64,000 nucleotides of DNA from Dactylorhiza incarnata (taxonomy: Eukaryota > Streptophyta > Magnoliopsida > Asparagales > Orchidaceae), in NCBI GenBank assembly GCA_033032865.1, contig JAWHQI010000263.1:682001-746000 (forward strand), written 5' to 3'. Below the pieces are notes generated by a model. It had not been told where the DNA came from. It saw only the letters and a program-made list of their open reading frames with translations, and did no database searches. The position numbers and the translations under genes were made by a program. This document shows, in pieces, positions 1-64,000 of this stretch (position 1 is the first letter of the stretch; each line of letters opens with the position of its first letter).

Positions 1-472
1 CCTCTATCTCCCATGGTCGATCCAGCGATAATGCAACACGGCGAGGAGGAGGAAGGCGAGCGGGGATCTCCTTTCTCAGAGATTCCTCCTGGGGTCGGCG
101 ACGTGGCCGAGATCCTTTGCGCGGCGGGATGGCCGGCCGAAGGCGAACCACCGGCGATCAAGAAAAGGAAGAGGAAGGAGGTTGCCCGGCGCGTGGCGGA
201 GGAGAGGGCACGCGAGGAGGAAGACAGCGTCCCTGAGAACCATCCCAACTTTGGGCAGGGCTCGCTGAATAGGGGCTTGGATGACGAGCCGCTGATCACC
301 TGGAGCAGGGAGCACAGCGAGGTGTCCTTGAGCACTCGCCTGCCTTCGTGGAGCGAGGATGAGGTCCCGAACGATGATGCCTTCAGTGTCTTGTTCGGAC
401 TTTATGGTCGCGATGATGCGAAGGTTCTGCAGGAGGCTTCTCCTCGCTTTCTTGCCGACCAGGGATCGCGGG
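1..472 (+). pseudogene. Antisense extra ORF (aORF) of the Tat element, first part, cut by the Copia insertion
   Basis: The frame is open from the window edge through an ATG at 13 to position 472, so its true start may lie upstream. The product is charged, with a KKRKRK cluster around residue 51 that could be a nuclear localisation signal. At 473 the Copia LTR begins. The same frame resumes at 8095 after one copy of the target duplication gcggg is discounted, which shows that the two parts were one coding region. It runs opposite to gag-pol of the host retroelement. Related Tat elements carry aORFs of unproven function. Confidence 0.7.
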
Positions 473-1801
473 TGAAAGTGCACAGTTAACCTCACTAGAA
501 TTGTCTAGAGGGGGGGTGAATAGAGATTTAAAATATTTTGTGCAATTATATATATATTTATATGTGGTGATCACAGATTAAGGCTTCCCACACACCAACA
601 AGAATTAAGTAAGTAAAGAAAGTAAATGCAAGAAAAGAAATCACAGCACAACACAAGGAAATATAGTGGTTCCCCAAACTTTGGGTAGTCCACTCTTCTA
701 CCCCCTTGGTAGGAAATTCACTATCTTGCACTGAGTCTTTTGATAAGGAGACTCTTAGAACCACCCTGAGTCTTTTGATAAGGAGACTCTTAGAACCAAC
801 TGAGTCTTTTGAAAAGGAGATTCTTAGAACCAGTACAACTGAATTTTTTGAAGAGAGATTCTAAGAACTCTTTTACAGTATTTGAAAGTGAAATAAAGGT
901 AAAGAAGAAGGAGAGATAATATAAAGACAAGAAGGAATTTTCTTCCTAGCAAGAAGATTGAAAGCACAAGAAGTAGTGAATGAAATATCTCTTCTATAGT
1001 GAGAAGGAGATTGTAGGCATTTTCTCTCTTTTGTGAGAGCTATCAGAGTATGCAGCAGAGTGGCTTCAGAAGCAGGAGAAGATGGAAGCTTGATGGTTGC
1101 TGCAGAATTAATTCTCAATTCTCTCTTTTCACTTGGGAGCTCTTCCTCTTTTTCAAATGTAAAGTGGTGGATCACTTCTTGTTGCTCTCTGCCGACCACC
1201 TTGTTATTTATAGTTCTGTTCATTAAAATAACACTATAGGAGAGTAATCAATTAGCAGGCAGAGTATTAGAAAGAAGGAGAAATTTCCATAACAATTATA
1301 TCCATAGAAGGAAAGTATTCATTCTGATTTCAAATAGTGTCCATAATGGATTTAATCAATTTAGCCAAGAATCTATTAGAGGAAAAGAATGATTCAGAAC
1401 GGCTATAAAGAATAAATTGATTCCATATAAATCAGATCTATAAAAGAAGGAAAGAGATCTGGCAATTTTTGAATTAAGAATAGAAATCGACGTGCGTCGA
1501 TTACCATTCGACGTAAGCGTCGAATTCGTCCTGGCAGAACGTCGAGAGGAGAATAAGGAAGGTGCGTCGACTAAGGTGCGTCGACTTCTCAAGATACGTC
1601 GACTAGAAGTCAGAGCTACGTCGACATAGGATACGTCGAATGCTTCTTAAGTTACTTCGACTCATTCTGAAAGGAACGTCGATACCACTTCGACGTTGCG
1701 TCGAATACCATTCGACGCATATTTACTTAACCTTGATTTTCCTTTCTTAGAATTCATATTCAACTCATTTTCAGGGGTTAAGAGAAATCATTTTCCCAAC
1801 A
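473..1801 (-). repeat. 3' LTR of the Copia element (left copy)
   Basis: 1329 bp, TG...CA ends, near-identical to 6753-8089. It contains three to four copies of a ~34-bp repeat with core CTGAGTCTTTTGATAAGGAG at 730-860. A poly-G run at 510-516 (poly-C on the element strand) next to GTGAATAG is typical of SIRE-like LTR ends. A cluster of CGTCGA/TCGACG motifs lies at 1488-1722. Confidence 0.9.
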
Positions 1802-1813
1802 ATCTCCCCCTAT
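1802..1813 (-). promoter_or_regulatory. Polypurine tract of the Copia element
   Basis: On the - strand the bases ATAGGGGGAGAT lie directly against the start of the 3' LTR (TGTTGGG). This is the expected position of the plus-strand primer and independently fixes the element's orientation. Confidence 0.75.
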
Positions 1814-1996
1814 TTGTCTTAACCCTATTTAGAGGGAAATCACAGCATTTGTAGAGAAAAGAAATATGTGAAAAGAGATTGGAAAGAGAGATCATATAAC
1901 CAAATTTTCCAGAATTATATAAACAGACTTCATGTTCATACCAATTAGTATTTAACTATAGAGTAAAGTATATCAATATTTATTTTCAAGCATTAC

Positions 1997-3875
1997 TCAG
2001 GAGGGGTAGGAGGAGTCTTTCTCTTTCTCTTGAATACTACTGCATGTTTTAGGAGAGGGGGGTTTCTCCTTCTCAGTTGCAGGAAGTTCACCTAGCTCCC
2101 CCTGAGCAGATTGCTCCCCCTGGGATGGAGCTTCCTTTGATCCTTCTACTTCTTCAATTTCTTTATCATCTTCAGCTCCAGCTGTATCTGGCTCCTTAGC
2201 TCCTACTTCAGCCAACACAGCATCTGGCTGTCCTTTTTCATTTTCAGCTTCATTCATAACAGTATCCAGCTCCCCTTGAGTTTCAGTTTCTTTATTTTTC
2301 TTACCATCTGCCACATTTTCCTTTTCAGCTTCATTGTCTGCTCTGCTTGCCTCCCCTTGTAATAATACCACTTGATTTGCAGCCTCTCTTGCTATATTAA
2401 GTACCTCTATTGTTTGTTCTTCAGAGTGTAGCTCAGGTACAACTTCATTTCCAATTGTCTTGAGAAGTGCAAGACTATCATCTTTAGAGGAAGGAGGGGA
2501 CTTGTGAAAGAGAGATTTAGGATTGGAGAGCTGCTCTTCATCTAGATTCTCCCCCTTCTTGACCTTCCTGTCCAGGGAGGTTAAGAAAGACCTGGTTACT
2601 CTAGAGGAAGAGAGAGAGGTCTTCAGATTTTTCACAGAGGCACTGACCCCATCTATTTGGGTGTGCATGTGAAGGATGGAGGAATGAATCTGGGAGCAGT
2701 GCTCATCCAGCATTGCTTGGAATGTTTGAGCTGCAGATGCAATGCACTGAGTAGGGAGGGCTTCAGTGGATGCAGATGGTTCATGTTGTGGTTGGTGATG
2801 AGGAGAGAGTGGTGGAGGTGGTGATGAGGGTGGAGAAAGGTTAGTTGATGTATGAGGTATTGGTGATAATGGAGGTGAAGAGGATGAGAAAGTATGAGGA
2901 GGAGGAGATGGAGAAACTGGTGTTTGAGGAGCAGGTGTTTCAGAAGAGGTAGGTAGAGTAGGAGTTGTGAGGGTGGTAGAGACTATTGGAGTGGATGATG
3001 GTGGTAGAGAAGGATTGTCTCTTTGAGGAGGAGGAGGAGGAGATGGATGAACAGGAGAGTTAGGAGGAGAGGGAGTCCTTTCAGGAATGGAACCAGGCTT
3101 AGGGATTTGCCTGGTCCACTTGGAGAATAGAGCTATTGACATTCTTTTCCCTGGAGGAATGGAGATTCCTTTTGACCTATAGAGGTCAGGGAAGGAGTGG
3201 AAGAGTACTTGACTCATAATCCTCATATATGCATTTTCTTTGTGAGTATTTGGAGCCAATCATCTTGAGCAAGCATGTGGCCCAGTCCACCTTCTTCAGC
3301 ACAAGGGCCCCTATGATGTTCAGTTGCTGCTTGGGTACTGCATCATGGGCTGAAATTTTGCATAGTAGTATCTTTCCTACTATATCTGCTAGCAGTCTGT
3401 ACTCCTCAGAAAAGTCTATTTTTCTTTAGATGGATTGGTTTATCCTTTGAAAACTTCATGGTGGTTAGCAGATGCTTGATTTCATCAGGTGTGAGGTCTA
3501 TAGATTCATCACCTAATAAGGGAATGATGAAGACTTTATGAGGTTACTCTTTAGAAATTGATTTCCTTTCCCTATTTTATTTGAACAAAGATAATATTAG
3601 GATATACCTGATGGAAGATCAAAGGTGGTCTTAATATGTTCTGCAGAGATTGAGACTGGTGTCTCATAGATTGTTCCCTGGATTTCTCCTTGTTCAGATA
3701 TCTGAGCATGAGTCATCAGCTCTGTGAGCTCAGTTTCCAGGAGCTTGCATCTTGTGGAGATGAGTTTGTCCAATCCAGCTTCAGTGAAGAGAGCTATGAT
3801 GTTCTTATAATTTTCTGCAGCGGCTTGGAAGGAGTCGAGGTCAATGTCGAAACCAGAGTTTATTTTGGGAGCCAT
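1997..3875 (-). pseudogene. Env-like / additional ORF of the Copia element, broken in two
   Basis: One piece (3597-3875) begins MAPKINSGFDIDL. A larger one (1997-3259, up to 420 codons) has a proline/serine-rich middle with runs of PPPP (about residues 60-160), then charged, probably coiled-coil sequence rich in Glu and Lys. SIRE/Maximus Copia elements carry an env-like ORF after pol with a proline-rich region and a C-terminal coiled coil, and position and composition agree. No signal peptide or transmembrane helix is evident, so an envelope function is not supported. Frame breaks lie between 3260 and 3596. It could also be an unrelated additional ORF. Confidence 0.5.
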
Positions 3876-4314
3876 TTTAGGTCAGTGAAAGAGAGGAGGA
3901 AATGGCTGGACTAAGGAGCAAGAAGGATGAAGGATGTAGAGTAGTGAAGGTTTCTAACTGAAGAGTCTTTTTAAGTTAGGTGAAGCGTCGAAACGGGACT
4001 CAATTCGAAGCTTATTCGGTACTTCAGTGAATGTGACCGAAAATATTTTAGTATTGTCGCTCGTTTTTATGAAGTCGACGTTATGATGAGTGGAATTTGA
4101 CGTGAGCGTCGATATAGTCTGATTTGGGATGATATGGTTTCCTATCGACGTATGCGTCGATTGGAGTCGACGTATGCGTCGATTTCACTTATTGAGTTGA
4201 GTCATCGACGGTGCGTCGATTAGAAGTCGACGTGACTTTTGATTTTCCTGAAGAATTTTAGGTGTTTGTTTCTTTTTATCTCTTCCTAGTTCTAAGTCAG
4301 TCTTGGACTAATTT

Positions 4315-6649
4315 TTATAGATTGTTTGATTGGTTGTGCCAACATTGTTTGGCAGGGTGGCCAGTTTTGTTACATATATGGCACTTGATTGTCTTATTCT
4401 TATGATAATTTGAGTTTAGAGAAGGATAGAAGGGTTGATTAGGATAGAAAGTTTGATTAGGATGGGAATTTTGGTTACCATGTTTAGGGTAGAAATTTTG
4501 GTTAGGATAGAGGTATTGATTAGGATGGAAGTCATGGTTAGGATGAATGAATCCTGAATGGGAATTATAGAAGGTTTTTGGAGGATAGGCATTTAAATTG
4601 CTCTGAATTTTTGTGCGTCGATATCTATTCGACGCATGTTGATAGTTGCTTCGATTTATATTCAGCGCTTTCTCCCGATAGCGTTGATCTGATATCGACG
4701 CATGGAAAAAGTTGCGTCGATTGGAAGTCGACATACTTTTATTCAAGCGTCGAGTAGAGGTTGAGGCATCTGAGAGGTTGCGTTGAGTAAAAGTCGACGC
4801 ACTATCATTCATGCGTCGATATAAAGTCGACGCAACTGTATCTTCATACATTTTCTTTTTCCCTTTTTCCGATTTTGTTCTTTTATGTATTGTTTCTTTT
4901 GGCTTAGTTGCTTCTTCAGATGAAGTTTGAGAGTCATCAGCTGAATAATATGATGTTTCATCAAATTGTTTTATTTCCTTGAGGGAGTCTTCTTCCTTAT
5001 TTAGTGAGTCTTTTTCTTGGTTTGATTTGATGGGTTTTGTGAATTTTACAGGGATCATCCAAGCAGGTTTGTTGGATGGAACATGGCTGGTTGAGGGATC
5101 AACCCCTAGACCAAGATTTTTATGTCTCATTTTTTGTTGTTCAGTGATTTCCTTGAGAGTTTGACTTCTCATTTTATTGATTCTTCAAAAGCTTTTGCCT
5201 GGGATACCTTATCCTTAAGGAGCTGGTTTTCTATTCTAGCCCTTTCTACTTCCTTTTCTATGATGTTAGCCTTTAATTCATAATTTTTAGAGCATTTAAC
5301 TTCTCTATTTCTCTGGTTTTTAGCCATATTAATTTGTTCTTTTAGATCCTTAATTTTTTGATTGGCTTTTAGTTGATCTAGACACATTCCCATAAAATCA
5401 TTTCTGAAATTATCACTTTGAAAATCTATTTCATCAAAAATGCTTACCTCATCCTTATCCTCAGATTCCTCTATGAGAATAAGGTTATCTTCTTTTTCAT
5501 CTTCAGAAGATATGCTTTCTTCTGATCCTGTCTCACTCCATGATTTAGCACCATCATCATTCTTTGAGCCTTCAAGGGCCATTAAGCATAGATCTTCTTG
5601 CTTAGGCTCTTCAATGTCACTCTTAGAAGAGGAGCTGTCCTCAGAGTCTGTATCACTCTAGGCTTCTGCTATAAAGCCTCTTTCTTTCTTCTTCCCCTTT
5701 TTCTCGAGATCTTCTTTTTCAGATCTTTCTTTGTCTCAGCATTTTCCGGACATTCTGGGGCAATATGTCCATATTTCCTGCAAGAATAACAAATAATTTC
5801 TTTAGTAAAAGTTTTGTCATGCCTTGGTTTTGACTCTCTCCTTCTTGATCCATCTATCCCGACCCATTTCTTGAATTTTCTGGCCAGGAAACTGAATAGT
5901 TCTTCTTCAGTGATAGAGCTTCCTTCTTCTGTTGCTTTTAATGCAATGTTCCTGTCTTTTGAAGAAGTTGGGGTGTTTTCTCTTCTCTTCTTCTCTTCTC
6001 TGGTTTTTAGCAGTTGCTCATAGGATCTGAGTTTTCCCAAGAGAGCATCTGTTGAAATTTCCCTTTGTCCTCTTGTATCTCTTATTGCCCATATCCTTGA
6101 GTCCCATGAACTTGGGAGACTCATCATCAATTTGTCATTGATCTCTGTGAGAGAGATTTCTCTATCCAAGTCCCTTAGTTGATTGATGATCAGACTGAAT
6201 CTGTCATACATCTCAGAGATGCTTTCTTCATTCTTCTTTTGGAAGTTCTCATATTGTGAGATCAATAGAGCCTTCTTATCTTTTCTTTCATCAACACTTC
6301 CTTCTACCATCTTTATGAGAGCCTCCCAAATTTCTTTGGCTGATTCACAATCAACAACCCTTTGAAAGATTTCATCATAGAGGGTTGAGACCAGAATATT
6401 TACAGCTTTTGCATCACATGTTCCTGCCTTTTTCTCTTCAACTGTCCACTCAGCCTTTGGGACAAGTGTTTGAGTCACTTCACCACTTGAGTCTTTTCTA
6501 TAAGGCTTGGGAGGACCTGTCAAGATAACATTAAATAAATCTTCATCAATAGAATTCATATAAATCCTAATTCTTGTTTTCCAAACTGCAAACTTTTCAA
6601 GATTGCACATTGGTGGTCTGGTGGAAGCATAATCTTTGATTTGTGTCAT
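4315..6649 (-). pseudogene. Copia gag (UBN2-type) with two CCHC zinc knuckles, frameshifted
   Basis: The main frame (5669-6649, start chosen at MTQIKDYASTRPPM) has a UBN2-type gag core (NLEKFAVWKTRIRIYMN, then AKEIWEALIKMVEGS) and a zinc knuckle CYSCRKYGHIAPEC. Downstream frames 5169-5582 (acidic, coiled-coil-like) and 4315-5172 (ending with a second knuckle, CHICNKTGHPAKQC) continue in different phases, so the region is either frameshifted or assembled from pieces. Gag forms the particle and binds the element RNA. The 4315-5172 part contains degenerate repeats around TCGACG motifs and Asn/Pro/Tyr-rich repeats (YPNQ). The usual downstream protease and integrase are absent. Confidence 0.8.
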
Positions 6650-6734
6650 GTGAAAAATAATTGTTAGAAATATATATAAAAAGAAAATAAGAGGTAGGAT
6701 ATTTTTGATCAAGGAGTTAACCTTTTTAGATCAA

Positions 6735-6750
6735 CCTCCCTCTGATACCA
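6735..6750 (-). promoter_or_regulatory. Primer-binding site of the Copia element (Met-tRNA type)
   Basis: The - strand reads TGGTATCAGAGGGAGG two bases inside the 5' LTR. This matches the TGGTATCAGAG start of initiator-Met-tRNA primer sites in plant Copia elements. Confidence 0.85.
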
Positions 6751-6752
6751 AT

Positions 6753-8089
6753 TGAAAGTGCACAGTTAACCTCACTAGAATTCTCTAGAGGGGGGGGGGG
6801 GGGGTGAATAGAGATTTAAAATATTTTGTGCAATTATATATATATTTATATGTGGTGATCACAGATTAAGGCTTCCCACACACCAACAAGAATTAAGTAA
6901 ATAAAGAAAGTAAATGCAAGAAAAGAAATCACAGCACAACACAAGGAAATATAGTGGTTCCCCAAACTTTGGGTAGTCCACTCTTCTACCCCCTTGGTAG
7001 GAAATTCACTATCTTGCACTGAGTCTTTTGATAAGGAGACTCTTAGAACCACCCTGAGTCTTTTGATAAGGAGACTCTTAGAACCAACTGAGTCTTTTGA
7101 AAAGGAGACTCTTAGAACCAGTACAACTGAATTTTGTGAAGAGAGATTTTAAAAACTCTTTTACAGTATTTGAAAGTGAAATAATGGTAAAGAAGAAGGA
7201 GAGATAATATAAAGACAAGAAGGAATTTTCTTCCTAGCAAGAAGATTGAAAGCACAAGAAGTAGTGAATGAAATCTCTCTTCTATAGTGAGAAGGAGATT
7301 GTAGGCCTTTTCTCTCTTTTGTGAGAGCTATCAGAGTATGCAGCAGAGTGGCTTCAGAAGCAGGAGAAGATGGAAGCTTGATGGTTGCTGCAGAATTAAT
7401 TCTCAATTCTCTCTTTTCACTTGGGAGCTCTTCCTCTTTTTCAAATGTAAAGTGGTGGATCACTTCTTGTTGCTCTCTGCCGACCACCTTGTTATTTATA
7501 GTCCTGTTCATTAAAATAACACTATAGGAGAGTAATCAATTAGCAGGCAGAGTATTAGAAAGAAGGAGAAATTTCCATAACAATTATATCCATAGAAGGA
7601 AAGTATTCATTCTGATTTCAAATAGTGTCCATAATGGATTTAATCAATTTAGCCAAGAATCTATTAGAGGAAAAGAATGATTCAGAACGGCTATAAAGAA
7701 TAAATTGATTCCATATAAATCAGATCTATAAAAGAAGGAAAGAGATCTGGCGATTTTTGAATTAAGAATAGAAATCGGCGTGCGTCGATTACCATTCGAC
7801 GTAAGCGTCGAATTCGTCCTGGTAGAACGTCGAGAGGAGAATAAGGAAGGTGCGTCGACTAAGGTGCGTCGACTTCTCAAGATACGTCGACTAGAAGTCA
7901 GAGCTACGTCGACATAGGATACGTCGAATTCTTCTTAAGTTACTTCGACTCATTCTAAAAGGAACGTCGATACCACTTCGACGTTGCGTCGAATACCATT
8001 CGACGCATATTTACTTAACCTTGATTTTCCTTTCTTAGAATTCATATTCAACTCATTTTCAGGGGTTAAGAGAAATCATTTTCCCAACA
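6753..8089 (-). repeat. 5' LTR of the Copia element (right copy)
   Basis: 1337 bp, TG...CA ends. It differs from the left copy by a few substitutions and a longer poly-G run (6787-6803), which suggests a fairly recent insertion. Its U3 end (7775-8010) contains the same dense CGTCGA/TCGACG motif cluster as the left LTR. Confidence 0.9.
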
Positions 8090-8094
8090 GCGGG

Positions 8095-8739
8095 CAATGT
8101 TGTGCGCTTCGGAGTTATTTCATCAGACCGCGCGGAACCTTCTCGGCTCCGAAGTGGAGCTCGCACTTCATCGGAAGCTTACGATGGAGGCCGAGAAGCG
8201 TGAGGACGAGGCTTTGAGGCGCGCCAAGGCGGCCGAGGATAAAGCCGAATCCAGCCGGAGCTTCGAGGTGGTCTTGGTACTTCGCGCGAGCTAAGATTGA
8301 AACCCACTTTCTTTTCCACACCTCTTCTAACCTGTCCTTCTCTCATCTACAGGAAGAGCAGTTGGTGGCAGCGGAGATGATCTCCAAGCTCGAGTGCGAA
8401 CTGCGGGCGAGCCAGGTCTTGCTGGAGGCAACGCAGGTTCGTAACGCCGAGTTGGAATCGAGGATGGCCGCACTTTCCTTCTCGGAAGACGGACCTTCCC
8501 GCAGACCTTCTGGATCGTTCATGACGTTGCAGGAGCTTTCGTCTCTTCGGCGGGAGATCGCCCTAGCCGCCGGGGACCTGGTCTTCGCGAAACTTTCAGT
8601 GGCCGGCTTGCTGGTTCCTGGGGCGGAGAGCTTGACAACGGAGGGGCTTCTGTCGGATATCCTGAATGCTAGCGAGGAGGAGGACGACGAGGAAGGGAAT
8701 GAGTCAGATTCAGCCGACTATGCTCCCTCGTCTAAGTAA
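8095..8739 (+). pseudogene. Antisense extra ORF (aORF) of the Tat element, second part, with one intron
   Basis: This continues the reading frame broken at 472. Exon sequence runs to 8276. A 76-bp phase-0 intron follows (8277-8352, GT at 8277, a CT-rich tract, AG at 8351-8352), and the last exon is 8353-8739, ending in TAA. The protein is predicted to be largely coiled coil (KLTMEAEKREDEALRRAKAA, then a Leu/Glu-rich helix after the intron) with an acidic tail (ASEEEDDEEGNESD). No enzyme motif is visible. Its position, antisense orientation and intron fit the aORFs described for Tat-lineage Gypsy elements. It cannot be made intact while the Copia insertion is present. Confidence 0.65.
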
Positions 8740-9985
8740 ACCTTTGTATTTAACAATTTTGATGCTTCTCGCGGCTCTGCGAGCATATTTTTTGGTAGAT
8801 AACATTTCTTTTGATAGTAATATTTACTTCTTTTGTGAATCTTTTTTGTGCTGTTGTGATGTCGCTGGGCTCATAGGCTCGCTTGTGCATGTTTACTTGT
8901 CTTTCTCGTCAGGGCGACTTAGGATGAGATCGGGTTTGCCGACTATCTACCTTGCTCGCTTCTTCGCCCCGCTTGTCCATATCTTGGATACTCGCCCATA
9001 GGGCTTACTCACACTCAATCTTGCGAGTTGGTTTCCTACTCGCACCCTGACTGCTGAGAAGGGGTCGTTAGACGGTCGGGGCTTCTAAGGGGATTCACAT
9101 TCTCAATTGCCTCCCTCTTAGTGCGATGCTGGTGCTATTTGAAGAGAACGACTTAGTAGGGAATGACTGTCGGGGAGGTTCCAAAGGAATGCCTTCCCAG
9201 GGAACACAACATCCCAAGGTCTCCATCCTGGTGTTGAAGGGGTCGGCACAGTAGGGAATGACTATCGGGGAGGTTCCAGAGGAGCACCTTCCAATGGAAC
9301 ACAACATCCCAAGGTCTCCATCCCGCTGCTCTGGTTGATGCTGCTGAAGAGGTCGGCCTAGTGGGGAATGACTGTTGGGGAGGTTCCAAAGGAACACCTT
9401 CCAAGGGAACACAACCTCCCAAGGTCTCCATCCCACTTGGGTGCTGAATGTCGACCCAAACTGTTTCCTGCTGCTCAACAATTTAACGGGGAGTTAAGCA
9501 CACTTAAGCACATTAACTTACACGATCGAAGGAAAATAATTGGAAACGAATCGCTTCGCGATGGGGTCTCAGCCTTCGAGGATATACAACACCTTTATTC
9601 GAGGGTCCCCTGATCGGCTGAAGTCGATCACCTCTTCGTTGGATTGGGAGGTCGGCGTCCAGACTTTTTCCTGATAATCTCTCCAGTCAGATGAGAAATG
9701 CAGTTGGTGGGAACCGCGGCCAATGTGCAAGGGGGAGCTGATCTCGACCGTCATTGCAGAGGCTTGGACTTAAGGGAACGCACAACCGAGGCACTGTCCC
9801 ATCATCCGCTCTGGGTTTTACGAGAATTAAGTCAGAAGCCAATTTCCCAACCTGACCAGGAGATTAACTTCACCTGCTTTCTTCTTTAAAGACTTGCTAT
9901 TATGACAATTTACTCTCACCCCTTGTTTCAGGGTGCTTTATTTCTAAGCAATCAATTTACAGGAGAGAAGGGTACACATCCCTTC
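8740..9985. repeat. 3' non-coding region of the Tat element with tandem repeats at 9156-9440
   Basis: Three imperfect copies of a 95-110 bp unit start at 9156, 9251 and 9361. Each begins GTRGGGAATGACTG and contains GGGAACACAAC and AAGGTCTCCATCC. Tandem repeats between pol and the 3' LTR are common in Tat elements. No gene is seen in the rest of this stretch. Confidence 0.75.
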
Positions 9986-12721
9986 TTAGGGATAAAACCT
10001 TTTTAGGTCATCGTCGTTCCATGTATTCCCCAAGAGCTCCCCTTCCTGATTCTGTAAGCGATACCCTCTTGTTGCAAGTGCTTCGTGGACAATGAAAGGT
10101 CCCTCCCAATTAGGGTTGAGCTTTCAAACGGCTGCCGATCTTCCAGCTGCGTCCACTTTCTTCAGGACTAGGTCACCTGCCTGGAAGTGCTTGAGACGAA
10201 CGTGCGTGTCGAAGTGTCTCGCCATGCGACGCTTGATCTCCTCCTGCCTAGCCGAGGCTAGATCTCGGAGCTCTTCGATGTAGTCGAGGGATAGCTTCTG
10301 GGCTTCCTCATTCTCTAGTCGCCATTCTTCATCTCCGTCTTCTGTCGTAATGACCCTAGGACTTCTGACCTCGAACTCTACTGGGATGAGAGCTTCGGAC
10401 CCGTGAGAGAGTTTGAACGGGGTTTCCCCTGTGGCTGAGCTAGGAGTGGTTCTCAAAGCCCACAACACCGAGGGGAGCTGCTCCGCCCAATTACCTCTTA
10501 GGTTCTCGACTTTCTTCTTTAGTAGGTTGATGATTAACTTGTTGGCGTCCTCCACTTGTCCATTGCTCCTGGGATGATATACTGACGCGAACCGAAGATC
10601 AGTTCCGAGCTGTCTGCAAAAATCTTCCAGCTCCAAACTGGCGAACTGAGGACCGTTGTCGGTGACGATGGCGAGGGGAATCCCGAACCTACAGACGATT
10701 TCTCCCCAGATGAAGTTCTTCACGACTTGAGAGGTGGTCTTGGCCAAAGCCTTGACCTCGATCCACTTAGAGAAATAGTCGATCATGACGAGAACGAACT
10801 TCCTCTGGCCGCTAGCTGAAGGAAAGGGACCTATCAAATCCATTCCCCAGATAGCGAATGGCCACGGGGCGGTGATCGAACGAAGATGCTGGGCCGGCTG
10901 CAGATGAAGGGGGGCGAACAGTTGACACTTCGGGCACTTTTTCGAGAAGGCCTCCGCATCCTTGCGGATAGTGGGCCAGAAGTAGCCATGTCTCAGGATT
11001 CTTTGCTCCAAAGTGCGAGTCCTAGAATGGCTTCCGCACTCTCCCGAGTGGATCTCCTCCAACACTCGAGATACTTTTTCTTCAGAGACGCATCTAGCCA
11101 GAGGGCCCGAGATGGTCTTGCGATATAACTCCCCATCCTGTAATAAGTAGTACGCCGCCTTGTACCGAAACCTTCTTTGATCCCCTTCTTCCACAGGAAG
11201 TTGCCCAGAACTTAGGAAGGAAATGAACGGATCCATCCACGAAGGACGATGATCGATCTCCATCATTTCTCCTTCCTCAATGGATGGTCGAAACAACTCC
11301 GTGATGGTCCCTCCTGTTCTTGGCCCGTACTTGGCCAGACGATCCGCTGCCGAGTTCTCCTCTCTCGGTACGTGCTCGACGAAGAAGGATTGAAAGCTTC
11401 CAACCAATCCTTTCACCTTTACGAGGTACTTTTGCAGAATGGTGTCGCGCACTTCGAACTCTCCCCGAATCTGAGACGCGACCACCATTGAATCGGTGAA
11501 AGCCATGACGTCTTGGATGCCAAGCTCCTTTGCGAGGCACAAGCCTGCTATGATGGCTTCGTACTCGGCTTGATTGTTCGTCACGGGGAAGAGGATCTCG
11601 ACTGCTTGCTCTATCCTAGTTCCCTGTGGGCTGACAAGAACGATGCCCACCCCCACAGAGCTCTTGCCAGAGGCTCCGTCCACGAACATCTTCCAAGGGA
11701 TGGGAGTAGAAGCCTCCTCTCCCGGTTTCGCTTCCACCGAGAAGTCGGCTAAGAAATCTGCTACCGCTTGTGCTTTGATCGCCACCCGGGGCGAGAAGGA
11801 AATGTCGAACTCACTGAGTTCTACCGACCATTTTGCCAGCCTCCCTGAATGCTCCACCCCTTCCAAGATATTTCGGAGAGGATGGTCAGTTACGACCCGG
11901 ATGGAATGAGCTTGGAAATAAGGCCGGAGCTTTCGCGCCGACACCACCAAGGCGAAGGCGAGCTTCTCCAAGATGGGATACTTCAACTCCGCCTTCTTGA
12001 GCACCTGGCTAACATAGTAGATGGGGAGCTGCTTCTTTCCTTCTTCTCGGACTAGCACGGAACTTACTGCTTCCACCCCTACTCCTAAGTAGATGAGTAG
12101 GTCTTCGCCTTCTTTCGGGCTCTGAAGGAGAGGTGTCTGAGTCAACTGCTCCTTCAGCTTACCTATCGCCTTTTCGCACTCGTCGGACCATGCGAAGTTC
12201 TCGCTCTTACGGAGCGTCTTGAAAAAGGGAGAGCATTTCTCTCCTGCCTTGGACAGGAAGCGGCTGAGACCTGCCAACCTTCCTGTCAGCCTTTGGACTT
12301 CCTTCATGGTCTTCGGCGAGGCCATATCTAGGATTGCCTTAACCTTGTCAGGGTTCGGCTCTACTCCTCCCGGGGTGATGAGGTGCCCCAGAAACTTTCC
12401 CCTTCCAGCTCCAAATACGCATTTCGCTGGATTGAGCCTCATCTTGAACTTCCTCAGCGTGGCAAAGGTCTCCACCAGATCTGTTATATGCTCCTGGACG
12501 CTCTTGCTCTTGATCAAGAGATCGTCCACATATACCTCCAGGTTCCTCCCCTTTTGCTCCTTGAAGACAAGGTCCATCATCCGCTGGTAGGTTGCTCCTG
12601 CATTCTTTAGCCCAAAGGGCATCATTTTATAGTTATAGCATCCATCCCCCGTGATGAAGGAAACATCGCGGCAATCGGGGGGGATACATCCGGATCTGGT
12701 GGTATCCCGAAAACGCATCAA
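9986..12721 (-). pseudogene. Tat pol: RT (C-terminal half), RNase H, integrase
   Basis: A long frame (10124-12721) starts within RT with MMPFGLKNAGATYQ and the catalytic YVDD box. The RT-connection segment follows, then RNase H (FVDGASGKSSVGVGI, NNQAEYEAI, FTDSMVV), then integrase with a zinc-binding H/C segment (CPKCQLF) and a DDE core (GMDLIGPFP, IVTDNGPQF, SNGQVEDANK). Near 10125 the frame shifts, and the last segment ends GNTWNDDDLKRFYP with stop at 9986-9988. At 12650-12721 the frame with the N-terminal RT half is broken. No chromodomain follows, as expected for Tat. RT, RNase H and integrase copy the RNA and insert the DNA. Confidence 0.88.
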
Positions 12722-13259
12722 GAAAACTCATTACAGGGAAACCGACGGTTGAATCAACCAACGCGTTGATTCTAGGCAAGGGATAACAATCCTTGGGGCA
12801 GCTTTTATTCAACAAAGAGAAGTCCACACACATCCTCCAGCTGCCTACAGCCTTCTTAACCATTACAACATTGGAGACCCATCCTGGATACTGGATCTCC
12901 GACACAAAACCTGCGTCCAGCAACTTCTTCACCTCTTCCCGGATAGGTCCGGCCAACATGGTGGCACTGGACCTCTTCTTCTGGCGGACGGGCTTCACCG
13001 CGGGGTCGAGGTTGAGGTGGTGGCAGGCAACCTCTGGGTCGATCCCGGGCATCTCAGCAGCACTCCAGGCGAAGATGTCGACGTTATCCTGCAGGCACGT
13101 CGCCATCTCCACCTTCTCGGTGACCTTCAGCGATCCACCGATCTTCAGCAGCCCAGATACTCCCGCTGCGGAGAGTACCTCAATTTCCTCCACCTCCTCG
13201 GATTCCTCCAGCCGGGTCGTGCCTCCAGTTACCCTCTCGAACTCCTCCGCGTCAGCCAT
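12633..13259 (-). pseudogene. Tat pol: N-terminal RT segment
   Basis: The frame contains the protease-RT linker with DIFAWSAAEMPGIDP and the first RT motifs (GSWRMCVDFSLLNKSCPKD, YPLPRI, FLDAFSGYHQI). It ends in a shifted frame after HQIRM, and the following RT motif continues in the 9986-12721 frame. This frameshift inside the RT fingers/palm would prevent a working enzyme from this copy. Confidence 0.85.
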
Positions 13260-15370
13260 TCAGCTGATGGTGCTAACCGAGCTGAGGTAGCACTCGCGGG
13301 CGACTCTTGGATCGCTCCTGATCCTCACCTGGACGTCCCCTTGGCAATACTTGAGGCACTGATGGTAGGAGGATGGGACGGCCTTGAAGGTGTTGAGAAG
13401 TGGCCTCCCGAAGATGGCCTTGTAGCAGCTCGGGGCGTCAACGATGACGAAACGGCACTGAAGAGGGGTGCCCCCGAGTGTTACAAGAAGATCTACTCCT
13501 CCTTCCACCTCCTGCTTCTCTCCGGAGAAACCAAAAAGGGAACCATCCGGCGCCCGGGCCCTTCCTGCGCCGACGCCCAGCCCGTCAAACGTCTCCTTGA
13601 AGATGACGTTTACGGAACTACCGTTATCGATCAGGATTCGATCAACGGTAAAATCTTTTACGGCGGCTTGGATCACGAGGGCATCATGAAAGGGGTTCTC
13701 ATTCCCTAACATGTCTTCTTCGGAGAAGGTGATCTCCTCCAACGGGGGCGGTGCCTGCGAGGTCGAAGCGACGCTCCTTCGATAGATCTGATGGAGACTT
13801 CCCTTGCGGGAAGCTCCTATCCCCGCACCCCCGTGGATCACCCCCACTCCTCTGCCTCCTTGGGCCACCTCCCCTCGACCTCCTTGGTCGACTCGATCCT
13901 CGTTCCTCCGTCGACCGACCGCCTGAACTGCCGGCGGCTCGACTGGGGCTTCTATCCTCCGCTGTTCCCCTCCTACCTCTCCTGCTGCCAGCCTCCTCCT
14001 GGCTTCCCAAAAGTCCGGGCAGGCCATCGTGCCATGCCCTTCCACCTGGTGGAGGTCACAGTAGAGGGGAACCTCCTCTTCCCGCGGCCTCTTCTGCTTC
14101 CTATTTTTCCGGCCCTGCCGATTGCCGCGCCTGGCAACCATCATTGCTTCCTCCCTTCTCCTCTCCTGACGCCCCTCTGGCCTGTCGAAGCGCCTTCTCT
14201 CCAGGGATCTCCTTCCCCGCTCCTGACGCTGAGGTCCCCTGGTCGGCTTCCACGGTGGCCGGTTAGCGGGGACTTGGTAGCGTCTTTCTTCCTCCCGACG
14301 CTCTGGAGCCACGATGAGTCTCCTCTCATCGTTCTTTCTTGGCTCCTCCCTCCTGGGTTCTCTTTCTCTTCTCTCTTCCCGGCCTCTTCCCTCCGGCTTC
14401 CGCTTTTCCGCCCTCCTGGGCTCTTCCTTCTTCCTCTTCTCGGGGGAACTTTCTTCTTCCTCCTCCTCATCTTCCTTGGTCACTCGGGTGAGCCTGGCTA
14501 GGAAGCCGCGGTTGGAAGCCTCACCCTGGACGAACTGGTTGGCCCTTTCGATGAGATTAGCGTAGGAGTAGGGAGGATTCCTACCGATCTCCAACTTAAA
14601 GAGGCCTTCGCGAAGGCCGAAGGTTAGGGCCAACCGCAGGCTGCGACCAACCACCTCCTGGATGAGTAGCACCTCTTCCTGGAAGCGGTCGATGTAGTCC
14701 CTCAACGTTTCTTTTGCTCCCTGGGTCAGATGGAAAAGGGCCGTAGCCTCCTTCTTAAACTTCTTTGTCGTGGCGAACCGCATGTTCAGCCCCCGGCATA
14801 AGTCCTCGAAGCAGTATATGGAGCCTTCCGGCAACTGGTGGAACCAGTCCCTTGCCTTCCCTCGGAGGGAAATCGCGAACAGCCTACATTTAAAGGCGTC
14901 TGACATGGTCCGGAGGGAGGCGACATCCTCAAACCATTGGATGTGACAGATAGGGTCCTCCCTTCCCGAGTAGTAATTCATCGAGGGATCTCTGAACCCC
15001 TCTGGCACTGGCGCGACGAGGATCTCCTATACTCGCTAGCCTGGAGAGTATTGTAGTATCTCGCCTGCTCTTCCTCCTCGCGGAACCGAGTTCCGCCAGC
15101 TCCTTGCGATGCCTGCAGACCAAACTGCGACCTCCTTGGTCGCTCGAACTCCTCGGCGTGCTCCTTCCCTGCTCGCTGAGGGCGAGCACCTTCCTCGGAC
15201 AGACCCGGGCGATGAGGCGAGGTCGTCGTTCCTTCCATGCGAGGTAGAAGAGCTGCTCGTATGGAGCCTTCTACCCTTCGCGCGAATTCTTCGAAGACAG
15301 CCAACGATACGAACTCGCTGCCTCGAGCCGGGTTTCCCACCACATCCTCGTGGTCGCTAACTGTTACCAT
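13260..15370 (-). pseudogene. Tat gag and aspartic protease
   Basis: The N-terminus (from MVTVSDHEDVV at 15370, with SLAVFEEFARRVEGSIR) lies in one frame to about 14978. The rest (13260-15008) lies in another, so one shift is needed near 15000. The second frame has the Retrotrans_gag core (RLFAISLRGKARDWFHQLP), a long Arg/Glu-rich stretch, a degenerate zinc motif YCDLHQVEGHGTMACP, and a retropepsin with ILIDNGSSVNVIF and AIFGRPLLN. Stop is at 13260-13262, directly before the RT frame. Gag packages RNA and the protease cleaves the polyprotein. Confidence 0.85.
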
Positions 15371-15408
15371 CTCACTTTTCTACCAGACTTTCTTCCTCTG
15401 GCCGCGAT

Positions 15409-15425
15409 CCACGCTCACCGCACCA
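15409..15425 (-). promoter_or_regulatory. Primer-binding site of the first Tat element
   Basis: The - strand reads TGGTGCGGTGAGCGTGG three bases inside the LTR end. The same 17 bases follow the LTRs ending at 36153 and 61486, which ties the three elements to one family. The complementary tRNA was not identified. Confidence 0.75.
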
Positions 15426-15428
15426 AAG

Positions 15429-16102
15429 TGTTGACGCCTGGAAAATCCTGGCCTCAAAATTCGGATCAATGCAGTCGGAGGCTACTTGCCCAGCGGTTCA
15501 ACGAGAAGGTTTGGTTAGCCATGACGGACGAAATGGAGGGATAAAGGACACAACCACAGGTGCTGCGGCAGGGAGGTCTCACCACGTACCCAGAAGCTCA
15601 AAAGAGTCTTCTCCTCCAAGACCACGAGTGGCCGAGCTTGGTACTAGGTAGACACTTGTTAGGGAAGACTCTTGTTTGTCAAAAAGGGGGGGGGGGGCAG
15701 CTCTGATTTTGACAAGTGTCATTCCTGGTACCCCTGAGGGTCTATTTATAGACAAATCCTAGGGGGGAGCAGATGACTATCCCTGACCCCCTAGAGTTAG
15801 TTTTTTAGACAAGGCAATAGGTTGGCGAGTAGGTAAGGGCCTCAGACCTATCTGGCGAGTTGGTTAGCTAAGTCGCCTATAGGCGAGTAGGTCCGAACTC
15901 AGGACCTCCTCGCCTAGCCGGGTGGGTGAACGCCGGGCAGGTCTTCCCTCCTCGTCTTGTGCGAGTAAGTACCTTCTTACACAACCAAAACTCCTGATCT
16001 TCCTTCGTTCAACGACGAACTCCGAGGGACTTCTGTGTTGACTTTGACTCCTGCCTACGTGGCCTTGAGATGGGCCCACCCTCGGAGAATGAGGGTTGTA
16101 CA
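15429..16102 (-). repeat. 5' LTR of the first Tat element
   Basis: 674 bp with TG...CA ends. On the - strand it begins TGTACAACCCTCATTCTCCG, which is clearly related to the LTR start TGTACAACCCTGTATTCGCC of the element at 34621. It contains a TATA box (15742-15750) and a poly-G run at 15686-15698. Confidence 0.8.
15742..15750 (-). promoter_or_regulatory. TATA box in the first Tat LTR
   Basis: TATAAATAG on the - strand, about 310 bases before the LTR end. The same box in the same relative place occurs in the other Tat-family LTRs of the window. Confidence 0.6.
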
Positions 16103-16336
16103 GTAATCATAAATATTTTTATAAGAAAGCACATTTTTAATCACATACTATGCACCTAGTTCATCACAATAAAACTTAAAATTTACGACCATTAGTCATT
16201 GATCGCATTCACACCCTCCCAACCCAAATCAATCATGTCTAGGTTGGTATCTCATCATTTGCAGTCACAAATCACACATCGTTCATTATTCCCATGGAGA
16301 TTCACTCCACCTTGGCGTTATCCCCCATGATATTAA
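16103..16336. other. Intergenic DNA flanking the Tat LTR; nothing recognised
   Basis: AT-rich sequence without a supported ORF. It resumes in character after the TIR element at 17384, so both sides are probably one older repeat. Confidence 0.4.
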
Positions 16337-17379
16337 GGCTCTATTTGGCTCAACTGATGCGACTGGAGAAGCAGTGGTGGGAAGCAGTGGTGGAATAATC
16401 AGCTGTTTTGCAGAGTGGTGGCAGAATCGGTGAAACAGTTTGGAAGAACCGCGTTTGCAGTGCTGTTTCGAACGGAGAAGTTGCTTAAGTTGTTTGGCAA
16501 AACAGTTGTGCGATGTGTTTTCCAATTTTTTATATTTAGAGACCAATGATAATAACATAAAACATACTAATAAATATCTGAAACATAGAAATTTGAAACA
16601 TTCCTAAAATCAAGCACAAACTTAACTATACATATGAAACTTCGATCTAAAACCTTCCTAAAATCTGGATCATACATAGAAATCTAAAACATTTCAAGCA
16701 TCAATAATGAAGAGAGGGGGTGGAGGATGCACACCTCCACTCACACAACACCTTTTAATTAACAACCTCCCTGCTGCCTTCCCGAGATCCTTTACCGGTA
16801 CACATACATCAAAAGGAATACTTGTTATAGTAGCATCTCCCTACCACACGCATTAGCCTCTCCCTTCTCCAGAGTTAAAATCATGTCGTTGGAAGCCTTG
16901 TTCATAAGGAACAATGGCGGGCTACTGGTCCTGGCCTCCATTATTCCTTACATGATTCATCAACCCTCTCATTTGGTGGAGGGCATGGCCATGAAAGACG
17001 TGAAGAGAGAGGATGTCATCTACTCGAGCGAGAAATCCTCGAAGGTGAGGCCCATGGCGTCGACGAATTGGGAAAGGGGAGCGAGGGAGGGCGAGAGCGA
17101 CAAGGCAGAAAGCAGCACATACATATGAGGATTGGGACGTGGAGAAGGTTGAAGTAGCGGTTTTCAAGGCCGTCGGGTTCCTTGCTGTTACGTAGGCGGA
17201 AAAGGAAGAAACGTGGTGGAGATGTTGGAGTCGTGAAATAATTTCACGACTCGTCACCGTTGATATTTCACAGTTCAAATGCGGTGGTTGTTCGCACTGC
17301 TAGGGTCATTTTTCCTGTTTGGCGGGGCGGTGGAAAAAATTGTTGCACGCTGCTCTTAAAACGCTCAGCCAAACAGAGC
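16337..17379. mobile_element. Non-autonomous TIR DNA transposon, about 1.04 kb (PIF/Harbinger-like?)
   Basis: Ends are inverted: GGCTCTATTTGGCT at the left and AGCCAAACAGAGC at the right. Both are flanked by TTAA, consistent with a TTA/TAA-type target duplication. Short inner ORFs on both strands (16883-17128 +, 16922-17278 -) match nothing recognised, and no DDE motif was seen. hAT or CACTA origin is not excluded. Confidence 0.55.
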
Positions 17380-17383
17380 TTAA

Positions 17384-18907
17384 GTTCATGATATATATCA
17401 TAATCTTAGCATATCACTATTGAGGGTATACCTCATTAAATGGATAATACACAATCTTTACAAATTGGATTCGTTTTCCACAATCATCATAAACATCCAC
17501 TATCCAATGATATCCTATCTATCGACCAAATATCATCGAATCGGGCCGCCAGCCACGATTAGGCTCACACATAATGCCTATCCCGAAATCAAACTTGGGC
17601 ATCTAATGCAAGCATGACGGGGTCGCAATTTCATGCCTTGATGATTCACAATGAAATGTGGATATCAAAGCCCTCTAATTAGAGGAGTTGGTTGCCACAT
17701 TCACAACATACGTATAAATATAGGACAAGCAAGCACAGCAAGTCCTAAAACCCCGGGAGGAAAATGTTGTTACCTTCATCCATTTATTTCCGACCATTTA
17801 AGCCTCAAGAAAATAAGTGGAGAAGAAACGATGCGTGTTTCCCTTCGTGTTAGCGGCGACGACCCGTCGATTGGTACTCTCTAGCTAGCTCTGGTGGCGC
17901 CACCTTCTTCCTCCTCCAAGTCCTCTTTCTCCTTTCCAAATGATAGGTTATGCACCTCCACCATCGATCCTCATAAATCCTCCCTAACTCCATGGTCACT
18001 CCAAAATCCACCATGAAAACACATAATAAGTTGGAGTCTACTGAAACCCTCTGAAATTGATGGAGTAAAAGGGGGAAAACTCACCGCAACTTCAAATCCA
18101 TGAATGGCCTCATCGAGCGACATAAATCGTGCCCACACTCCAAGATCTTCATCAAGCTTCAAGATCCATGGGAGAAACTCCAAGATCTTCCAAGATCCTT
18201 CCACCACCCGGGAGAAGGGAGAGAGATCTCCATTAAAAAGAGGAATGAGCTCTAGCGGAACGAAGCTCTCTTCCCATGGCCGAAAATGGATCGTCTATCT
18301 GCCTCTTAGATCGTCGACGATGACATTTTTCCTCCTCTCCAAGCTTATCCTCCTCTCCACCATCTCTAATCTTAGAAAGAGAAATAAAATGAATTAATGG
18401 GTTGGTTGAACCCTCTCCCACGACCTAACATCACCGGTGACCTCCCACAACCGCTTGATTCATGATCCTCTCATCAAACGACTAAAAACGGGCCAAAAAA
18501 TGTTTTGCGATCCCGCGCACTGCCTCCCACACGACCATGTACATGCCATGTCCCGCAATCCAGAGAAAATGCTCAACACGGCTCTGTCTGGGCGTGGACA
18601 CGGCCTGTCCAGGCTATGTGCTGACCCCTGTCCCTTGACACGACCTAGTACACAACCTCACCCAGGCTGTACCCATAGTCTTGTCGGGCTCGAGAAGTGT
18701 TCTTTGGAAGTCTACAACTTTAAGGTTGGTAGACGGTCGTGTACCTACCTGTGTAGAGTGAGAATCTCCTATAAATGACCCATAAACATTCCACAAGCGG
18801 CCACCAACGTACGTGTCTCTCAAATTCAGAATTGAAGGAAAATTGGGGCGTCACACATAAATACATATATATTATTTATACTATCTATAAATGAGAATTC
18901 TCATATC
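17384..18907. other. Degraded repeat DNA without a supported gene
   Basis: Only short, unrecognised frames occur. The part at 18520-18850 (GC-rich, with TCTACAACTTTAAGG and CTCCTATAAATGACCC) resembles the promoter side of an LTR, but no LTR ends could be placed. Confidence 0.35.
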
Positions 18908-18909
18908 TA

Positions 18910-19236
18910 AGGGTTCATTTGGTTCGGTGTTTCGCCGCTGCCGTTTGGAGCAAACGCCGCCGGACAGCGGGTAAACAAACGGACGCCGGCGGCGTTTGCT
19001 CCGTTTCCAGCCCCCGGCTCGTCCCTCCTGTCCCAACCGCGCGTCTCCACCCGCCTTCTCCGCCCGCCACCGCCGCACCAAATAAAGCCTAGGCTGGAAA
19101 CGGAGAGATTCCGTGGCTTTTCCTCTCTCCGGCGGGTGCAAACGGAGCAAACGCCGCCGACGCCCGTTTATTTGCCCGTCGTCCGGCGTCGTTTACTCCA
19201 AATGGCGGCGGCGAAACTCAGAACCAAATGAACCCT
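18910..19236. mobile_element. MITE, 327 bp, GC-rich with long TIRs
   Basis: The left end AGGGTTCATTTGGTTC and the right end GAACCAAATGAACCCT are inverted copies that continue imperfectly for about 50 bases (GTTTCGCCGC against GCGGCGAAAC). TA flanks both sides. Internal GGAGCAAACGCCGCC occurs in both orientations. It has no coding capacity. Confidence 0.7.
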
Positions 19237-19459
19237 TAGTGTATGGTTATTTTTTTGCTACATTACTTAAAAAAACATATCATATTTTATATGCATTAAA
19301 TATTAAATGATTTTTTTCTTGCTTTTTGGACTTGAATGACAAAACTATAGTTAAAAATTCAATGATTGTAGCAATGTAGGGAAATAGTAAAGGAGCTTTT
19401 TGGGAGTGGGAAGTGCAGCTACACTTTTTCCTCCAATATTTTTAGGCCAATGAAATTCG

Positions 19460-19500
19460 CACTACAAGAATCGATATGCGCACTCACTATTAGCCTTTTT
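19460..19500 (+). mobile_element. Possible CACTA (En/Spm) transposon terminus
   Basis: CACTACAAGAA at 19460 is the canonical plant CACTA terminal sequence, followed by ATATGCGCACTCACTATTAGC. Related subterminal-like motifs (TAGTGCGCATATC, GTTATCCGCAC) recur at 30940-31000, 31720-31745 and 32085-32131, beyond the Gypsy insertion. A clean opposite terminus TTCTTGTAGTG was not found, so the extent of the element is unknown. Confidence 0.4.
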
Positions 19501-19699
19501 TAGGGTTTTACGATTGCCTATCCGCACTCGGTCGCTTTCTTTTTTGCGAACACTGTTCATCTTCCTCTTTCACGAAATACACTGCTAATCTCCCTCTTTC
19601 GCGAACCAGCGCGCTTCTGCATGTCTCGCCGGCCTCCCGAACCACTGCTCATCTTCCTCTTTCGCGAACCCTAACCCGTGCTCATCTTCCTCTTCAAAC

Positions 19700-20385
19700 A
19701 TTGGATTCACGGTGCGGTTTGGTGTGGTTTTGGCCCAAACCGCAACCACACCGCAAGGGCGCGGTTTTGGCTAGAGCAAAACCGCACCGCACCGAAATTA
19801 CGCGGTGCGGTTTCGGTTTGGTGCGGTTTTTGTGGCGCGGTTGCAATTTCAGTGCGGTTTTTTGACACCATATATTATCTGATATTCTTTGTTGACATCA
19901 GGTGTGAGACCGGATTGCTTCGATTCCCCTGATTGCGGTTTGGTGCGGTTTTTTCGCAAACCGCCTTCGGCCGATAGCTTTTGGACCTTTTCAGCATTCG
20001 TGACTAGATGAATCGGTGATATTAATGTAAATAGGTGCTGTGCATAGGTGATATGAGGGATATATAAGAAAATGTAAATAGAATAATAGGTGTATGAATC
20101 TGATATATATGAAAATGTAAATAGGTGAATATGTGATCTAAGGGTTGTGCACGAATAAAATGTGAATATTTTACTTAATATATTAAAATGTGATGTCACC
20201 AAATTATAAAAATAAAAAGTACCCAAATAATCGGTGCGGTGCGGTGTTTGCGGTTTTTAAGATTTGAAAACCGCACTGCATGCGGTTTATAAAATTTCAA
20301 AACCGCACCGAACCTACACTACGCGGTGCGGTTTAAAATTCGGTGCGGTTTTTGCGGTGCGGTCGGTTTTTGCGGTTTACGATTT
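19700..20385. repeat. GCGGTTT-rich inverted-repeat element
   Basis: Two clusters (19700-19960 and 20230-20385) are dominated by GCGGTTTTGG / GGTGCGGTTT motifs and their complements CCGCACCG / AAAACCGCA, separated by AT-rich DNA. The arrangement resembles subterminal repeats of a non-autonomous DNA transposon. No TIR or target duplication could be set. Confidence 0.4.
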
Positions 20386-20984
20386 TTTGTGCTCACGACT
20401 ATATTCCTCTCCCTGAGGTACCGATTTTGTTTTTTTAATAATAATGGGGGTTTTCAGATTTTTTTTTCTTGTTATTCTTTGTTTTTCATCGTTTTTCCAT
20501 GGTTTTTTTAGGATTGTGTGCATTGTCTTCTTCCCCATACATTACCTCTTGTTTTTTAAAACCCTAGAGTAATAAACCCTAAAACGCATTGTTTTTGTTT
20601 GTTTGAGAATTTATTTTCAATAGTTAATATATTGTTACTTACTCTCAACTCTCGCAAACAAAAATCAAGATATCAAGCTCTTAAATAAGAAGATGTCAAC
20701 GAACGATTTGAAAATTTCATATGTAGCTATAACCGGTATGGATCTGCACATTCTGTTTTTTTGTTTTGCTTTTCAAAAAGCATAATTACAAATTACTTTA
20801 AAAAATTTAACTTATATTACAATGTTTTGTAAACTAAAAATTGTAACATTTATTTTTTTTCCATCAATATTGCAGGTTACAAAGATGGAAGTGAAGACAT
20901 GACTATGAAGAAAAAATGATGACTTTTGAAATTTTGATATTTAACCACTTTCATGTACTCTAAAGACTGCAAATTACTTATTTG
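20386..20984. other. AT-rich DNA left of the Gypsy insertion; no gene
   Basis: Only short frames occur. It is presumably part of the same older transposon that resumes at 30830. Confidence 0.35.
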
Positions 20985-21169
20985 GGGTTTGTTATACACC
21001 CGTAGAGGCATTGAGGTGCGTCTAGGGAAAACTCCACTAAAAGGAGGTGGGGTCAACGGTCAACGCATGATCGCCCGAGTTGAGGAGGCCGAACCCGTCA
21101 TTTTCACCGCTAACACGCAAGCACGCACGAAGCGCGCGTCGCGCCCCGTCATGACCGAACCCCGCTACT

Positions 21170-21435
21170 GGGGTGCGGTTGGCCCGCACCCCACTAGTAG
21201 GGTGCGAATAGCCGCACCCCCCATAGTGGGGGGTGCGGCCAAACCGCACCCCATGTGGGGTGCGGCCAAGCCGCACCCCCCTTTGGGGTGCGGCCAAGCC
21301 GCACCCCCCTTTGGGGTGCGGCCAAGCCGCACCCCCCCCCCCCCCCCCCCCTTTGGGGTGCGGCCAAGCCGCACCCCCCCTTTGGGGTGCGGCCAAGCCG
21401 CACCCCCCCTTTGGGGTGCGGCCAAGAGGAGTCAC
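21170..21435. repeat. Tandem palindrome array in the 5' LTR
   Basis: By eye there are eight palindromic units plus a half unit. Each is close to GGGGTGCGGCCAAGCCGCAC followed by CCC, with a period of 26-28 bp. The first units are diverged (loops TT, AATA), five inner ones are identical, and one spacer has expanded to about 20 C residues. The matching 3' LTR array has seven units. Confidence 0.9.
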
Positions 21436-21888
21436 CCCCCTCCCTCGGGCACGGCCGCGCCGCGCCGCGCCCGCCTTTAGGGGCGGTCGAATCGCTCTCC
21501 CCCGTAGCAAGGTTGTGGTGAGTCCTCTCTCTTCCGGCTCGCCGCCCGCTTTCCGGGCTCCAGACTCCGTTCGGAGCACTTCCGTGTTCGTTGCGCGCTC
21601 AGAACGCTTCTGAGCGCGCTTAGCTCACTTTTTGTCTTTCTGACTTCTCACATTTTGTCTTTCTGACATGCTCACTTTTTGTCTTTCCAGTTTCTCAGAT
21701 TTCAGGAACAACCTGTCGCCTTTTTCGCCTCTAACAAAACTGCCCAAACTGCCCGAACTGCCCGAAGGGCAAGATGTCATTTACGAAAAATGGCGATCAG
21801 TGTGCCCCAAACCAGAAAATATGATTCGTCCGCCAGATATTTATGGAAGTTACAACGGCGAAATTACCGAACTACCCCCAGCCAAAGC

Positions 21889-21897
21889 TATAAAAGG
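21889..21897 (+). promoter_or_regulatory. TATA box in the Gypsy 5' LTR (copy at 30194-30202 in the 3' LTR)
   Basis: TATAAAAGG lies downstream of the palindrome array and about 610 bases before the LTR end. It is present in both LTRs. Confidence 0.6.
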
Positions 21898-22160
21898 AGC
21901 CTCATGGCTTCATTTGAAAGGACCTTGCCTTCTGCACCCGGGAGAGCTCCTTGCAGACTTTTGCGGAATTCTCCTTCGGCGCTTGAAGATCTCCTTCGCG
22001 GACTTGAAGATTTCCTTCATCCCGAAAGGCGACACAACTTCTCACTTTTGTTCTCCGGAGCCTTCTCACTTCTGTTCTCCGGAGCTTTCTCACTTCCGTT
22101 CTCCACCTTTCTCAGAACGAAAAAGGACTTAGTTTTTCTGGAGGTGGTCTGTCGCCTTCG

Positions 22161-22253
<93 letters not shown>

Positions 22254-22506
22254 ATTATTGTAACGAGCAGCGGCCTGTCGCGCTCGACTTCTAAGTCTCT
22301 AATTGTAACCCCCCTGGAGATAGTGGAAGTTTGGTCGGCACAGCTCCGACCACGTGGTTTTTTACCCTTTCCGGGTTTTCCACGCTAAAAAGTCCCAGTG
22401 TAATCAACGAATCTCAAATTGACTGTTTGCGCACTTGGTTCGCTCCCGAGCTAAGGTGGTTCAAGTAAACCGGTCTACCAAGAGCCCTAAGCGACCCGAA
22501 ACAGTT

Positions 22507-22524
22507 TGGCGCCGTCTGTGGGAA
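22507..22524 (+). promoter_or_regulatory. Primer-binding site of the Gypsy element
   Basis: TGGCGCCGTCTGTGGGAA begins three bases after the LTR end. TGGCGCCGT is a frequent primer-site start in plant Gypsy elements. It differs from the TGGTGCGGTGAGC site of the other Tat-family elements here. Confidence 0.75.
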
Positions 22525-22555
22525 CATTCCCAAAACTCTTTGAAGGCCAACTGCA

Positions 22556-24040
22556 ATGGCAAGAAAGGGTGCTCGCACTACTGAAGGATCAAAGCCGGAA
22601 GGGCGAGTCGACCCAGCTCCCTCCCACTCGCTTATCAATGTGCCTCCCGCGGAAGGGGCAGCGCCTGCGCCCGCAGCAGGACTGGAAGGGCGCATGCGGC
22701 AGATTGAAAAGCAGCAAGCCGAGATGTTGTCTCTCGTAAGGAATCTCGGGGCTCCCCAAGTTCCAGTTCAACCGCCAGCGCTGAACGCACCGCCGCCCCC
22801 GGTTCCAAATCATGCCCCGAACGAAGAGGTCGTTCGAGAGGACGAAGCTTCAGAAGGATTCTCCAACGCAGCAAGCTCCGCTCACCCTGCCCCGCCAGCT
22901 GGGGGCCTAGAAGCTGACCACCGTCACCATCACCCGAGAAGAGCTGCCCCTGATCGAGCAATAGAAAGATCTACACGAGAAGAAATACGCGACATGATAG
23001 AAGAGGAGTACGCCCAAGCAGGACGACGCGCAACCCTCGCCTGCCGTCCCGGACACCATGACTCCCCATTGTCGCCTCAAGTCTTGGCCCATCCAATTCC
23101 GAATGGTTTCAAGCAACCCAGCATCGAGACATTCGACGGGACGGACGATCCATTGGAGCATGTCAATCACTTCACCACCGTCATGAGGATTTACAGCGTC
23201 CCTGATCAGCTCCTCTGTCAGGTGTTCCCGGCAACCTTGAAGGGACAAGCGCGCACTTGGTTCCACTCCCTGCGGAATGGGGCCATCAACAACTTCACAG
23301 AAATGGCGCAGCAATTCGTGGACCAATTTATCGTCAACCGCAGAATTGTCCGAGATCCCTCCCATCTCTCAGGGATCCGCCAAAACGACGGAGAGACACT
23401 CAAAGATTTTTTCCGACGCTTCACTACGGAGGCTCGGCAGATCCAAGGAGTTGACCCTGAGCTCCTGCGGGGAGTTTTCCTTGGAGGACTCCGCCCAAGT
23501 GGCTTCTACTCAGCTCTCATGAGAGAAATCGTACCAAGTTATCCTGAACTCGTTCACCGAGTTGAAGCTCAGATAGCTGCTGACGAGGCCATCGAAGCAC
23601 ACCGTCAGCAGTTCGAAGGGAGCCAAGGAAGGAAGAGGGGGTCAGATCAAGCCCCTCGCGGACGAGAAGAGTGACTCGGCGAGGAGCGTCGCGGTGACGA
23701 ACGTCGTCGTGATCCCCGAAGGGACCTGGGACCACAGCCGCCCAGGACGTACACCCCGTTAAACACTACTAGGATGAATGTACTTTACGCCATTCAGAAC
23801 AACCCAGAGTTCCGTATGCCCCGGGTGCTACCACCAAATCCAAGGGGCGACCAGTCCATGTACTGTGAGTTCCATCGAGGAACCAGGCATACCACTGAAG
23901 AACGCACCAGACTTAAAGACGAGATCGAGCGCCTCATCCTCCAAGGACTCCTGGGAAGATTCTTGCAAGGCCAGATCCCCGATCAGCCCCCGCAACCTAA
24001 GGAGGCGAGGGAGCAGCCTCCCGCCACCCGAGGCGGGTGG
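22556..24040 (+). pseudogene. Gypsy gag with an in-frame stop
   Basis: ATG at 22556. The frame shows the Retrotrans_gag core (GQARTWFHSLRNGAINNF, FRRFTTEARQI) and is interrupted by TGA at 23672-23674. The same frame then continues with RERRGDE-type charged sequence and the conserved gag C-terminal motif YCEFHRGTRHTTEE (a zinc-finger-like segment that has lost its last Cys). Around 24040 the protease continues in the +1 frame. TGA where Arg (CGA) is likely fits a C-to-T change. Confidence 0.85.
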
Positions 24041-25194
24041 AGGAAGGCCGATGGTGGGAGAAATCGAAACGATCGCCGGACCTCCCATCTTAGCGTCGCA
24101 AATCCTCTCGATTGCCCAGACCGTAAGAGACCACGAAGACAAAAAACTCGAGCAGGATGTTACGATTGCTTTCGGAGAAGAAGACTTGCGATGGTTGCGG
24201 CTTCTGCACCAGGATCCACTCGTGATTAGCGCAGGGATTGGAGACCCTTGCTTCAAAGTGAAGAGAATACTGGTCGATAACGGAAGCTCGGTTGATGTTC
24301 TGTTCCTTTCCACTTTGCAAAGTATGAAACTCATGAAAGATCAGCTCAGCCCTGCAGCCGGGCCCGTCTACGGCTTCGACAACAGACCTGTCCCAGTTCA
24401 AGGCATGATTACTCTCCCAGTCACATTGGGCGAGTTTCTAAGACAGTCGACGTACAGCATCCAGTTCATGGTGGTGGAATCCACCTCCGCCTACAATGCC
24501 ATCTTCGGAAGACCGCTCCAGTCAATCTTTGGAGCAATCCCTTCCATTCCGCATCTGGCTATGAAGTTCCCAACTGCCGCGGGCATAGGAGTCGTAAGAG
24601 GAGACCAAGAGGCAGCCAGAACCTGCTATTTGAAGCAGGCTCAACCAGTAAAGGCAACCGCTCTCAACATCAATAACTTCGACCTGCGAGACGAAGCTAC
24701 TCTGCAGCGAGGAGCGCCCGTTGAAGGATTAGTGGAAGTACCGCTCTCCCAGCAAGACTCGACTCGGACTGTTCAGGTCGGGTCACTCCTGTCGCGAGAA
24801 GAACGAGAAGAATTCACAACCTTCCTGCAAGAGAACGAGGACATCTTCGCTTGGAGCCCGGAAGACATGCTCGGGGTGGATCCTGAAGTCATATATCACT
24901 CTTTAAACATCAACCCTGCCTGCAGGCCTGTAATTCAAAAGAAGAGGAACTTTGCCCCCGAGCGGCTGAAGGCGATCGAGGAGGAAGTAGCTAAACTCCT
25001 CGAGGCACGGTTCATACGCGAAGCGGAATACCCCACGTGGCTTGCCAACGTGGTCATGGTGAAAAAGGCCTCCGGGAAATGGCGAATGTGCGTCGACTAC
25101 AACAATCTGAACCAGGCATGCCCAAAGGACAACTTCCCCCTCCCGAGGATCGACCAGCTCGTCGACGCGATGACCGACCACGATACTCAGCTTC
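24041..25194 (+). pseudogene. Gypsy protease and N-terminal RT
   Basis: The frame has the retropepsin motif ILVDNGSSVDVLF and AIFGRPLQS, the linker motif DIFAWSPEDMLGVDP, and the first RT motifs (KWRMCVDYNNLNQACPKD, PLPRIDQLVDA). At about 25185-25195 a one-base shift moves the next RT block (MDAYSGYNQIRM) to another frame. It is part of the polyprotein with gag and the downstream pol. Confidence 0.85.
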
Positions 25195-27945
25195 ATGGAT
25201 GCCTATTCAGGTTACAACCAGATAAGGATGAACCCCGCGGACGAGGAACATACCGCCTTCCGCACCGACAGAGGAGTCTACTGCTACAAGGTGATGCCCT
25301 TCGGTCTTAAAAATGCCGGAGCCACCTACCAAAGGCTGATGAACAAGGTATTCAAGAATCTCATCGGGGAAACGATGGAGGTTTACGTGGACGACATGCT
25401 GGTGAAAAGCGTCCACCGTTGCGACCACTTGAGAGACTTGGGAAAGTACTTTCAGCTTCTCCGTCGCTTCCAGATGTGGCTCAACCCCAGCAAATGCGCA
25501 TTCGGTGTGACGGCGGGAAAGTTCTTGGGTTTCATGGTAACCCATCGGGGAATTGAGGCCAACCCCGAGAAGATCAAGGCGTTGGAGGATATGTCGCCAC
25601 CTCGCTCAATTAAGGAAGTACAACGCCTGAACGGGAGGATCGCTGCGCTATCCCGTTTCTTGTCACGAACGGGAGACAAGTACCTCCCCTTCTTCAAAAT
25701 CCTCCGGGGAGCGCGCCACTCCGGCTTCTAGTGGACTGACGAGTGCCAAGTGGCGTTCGAACTTCTCAAACAATACCTGGCTTCGCCACCGCTTCTGTCA
25801 AAGCCCACCCCCGGAGAAACTCTATTTTTATACCTGGCAGTGTCACCTACGACTCTTAGCTCGGTGCTCGTAAAAGACGAAGGAGGGGTGCAACGACCAA
25901 TCTACTACCTCAACAAAATCCTCTCCGACACCGAAACCAGATATCCAGCAGCGGACAAGACAGCCTTGGGCCTTGTTTTTTCGGAGAGGAAGCTTCGGCC
26001 CTACTTCCAGGCTCATACAGTAAAAGTGTTGACACAACTACCACTGCGAACAATCCTCCAGAAACCAGAAGTCTCAGGAAGACTAGTGAAGTGGGCCGTA
26101 GAACTCGGCGAGTTTGACATCTAATTCCTGCCCCGACCAGACATCGAGTCACAAGTGCTCGCCGACTTTGTTGTAGAGTACACCATCCCACCAGAAGCAG
26201 CTCCAGTCGAAGACATCACTAGCCCCCGTTGGACTCTCTATGTCGACGGTGCCTCAGGAGCCGAAGGGGCCGGAGCGGGACTGCTCCTCATAAGTCCCGA
26301 TGAGACCACCTTGGATTACGGCCTCCGGTTGAAATTCCCCGCGACAAACAACGTTGCAGAGTACGAGGCGCTGATCGCCGGTCTACGACTCGCCATCAAT
26401 TGCAAAGTAGAGAACCTAACTATCTACACAGACTCTCAACTCGTAGTCTAGCAAGTCGAAGGACACTACGAGGCTAAGAACGACCATATGGCAAATTACC
26501 TCGCATTCGCGAAATTACTCCTTCAGCAGCTCGCATCGTATCAAATTCTACACATTCCCCGGGAGCAGAATTCCAGGGCTGATGCTCTATCCAAGCTTGT
26601 CACTTCACCTTCCAGCTACCAGTCTCGAAGACGCCGAATAGAAGAGATCGTGATTCTGAGTATTCAAGGGCCGTGGGAGATCGCAACCATCCACCAGGAA
26701 GAGTCATCCTGGATGACACCCTTACGAGCTTACCTCGAGCGCGGACACCTTCCTGAAGATCGCCTAGAAGCGCGAAGAATGCGGATGCGGGCGGCATCAT
26801 TTACCATTATAGACGGAGAGCTTTACAAACGGACATTCTCAGGACCGTATCTAAAGTGTCTGTCGGCAGAAGAAGCAGACTACGCCCTCAGAGAAGTGCA
26901 CAGGGGAGTCTGCGGAGAACACCTAGGCGGGAAGGTGTTGGCACAAAAAATACTACGTCAAGGCTTCTATTGGCCAACATTGAAGAAGGACGCAGCCGAG
27001 CTAGTCCAAAGGTGTAGGAGTTGTCAGCTGCACGCCAACGTACCTCAGCAACCCCCGGTCTCACTCTCCACGCTCCAAAGCGCGTGGCCATTCGCACAGT
27101 GGGGAATCGACCTCCTCGGCCCCCTACCTCTAGCATCCGGGCAAAGGAAGTTCATCATCCTAGCCATCGATTACTTCACCAAATGGGTAGAAGCAGAGCC
27201 CATAGCTAAAATCACGGAAGAGAACGCCAAACAGTTTGTCTGGAAGAACATCGTCTGCCGCTTCGGCATCCCAGCAACCATCATTGCCGACAACGACACT
27301 CAATTCACTGGGAAGTCCTTCACCAAGATGTGCGAAGACTTGAAGATCAACCTTCGTCATACTGCCGTAGCGCATCCGCAAACCAACGGGTAAGTAGAAG
27401 TCACGAATCGCACCATCCTCAAAGGGTTGAAGACACGCTTAGAAGAAGCTGGGGGACAATGGGTGGACGCACTCCCAAACGTATTGTGGGCGTACCGCAC
27501 AACAGAGAGGACTCCTACCGGAGAGACGCCTTATAACCTCTGTTACGGTACTGAAGCTGTCATCCCCATCGACATCAGCGTTCCAAGTACTCGGGTGCTA
27601 ACCTTCGACCCTAGCAAGAATGACGGGCTGCTTCGGGAAAATCTCGACCTAATCCCTGAAGTCCGGGACAACGCTGCCCAGCGTGCCGCATCCTACCAAA
27701 TGCGTGTGGCCCAAACCTACGATAGGAGGGTGAATCCCAGGCCAATCAACGTGGGAGATCTCGTCCTACGCAGCATCGAGGCAGCCGGCAAAGGCCCCCA
27801 AGGGGATAAGCTCTCACCAACCTGGGAAGGCCCATACGTTGTTACTACGGTCGTAAAGTCCGGAACATACAGACTCAGAATGGCGGAAGGGAAGACTCTA
27901 CCACGCACCTGGAACGCCCAGAACCTGCGCCGCTTCTACCAGTAA
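25195..27945 (+). pseudogene. Gypsy RT, RNase H and integrase with four stop codons
   Basis: RT has MPFGLKNAGATYQ and the catalytic YVDD. RNase H has LYVDGASGAEGAGAGLLL, NNVAEYEAL and TDSQLVV. Integrase has a zinc segment (CRSCQLH), GIDLLGPLP, IIADNDTQF, and the catalytic Glu just after a stop. The single frame is cut by TAG 25729, TAA 26122, TAG 26449 and TAA 27391. At three of these sites conserved Gln (CAA/CAG) is expected, so C-to-T changes explain them. The end lies at 27945. No chromodomain follows, in line with Tat. Confidence 0.9.
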
Positions 27946-27963
27946 TTCCAAGTTTTCTGTCTT

Positions 27964-28105
27964 GTACTAAGCCGCGAGCCCAGACTCGTGCAAACTTATC
28001 TTATAATTTCTATGCAAAGCCGCGAGCCCAGACTCGTGCGAACTTATCTTTTAATATATTATGTAAAAGCCGCGAGCTCAGACTCGTGCGAAGCTATCTT
28101 ACTTT
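27964..28105. repeat. Short tandem repeat after pol, about 54 bp, three copies
   Basis: Each unit contains AAGCCGCGAGCCCAGACTCG followed by TGCRAACTTATCTT. Two more degenerate copies lie at 28900-28975, on the far side of the 142-bp array. Confidence 0.8.
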
Positions 28106-28193
28106 GCAAAAAGCCACGCGAAAAAGGATTTTCTATAAAATATATATACATATATGTTTTGACACCTATGTTCAACTAAGAAAAATCTTTATA

Positions 28194-28902
28194 ACAGGGC
28201 CCTGCCCTGCGGACTTCGCACCGCCGTCGATTGAAGGTTCGCACTTCTCCTCCACCGTAGAGTCTCAGCGTCGTAGGGGCCTGCCCCCCTTACGTTCGCC
28301 CCCGGTTTGAATACACCAGCTATTCACCGGCTACAACAGGGCCCTGCCCTGGGGACTTCGCACCGCCGTTGATTGAAGGTTCGCCCTTCTCCTCCGCCGT
28401 AGAGTCTCAGCGTCGTAGGGGCCTGCCCCCCTTACGTTCGCCCCCGGTTTGAATACACTAGCTATTCACTGGCTATAACAGGGGCCTGCCCTGGGGACTT
28501 CGCACCGCCGTCGATTGAAGGTTCACCCTTCTCCTTCGCCGTAGAGTCTCAACGTCGTAGGGGCCTGCCCCCCTTACGTTCGCCCCCGGTTTGAATACAC
28601 CAGCTATTCACCGGCTATTTCGGGGCCCTGCCCTGGGGACTTCGCACCGCCGACGATTGAAGGTTCGCCATTCTCCTCCGCCGTAGAGTCTCAGCATCGT
28701 AGGGGCCTGCCCCCCTTACGTTCGCTAACGGTTTGAATACACCAGTTATTCACCGGCCATCTCGGGACCCTGTCCCGGAGACTTGCACCGCCGTCGATTG
28801 AAGGCTCGCCCTTCTCCTCCGCCGTCGAGTCCCGGCGTCGTAAGGGCCTGCCCCCCTTGCGTTCGCTAACGGTTTGAATACACCCGCTATTCACCGGCCA
28901 AA
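28194..28902. repeat. 142-bp tandem repeat, five copies, in the Gypsy 3' region
   Basis: Units start at 28194, 28336, 28478 and onward with ACAGGGCCCTGCCCTG. Each contains GACTTCGCACCGCCG, TAGAGTCTCAGCGTCGTAGG and GGTTTGAATACACC. The array lies between pol and the polypurine tract, where Tat elements often carry amplified tandem repeats. Confidence 0.85.
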
Positions 28903-28975
28903 AAGCCGCGAGCCCGGACTCGCGCAAATTTGTGAAAAGCCGTGAGCTCAGACTCACGCCAACTAATCTAACGTC

Positions 28976-29316
28976 TTGCAAGTTACTCAGGTACCGACGC
29001 TAAGTAACAAGCCAGCAACAATTTCGAAAAAAAAAAACGGACATCCCTTGCTAGCCCTCTTGAAGCATCTTCTCTCAATCAGCACTTCAACAATGACCAG
29101 GGCAGCAGGACCACAAGAGCGTCGTTGCAACGCAACGCAGAGCAAGAAACGCCCAAGCAAAATACAAAAACGAAAGCAACCACACATCCACCCTTCGACA
29201 GCAATTCTTGCCCAAAGGCGCCACAAAGAGAGCAATGATCAAAGCCGCCGCAGAAAAATCGAAACCTCCGAACTCCTCCGCGCCGAAATTCGGACTCCGA
29301 AGATTTGGGGGGCTTA
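28976..29316. other. Gypsy 3' leader to the LTR; polypurine tract at the end
   Basis: No gene. The stretch ends with purine-rich GATTTGGGGGGCTTA (29302-29316) directly before the 3' LTR, the expected plus-strand primer. Confidence 0.55.
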
Positions 29317-30489
29317 TGTTATACACCGTAGAGGCCTTGGGGTGCGTCTAGGGAAAACTCCACTAAAAGGAGGTGGGGTCAACGGTCAACGCATGATCGC
29401 CCGAGTTGAGGAGGCCGAACCCGCCATTTTCACCGCCAACACGCAAGCACACACGAAGCGCGCGCCGCGCCCCGTCATGACCGAACCCCGCCACTGGGTG
29501 CGGTTGGCCCGCACCCCACTAGTAGGGTGCGAATAGCCGCACCCCCCATAGTGGGGGGTGCGGCCAAGCCGCACCCCCTTGGGGTGCGGCCAAGCCGCAC
29601 CCCCCTTTGGGGTGCGGCCAAGCCGCACCCCCCTTTGGGGTGCGGCCATGCCGCACCCCATGAGGGGTGCGGCCAAGCCGCACCCCCTTGGGGTGCGACC
29701 AAGAGGAGTCGCCCCCCTCCCTCGGGCACGGCCGCGCCGCGCCCGTCTTTAGGGGCGGTCGAACCGCTCTCCCCCGTAGCAAGGTTGGGGTGAGTCCTCC
29801 CTCTTCCGGCTCGCCGCCCGCTTCCCGGGCTCCAGACTTCGTTCGGAGCACTTCTGTGTTCGTTGCGCGCTCAGAACGCTTCTGAGCGCGCTCAGCTCAC
29901 TTTTTGTCTTTCCGACTTCTCACTTTTTGTCCTTCTGACTTCTCACATTTTGTCTTTCTGACATGCTCACTTTTTGTTTTTCCAGTTTCTCAGATTTCAG
30001 GAACAACCTGTCGCCTTTTTTGCCTCCAACAAAACTGCCCAAACTGCCCAAACTGCCCGAACTGCCCGAAGGGCAAGATGATCATTTACGAAAAATGGCG
30101 ATCCGTGTGCCCCAAACCAGAAAATATGATTCGTCCGCCAGATATTTATGGAAGTTACTACGGCGAAATTACCGGACTACCCCCAGCCAAAGCTATAAAA
30201 GGAGCCTCATGGCTTCATTTGAAAGGACCTTGCCTTCTGCACCCGGGAGAGCTCCTTGCAGACTTTTGCGGAATTCTCCTTCGGCGCTTGAAGATCTCCT
30301 TCGCGGACTTGAAAATTTCCTTCATCCCGAAAGGCGACACAACTTCTCACTTTTGTTCTCCGGAGCCTTCTCACTTCTGTTCTCCGGAGCTTTCTCACTT
30401 CTGTTCTCCGGAGCTTTCTCACTTCCGTTCTCCACCTTTCTCAGAAGGAGAAAGGACTTAGTTTTTCTGGAGGTGGTCTGTCGCCTTCG

Positions 30490-30574
<85 letters not shown>

Positions 30575-30824
30575 ATTATTGTAACGAGCAGCGGCCTGTC
30601 GCGCTCGACTTCTAAGTCTCTAATTGTAACCCCCCTGGAGATAGTGGAAGTTTGGTCGGCACAGCTCCGGCCACGTGGTTTTTTACCCTTTCCGAGTTTT
30701 CCACGCTAAAAAGTCCCAGTGTAATCAACGAATCTCAAATTGACTATTTGCGCGCTTGGTTCGCTCCCGAGCTAAGGTGGTTCAAGTAAACCGGTCTACC
30801 AAGAGCCCTAAGCGACCCGCAACA
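29317..30824 (+). repeat. 3' LTR of the Gypsy element at 20990
   Basis: 1508 bp, highly similar to the 5' LTR. Its palindrome array (29480-29705) has seven units plus a half, one with the loop changed to CAT and no long poly-C spacer, and its CT tract is shorter. These differences arose after insertion. Confidence 0.92.
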
Positions 30825-31394
30825 GGGTTAATATTTTGGACTATATATTTTTTTACTAGAAGATATAGTCGATTGTGTTTTAACTTGCTAAAATTTTCAT
30901 TTGTTTGCGGATAACAAATCTGTTAGTGGATATTAAAAAAAAGCTGTAGTGCGGATAATAAATAGTTACGGATAGCCAATACTGTAGTGCGCATATCAAC
31001 GACCTATTTTTAAAGGTCTGTTTGCATAGAAAACTAAGAGATTATTAAAAGCAAATAAAAAATATCGTTGATATTTTCACCAAACTTTAGCTATTCGTAT
31101 CTCATAAATAGCCCGTTGGAGAGAGAGAGAGAGCGAGAGAGAGAAGTGGAGCGAGATGGCGACGCCTTTGGATTGACGATCTATGGTTTTATAAGTGCAA
31201 TCAGGGGCGGACACACATATGATCGAGTGTGGGCGGCTCACACTAAATTATAAAAAAACAAATTTTCATTAAAAAAAAATTATTTGTCATGATAAATAAG
31301 GTATTAGGGAGTATATAATATTAAAAATAATACACTCAAAGTTGCCTTTGTAGTTTAGGTGGTGATGTGCTTGTCTTTTATCCATGTAGTCTTA
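30825..31394. other. AT-rich DNA with CACTA-like subterminal motifs; no gene
   Basis: Contains GTAGTGCGGATAATA and TAGTGCGCATATCAACG, which resemble the motifs after the possible CACTA end at 19460, and a short (GA)n tract at 31120-31145. No coding region is supported. Confidence 0.4.
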
Positions 31395-31613
31395 GGCTTC
31401 CTTTGGATCGACCGCGGGAGCCGGCGCGGGAAGAAAAGCGGCAGGGTTTTGAATCGGAGGCGGGGAGCGGGGCTGGAGATGCTGCGGTCCGCGACTTTTG
31501 CGAAGGGTTTGCGGGAGCAAATGCCACCGCCGGCTCACGCGCGCGTTTGTTTTCCCGCTGTGCGATGGCGGTTGCTCCCGCACCGGCGCTCAAACGCCGA
31601 ACCAAACGAAGCC
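31395..31613. mobile_element. Tourist-like MITE, 219 bp
   Basis: Inverted ends GGCTTCCTTTGGATCG and CGAACCAAACGAAGCC (imperfect) are flanked by TTA on both sides (31392-31394, 31614-31616), the three-base duplication typical of PIF/Harbinger elements. The interior is GC-rich and non-coding. Confidence 0.75.
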
Positions 31614-31721
31614 TTAGGTTCTAATACTAGAGATATCTATATTTTAAAAAAATTTATAAACAAACTTGTTATTACGAAATTGTTTAAAATCGTTGCTATG
31701 TTTAAAGCTTTATTTCTTTAG

Positions 31722-32131
31722 TCGATTGTTATCCGCACTCTTTTTTTAAAAGTTATTATGCGTATTTTGAAAATACATCTTGTACTTGCATTTTTAGGAA
31801 AAGTGATCAACATTAAAGTTGTAGATCTCATCGAGATCTACACGAAAAGATCTACAACTTTCGTGTTGAACATTTTTCCTAAAAATGCACGCATAAGACG
31901 CATTACCGCCCTGATTGAAACATGTGCGTAACTATAGCGAATTTTTGGAAATACGCCTTGTACGTGCATTTTTAGGAAACATGTTCAACACGAAAGTTGA
32001 CGAGATCTACAACTTTCGTGTTGAACACTTTACCTAAAAATGCATTCACAAGGCGTATTTTCAAAAGGCACGTAATAACTCATACAAAAGGAGTGCGGCT
32101 AGCCAAAACTGTAATGCGGATAACAATCGCC
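31722..32131. repeat. Nested foldback element, about 410 bp
   Basis: Outer ends CGATTGTTATCCGCA and TGCGGATAACAATCG are inverted. Inside are two further hairpins: 31787-31828 against 31848-31889 and 31954-31999 against 32010-32055. Both contain GCATTTTTAGG and AGATCTACAACTTTCGTG. The whole RNA could fold into a long branched stem. Confidence 0.75.
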
Positions 32132-32495
32132 TTTTTTTATAAACAAACTCATTATTATGTTATTGTTTAAAAAAATATTTTTTATAACCAAATTCATTGC
32201 TATATTTTTATTTAAAGTTAATTTTTATAAACAAGTTAATTAGTATATTGCTGATTAAAATTTTTTAATGTTGTATACAATTTTTTTATAAATAAGTAGT
32301 GTATATTTGGAATAATTTGTCAAATTTTTTTAGGTGAGTATTTTAAGTTATGTTGGTGTGCGAATAGCCTTTTTTTTTTGTTTGCTTTTAACAATTCCCC
32401 CAAAAAATTTAGTTTGTGATATTCATTTTTATTTCCATCAATCCTCCTCAAAAGTCAACCAAAGAATTAGTTCGCCGGCGGAGAAAGCACGTGAA
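32132..32495 (+). promoter_or_regulatory. Presumed promoter and 5' UTR region of the epimerase gene
   Basis: AT-rich sequence with a TATA-like TATAAATAA at 32287-32295, about 200 bases before the ATG. The frame upstream of the ATG is open back to 32334, but the family start is [12 protein letters not shown] at 32496, whose context GTGAAATGGCG is favourable. The proximity of the foldback element could influence expression. Confidence 0.3.
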
Positions 32496-32598
32496 ATGGC
32501 GAAGCCAGAATTGTTCGAGCTCAGCAACGGGACGATAACCGCGACGCTGACCAACGTCGGCGCCACCGTCACCTCCCTCCTCGTCCCCGATTCCGAAG
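32496..32598 (+). CDS. Aldose 1-epimerase exon 1
   Basis: Encodes residues 1-34 and the first base of Gly35. The donor is GAAG|GTTTGG. The following intron (32599-32679, 81 bp) has no in-frame stop and a length divisible by three, so its retention would keep the frame and add 27 residues. Confidence 0.9.
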
Positions 32599-35500
32599 GT
32601 TTGGACTTCTTCGATTCGATCGTCTTCTCATCATCTGATTTCGTCTGGCAACATTCTCCAATTTCTGCTTGGATTTCAGGAAATATTGCGGATGTGGTGC
32701 TCGGTTTCGATTCACCTGATACTTATGTGGTAAAGTATTGGAGACTTTTTCTTTTGAATGTCTGATATCACTTGAAATGTAGCAAAATATGCTTTGATTA
32801 GGCGGGAGATTTCCATTTGGTATTCCTTCCTGTTATATGTTTAGGAAGTAAGGGATCCAATTTATAATTTGATTCTAACTTTTGACTAGGTTGTGATCAA
32901 AGTTATCCGAGAACATGTCAACTCCTCTCTAGGAAAGATTTCATTATCACCATCATCGTTATTATCACCGCTCGTTTACTAGGTTGTGATCAAACTTTTG
33001 AAGGATCTAGAGATGCGTCGGAATATTTTGACTTCAACAATGCATTGAACTTCACAAAGACCAGATCGTTCAATCTTTTCTTGTCGTGCTTATTTCTCTT
33101 CTTCGAATGTATCTACTAAATAAAAAAATATATAAATAATTCATATTCGCATACACTTCAAATTAAATATTTTATGAGAGCGGTTATCTAACTATCTCAA
33201 AAGTGATTCAGTTCCTCTTACAACCAGACGAAGTAGCAGTTATGTTCAAAATTTTCATTGTCATAACTTTAAGATGGAGAGTATCAGGCTCGTTTACCCT
33301 TCATCAATGCACAAGCGATAAAACAACCTCCTCTCTAGCTTTCTTTATGTCTCCGTGCATCCATCCCATGACAGGTGCACCACCGTCAACTTTCTTATTA
33401 TTTTAACAAGTTGGGCGAATATAACAACGGCCAATTCCACATTTACCCAAAATCTTATGCTTCGCACTATTGTCGCAGTCTATGTGTACAAATTAACAAA
33501 ATGAGTGATTATGCCTAAAGGCAAACATAAAAACTAGTAATTGAAGAGACAATCAATTATCTGCTTGCTCGCAACACTCTTGCCCAACTTTCTTTCTTCC
33601 CACTTGATAGATTTGAACATCCCCCTCAATTGACTCTTCTTTTCTAAGATGATTTGCAGAGATAAAAACATCATAGCGAATCTAGTCACACATGTTCGAA
33701 CAAGTTTATGAGAGTCTAGTTCTTTCGTCGACTCTCTAACATGTCTAGGGAGATGGTGTGGTCGTGGATAAAGATGGAGAGTTGACAACTCCTGGAGATA
33801 GCATTAGTAATCTGCTTCAGCTTTGCTATAACCTATAACAATAGATTTAGTGTGTGTGTGTTGCACAACAAGTCCAAAAAAAATCGGTCTTCTTCAAATC
33901 CATAAACCTTGATGCAAATATATTGTTGGATGCATTGTCCGTGACAATTTGTACCATATTGTTTTCTCTTGGGTCATCGCGGCTATCGATCGTCTCATTC
34001 AATAAGTCTAAGATTGTACAACCCTGTATTCGCCGAGTGGGCCCCCAGATCCCACGAGGTATTTTTTGACATCGTTTCTAGCAAGTTCCAGGGCAGGGAG
34101 AGAGGGGGTGGGGCGAGCCCCCCTCTCGCCCCCGCCCCCAGCATAGGGGGGCGAGAGGAGGTGGGGCGAGCCCCCCTCTCGCCCCCACCCCCAGCATGGG
34201 AGGCGAGAGGAGGTGGGGCGAGCCCCCCTCTCGCCCCCGCCCCCAGCGTAGGGGGGCGAGAGGAGGTGGGAAGAGCCCCCCTCTCGCCCCCGCCCCCGCC
34301 CCCAGCATAAAGTTTATGAGAGTCTAGTTCTTTCGTCGACTCTCTAACATGTCTAGGGAGATGGCGTGGTCGTGGATAAAGATGGAGAGTTGACAACTCC
34401 TGGAGATAGCATTAGTAATCTGCTTCAGCTTTGCTATAACCTATAACAATAGATTTAGTGTGTGTGTTGCACAACAAGTCCAAAAAAAATCGGTCTTCTT
34501 CAAATCCATAAACCTTGATGCAAATATATTGTTGGATGCATTGTCCGTGCCATTTTGTACCATATTGTTTTCTCTTGGGTCATCGCGGCTATCGATCGTC
34601 TCATTCAATAAGTCTAAGATTGTACAACCCTGTATTCACCGAGTGGGCCCCCAGATCCCACGAGGTATTTTTTGACATCGTTTCTAGCAAGTTCCAGGGC
34701 AGGGAGAGAGAGGGTGGGGCGAGCACCCCTCTCGCCCCCGCCCCCAGCATAGGGGGGCGAGAGGAGGTGGGGCGAGCCCCCCTCTCGCCCCCACCCCCAG
34801 CATGGGAGGCGAGAGGAGGTGGGGCGAGCCCCCCTCTCGCCCCCGCCCCCAGCGTAGGGGGGCGAGAGGAGGTGGGAAGCGCCCCCCTCTCGCCCCCGCC
34901 CCCAGCATAGGGGGGCGAGAGGAGGTGGGGCGAGCCCCCCTCTCGCCCCCGCCCCCAGCATAGGGGGGCGAGAGGAGGTGGGGCGAGCCCCCCTCTCGCC
35001 CCCGCCCCCAGCATAGGGGGGCGAGCCCCCCTCTCGCCCCCACCCCCAGCGTAGGGGGGCGAGAGGAGGTGGGGCGAGGCCCCCTCTCGCCCCCGCCCCC
35101 AGCATAGGGGGGCGAGAGGAGGTGGGGCGAGCCCCCCTCTCGCCCCCGCCCCCAGCATAGGGGGGCGAGAGGAGGTGGGGCGAGCCCCCCTCTCTCCCCC
35201 GCCCCCAGCATGGGAGGCGAGAGGAGGTGGGGCGAGCCCCCCTCTCGCCCCCGCCCCCAGCGTAGGGAGGCGAGAGGAGGTGGGGCGAGCCCCCCTCTCG
35301 CCCCCGCCCCCAGCGTAGGGAGGCGAGAGGAGGCGCGGCGAGCCCCCCTCTCGCCCCCGCCCCCAGCTTAGGGCGGCGAGAGGAGGTGGGCCGAGCCCTC
35401 CCTCTCGCCCCCATCCCCAGCAGGGGGGCGAGACAGGAGGGGGCCGAGCCCTCCCTCTCGCCCCCATCCCCAGCAGGGGGGCGAGACAGGAGGGGCCCGA

Positions 35501-38500
35501 GCCCTCCCTCTCTCCCCCATCCCCAGCAGGGGGGCGAGACAGGAGGGGGCCGAGCCCTCCCTCTCGCCCCCATCCCCAGCAGGGGCGAGACAGGAGGGGG
35601 CCGAGCCCTCCCTCTCGCCCCCATCCCCAGCAGGGGGGCGAGACAGGAGGGGGCCGAGCCCTCCCTCTCGCCCCCATCCCCAGCAGGGGGGCGAGACAGG
35701 GAGGAGGTCAGCCCCCTCTCGCCCGGCCACGGGAGGGTGTTCTGGTCTGCGTTTAGCGCTGCAGAACAGCGGGATTTGGCTATCCGCAGGCCAAATCCGG
35801 GGGCATTTCCGTAATTTCGCAGGCAGTTTTTGGTTATTCGCAGCCCAAGTTCAGGAATTCTATAAATAGGACCAAGGGGTCACCATTTGGAGGCAGGCTT
35901 GTTCTAGGCTAACCCTCTCTCTAGTGGGGGAGGAGAGTCTCAAGTGGTGCCCAAGCCCGGCATTGGTTTGGGAGGGGAATCGCTCTAAAGATATTCCGGG
36001 TATGTGGTGGGACCTCCTCGCCGAGCCCTTGTTCCAGTTCATAGTTCCAACACCTTCAACCTAGAGTTCTCCCTTGGGGGGAGTAAGAGTTGGCCACCCC
36101 TCAACTAGTTGGGGGCCCCGAACTCCACAGAGACCGAGAAATCGGTTTCAACATTATGGTGCGGTGAGCGTGGAGTGTGACTAACTCAAGAAACTCTCGA
36201 GATGAGCTCCATGGACGGAGGTGGAGGAAGATCCGACCCAGGTCACTCGCAGCCCCCGGTGGCTGGGGTGACGTTGGAGATGTTCGAAGATTTCAGGCAA
36301 GAGGTCTTACAGACCATCCAGGTTGCTTTCGCCATGATAATCGGAGGCAGAAGAAGAGATGGTCCAGAGGTCCCGCCCCAGCAGGTGGACGAGGTAACTC
36401 TCGGCCAACAGTCCAGGAAAGAGATACCGGTGGGGGGGGGGGGAGTGGGGAGTTTCCATACCCCCACTCGCCCACCCCCAAGGGGGCGAGCTCAGGAGGG
36501 AGGCGCCCTCCCAGCTCGCCCCGCCCCTTCAAGGGGGCGAGCTCAGGAGGGAGGCGCCCTTCCAGCTCGCCCCGCCCCTTCAAGGGGGCGAGCTCAGGAG
36601 GGAGGCGCCCTCCCAGCTCGCTCCGCCCCTTCAAGGGGGCGAGCTCAGGAGGGAGGCGCCCTCCCAGCTCGCCCCTCCCTTTCAAGGGGGTGAGCTCAGG
36701 AGGGAGGCGCCCTCCCAGCTCGCCCCGCCCCTTCAAGGGGGCGAGCTCAGGAGGGAGGCGCCCTCCCAGCTCGCCCCTCCCCTTCTAGCCCCACCCCAAA
36801 CGGGGGCGAGCGGGGAGGCATCCGGCCCCCAATCGCCCCGCTCCAAAAGAAGTCGAGTGAACGTTGGTGGGCGAGACCACCCCGGGTGGCGGCTACCCAA
36901 TAGCCCGGCGAATGCAGAGGTCAACAATTCAACTCCGGGAGAGCGAGGAAAGAAGGGCCTCCAAAGGAAAAGAGCCAACCGCTCGGGGTGGAGGCAGGGA
37001 TCGAACACACCCTCCCCACCACCTCAGCAAACCATGACGATTGGTTGGGGGAGAAGGAGGAGAGCCAGGAAAGCAGAGAGAAGAGGAAAAAGAAGGGATA
37101 TGGTCGAATTACCTTACTGCGACTTCCACGATGAGGAGGGTCACGCGACGCCCGCCTGCCCCGAGTTATTGGAAATGAAAGATGCGAGGAGTCCAAGGCA
37201 ACAACGACAACTACCAGAAGAAGCCGAAGAAGACCGGGCCTGGGAGTGAGAGACTCAGCTCGGTTTCTATGCTTAGTTTTCTTTTTCAATCCCTAAGTTC
37301 ATGTAATGTGATGTTTCGTTTCCATGCCTAGTTTCCTCACATGTATCAGGGTGATTAATATAATAAAAGTTTTTCAAGAAAAAAATTGTACTTAGCCCCA
37401 ATGCTGGCCCGCTGACCAGGCTCCCACCTAGCTGGCAGGGCCGGGAACCGCTCGGGGGCAGGAAGGAAAATTCTCCACCTCCAGTTGAGCTCGCTAGTCT
37501 AGCGAATGGCCTGGAGGGTGTCGACTCTTCTCCACCTGCAGTTGAGCTCGCTCGTCTAGCGAATGGCCTGGAGGGTGTCGACTCTTCTCCACCTCCAGTT
37601 GAGCTCGCTCGTCTAGCGAATGGCCTGGAGGGTGTCGACTCTTATCCCCCTCTAGTGGAGCTCGGCTCCTAAAGTGTGTCGACCTTGTATCCACCTCTAG
37701 TTGAGCTCGGCTCCTAGATTGTGTCGACCTTAGCCCCGATGCTGGCCCGCTGACTAGGCTCCCACCTAGATGGCAGGGCCGGGAACCGCTCGGGGGCAGG
37801 AAGGAAAATTCTCCACCTCCAGTTGAGCTCGCTAGTCTAGCGAATGGCCTGGAGGGTGTCGACTCTTCTTCACCTCCAGTTGAGCTCGCTCGTCTAGCGA
37901 ATGGCCTGGAGGGTGTCGACTCTTCTCCACCTCCAGTTGAGCTCACTCGTCTAGCGAATGGCATGGAGAGTGTCGACTCTTCTCCACCTCCAGTTGAGCT
38001 CGCTAGTCTAGCGAATGGCCTGGAGGGTGTCGACTCTTCTCCAACTCCATTTGAGCTCGCTCGTCTAGCGAATGGCCTGGAGGGTGTCGACTCTTATCTA
38101 CCTCTAGTGGAGCTCGGCTCCTAGAGTGTGTCGACCTTGTATCCACCTCTAGTTGAGCTCGGCTCCTAGATTGTGTCGACCTTAGCCCCGATGTTGGCCC
38201 GCTGACCAGGCTCCCACCTAGCTGGCAGGGCCGGGAACCGCTCGGGGGCAGGAAGGAAAATTCTCCACCTCTAGTTGAGCTCGTCTCCTAGATTGTGTCG
38301 ACCTTAGCCCCGATGCTGGCCCGCTGACCAGGCTCCCACCTAGCTGGCAGGGCCGGGAACCGCTCGGGGGCAGGAAGGAAAATTCTCCACCTCCAGTTGA
38401 GCTCGCTAGTCTAGCGAATGGCCTGGAGGGTGTCGACTCTTCTCCACCTCCAGTTGAGCTCGCTCGTCTAGCGAATGGCCTGGAGAGTGTCGACTCTTCT

Positions 38501-41500
38501 CCACCTCCAGTTGAGCTCGCTAGTCTAGCGAATGACCTGGAGGGTGTCGACTCTTCTCCACCTCCAGTTGAGCTCGCTCGTCTAGCGAATGGCCTGGAGG
38601 GTGTCGACTCTTATCCACCTCTAGTGGAGCTCAGCTCCTAGAGTGTGTCGACCTTGTATCCACCTCCAGTGGAGCTCGGCTCCTAGATTGTGTCGACCTT
38701 AGCCCCGATGCTGGCCCGCTGACCAGGCTCCCACCAAGCTGGCAGGGCCGGGAACCGCTCGGTGGACGGATGCTCCAAAGGTACTTAGCCCCGATGCTGG
38801 CCCGCTGACCAGGCTCCCATCTAGCTGGCAGGGCCGGGAACCGCTCGGTGGCCGGAGATTGTCAAAGTAAATTCTTCCCCCGAGGTGGCTCCGCTAGCCG
38901 GACTCTCGCTAGCCGACAGGGTGGAGGAACTCTCGGGGAGGCTTTATGTCCTTCCCAAGATAGCTCCGTTAGCTGGGTTCCCAGCGACACTCGTCGAATA
39001 TGCAGGGTTGGACATTTCTTTCCGAGCGTGTACCTCGCTCGAAAAGAGCGGGGATTGTGTACAACCCTGTATTCGCCGAGTGGGCCCCCAGATCCCACGA
39101 GGTATTTTTTGACATCGTTTCTAGCAAGTTCCAGGGCAGGGAGAGAGGGGGTGGGGCGAGCCCCCCTCTCGCCCCCGCCCCCAGCATAGGGGGCGAGAGG
39201 AGGTGGGGCGAGCCCCCCTCTCGCCCCCACCCCCAGCATGGGAGGCGAGAGGAGGTGGGGCGAGCCCCCCTCTCGCCCCCGCCCCCAGCGTAGGGGGGCG
39301 AGAGGAGGTGGGGCGAGCCCCCCTCTCGCCCCCGCCCCCAGCATAGGGGGGCGAGAGGAGGTGGGGCGAGCCCCCCTCTCACCCCCGCCCCCAGCATGGG
39401 AGGCGAGAGGAGGTGGGGCGAGCCCCCCTCTCGCCCCCGCCCCCAGCATAGGGGGGCGAGAGGAGGTGGGGCGAGCCCCCCTCTTGCCCCCGCCCCCAAC
39501 GTAGGGGGGCGAGAGGAGGTGGGGCGAGCCCCCCTCTCGCCCCCGCCCCCAGCATAGGGGGGCGAGAGGAGGTGGGGCGAGCCCCCCTCTCGCCCCCGCC
39601 CCCAGCGTAGGGAGGCGAGAGGAGGTGGGGCGAGCCCCCCTCTCGCCCCCGCCCCCAGCGTAGGGAGGCGAGAGGAGGTGGGGCGAGCCCCCCTCTCGCC
39701 CCCGCCCCTAGCTTAGGGCGGCGAGAGGAGGTGGGCCGAGCCCTCCCTCTCGCCCCCATCCCCAGCAGGGGGGCGAGACAGGAGGGGGACGAGCCCTCCC
39801 TCTCGCCCCCATCCCCAGCAGGGGGGCGAGACAGGAGGGGGCCGAGCCCTCCCTCTCGCCCCCATCCCCAGCAGGGGGGCGAGACAGGAGGGGGCCGAGC
39901 CCTCCCTCTCGCCCCCATCCCCAGCACGGGGGGCGAGACAGGAGGGGGCCGAGCCCTCCCTCTCGCCCCCATCCCCAGCAGGGGGGCGAGACAGGAGGGG
40001 GCCGAGCCCTCCCTCTCGCCCCATCCCCAGCAGGGGGGCGAGACAGGAGAGGGCCGAGCCCTCTCTCTCGCCCCCATCCCCAGCAGGGGGGCGAGACAAG
40101 GAGGAGGTCAGCCCCCTCTCGCCCGGCCACAGGAGGGTGTTCTGGTCTGCGTTTAGTGCTGCAGAACAGCGGGATTTGGCTATCCGCAGGCCAAATTCGG
40201 GGGCATTTCAGTAATTTCGCAGGCAGTTTTTGGTTATTCACAGCCCATGTTCAGGAATTCTATAAATAGGACCAAGGGGGCACCATTTGGAGGCAGGCTT
40301 GTTCTAGGCTAACCCTCTCTCTCTCCCCATTTTCTCTCTCTAGTGGGGGAGGAGAGTCTCCAGTGGTGCCCAAGCCCGGCATTGGCTTGGGAGGGGAAGC
40401 ACTCTAAAGATCTTCCGGGTATGTGGTGGGACCTCCTCGCCGAGCCCTTGGTCCAGTTCATAGTTCCAACACCTTCAACCTAGAGTTCTCCCTTGGGGGG
40501 AGTAAGAGTTGGCCACGCCTCAACTTGTTGGGGGCCCCGAACTCCACAGAGACCGAGAAATCGGTTTCAACAAAGATGAACTTCCCGCCGTGCATGGAGG
40601 ATGAGACATTCTTTGAAAGCCAGAATTTAACTTCAAAACTGCAGTGCACTATGATGTTCATCACACTTCTCCCCTCCCGATCAATCCATGCATTGGTCAT
40701 GAGACTGTATCAATTCAATCTGTAAGTCTGGTGAATGTGCCAGTATCTCATTCGTCCCCTCCACCTCCATCTTTTGAAATTTCTCCCTAAACTCATAAGA
40801 GGTAGGGACCTTCATCTTAGGTCGCATATGCCAATATCATGTACCATCTGCTGGAAAGAGGGGTAGTATATGACATTCAACGGGATAATCGTTTCTTATA
40901 CACATCTAACAATGAATAATGCCGCATCATCTTTCGTTTTCTTCTTATACTTGCTCCTAATGATGCCCTGTTGTTGTATTTGTAAATCTTGTCCTACTTG
41001 ACTGTGTAGTGACTTGGACAAACTGGTCCATGGATCCATTGGCCCTCAACCCTGAATGTAAACTCCTGCGGATGGTGGAGTCCTCTGCGTTTAATTCATC
41101 TTGAACTCCAATTACCACATCATCCAAGCTTGCTGGCAACTTAGCGTTTTTCATTCTCTTGCTTTCTAATATGATGTTGAGGCCTAACTCAGCTTTTTCC
41201 CTCACATCCGCAAGAACTTAGGGGCATGACTTGATATTTCCCCTCCTCCCAACAGGCTTCTTGGAGAGACGATGGCCCTCGATCTTACGATTAAAAGGAT
41301 ATAGTAGAAGAAGATTGTGTCTATAAAGAGCCGATCATCTGGAGGACGAAAAGACAATACCTCGTGGCTGCATCGAGGGAAAAGGCATTATGATCGACCG
41401 GGAGGATCACTATATGTATTTGACGACATCAAGTACGTGTTGCAGTTGAGCGCTCGAGATTTCCTGGTGGTTAATCAACTAGACTGGAAACAACTTTGTG

Positions 41501-44500
41501 CGGCTGTTGAAATGAGGCTGCAGGATCAACCTGGCTGGAAGGAATGAGCTCGAATTGGTGGCTCTGTACCACCCCACAGAGCTGAGTGAGTCAACGAGCT
41601 AGTTGGCCGGATTCAAAATCAGAAAAGTGGAATGAATCACTGCGGGAAGGGCTCCAATGCCAAGTTGTTACGGGTCAACCCATTGAATGTTGGTAGCTTC
41701 GCCGGAGGTGGCGATGACGAAGGAGAAGTATATTGTGGAGCCGGAACCGGAACTGCGGTTGCCTAAGCGGAGTGTGCTCGAGAGAGAACTACCAAAATCG
41801 CGTAAAATGGGACAAGGAAAATAAATTAATTCTTGCATACTCATTCATCACCCAATCCGATCTACATATAACATTGCACAATGACATGGACCGGAAATAA
41901 GTCCAAGATAAAATTACCCAAAATATTAAAAGACACTGAGTGATGACGACTCGCAAATGAAGACGCATAATACTGACTCATCACTTTGGCGCCTAACATA
42001 GACACCTGATGATACTAATTAAATATGTACAATAACTAATACTAGATAGCTGGTGATGTTGGACAATAACACATTCATTTTGCAACATCAATTAGGGCAT
42101 GCATAGATCCGTGATTCAGAAATTTAAGCAGGAGATTAGGGCATGCATAGATCCATGATTCTAGAGCAAGGGAAGCCGCCAATCCAGAAGGCATGAAATA
42201 ATAAGAGAAATTGGTGCTTCCACAGATCCATCATCCATGATTTAGGAATTAAAACCTAAAAGAACTCATAATGCAATGCCGAGTGAGAGGAGCTATAGAG
42301 GAAGAGATTAGAGAAATAAACAAAACCGATGAAGAAGCCAGAGAAACAGTCGTCGATGACAAATGCAGTTCTTAATGGCAGATGAAGTCGCTGTCAACAA
42401 TAGAAGCAATTGTCTTCCACGACAAAGACCAGAGAAACTGCAATCAGAGAGGACGTGTATTACGAATGCGGAGGAGGAACGCCAAGGGAGAGCTGGCGGT
42501 AGTGGGGAGAGAAGAAATTAGGAAGAGGGGGAGAAGAAACCTTAGGGAGCAACTCTAATCTTTTGATTCATCCAAGATAAACATAAAAGAAAAACATACA
42601 ACTCCCCTTATAGCATCGGGGTGCGAATAGCGAGAGTTCAGGTGTGCGAATAGTAAAAAAACATAAATGATATCCAAATGAAAATATTCAAACAACAGTA
42701 GTTCCCGCAGTCTCCTCCAAAATCGGTGGGTGGGTGTCGATGTCTTCCTGCGCGTGTAGATCTTCCACGGCGTAGCCTCTTCATGCACGTCCGTAACAAT
42801 ACAACCGTCTGGAAAATTTGTCTTGTCCTCAAGGCAATAGTTGGCGAACTAGCGACAGAAGTCATCCTGGGGCAGCCATGTAGCGTCGGATTCTGGACAA
42901 TTGAGCCAAGCTATAAGGACCTCCTCCGGACCGGTGTCACACGGAAGGTGGCAGCGACGGACAAGTATTTTGGCGGGGTAATAAGGCGCTTCGCCGGAGA
43001 GATCGATGTCCGTCGGGATGTGGTCCACGGTAGGGTGCTCGCCAACCACATGGCGCAGCTGAGAGACAGGAAAAGCCGGGTGTATGCGACTTCCGCTAGG
43101 AAGGCGTAAACGGTAAGCAACGACGCCAATGCGACGACAACTTCTGGCAGGGACGACGGGCCACTGAAAGCTGTCGGTAAGGGTGGAGATTGATGAACAC
43201 CTTCTCACCCACTTGAAAGGAAAGATCCCGGCTCTTAAGGTTCGCAAAGGATGACATTTTCTGTTGATCCCGTCGTAAGTGGTGTTTCAGTTATTCAAGG
43301 ATGGAGTCCCTGTCGCTCAGGTGGTTGGCCAAGATTTCAACTTGGCATTCCACGGGGAGGTTGCGGACGATGGATGGATATGGTTGGCCGTAGATGATCT
43401 CGAACGGGATCGTGTCGGCCGCCTGATGGTAAGTTGTGTTGTAGGAATATTCAGCCCAACTGAGCCACTTGGCCTACCCCCGGGGCTGCTCCCCAACTGA
43501 GCCACTTGGCGCACCCCCGGGGTTTTCAAGCACCGATTGAGGACTTCGGATTGGCCATCCTTCTGCGGGTGATACACAATGCTCATGCGAAGGCGGGTTC
43601 CTTGAAGCCGGGAGAGTGTCGTCTAAAATGTGCTCAAAAACAGCGGATCACGGTCGTTCACAATCGATCGAGGGAACCCATGGAGTCACACGACCCCGTT
43701 GATGAAGCTCTCTGCCGCGGTGACAGCTGTGTAGGGATGGAGAAGAGGGAGGAAGTGACTGTATTTGGAGAGACGGTCCACCACCACCAAGATGCAGTCA
43801 AACCCCTGCAAGCGCGACAACCGAGTTATGAAGACCATGGCGACATCTTCCCAAATTTGGCCCGGATAGGAGCGGCTGGAGGAGTCCGCTCGGAAACATG
43901 ACTTCGTATTTTGCCTTTTGGCAAATAAAGCATGTGACAATGAAGGCTTTGACTTGCCGGAACATGTGAGGCCAGTAAAGAGACGCCGTCAGGCGGCGGT
44001 ATGTGCGGAAGGCTCCGGCGTGCCCCCCGGAGGGCGAAACGTGGAACTCGGCGAGGGATGCTAGGTGACGACAGCGCGAGGACAAGGCGGTCCTTGAAGA
44101 ACAAGCGGCCTCCCACAAGAGAGTAGGGCAGGTGGGCCGCGGCGTCGGAATGAGGGCCGTCCAAATGGCGTTCAAATGGGGGTCAACCTCCGCTTCATGT
44201 TGGATGGTAGCTACTTCTTCCCAAACGGGCCGAGAGACGGCCAAAAGTTCTGGAGATTGGCATTGACGGGAGAGAGAGCCGGCTGCCTGGTTCACCTTCC
44301 CCGGGCGGAACTCAATGGTGAAGTCATAGCCGAGTCATAGTTGAGCAACTTGGCGACCCAAACTTGTTGCGCCGATGTTGCAATTTTCTGCTGCATGAGG
44401 TAGTGGAGGTTGTGGTGGTTGGTGCGAACCACAAAGGAGCGGCCGAGGAGGTATGACCGCCAATGTTGCACTGCCAGAATATGGCCCATGAACTCGTTTT

Positions 44501-47500
44501 TGTACGCGGAGCAGCTCCGAATGGTACTCGAGAAGGCCCGACTAAAGTAGGTCACTGGACGAATGGCTTGGATGAGTACGACACCTACCCCGGTGCCAAA
44601 TGCGTCGCACTCCACGAGGAAAAGAAGACGAAAGTCCTGCATGGCTAAGACCGGGCCTTGCACAAGGGCATGTTTGAGGGCGGGAAAGGCGGTGGCCGCA
44701 GTTTACCACTGAAATGGGCCCTCTTTCGACTTCTTCAAGAGGTGTGAGTGGCCGTGCCATAGCCCCATAACCTTGGATGAAGCGCCAGTAGTAACCGGTC
44801 AAACCCAAGAAACCGCGAACCTCCCGTGGTGAAGTGCTGGTCGGCCATTGGAAGACCGAGGCAATCTTTTCCTCATCCATAGCCACCCACCGGGCCGAAA
44901 TGGTGTGGTCTAAGTAGCTCACTTCAGCCACGCCAAAGGAACATTTCTTCGGGTTGAGCTTGAGGTGATGGCACCGAATGGTAGTCAAAGTGAGGCGAGC
45001 GTGCCGAAGGTGATCCTGCCATGAGGATACACGAAAATATCATCGAAAAAAACGAGAACGTGTTTGCGAAGTACTGCCCTGAAGATATCGTTCATCGTCG
45101 CTTGGAAGGTGGCGGGGGCGTTGGTCAGCCTGGATGACATGACAAGGAACTCGTAGTGGCCATCGTGATTCCGGAACACGGTCTTAGCGACGTCCTCCGG
45201 CCTCACCTGAATTTGATGGTAGCCCGCCCGGAGGTCTAATTTGGTGAAGAAAGCCGCCTCGTGGAGCTCGTCAAGAAGCTCCTGAATGACCGGAATCGGG
45301 TACTTGTCCGCCACCGTTGCCTTGTTGAGCTCGCGGTAGTCCCTGCAGAAACGCCAACTGCCGTCCTTTTTCCGAACCAGAAGGATCGAGCTGAAGAAGG
45401 GTCTCGCACTGGGACAGATGAGACCCCCATCAACAGCTCCCGCACAAGACGCTCGATCTCATTTTTCTGCACATGGCCATAACGGTAGGGCTGCGCCGAG
45501 ACCACCGTGGTCCCTGCATGAGCGGAATCGCGTGGTCGGTCAGCCGGACCGGACGCATCCCTGTCAGAGGCTGGAAGACGTCGACGAACTCGGTGAGAAG
45601 CTCCTGAAGAGTCGCCGGGTGAGTGGGAGGGACTGCCACCGGTCCCGAGATGGGCCAAAGCCAAGTGATGAAGTCGACCTTGGTGGTCCGCTGTATAGTA
45701 CTGAAAGAGACGGGAGAGCGGAGGAGGGCGGAGTTGCTGTCGAGGCGACACGGTCGGTCCCTGTGGATGAACTACATAGTCATGGTCGCCCATTTGATGC
45801 GCACGTCGCCCAGCGTGCGTGAAAGTGCACGGTTTTTCCCAACAGTGCGGAGCCAAGCCACACTCAAAATGGCATCGATGCCGCCAAGACCGAACCCATA
45901 GAAGTTCGCTGTCACCAAACAGGGCCCCACCGAGAGAATCACGGAGGGACAACGACACTTGGTCGGTCGGCGTCTCCCATTGCCAAGGCAGACCGTAAAG
46001 TTCGGGGACGGGACCGAAGGGAGTTGGAGCTGCAACGCCAATTGCTCCGAGATGAAGTTGTGGCTCGCACCACTGGCCACCATGATGATGATCGAACGAT
46101 CAAGGAGCTTGTCGGGGAGCTTCATAGTCTGAGGGTCGGAGATTCTGCCCATCGAAAAATAGGGCAGATCTAATCAGTGGAAAGTAGTCGTGGCCGGGCC
46201 CAATGAGATGCCCTCCTCGAAAAGCTCGAGGGCCTTAAAGTCGGCCAAGGTAACTTCGGGGTTGATGTCGCCAAAAATGGCATGGAACTCCTTCACCTAA
46301 CATTCGTGGTTTGGGGAGTAGAGTTGGCGGCATCAGAAACACAGGCCTTTGTTGCGGAGCTCGTTGTAATCACTGTTCGAAAGGCGCTGAGAGGCTGGTG
46401 TGGCGCCTCGGTCGGTTCCCTCCCTGTGGAACCTGGGGAGGGGGAGCCGCAGCAGGTGACTGCCAAGGTGGGCTCGTAGTATGGTGGCCGGCGACAGGCG
46501 GAGGGGGCCGAGCAGAGAGGTCGGCCTCCAATAGGCGGGCCATGTCGAGGGCGTCAAGATCCAAGATTGAATGCGACCATCCTCCCGAAGCCATTGCTCG
46601 GTGGGCTCGGGGAGGGGGGGAGTGAGATGATGAAGAAGGCCCTTGGTCTGAAGAACACGACGCATCGAGTGCACCCACTCCACAAAATTCTTCTTGCCGA
46701 CGAGCGAGATAGTAGTATTCCAGATTTCATCCCTAGCATTAGGGAGAGGAGCTGGAGCAAGAGAAGGAAGGGTCAAGGAAGCAGAAGCAGGACTCATTCC
46801 CATGGTCTCAAGAGAAGGGGGGAAGAGCCCGAGCGTGCAATAGTAGCAGGAGGTGGTGTGGTCTCAAAAAGCGAGTCCGCACAAGCGTCAAAGAGAAGGT
46901 AGCCGCCCAAGCACCAAAGGAAATCCGCAAAAACCTCAAGGAGGAATTCGACAGGACAACAACAGGAAGAGGCGCGGTCTCAAAGATGTGTTCGCCCAAG
47001 ACTCAAAGAGTTGTCCGGGCTGACAACCGTAGCAGGGGGTGCGACCTCAACGAGAAGTCTGCCACAAGGGAAAAGGCGAGAGCAGGGGATCAATCGTGGA
47101 GAGGACAAGCGATCGCTGGCTTTGATACCATTTGAAATCTCAAAATACAAATAAAATATTTATTTTATTTCTCCTGAAATCTACTTATTACAAGAGTGCA
47201 CCCCTCTTTATATAGAATAGAGGAGGTGAGAGAATTTACAAATAACGATGTGGGACTAAATACAGAGCAGTAACACCGGGCAGTTACATCAAGGGTAACC
47301 GCCCGACCCATATATAGAGCAGCAACACCGGGTTGTTGCACATGGGTAACTGCCCGACCTTTATACAAACTACTCCAACAATCAACATTGTGCGGTTACA
47401 CATGTGTAACCGCCCAACCTTTATCCAGATTACTTCGTCAACGACAATCGGAAGGAGCGGGAGGGATAAGCAGGTTGTCGGAAGGGAAGGTCGAGGTCGA

Positions 47501-50500
47501 CGACGATTTGAGGGAATCGATCCCTGATCGGCGAAGGAGGCAGACGATTATGCGGCTCTAGACGGCGGGAAGACGGCGGGAGGATGGCGGAAGGACGACG
47601 GAAGGACGTGACGTTGGCTCCGAAGACTTGGTCGGCTTGTGAGGAGAAGATGAGCGGAAACAATCGATGGACGTCAATCACAACGGGCTACGACGCGATT
47701 CTTTGGTTCTACCGATTTAAAGAGGGAACGAACGATGTTAGTTTCCTCTATTTTTTTGCCCCCTTCTTTACTTCGATTTGGGGCTTTTTATGCGTAATCC
47801 AAGAGTGGGCCAAATCATTTGTTTCCTAAATTTTCAATCAAATATTTCTCAAAATATTTCCCCGAATTGATGCTTATTGATTGAGGGAATCGATCCCTGG
47901 TCGGCGGAGGAGGCAAACGATTATGCGGCTCTGGATGGCGGGAGGATGACTGGAGGACGGCGGGAGGATGACTGGAGGACGGCGGAAGGATGCGACGCTG
48001 GCTCCGAGGACTTGGTCAGCTCGTGAGGAGAAGATGAGCGGAAACAATCAATGGTCGTCAATCACAGCGAGCTACGACGTGATTCTTTGGTTCTGCCAAT
48101 TAGCAGAGCGAACAAACGATGTTTGTTTCCTCTATTTTTTTCGGCCCCTTTTTACTTCGATTTGGGGATTTTTACGAGGAATCCAAGAGTGGGCCAAATC
48201 ATTTGTTTACTAAATTTTCAATCAAATATTTCTCAAAATATTTCCCCCAATTGATGCTTATTGATTGAGAATAAAATTTAAAATTGTCTATATAAATTAT
48301 TTCCAACTTAGCCATATGCGTCCTTAATTATTTAGAGCTTGTCTTTTCCATCCTCGTTATTTGAAATTACTGGACTATTTATTCAGGCTCACCGTGGTCA
48401 AACGGATGAGCCAAAAACTCAACACGAGATTGGTGCGTGGGAAAAGAAAATTACATAATATAAATGAAATAACTAAAAAAAAGATAAACGACGCATGACG
48501 ATATCATGCGTACTCCAGTGCGGCGAAGGGTCTAAAATGCGTCTCAAAATGGAGTTTCTATCCTTTCCCACTACACCAAAGCTCTAAAATGCGTCTCTAG
48601 CTGTTCTTTTTTTTTTATGTATGAAATTACAACTTTTCATTAATATGCCTGACATGCTGCACTCGTAACTTGAATTAGAATACTGCAGTTTTTTTATTCT
48701 AATTGAAAGACTCCTTTTTTGATTCGTTTGTCATCTTCATTGTTGTTGATCTCAGAGATAATGATAATGAAAGATTATAGAAAATACAAATCGAGTGTTG
48801 TACTTCTAATAATTCAAGAGCTTTTGCATAAATGCCCTTTAACTTTTTTATGCTTATAATGTTTTTATCATAGAAAAAGGACGGTCACATTCTCATTGTG
48901 ATAAAATAAATGTCTAAGATGCCTCTACTTATTTTGATGCTAATTTCTTGAGCATTCTACCATGAGTTAGCGATACCTTTAAATTGGAATGGTAATTCAA
49001 TATTCCTCAACAGTTCTATGCTACTGAGGTGTAAGATGAGGAGGATTCATATATTGTCTTCAGATATTTGGGATAATGCTAATGAGAATATTGATGATGA
49101 TGCATTAATTTTGAAGTCCGTTTTCTACTTCTATTGTGTTTAGGCATTGCGGCTCTATTTGTTACTCAGTTTTTGCTCTGGTGATGTTTCTGATTCAACT
49201 CATTGGAGAAATGGAAGTATTTGGGCAGCCTTCATTTTGGAGCTCCGGTGCGGTGAGAAAGCGAAAGACTCCATTTTGAGTTTCATTTCCCACCGAAGAG
49301 TGAGAGCTCATTTTCTCACCGGAGCTCCATGATACGAATACGCACATTAAATGACCTTTCATGTGAAGTCTCGGAGACTCCTTTCTTTAGCGTCAATGTC
49401 CTTTCATTAATAGTGTCTTGCGTAATTGTTTTCATTCAAAGGGCATTTTAGTAATTTCAGACACTATAGAGTTGTCCTATATAAGGGAGAGTAATAAGTC
49501 TCAAGGAGATTGTCAAGTGGTATTGTATCTCACTTGGAGAGGGATCCTTACTGAAATCAGCCCAAGTGATTGACGCAAGTATACCTCGTGAGGTTGTATC
49601 CAACTTTTGATATAGTGCTGTCTTTATTTTACCGATCGGTATCACAACATTTCCACCGGAGCCTCCAACACTGCTCTCTCAAATGAAGCCTTATACTTTA
49701 GTAACACACTTGTTAGGATTTGAACGTTTCTATTCATTCACTGTAAGAATCGAAAGAAATGTTGAATGTCTATTGCCTTCTGTGCCATATTTTGTTTATA
49801 GATTCCAAATTTGATACTTTTTTTCCACTTGCGAGAAATATAGTAGCATTCATCTTAATTTGCCCCTCCAAACTAGAATCAGTGCCACTTTTCCGTCTTC
49901 CTACAGAAATGCACGGTCTTTTTTGTTTTCCTCGTCATTTCTTATGATGTAATCATAGTATTTGAATTTTTTTATCTACTATTTGGTTAGAATGATAATG
50001 CGCCATATTTTGGCTGCATTGTTGGTCGTGTGGCAAATCGGATCAGTGAGGGGAAATTTACTCTCAATGGCACGGAGTACTTCTTGGCCCTTAGCAATGG
50101 CCCCTATAGCCTTCATGGTATGTAATATATCCAGAATATTCTCTTCTTCAAGATTGTTCCGAATTTTCATGTTCATCATCTGTTCTTTGTTTTCTTTCCC
50201 ATGGAAGAGCATGCAATATAATAGAAAATAAAATTTCGTTATGTTCAAAGTACTTTACAGTGGTCATAAATTGTGAGCATCAGTTGCCTCCTGTTAGCTC
50301 ATGAAGTTAATTTTGCTTTCTTAAATTGAGAGTTTCACTCTTTTTATTTGTATTTTTTCTTTAATCTTTTAATTAAGCTTTCTTTAGCTGGAATTAGGGT
50401 TGTTATGATGGCTTGAAGATCGATGATCACTCAAAAATCGGCTTGAGTTTTAGCTCATAGCTTATATTGGGCTTGGATCAAACCTAAACTATTGGAGTCA

Positions 50501-53500
50501 TGAGTCAAATCTCGGCTTGGTCTTAATTTCAAGCTGACCTTGGATCGGATCAAGACGGCTCGAAATTGGATCGAAATTGAAAGTGATATATATGGTCGTT
50601 TACCGGGACCTCCCCTATGAGCTTGAAAATTACAGGTTGCGTCGCTTTATCTTTTGAAAGTACACAAATCTTCTATATGAGTATACATTTCATAACATGC
50701 ATGCACAAAATTGCCCCATGGAGGGGAGCTCTATGGGGTATTTTTGTGCATGCATGTTATGAAATGTAAACTCATAGGGGAGGGTTGTGTAATTTCAGAA
50801 GATAGAAGGGTGCAACTTGTAATTATGCTAACTCCTAGGAGAAGTTTGGGTAATTAATAGTATATATATTTTGTTTGGCTTACATTAGCTTGAGCATCTA
50901 ACAACCCTAATTACATTTAATGCTATGTGAGATTTTGTCACGACTTACGACCAATTGTGTAATGTAAGTCATATCTTAATTGATCTTAAATAAATCTTAG
51001 GGTTTTGAGTGTTTCTTGAGTTTGCTTTATAATACCATGCGGCGGTTGTCTCTGCTGACTCTAGATTGTCGCTCAAATCTTCTTCATCCTTGGCTCTTTA
51101 TCTTCACTTATGCAGGGTTTTCTCAATCCCAATTTCTCGAATCTCACATTTCATGCCAATTTCTAGCCAGCTTGAAATCAAAGAAATTTGAGCCGAATCA
51201 AAGTTGGCTCGAACCCATTTGAGATGGAATCGATCCGCTCGAATTTCTTCAAGCCGACTTTGAAGTAGGATTGATAATGACCCAAGCTCGAATCAATGCC
51301 CATCATGCTGTCCCACCATACGTTTTGCTGATAACCAATTGATTTAGGGAATTTTTTTTGTTTCTCATTATCGAACAGGTGGGAACAAGGGCTTCAACAA
51401 AGTGCTATGGGAGTTTGTAGGATACAAAGATGGCCAAAACCCAGCAATAACATTCAAGTATATCAGTAAAGATGGAGAGGAAGGTAAATTCTGTTCTTTC
51501 TCTGAGGGTCAGTTTGTTTCATAATAAATATCTAGTTCTCCGTTCCCAAATAGTATATTTATTTATTTTGCAAGAGCCCGTTTCCTATGAACAAGGTTTC
51601 TATGCTTGTTTAGGCTGCAATGAGCTTCATTTTTATGACTACACTAGCAGATGGCCAACAGTACACTCCTTGCAAAGTTTGAGGACTGTGTCAATATTTT
51701 AGATTATATATAATTAAGAGAGTTAGGAATGAATGTATCAGGGATAAGATAGGAGTGGCACCAATTGCAAAGAAGATGCGAGAAACTCGACTAAGATGGT
51801 TTGGACATATACAAAGGAGACCATTAGAGGCACCTGTTAGACGTTGTGAGAGTTTATTCACTAGGCATGTTAAACGGGGGAGGGGTAGACCAATAAAGAC
51901 TTGGAATGAAACTATAAGGAAAGACGTGATGTACTTAGGCATTAGTGAGATTATGACTAAAGATAGGGCACAATGGCGACAAAGGATCCATATAGCCGAC
52001 CCCACTATATAGTGGGATAAAGGCTTGAGTGTTGTTGTTGTATATATAATTAAGAGGATTAAAATTTCATGACTTTAAGGGTCCGTTTGGCGTGGCATTT
52101 TTGCTCCGGTGAATTTGGACAGAAACGCCAATGTCATAAAATGTGTGTTTGGCATGACCACGGTCATGAACGCTACCCAAAAAAACTATTTGAACACAAA
52201 AGTAGATGAAGTTTCTTAGGTGAGGTTGGGTGTTCACGAAGACAGTTCATAACCACCACATTCACGACCGCCACTGCCACCGCCATGCCAAACAAGACCC
52301 TAAATTAACTTTAAAATGATTTATATTAAAATGTGTTGGAAATTTAGTTCATTTTTAAGAATAACCAATACAGTATTAAGTAGTTATACTTACCAAAGAA
52401 GAGAAGTGATGTGGATATGCTGCAGGATTGCTCGGCGAGGCCCGCATTTGTGTACTTGCGCAGGAGGCGTTGATCGGATCAGCGATCCGAGACATGAGCG
52501 CGTCCAGAGTGCCATTTTACATTTTCTTTTATGTATTTTATTTCTAGTTTTGGACTTTATTTAGCGTGATTCAGACATCGGGCGTTGCGTCCAATCATGG
52601 CCGTTCACGTCGGGTGCCCAAGCCTGTTTTCACTATAAATAAAGGTGCTGACTGTCAGTTTGAGGCATTGTTAGCCTTGTGAGAGAATCCAGAACCTGCA
52701 ATAATATTGTGGTGCGACGCCACGAGATCCCGTGGTGCGACGCCACGAGATCCCGTGGTGCGACGCCACGAGATCCCGTGGTGCGACGTTCCGGTTAATT
52801 TTCATTTTTTATTTCTCCCGTACACCTCTTTCCCACCCCTCCCCACGATCCCCTCTCGCCAGCCGCTAACTGCACAATCATCTCTTTCGCTCAAGCCGCA
52901 GGAACCACCACCCTCTTCTCTCCATCCCTGCTACGTTTGACTGCATTCTTCCTTCACGATCCCGCCTCCAGCAATCCCTCTCTTGATCACGCCACTGCTA
53001 CACACATCTCCTTCCACAAGCGAGTCACCGTTCGCCTTCCCCACACCCGATCAGAAGTAATACAACGATCGTCTTCTGTTACCAGTCGCGGCATCGCTTT
53101 CGTCTTCCCCTCACCCGACCGCCGGACTGCATACTTCTTCCTGCAACCATCGCAGCCCGACCCCCCCTTCCCTCAAACCGCAAGCTTCTCTGCCTTTCCC
53201 TTACAACAAATCACAAGCTATGCCTGGTCTTTTCCCCTCCGACAACAACCTCTTGCGTCATACAACGATTTTCTATACTTTCTTTTCTAGCGCAGGCAGT
53301 AACTGCAAGCTGGCCATTAATAACGGAAGTTGTGTGAATATTGTGGCCCAGAGGGCCTTAAAACGGATGCATGTGACTCCCTAGCCTCACCCCCATTGAT
53401 ATCGAGTGATCTAGGTCAAGAAGACGACCATACAAGTAACCTAATGGTGTCTGGTTCCGATCTCTTTCACCTCGTTCGAGGACCGTGTTTGGTGTGACAT

Positions 53501-56500
53501 CATCCTCATGGATGTCGTTCATGTTCTGTTAGGGAGATCTTAGCTCTTCGACTGTGATGTCACGTGTTTCAGTCGCTCAAACATGGGTGTATTCTACGAC
53601 AAGGGTCGTTAGATTACATTGACACCAACCCAACCCAAGGAGAATCCAAGGGGAAGGTCATACCCTCCACTAGCACGAGTTCATCTAGGCCGCTACTCAT
53701 TCTGTGTCGCAATGAGTTTATGAGAGAGAGAAACGATGCCGACATATTTTACGTAGTGGCCGCCACCACGGCTCTTGAGGGCCCTACGGAGATCCATGAA
53801 CCATCCCCTGAGGTCCGATGTATTCTCGATGAGTATGTTGTTATTATGTCGTGTGATCTGCCCGATGTGTTACCCTCTTTACGTGACATCCAGCACACTG
53901 TAGTGTTGGATCGATTGACGCCCTTAGAGGGGGGGGGGGGTGAATAAGGGAATAAAATTTTTCTTATAATTTTATGAAAATGACTAAATTGTATTTAGTG
54001 AGAAAGAGCAAAATAACAATTTAGCAAAAGTAATTTGCAAAAATAAATTTTATGTCAAATGAAAGAAATCAAATAAACACAAATAGAGACATGATTATAT
54101 TACATAAAAGGTGTTTACATAAATTTGATTTCAATATCGCTAGAAATCGGAGGTGTACAAAGTAAAACAATTTTTCCTTTTCTATACCGACTCGTATCCC
54201 CACGAACTGGTTGGCTTTAGTCAATCCTTCCCCGGATATGGCCTCAAGCCGCTCTAGCAAATCCTTCCCCGGATATGGCCTCAAGCCGCTCTAGCCAATC
54301 CTTCCCCAGATATGGCCTCAAGCACCCCTAGATCTAATCTCCTAGACCTAGTCGCCAACTCACGCGGCGAATTACCCCATAAGCCGCGCAAGGACCTAGT
54401 CGCCAACACAAGGCGAATTCTACTACAAAAATTACAATAATGAAATAAATCAATTAACAAAAAACTCTCTCTATGAGATTTCTGAAGTTGAGGATGAAGG
54501 ATCGCTGTTGCACAAGCGTGGTTAAAGCGATCGTTCTTCGGATGCAGCGTGGGGGCTTCCTTCTCCAGAAATCTTCTTTGGCTTTGAGTGAGAGATGAAC
54601 TTTCGGCAGAATAGCAGCTCTGGAAGTTTGGCATAAGTAATATCTCTGGAAGCTCTTACCAAAACGAGAGAGAGCCCATCAATTTATAGACTTTGAAGAT
54701 AGCGCCTGCGGTAGCTCCTAGCGCCTGCGGTAGCGTTCGTATGGAGCGGTTGCGAAACTGTCGGCGGCGTGGCGCTGTGCACGAACTTGAGCTAGCGCCA
54801 GGCGGTAGCGCTAGCGCTGACGGTAGCGCTATCGCCTGCGTTAACCCCCAACGCTGGCGGTAGTGCTACAACTCTGTTTGTTGGTTCCAAGCTGCTTTCT
54901 TCTTGTAGAGTAATGCACCTATAGTTCCTGCACACTATAAACACACGACAAGCAAGATCAAATACAATTTGAGATTTGTTATTCTCAAACAAAGGGATGT
55001 GACACACATGTCCAACATGTAGATCTGACATCTGGAGCTTCGCTTCCAAACCTACCACATTACCAGATGAATTCAGACGAGCATACTGAGCTCAAGAGGC
55101 AGGTGGACGAGTTGCTAAGGAAGCAACTCATACGTGAGAGTCTGGTGTATGTGTATTGATAGTATAACTATTAATAAATTTACTATGAAGTATCGTTTCC
55201 CCATCCCCCGTTTGGACGATTTGCTTGACAAGATGACTAGTGCCAAGATATTCTTGAAAATCGATCTTCGCAGCGGGTACCACCAGATTAGGATTCGCGA
55301 GGGAGACGAATGGACGATGGCCTTTTGAGTGGTTGGTCATGCCTTTTTGGTTGTTCAACGCCTCTAGCACTTTCATGCCTATCATGACCAGATCTTGCAG
55401 CCCTACATGGGCAAATTCCTGATCATCTACTTTGATGGCATTTTGATTTGCTGCCACTCTACCGCCGACCATTCGAGTCATCTAAGGCTCTTATTTGAGA
55501 TCCCCCGTAAGGAGATGTTATATGTAAACCTGAAGAAGTGCTCCTTCCTGATTGATTCTATGCACTTTCTTAGGTTTATCATATCAACGTCTGTTGACCC
55601 GGACAAGGTCCGTTCCATTCGTGAGTGTCATGTTCCTTCCTCTATCACCGAGGCCTGTAGTTTTCACGAATTATACACCTTATATCATAAGTTTGTCTGA
55701 GGCTTTAGTACTATCATTGCCTTCTTCATGAGCTGCCCGCGGAAGGGAGATTTCCAGTGGAAGGTCACCTAGTTTCTTACTTTAGTGAGAAGTTGAACGA
55801 GATCCGTCAAAAGTACTAAAATTATCATACGGAGTTTCACGCGGTAGTGCAGTCACTTCGGTATTGTAGACACTATCTCCTTGCGCTGTAGTTCGGCCTG
55901 CCGACACCCTTAGTCGTTGTATCACCCTACTTCGCACACTGAGCACTAACACGACTAACTTTGATCGGCTGCCTAAGGATTATCCTACTTACATTGATTT
56001 TGCTGAGATTTATTCTGGATTCATGAGGGATCCCCCTGAGCCCACTGAGGGGTTCGATATCGTCGAGGGATATTTGTATCGTGGATCTCGTCTATGCATT
56101 CCCCGGACCTCCTTCCGGAACTTTTTGATTTGGGAAATGCACGTCGGTGGCACTATTGGCCACTTCGGCAGAGACAAGACAATTGCTTTTGTTGAGGATC
56201 ATTTCTATTGGCCCTCCTTGAAGAAGGATGTGGCAAGGATCGTGCGTCACTGCGGCATCTGCCGGAGTGCGATGAGTTCAAAACATAGCACTAGACTTTA
56301 TACCCCTTTCTAATCTCACACCAGCCTTGGGTTGATATCAACATGGATTTCGTACTGAGTCTTCCTCGCACTTTGAGGAAGCATGACTCCATTTTCGTAG
56401 TGGTAGAACGATTTTTGAAGATGATCCATTTTATTGCTTGCTGCAAGCCCGCAGATGCGGCCCACATGGTGGCCCTTTTCATTAGAGACATCTTTAGTTT

Positions 56501-58470
56501 GCATAGATTACCCAAGCCCATATTGTCCGACCGTGACATACGATTAATGAGTTATTGTTGGAAGACATTATGACATAAGACAGGTACGACCCTGAAGTTT
56601 TCCACGACTTATCACCAGCAGACTGACGGTCAGACTGAGGTCGTAAATAGAAGTTTGAGAAATTTGGTACGGTGTCTAGTTGGTGAGCATCCGTCGGTTT
56701 GGGATTCTGTGTTATTCGTAGCTGAGTTCGCGTATAATAGCTCCGTCAATAGGTCTACTGTCATGAGTCCATTTCATATAGTTTTAGATTATGAGCCTAG
56801 GAAGCCTATTGACCTCACCCCTATTCCTTTAGAGTCGCGTCCTAGTGAGTCTGATGAGTCCATCCATCACATACACGAGTTGCATGAATTGATCCGGAAG
56901 AAAATTGCTAGCAGTTTTGAATTATATAAGACATACGTAAACGAGCATAGATGTGAGCAGTATTTTCAAGTGGGCGAGAAGGTCATGATCAATATTCATA
57001 TGGAGAGGCTCCCAAAAGGCGCCGCTAAAAGGCTACAACCTAAACGAATGGGTCCTTATAGGATTATAAAGAAAATTGGAATATTGATCAATATTCTAAA
57101 ACTATATGGAATATCACGTGAGCACTGGGCCTAGATAACTAGGCTCAGTGCTTGAAGCCCATAACATCTCGCCCGCCTTACAAAAAGAGCTTAACCTCAA
57201 GCTCAAGGAAGATCGATGACGGCGGCAGCCTCATCTGATGCCCTCATCGTCCGAGTCCTCGACGTGCAGATAGAAAAGCTTTTTGCTGGCTGGCGTGTTC
57301 GAACCAGCGGAACTGGCGAGGGCGTCGCTGATGATAGTGGGTTTTTGGCTTCTAACACGTTGATATTTTCTTTAATTAGCCTCTTGCAAAAATGCAGGGT
57401 AAGGTTTGCCTACATTTCACCCTTGTGCTGGGACACTTCCCTGGACCCTCACTGCGCGGGGATGATTTGTGCACCGGGCTTCCCCTAGGTGATGTGGAAT
57501 TATCCACCAAGCCTAACTTGTTCTTATACTATGTTAGAATCCAAGTATCCGACCATAAACTAAATTGGTAGGAGGTGGAGAGACTTGAGATCTAGATTAA
57601 GTGCTATTTTCCCGATGTAAGACTATTCTCAACCGTGGATTCAATGATTGATGTTTTCTTCTTTCTATACTCAAATATCTGTAAAATTATTAGTATAGAA
57701 AGCAAAAAAACAAAGCTGAATTTGTCTTCTTAGTCCAATCACGTTCAGACCCTTGCAGTGAACAAAATGTAACCCCAAAAGGTGCAAGAAGAGCTCGCCT
57801 AAATTTCTCCCATCCTTCACTAATTTGTTTTCTCCCCATTTTTCAAGGTTATCCTGGTGATCTTACAGTCACAGCAACCTACTCCCTCCCTTCAAGCAAC
57901 TCACTCAGACTTGTAATGGAGGCCACACCCAATGACAAATCCACCCCTGTGAACCTTGCCCAGCACACCTACTGGAATCTAGCAGGCCATGACTCCGGCG
58001 ACGTGCTCGACCATTTGATTCAGATATCCGCCCGTCACATCACCGCGGTTGATGCAAACACGATTCCAACAGGAGAGCTCGTGCCCGTCGAGAACACCCC
58101 ATTTGACTTCACACAAGAGAACACGATTCGCAGCAGAATTGATCGAGTTCCCGGCGGCTACGATCACAACTACGTGCTCGACTGCGGCGTAGAGAAATCC
58201 GGCTTGAAGCATGTGGCCAAAGTGAAGGATCCTTCAAGTTCTAGGGTCCTCAATCTATGGACTGATGCACCTGGAGTGCAATTCTACACAGCCAACTATG
58301 TTCATAATGTTCCAGGAAAGGAAGGAGCCATGTATCAGATGCATGCAGGTTTGTGCCTGGAGACCCAAGGATTTCCTGATGCTGTAAATCAGCCACATTT
58401 CCCAAATATTGTCATCCATCCAGGTGAGAAGTACACTCACACAATGTTTTTTGATTTCTCAGCAGATTAA
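32496..58470 (+). CDS. Aldose 1-epimerase (galactose mutarotase), five exons over 26 kb
   Basis: Exons 32496-32598, 32680-32729, 49991-50117, 51379-51483 and 57848-58470 join with GT-AG introns to 1008 bases, giving 335 residues plus TAA, the usual length for plant members. The enzyme interconverts alpha and beta anomers of aldoses such as galactose and glucose, feeding the Leloir pathway. Seen: VGRVANRI (63-69), His93 in SLHGG, His168 in [10 protein letters not shown], Asp234 in GGYDHNY, and Glu300 in CLETQGFPD. By family knowledge these are the catalytic and sugar-binding residues, with Glu as base and His168 as acid. No signal peptide is seen, so it is probably cytosolic. One oddity is Tyr90 where NGPNSLHGG is usual. 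Introns 2 and 4 have been swollen by transposons, yet no exon is damaged. Confidence 0.95.
32680..32729 (+). CDS. Aldose 1-epimerase exon 2
   Basis: 50 bases after acceptor TTTCAG, encoding [16 protein letters not shown] (36-51). The donor is TGTG|GTAAAG in phase 0. The next exon is 17,261 bases away. Confidence 0.93.
33000..34014 (-). pseudogene. hAT-family transposase relic, C-terminal part
   Basis: On the - strand, reading right to left, are a core block ([20 protein letters not shown], then [15 protein letters not shown]), a middle block (33534-33788, [31 protein letters not shown]), and a C-terminal block with [17 protein letters not shown] near 33010-33080 belonging to the dimerisation region. 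These match plant hAT transposases of the DUF659 type. Several frame breaks exist. The N-terminal part lies at 40573-41260 because a Tat element has inserted. The Asp in VTDNAS is one of the conserved catalytic residues, but the gene cannot be expressed intact. Confidence 0.85.
34015..34309 (+). repeat. Truncated extra LTR start of the Tat element
   Basis: Begins TGTACAACCCTGTATTCGCC and ends inside the GC-rich array, where the duplicated hAT sequence restarts. It is a by-product of the junction duplication, not a separate insertion. Confidence 0.85.
34310..34620 (-). pseudogene. hAT transposase relic, duplicated segment next to the Tat LTR
   Basis: Second copy of 33702-34014, holding the TDNASNN and [12 protein letters not shown] block in - orientation. 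Its last five bases, aagat (34616-34620), form the left target duplication of the Tat insertion. Confidence 0.8.
34700..35730. repeat. GC-rich palindromic minisatellite in the 5' LTR
   Basis: Two unit types follow each other. Type A (~52 bp, about 13 copies) carries GGGGGCGAGAGG and its complement CCTCTCGCCCCC around a short loop. Type B (~54 bp, about 7 copies, from 35400) carries GGGGGCGAGACAGG and CCTCTCGCCCCC. Long frames through this DNA are repeat translations, not genes. Confidence 0.88.
35861..35869 (+). promoter_or_regulatory. TATA box of the Tat LTR (copy at 40261-40269)
   Basis: TATAAATAG, 290 bases before the LTR end in both copies, directly downstream of the minisatellite. Confidence 0.65.
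36157..36173 (+). promoter_or_regulatory. Primer-binding site of the non-autonomous Tat element
   Basis: TGGTGCGGTGAGCGTGG, three bases after the LTR. It is identical to the site of the first Tat element and to that at 61490. Confidence 0.75.
36202..37249 (+). pseudogene. Gag-like ORF with in-frame 51-bp repeats
   Basis: ATG at 36202 (MSSMDGGGG). [18 protein letters not shown] aligns with the N-terminal helix of gag in the large Tat element. Six copies of a 51-bp GC-rich palindromic unit follow (36478-36790). Because 51 is a multiple of three, two frames stay open. The C-terminal piece (36857-37249) is basic and ends with [17 protein letters not shown], the same zinc-like motif as in the large Tat gag. 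The central gag core is missing, so particle formation is doubtful. Confidence 0.7.
37380..38880. repeat. Higher-order minisatellite inside the non-autonomous Tat element
   Basis: The basic unit is 57 bp (TTCTCCACCTCCAGTTGAGC, TCTAGCGAATGGCCTGGAGG, GTGTCGACTC). Blocks of it alternate with a ~85-bp segment (GCTGGCCCGCTGACCAGGCT, CAGGGCCGGGAACCGCTCGG) to make higher-order repeats. Related units reappear at 63740-64000. Repeat frames on either strand are not treated as genes. Confidence 0.88.
39058..40572 (+). repeat. 3' LTR of the non-autonomous Tat element
   Basis: 1515 bp with the same layout as the 5' LTR: type A units to about 39720, then type B units to 40110, TATA box 40261-40269, end GGTTTCAACA. 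Unit number and order differ from the 5' LTR, while the flanking single-copy parts are nearly identical. Confidence 0.92.
40573..41260 (-). pseudogene. hAT-family transposase relic, N-terminal part
   Basis: On the - strand are a BED-finger tail ([20 protein letters not shown]), a linker ending in a GSMDQFV block as in related hAT proteins, the DUF659 start ([20 protein letters not shown]), and [15 protein letters not shown]. It stops at 40573 where the Tat element entered and continues at 34620/34014. It has multiple frame breaks and no intact zinc finger. TIRs were not found. Confidence 0.8.
41261..42640. other. Unassigned DNA between two transposon relics
   Basis: A short open frame (41317-41547 +, 76 codons, with [20 protein letters not shown]) is not recognised. 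The rest shows no gene. It may include the 5' part of the hAT element or the end of the neighbouring retroelement. Confidence 0.3.
42849..44295 (-). pseudogene. Integrase and chromodomain of the chromovirus relic
   Basis: Fragments in several frames. One is a zinc segment with [18 protein letters not shown] and [10 protein letters not shown]. The core includes [20 protein letters not shown] and [22 protein letters not shown]-terminal segment ([17 protein letters not shown]) is followed by a chromodomain-like end ([18 protein letters not shown]). The chromodomain marks the chromovirus branch and in active elements guides integration to particular chromatin. Confidence 0.8.
44292..45958 (-). 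pseudogene. RT and RNase H of the chromovirus relic
   Basis: RT blocks [22 protein letters not shown] and [16 protein letters not shown] lie in the 44985-45314 frame, with the catalytic box as VFFDDIFVY. The next block ([34 protein letters not shown]) is in another frame. RNase H ([31 protein letters not shown]) follows. At least three frameshifts separate these blocks. Confidence 0.82.
45772..46152 (-). pseudogene. Aspartic protease segment of the chromovirus relic, catalytic Asp lost
   Basis: The frame shows [19 protein letters not shown] and [16 protein letters not shown]. In this family the motif is normally DSGASHNF. Here GCC replaces the Asp codon, so the enzyme would be dead even without the frame breaks. 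Confidence 0.75.
46333..46803 (-). pseudogene. Gag remnant with Copia-like start and chromovirus-like end
   Basis: The frame starts [10 protein letters not shown] and contains [19 protein letters not shown] and [16 protein letters not shown], which resemble the UBN2-type gag of Copia elements. Shortly after come [17 protein letters not shown] (another frame) and [14 protein letters not shown], which resemble the end of chromovirus gag and its zinc knuckle. Most of a normal Gypsy gag is missing between them. Confidence 0.55.
47114..47130 (-). promoter_or_regulatory. Primer-binding site of the chromovirus-like relic
   Basis: The - strand reads TGGTATCAAAGCCAGCG two bases inside the LTR, a Met-tRNA type site. 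Confidence 0.7.
47133..47433 (-). repeat. LTR of the chromovirus-like relic
   Basis: Starts TGAAATCTCAAAATAC next to the primer site. It has a TATA box on the - strand (47206-47214) and three ~60-bp repeats with GGTAACCGCCCGACC. The far end near TTACTTCGTCA (47433) is approximate. Confidence 0.55.
47509..48268. repeat. Tandem duplication, unit about 373-387 bp
   Basis: 47509-47881 and 47882-48268 both begin TGAGGGAATCGATCCCTG and end TTGATGCTTATTGAT. They differ by scattered substitutions and one extra GGAGGATGACT repeat in the second. No gene is supported. Confidence 0.85.
48269..49990. other. End of intron 2; possible LTR fragment at 49330-49650
   Basis: Mostly unrecognised AT-rich DNA. 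At 49205-49330 there is a short inverted pair (GGAGCTCCGGTG against CACCGGAGCTCC). The 49330-49650 part has a TATA-like CCTATATAAGGGAG followed by CGGTATCACAACA and looks like the end of a Copia LTR, but ends cannot be set. Confidence 0.35.
49991..50117 (+). CDS. Aldose 1-epimerase exon 3
   Basis: 127 bases after acceptor TTTGGTTAG, encoding residues 52-93 ([26 protein letters not shown]). It carries His93 of the sugar-binding site. The donor is CATG|GTATGT. Confidence 0.95.
50118..51378 (+). other. Intron 3 of the epimerase gene
   Basis: 1261 bases, GT...AG, holding the foldback MITE at 50586-50866. The remaining parts (50250-50585 and 50867-51370) show no gene, only imperfect CTTGAG/CTCGAA-rich inverted segments. 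Confidence 0.8.
50586..50866. mobile_element. Foldback MITE, about 280 bp
   Basis: Two arms of about 130 bases are inverted copies. The innermost parts are almost exact (CATTTCATAACATGCATGCA at the left, TGCATGCATGTTATGAAATG at the right, both beside CCCCAT). The outer parts (CCTCCCCTATGAG; GAAGATAGAAGGGTGCAAC) are diverged. The transcript would form a long hairpin. Confidence 0.75.
51379..51483 (+). CDS. Aldose 1-epimerase exon 4
   Basis: 105 bases after acceptor CGAACAG, encoding [19 protein letters not shown] and onward to residue 128. The donor is GGAAG|GTAAAT. Both flanking introns are phase 1. Confidence 0.95.
51721..52040 (+). mobile_element. 5'-truncated LINE (RTE-type) with 16-bp target duplication
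   Basis: The segment encodes the end of a LINE reverse transcriptase ([49 protein letters not shown]) and ends with GTTGTTGTTG. It is flanked by a perfect 16-base duplication tatatataattaagag (51705-51720 and 52041-52056). The frame is open from about 51755 to 52012. Truncation at the 5' end is normal for target-primed insertion. Confidence 0.93.
52079..52300. mobile_element. Tourist-like MITE, 222 bp
   Basis: Inverted ends GGGTCCGTTTGGCGTGGC and GCCATGCCAAACAAGACCC are flanked by TAA on both sides (52076-52078, 52301-52303). Non-coding. Confidence 0.78.
52418..53290 (+). repeat. Probable LTR remnant of the intron-4 Gypsy element
   Basis: A promoter-like region with TATAAATAAAGG (52637), then three exact 23-bp repeats of GTGGTGCGACGCCACGAGAT plus CCC (52711-52780), then a CT-rich stretch to the protease relic at 53290. 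LTR ends were not confirmed. The gag region is missing. Confidence 0.4.
53291..57134 (+). pseudogene. Gypsy pol relic (protease, RT, integrase), split by a solo LTR
   Basis: Protease sequence ([23 protein letters not shown]) runs to 53903 with many stops. After the solo LTR, RT continues ([45 protein letters not shown]). The catalytic box reads IIYFDGIL, so the second Asp is Gly. Integrase follows: [19 protein letters not shown] and [40 protein letters not shown]. No clear chromodomain is seen before 57134. The element resembles Del/Tekay-type chromoviruses and is long dead. Confidence 0.85.
53904..55017 (-). mobile_element. Copia (SIRE-like) solo LTR inside the Gypsy pol relic
   Basis: 1114 bp with TG...CA ends and a perfect tgtag duplication (53899-53903, 55018-55022). 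On the - strand it begins TGTTGGACATGTGTGTC and has a poly-C run with TATTCACC near its end, as in the Copia LTRs at 473 and 6753. Three copies of a ~36-bp repeat (ATCCTTCCCCGGATATGGCC) lie at 54218-54335. The pol frame joins cleanly across the insertion. Confidence 0.9.
57370..57487 (+). mobile_element. Au-SINE fragment
   Basis: CTTGCAAAAATGCAGGGTAA, GACCCTCACTGCGCGGGG and TTTGTGCACCGGGCTTCCCC, in this order, are the well-known body of Au-type plant SINEs. The tRNA-like head is not clearly preserved, and no target duplication was seen. Confidence 0.75.
57848..58470 (+). CDS. Aldose 1-epimerase exon 5 (terminal)
   Basis: 623 bases after acceptor TTTTTCAAG, encoding residues 129-335 with His168, Asp234 and Glu300, ending FFDFSAD and TAA at 58468. 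An ATG at 57916 is internal (Met152) and not a separate start. A/T-rich stretches with AATAAA-like sequence follow at 58555-58575. Confidence 0.97.
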
Positions 58471-58574
58471 AGCTTCCCTATCTCTATTTGTTTTTGAACT
58501 TTTTTGCAGAATTTGGTCCTTATTGTTTGTATTTTGGATTAAAATAATCAACACGATGAAAATAAAAAATAAAA

Positions 58575-59190
58575 AACTTCTTTTGAGTTATGTATTCGGT
58601 ATGACAAATATTTTTATAGGAATGATGAATGAAAGATGTACTGTCGCGTCGGGGCACAAGGGAATCTTGTGCACGACTAGTTGTATTAATTAAAGTTACT
58701 GACTAGAGCAGGAATCAAACACGTACCTTCTCCATACTAGAGAGGAATTTTTACCGTTCGATCATATCCGCATTTTCTTCGTTTATGATATGTATGCACA
58801 TATCTACACATATGATGTATCTGGATCTAGTCACAACATGTCATGTTTTCAATGGAACCTGATAAGTGAATTTAATTTTAAAGTGTCATCATCCCCATAA
58901 CTTCTTTTGATTTTTGTATTCGACAAGACAATTTTTTGTAGGAACGATGAATGAAAGATGTACCGTTGCGTCAGAGCACAAGGGAATCTTGTGCACGACT
59001 AGGTGTATTAATTAAAGTTACTAACTAGAGCGGGAATCAAACACGTACCTTCTCCATGCTAGAGAGGAATTTTTACCGTTCGGATCATATCCACATTTTC
59101 TTCGTTTATGATATGTATGCACATATCTACACATATATGATATATCTGGATCTACTTGAAACATGTCATGTTTTCAATGGAACCTGGTAA
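58575..59190. repeat. Tandem duplication downstream of the epimerase gene, about 290 bp each
   Basis: 58575-58861 and 58900-59187 are close copies sharing GGGAATCTTGTGCACGACTA, GAATCAAACACGTACCTTCT and ACATGTCATGTTTTCAATGG. They hold no gene. Confidence 0.85.
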
Positions 59191-60590
59191 GTGAGATTTT
59201 GAGTCAATGTTTACAAAATCTTTTTACCTCTGAAAAAATGATTCATCAAAAGAATGAGTTACCAATTCCATTGATATGGGCGCATATGAGATCAAAAGAT
59301 GTTTGGGATTTCTTTTATTTGATCCAAGGAGTCGTTCTCCTCAGTTGTGACTTTTCTCTTTGCTGTAATAGCGGGTTGTCACGGGCTGCTAGTTCAGAGC
59401 GCAACTGTGACCATAGTTTCATGTGCGGATGGCGCAATAAGCCACATGTTGAGGTGATAAGACGTCAAAGAGGTTGAATACTTGGGTGAGGGAGCCCTTG
59501 GCACAAGTATGACTCCATACGCAAGATGATCATGCACAAGGGGAGCATGCTAAAAAGGAAACTTGAATGTAGCCATGATACTCGATGGCGCAAAAGGATG
59601 TAGAAGTCTCCGGAACACTAAAGAGAAATCTTGAAGATATCATGGACCATTATCTTCGGGGTTGATCCCTGAGATGATTCTAAAGAAATCTGAAGTTTTG
59701 TACATAAGATGGGCATGAAGATGGAGTATTCTAGGGTTGTCTCATGAGAGCATTCTAGAATAAGGTGGAGGATTCATGTATCTTGTAAATACTATATATG
59801 TATCGAATATTCTAGAAAGTAGGCATTCTAGATCCTTCCATACTTTGGAGGGAAAGCTCTTTGGGGCCTATAAAAGGGGATCGCCCCTCATTTGTAATGA
59901 TCCAAGTTAGAATCCAAGTTTTGGACAAGCAACAAGGTTCTTTGAGTTCTTTCACTTGTGAGCTTCTCTTGAGTTGTTTCTCCATTCTTTTTTAATCCAT
60001 TTTAATCTTCATTGGCTGCACTCGATGATCATCGAATTGTTATTGATGAAGCCCTATTTTAAAAATGGCATTGCTATATGCAGATCATTTTTGGCTATAT
60101 GCAAATCGTAGCAAATGAAAAATTGTTTATGCAGACATTTGTGTTATATACAGAATAATGCACAATTTTTAAAATCTATATTTCTCATATCAACTTCTAA
60201 AATCACAACTCTTGCAAAAGTAAAACAACACCACACCACTAACTAAGGAGGAGATTCAAGCTGGTTCATTCTTCACACTTTCTTTAGCATTCAACTTAGA
60301 TTATTTTTCAATCTTTACACTTGGTTTCATGTTGATGATTTCACTAATTTTTGAAGTAAATAATATGAGAACCAAGCAGTAGGAGATAGCACCATCCGAT
60401 ATAGTGCAAATCAACCATCAAATGGGCTCTAGCATTAGCGTAATTCTTTGTTATGTTCCGTCATTTTGGCTGAATTTTCTTCATTTTCGCCTGTGCTATC
60501 AGATGGCGTCCGATGATAACATTCAAATCTTTTGGCAGACGATTCTCCACTATCGCATGCATATAACCCGTAATTTGTCGAGATCAGAAG
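59190..60590. other. Intergenic DNA with an LTR-like promoter segment
   Basis: At 59750-59960 the features AATATTCTAGAAAGTAGGCA and CCTATAAAAGGGGATCGCCC, followed by transcribed-leader-like sequence, resemble a Copia solo LTR, but the ends are not defined. The rest is AT-rich and shows no gene. Confidence 0.35.
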
Positions 60591-61486
60591 TGTTTAAGGA
60601 AAAGACCTCAGGAGCCCAGCTCGGCGGATCTGTTGAATTCACCTCGATCGCCTTCTGTTCGACGACCTTCAGTTCGTCAGCTTGAGCTCGTCAACCTGAT
60701 CTCGATAGCCTTCAACTCGTCAGCCTGACCTCGGCAACCTTCAGCTCGTCAACCCGACCTCGACAGTCTTCAACTCGTCAGACTGACCTCATCAACCTGA
60801 CCTCGACAACCTTTAACTCGTCAGCCTGACCTCGACAACCTTCAACTCGTCAGCCTGACCTCAGTAACCTTCAACTCGTTAGCCTGACATTGGTAGCCTT
60901 TAACACGTCAGTCTGACCTCAACAACATTTAGCTCATCAGCTTGACCTCGACAGTCTTAAGCTCATCAGTCTTCAGCTCATCATCCTTCAACTCGTCAAC
61001 TTGAGCTTCTCAGCCTGACCTCGAGAGTCTTCAGCTCATTAGCCTAACCCCGACAGCCTTCAGCTTGTCAGTCTAACCTCGGCATCCTGACCTCGATAAC
61101 CTTCAGCTTGTCAGCCTCCAGTATCCAGCAAAGACAGGTATGGCTATTCACATACCATGTCCCCCCTTGGATTATCTATAAATAGGACCTCAGGGCACAA
61201 GAAAGAGGCACGTTGACCCCCACTCCCCCAAGGTTCCCATCCGACAAGTCCGTGCCTCCATTGTGTCAAGCTCATCCTTGGCTTTTGGAGGGGAAGTTTC
61301 TATAAACTTCCGGGTGTGCAGCGGGTCCTCCTCACTGCAGCACACATGCCCTGTTTGTAGGCAGTCCAAAGATCTCAATCCTTTGTCTTTTTCCTATTGA
61401 GTTTTGCCTAGGGTCGACCACTAGACCAGTATCCTTTGGTCCATCTTGGTCTGAACTTTGTGAACCATATTTTTTTGGTTCCAACA
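60591..61486 (+). repeat. 5' LTR of the Argonaute-carrying Tat element
   Basis: The U3 part (60640-61125) is a degenerate minisatellite of ~29 bp with CAGCCTGACCTCGACAACC and TTCAACTCGT. A TATA box TATAAATAG lies at 61177-61185. The end is GGTTCCAACA followed by the primer site. The start near TGTTTAAGG (60591) is uncertain. Confidence 0.65.
61177..61185 (+). promoter_or_regulatory. TATA box of the Tat LTR at 60591
   Basis: TATAAATAGGACC, as in the LTRs at 35861 and 40261, just downstream of the U3 minisatellite. Confidence 0.6.
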
Positions 61487-61489
61487 CTT

Positions 61490-61506
61490 TGGTGCGGTGA
61501 GCGTGG
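61490..61506 (+). promoter_or_regulatory. Primer-binding site of the Argonaute-carrying Tat element
   Basis: TGGTGCGGTGAGCGTGG, three bases after the LTR, shared with the sites at 15409 and 36157. Confidence 0.75.
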
Positions 61507-61537
61507 GCTGTGATCGAAGGAAGAAAATTTAGTGCAA

Positions 61538-61870
61538 GATTTAATGACAAACAACAACGTGGGAGATTCATAGATCAACTCACAAACTCCGAGTGAGTTT
61601 GTTACACGAGCTAACCTCGCGGAGTTCAAGCAAAGGATGATAGAGACGCTGCAAGGTCTCTTCGTATCTAGTGTCGAGGTCGTCGCGACCTCGCCCACAA
61701 ATGTCACCTCGGCAGCGGATGTCAAGCCGTCTAGACGACATGGTTAGGGGGTCGCCGCCCAACTGCAGGAGTAGCGACCTCAGTATCAGCGAAGCCAGTA
61801 CGTAACTCCACGAGCTCTTCACTTCAGCGAGTTCGAGCCAGCTCGGTCGTTGACAGCTCGATAGTTCAGA
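61538..61870 (+). pseudogene. Gag N-terminal remnant of the Tat element
   Basis: MTNNNVGDS follows the primer site, then a stop at 61571. The frame goes on with ANLAEFKQRMIETLQG, which aligns with the N-terminal gag helix of the other Tat elements ([28 protein letters not shown]). Further stops follow. The gag core and protease are absent. Confidence 0.65.
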
Positions 61871-61894
61871 TCAACGAGCCTATTTTGTGAGCAG

Positions 61895-62256
61895 ATTTTA
61901 ATCGACATCAAAATAGATCCAGAGGTCAAATCTCGAGCAGTGAGCAGAGCCTTGATGAATAAATTGATTGAGCAATTTGGTGAATCTCATCTTAGTGGGT
62001 GTTTGCCTGCATACGATGGACGCACAATCCTTTACGTTGCTGGCCCCCTTCCATTCACGTCAAATAGTTTTGAATTTCATTTCTCTACAAAGATGGACAG
62101 GAGAAAACTTACAAAGTTCATATCAAAGAAAAAGACTTTGATATATATTCTCTAATCCAATTTTGGCAAGGGAGGCAGAGAGAATTCCCATATGATGCAA
62201 TTACAGCTCTGGACATGGTACTAAGAGAATTTCTGTCGCAGGACTATGTCACTGTC
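61895..62256 (+). pseudogene. Argonaute gene fragment (N-terminal domain and linker 1) captured in the Tat element
   Basis: In one frame (61895-62091) the sequence reads IKIDPEVKSRAVSRALMNKL, then LPAYDGRTILYVAGPLPF. In plant Argonautes this is LPAYDGRKSLYTAGPLPF after a VNRAVM helix. At about 62092 the frame shifts by one base, and the second frame gives DGQEKTYKVHIKEKDF, LIQFWQGRQREFPYDA and ITALDMVLREFLSQDYVTV, the linker segment before the PAZ domain (ALDVVLRE in relatives). It ends at a stop directly against Tat pol sequence. The order and spacing are those of an Argonaute of the AGO1/5/10 type. PAZ, MID and PIWI are absent, so it cannot slice RNA. No intron is evident between the two parts, which hints at a spliced RNA source. 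Confidence 0.85.
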
Positions 62257-62257
62257 T

Positions 62258-62392
62258 GAGTTACGGTATTGGGAAGGGTTGTTCATGGTTTTAGACGCTT
62301 TAAAGATCAGAGGATACCGCATTCAGAATCAAGACGATGACACACTTGGAAACACATGGAGTGGAGATGACCTAAAAATGTTATATCCTTGA
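62258..62392 (+). pseudogene. C-terminal end of Tat pol
   Basis: The frame reads YWEGLFMVLDALKIRGYRI, then DTLGNTWSGDDLKMLYP and a stop. The large Tat element ends WEGPFIVHEALATRGYRL, LLGNTWNDDDLKRFYP (9986-10120). This proves that retroelement sequence resumes immediately after the Argonaute fragment. Confidence 0.85.
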
Positions 62393-63195
62393 TCTGACAG
62401 TTTGAAATTAGCATCAAAATCATGACGGGTCACAATAACCTTGTATTTTTTGGTTTTATCATTTCAATATGATTTTCTAGGCTGTTCGAAAGGAAAAAAA
62501 AGAAAACACAGGCTTGATCTTTCTACGACACATTAAGGAGCGTCAATCACCGCAAGCATTCTAGGTTATGAGTTTCCCCTTGCCACTTGGAACCCTTAGC
62601 CAAGTAACGAGATGATGCCTTGAGTTCCGTGAGTCCTCCTAAGTCCACGCATATGTAATAGAGGCTGAGATCAATTCTCCCATTGCATGCTGGCCGGCGA
62701 CCCCCTCCCCCCTCATAAGAGCTCGTCCTCTTTGCCCGTCTACTGGTTGCTAGAATGGAGGACATATTCATCGTCTAAAAAGTCTTGTAATAGACCGAGT
62801 CTCCGACAGCTGCAAGAGAATAATCTAGCGCTTGATAATTCACCTGAAATATCTGCAGTTGGGCAGACGTTGGAGGGAGTCAATATGACGCAAGTTACGT
62901 CTAGGTTAACTAAAAATAAGATCGATAGCACAAGCTAGATTTTGTTATATTGTCAAATCTTTTGTTGTATAACTGTGTATGTTTACTTTCTCTAATAGTG
63001 GAGAGCCTCGAAGGAGAAAGATGCTCAAGGATAATCTCTTTCTCGGGACAAGTCTGGGTTGAGGGAAGAGACGACACCTCAGATTCAGTGAGCCATCATA
63101 AGTCCAGGCCTCTGCGATAGCGGCCGAGACCGACTCCCACATCGCTTGTTGGTCGATTTGTCCCTCGAATGTTGACTCTCTTTGCACATCAGACA
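62393..63195. other. 3' non-coding region of the Tat element; no recognised gene
   Basis: A short open frame at 62687-62938 (83 codons, with LRQLQENNLALDNSPEI) is not recognised. Sequence at 62560-62700 and 63060-63180 shares words with the following tandem array. Confidence 0.4.
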
Positions 63196-63199
63196 GTTT

Positions 63200-63735
63200 T
63201 GGGATTGAGGTTTAAAAAAACCATGAAGCCTTGAATGCGTGAATAGATCTAAGTCCATGCCTCGTGCTGGCCATCTGACCCGTCGAGTGAAAATATCACG
63301 AAGCCTCAAATTCGTGAGTAGATCTAAGTTCATGCCTCGTGCTGGCCATCTGACCCCTAGAGTGAAAATATCATGAAGCCTCGAATGTGTGAGTAGATCT
63401 AAGTACATGCCTTGTGCTGACCATCTAACCCCTTGAGTGAAAATGCCATGAAGCCTCGAATGCGTGAGTAGATCTAAACCCATGCCTCGTGTTGGCCATC
63501 CGACCCCTCAAGTGAAAATATCATGAAGCCTCGAATGCATGAGTAGATCTAAGTCCATGCCTCGTGCTTCCATCTGACCCCTCGAGTGAAAATATCACGA
63601 AGTCTCGAATGCGTGAGTAGATCTAAGTCCATGCCCCGTGCTGGTCATCTGACCCCTCGAGTGAAAATATCATGAAACCTCAAATGCATGAGTATATCTA
63701 AGTAAAAGCCTCATGTTGGTCAACTGACCCCTGGA
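63200..63735. repeat. Tandem repeat of about 75 bp, seven copies
   Basis: Each unit has GAAGCCTCGAATGCGTGAGT, AGATCTAAGTCCATGCCTCG, and CCATCTGACCCCTCGAGTGA. Copies differ by scattered substitutions. Confidence 0.85.
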
Positions 63736-63739
63736 GAGC

Positions 63740-64000
63740 TCAGTGTTGACTTTTCCACCTCATCCAGTTGAGCTCCACTTTTGGGAGGTGTCGACTCTTC
63801 TCCACCTCCTCTAGTTGAGCTAAATCATCTAGCGAATGGTCTGGGAGGTGTCGACCTTTCTCCACCTCCTCCAGTTGAGCTCCACTCCTGGGAGGTGTCG
63901 ACCCTTCTCCACCTCTTCCAGTTGAGCTCCACTGCTGGGAGGTGTCACCTTCTCCACCTACTCTAATTGAGCTCCACTATTGGGAGGTGTCGACCTTTTC
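63740..64000. repeat. Minisatellite shared with the non-autonomous Tat element, runs off the window
   Basis: Units of 45-60 bp with TTCTCCACCTCCTCCAGTTG, AGCTCCAC and GGGAGGTGTCGAC. One unit contains TCTAGCGAATGGTCTGGGAG, close to the 57-bp unit at 37380-38880 and evidence for common descent of the two elements. Confidence 0.8.

Follow-up and report, generated by a model that had tools for sequence, protein, structure and literature searches.

Probable capture of an AGO5/MEL1-type Argonaute mRNA by a Tat-type LTR retrotransposon in the orchid Dactylorhiza incarnata

The transduction of host genes by plant LTR elements is already known from maize Bs1; Argonaute is an unusual victim. According to the main text of PMC13317346, Bs1 is an LTR element that carries segments of a plasma membrane ATPase gene and of other genes, and the same text reviews abnormal template switching and transduction as mechanisms in plants. 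The main text of PMC11963269 describes tandem arrays between pol and the 3' LTR as frequent in Retand elements, and also names transduction in retroviruses. Here we describe a locus in a 64,000-nucleotide stretch of D. incarnata DNA (the window; contig JAWHQI010000263.1, positions 682,001 to 746,000) in which positions 61907-62257 are a sense fragment of an AGO5/MEL1-type Argonaute, made up of exons 2 and 3 plus the first 14 nt of exon 4. The fragment lies between the start of gag and the last 40 pol codons of a Tat-type LTR retrotransposon. As in elements of the Bs1 kind, a host segment stands between element parts, the introns of the parent are absent, and the fusion has been mobilised after capture. 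We propose that template switching between the RNA of a Tat-type element and AGO5/MEL1 mRNA probably produced a non-autonomous element, which later spread and decayed.

The Argonaute fragment and its parent gene

In protein comparison, the frame-1 piece of the fragment (61889-62116) matches AGO10 (PDB 7sva) with an E value of 2.7e-11, and the open reading frame containing it scores 37.7 bits against Pfam ArgoN (cut-off 30.9). The collinear frame-2 piece (62074-62256) reaches profile positions 101-142 of 142 and scores 27.9 bits, below the cut-off. P0002, an orchid MEL1 from Platanthera guangdongensis, is collinear with both pieces, with 79% (56/71) identity to the former and 73% (45/62) to the latter, and MEL1 of this species (80%) was the only protein with E < 0.001 among 100 candidates scored. 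Judged from these similarities, the source gene likely belongs to the AGO5/MEL1 clade and is closest to MEL1 genes. A previous reading of the window from its sequence alone (the sequence-only reading) had placed in 61538-62392 a piece of an Argonaute gene flanked by remnants of gag and pol, which the AGO10, ArgoN and P0002 matches bear out. It had also claimed coverage of the N and linker-1 domains; the N domain holds, whereas linker 1 does not, the Pfam match being to ArgoN only. With about 117 codons, the fragment comprises the N domain alone, without PAZ, MID and PIWI, and is frameshifted by one 1-bp deletion, and so does not qualify as a functional Argonaute. It has the same sense as gag and pol, and gag reads in frame into AGO (...CEQILIDIKIDPEV in the window copy; EILVAPVPEGF at that place in another Tat element of the window).

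The likely parent gene is present in two copies on contig C255 of the assembly (3.27 Gb, 3184 contigs searched), with 84-88% DNA identity to the fragment. P0002 and DNA matches place these copies at C255:2171000-2184000 (L035, L009) and C255:2243000-2253000 (L010), on opposite strands (inverted) and with their exon 2 copies 68 kb apart. P0002 aligns to them in many exons, covering aa 157-857 and 157-982 of 982 in two 10-kb stretches, and they are the only gene-like DNA matches in a search with the AGO part. For one copy, exon 1 was located 7.9 kb upstream of exon 2, and its end reads CAATACGAG ahead of GTGAGT; the 4.9 kb of upstream DNA examined for the second copy (L010) revealed no exon 1. 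In L009, a GT-AG intron of 119 bp separates the 191-nt exon 2 from the 150-nt exon 3, after which comes an intron of 88 bp, and the matching introns of L010 measure 123 and 86 bp. The fragment crosses both exon joins without one intron base. Exon 2 (61907..62096, forward strand; 88% identity to L009 5609-5799, with the 1-bp deletion) is fused to exon 3 (62097..62243, forward; one codon deleted) without the 119-bp intron, and exon 3 to the initial 14 nt of exon 4 (62244..62257, forward), where the fragment ends, without the 88-bp intron. Two exact exon joins without introns indicate that the template was spliced RNA; the loss of both GT-AG introns is what the sequence-only reading had proposed to look for against the parental gene. 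The two gene copies differ at only 8 of the 355 positions of the captured part, which argues that the capture predates their split.

The host element, its copies and its junctions

The 5' LTR of the window copy (60558..61486, forward; putative start) has TG...CA ends and contains tandem 29-nt units. It pairs with the 3' LTR that the sequence-only reading had sought, and which we found beyond the window, at C1810:746910-747819 (L011 5910-6819), preceded by a purine tract (AAAAAAGCGGGGA). The primer binding site (61490..61506, forward) lies inside a 25/25-base match to the window's other Tat element and is complementary to what we take to be the 3' end of plant tRNA-Phe. The N-terminal gag remnant (61544..61903, forward), with a stop after codon 9, is collinear with 12 AGO-less relatives (L023-L034) at 71-75% DNA identity, a similarity that includes the end of the LTR, and matches the window's other Tat element weakly (E 0.028). 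Downstream of the fragment, the C-terminal end of pol with its stop codon (62268..62392, forward) shares 62.5% identity over 40 aa with window positions 10108-9989 on the reverse strand (E 7.6e-15). The LTR end, primer site and gag remnant of a Tat-family element named in the sequence-only reading are thus confirmed by the primer-site match and the 12 relatives. Its pol tail is likewise present, but with 40 alignable codons (62270-62389) instead of the 44 claimed. Tandem arrays of 75-nt and 47-nt units follow between pol and the 3' LTR (63215..63997, forward); the part at 63784-63997 is 71-77% identical to arrays in 37471-38700, with short matches of up to 86%. The AGO fragment occupies the place of most of gag-pol. 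A second (archaeal-type) RNase H between RT-RH and integrase is a feature of the Tat clade: the pol of the window's other Tat element has an RVT_3 match at aa 350-467, three AGO-less relatives (L023, L026, L028) match that part wholly or partly, and the region is absent from the AGO element, which has no RT either.

Several further features of the window were recorded. Larger gypsy-type elements with gag and pol lie at 9989-15379 (reverse strand) and 22544-27945 (forward strand), the former being the window's closest match to the primer site and pol tail of the AGO element. Pieces of an aldose 1-epimerase (PF01263) are found at 57694-58470 (185 bits) and 32334-32765 (17.6 bits, below the cut-off); about 25 kb of DNA with retroelements separates them, and they are perhaps parts of one gene with a very long, transposon-filled intron. 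Large GC-rich tandem arrays of a 53-bp unit occupy 34096-35696 and 39139-40124, with a nearly identical unit at several places nearby. Rfam gave no match at the gathering score in the window.

A search of the assembly with 61538-62392 returned 49 matches, a lower bound with 40 of 251 candidates scored. The search with the AGO part only, in which all 17 candidates were scored and very common words were skipped, so that further copies are possible, returned 20 matches; all of them fall in 14 element loci or in the two copies of the gene on C255. The gag-AGO junction lies at the same place in all 14 element loci, 12 of which were fetched and read in sequence, while C3095 and the second locus on C2477 span the join by match rows only. 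One junction common to all loci argues for a single capture followed by copying. The codon before ATC at the join (61904..61906, forward, in the window copy) is GAC in 5/12 fetched copies and xAC in 9/12, and may be the final codon of AGO exon 1 or consist of junction bases. In the gene as it stands GAG precedes exon 2, and GAC could be an older end of exon 1, so that the fragment would begin at exon 2 or 3 nt earlier. In all 66 pairs of the 12 fetched copies, in-register homology upstream stops within 1143 bp of the AGO start, a limit that, measured on the window copy, falls inside the LTR. The copies lie at different loci and were mobilised after capture.

All 12 AGO-less relatives proceed into gag at the point where AGO begins in the element copies; gag matches were found in each of them and pol matches in six. 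Free blastn matches between the window and these relatives end at 61844-61909, and with the query cut at 61906 the alignments end at 61890-61904, the relatives carrying on in gag. Similarity resumes at window positions 62268-62270 in four relatives (L023, L026, L028, L031) and likewise in the window's other Tat element. The sequence-only reading had proposed a search for other copies with the same gag-AGO junction, and had named as contrary evidence AGO-less family members together with target duplications around the fragment, as expected of an independent insertion. AGO-less relatives do exist, but the fragment has no flanking duplications of its own and its junction is common to the copies. 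The common junction, the intron loss and the 3' LTR together uphold its view of a capture inside a Tat-type element instead of a chance neighbour.

Two types of 3' junction were distinguished. In type A, read in six of the 12 fetched copies, AGO extends to about gene position 341-355 and is followed by about 10 nt and then the pol tail; L013 retains AGO to position 324 and then has a deletion of its own. An apparent AGO extension to gene position 438 in L016 consisted of a run of small gaps and was discarded. In type B, clear in three copies (L014, L017, L018), AGO is left near position 272 and pol is entered further upstream; two more copies (L020, L022) are probably of this type, their AGO end lying at a similar but less clear place, and L022 has no pol match. 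At the type B join, AGO-less pol agrees exactly with the window copy's AGO part over GGCAAG (5/6 nt in the gene), and after a one-base gap the similarity continues with GGAG. Such short homology is consistent with a template switch. In a FastTree tree of the copies, a support of 0.894 unites four of the five type B copies among the type A copies, this label coming from an unrooted tree, whereas L018, aligned on its second half only, is placed elsewhere; the tree was built without an outside Argonaute and thus does not bear on single origin. The order from type A to type B is the simplest, because type A holds AGO sequence missing from type B.

Coding constraint is absent from the copies, and the insertion in the window is old. 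Its LTRs are identical at 702 of 857 gap-free positions (82%), a Jukes-Cantor distance of 0.207, while the 12 copies differ in their AGO part by a mean distance of 0.210; these close values suggest that the window copy inserted at about the time when the family spread. At the rice rate of 1.3e-8 per site and year, this would have been roughly 8 My ago, although the orchid rate may differ and the tandem repeats in the LTR add error. Differences between copies at the three codon positions amount to 0.190, 0.172 and 0.187, without an excess at third positions (the associated p = 0.04 is untrustworthy, copy pairs being non-independent). The AGO frame is broken in all 12 copies, mostly by indels: L011, L015, L017 and L019 have indels without any stop read, L016 has stops only, and L018 carries a 660-bp interruption. 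In a separate comparison with gene copy 1, window positions 61907-62013 show differences at 3 of 107 sites and the rest of the AGO part at 45 of 244. Both parts could be compared in 10 other copies, none of which has so marked a contrast; gene conversion at 61907-62013 is possible.

Origin of the fusion

Based on the anatomy of the element, we propose a sequence of events in which (i) element RNA and MEL1 mRNA would have been co-packaged in one particle; (ii) reverse transcriptase would have switched template twice, yielding the order LTR-gagN-AGO-polC-LTR; (iii) the product would have integrated and then moved in trans with the help of full-length relatives; and (iv) at least one recombination with a full-length relative at a short homology would have given rise to type B. 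In all likelihood the AGO piece is carried as a passenger. Several observations count against this scenario. The AGO part begins no more than 3 nt from an exon edge, a position that a random switch would seldom produce; the roughly 10 nt of the type A junction (62258-62267) match neither source clearly; and the exact homology at the type B join is only 5-6 nt. Moreover, no clean target-site repeat was found at the ends of the window copy, LTR pairs were not recognised in any of the remaining 11 AGO copies that were fetched, and the downstream homology of L015 with L018 and with L021 (4.8 and 2.5 kb) exceeds that of other pairs.

The position of the gag-AGO join near an exon edge lends some weight to a splice model, in which transcription reads through from an element upstream of or inside AGO intron 1, a donor in gag is spliced to the acceptor of exon 2, and only the 3' junction arises by template switching. 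A splice-made 5' junction combined with a template-switched 3' junction is the classical model for retroviral oncogenes. It would explain why AGO homology starts exactly where exon 2 does; at about 7.9 kb, the first intron in one of the gene copies is roomy enough for an element, and a GT is found 1-6 nt before the join in four AGO-less relatives (L027, L031, L032, L033). However, none of the 12 relatives has a GT exactly at the join, the codon before the join (GAC, or more generally xAC) is unlike both the relatives and the intron of the gene, and about 12.8 kb, covering intron 1 of one copy and upstream sequence of the other, contain no gag or pol match to the window's Tat proteins; DNA matches there to five query loci fall only outside their gag, AGO and pol. 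A Tat element in AGO intron 1 as donor was accordingly not found in the 12.8 kb searched, and we regard this route as rather unlikely. The absence of introns would equally suit a processed AGO pseudogene made by a LINE, inserted into the element at the DNA level and then carried along, but the fragment is cut at both ends and followed by no poly(A), gag-pol is missing exactly around it, and no longer intron-free copy was detected in the AGO-part search (17/17 candidates scored), which makes such an origin very unlikely.

It is also conceivable, though very unlikely, that the fusion is a selected gene, encoding a gag-AGO protein or supplying AGO-directed small RNAs that help the element. The in-frame join of gag with AGO and the exact 35- and 50-nt runs common to the window copy and gene copy 1 are compatible with such a role, and captured sequences in maize serve as siRNA reservoirs according to the main text of PMC13317346. 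An in-frame join is nevertheless expected by chance in one of three cases, third positions show no excess of differences among copies, and the AGO part of every one of the 12 copies is disturbed by an in-frame stop, an insertion or an indel that breaks the frame. In addition, no short gag-AGO protein was found in the protein collection at E 0.001 among 25 candidates. Beyond its short length, nothing favours reading the fragment as AGO debris beside an unrelated retroelement, and the same junction in 14/14 element loci refutes it, so that this explanation can practically be set aside.

Possible feedback on silencing and comparison with known systems

Exact runs link the window copy to both gene copies, 35 and 50 nt in length for copy 1 and 35 and 36 nt for copy 2, so that small RNAs could match both the element and the gene. 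The sequence-only reading had suggested that a transcribed copy could give rise to small RNAs against Argonaute mRNA. We consider it very unlikely that this family with its sense AGO part would supply small RNAs matching host MEL1-type Argonaute mRNA; if it did, silencing the element would cost the host part of its silencing machinery and would protect the transposon in those cells in which it has to transpose. Rice MEL1 is described as germ-cell specific, with its RNA confined to pollen mother cells (PMC10247740). By conjecture for orchids, the capture may therefore record activity of the element in germ cells. Orchid AGO5 proteins are, in turn, reported to act against viruses (PMC8126185), which makes expression beyond germ cells possible. 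The element family provides a defined set for studying whether silencing is affected by sequence captured from one of its own genes.

No capture of an Argonaute by an LTR element was encountered in the titles and abstract openings searched, an absence within that coverage and not proof of novelty, and the word Argonaute is absent from the main texts of PMC3726574, PMC13317346, PMC11963269 and PMC9023349. The LTR-captured genes of rice, sorghum and maize resemble the present case in that host genes lie between LTRs and some were copied on, whereas that survey was built on annotated genes (PMC3726574). In common with Tat/Retand Ty3-gypsy elements, the AGO element has tandem arrays between pol and the 3' LTR (PMC11963269). 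It differs from them in lacking most of gag and pol and carrying an AGO fragment instead. As in retroviral oncogene transduction, a spliced host mRNA in sense orientation, truncated at both ends, replaces genes of the element; in contrast, the element is intracellular and derives no evident benefit. Like maize Bs1, it harbours host gene sequence inside an LTR element without any full-length gene (PMC13317346, main text). Unlike Bs1, it shows no sign of a new functional gene and combines one Argonaute segment with a Tat-type backbone and decayed copies at 14 loci. With the parent gene, the lost introns, the founder junction, the AGO-less relatives and a later variant all present in one assembly, the family offers a well-resolved case of probable host mRNA capture.
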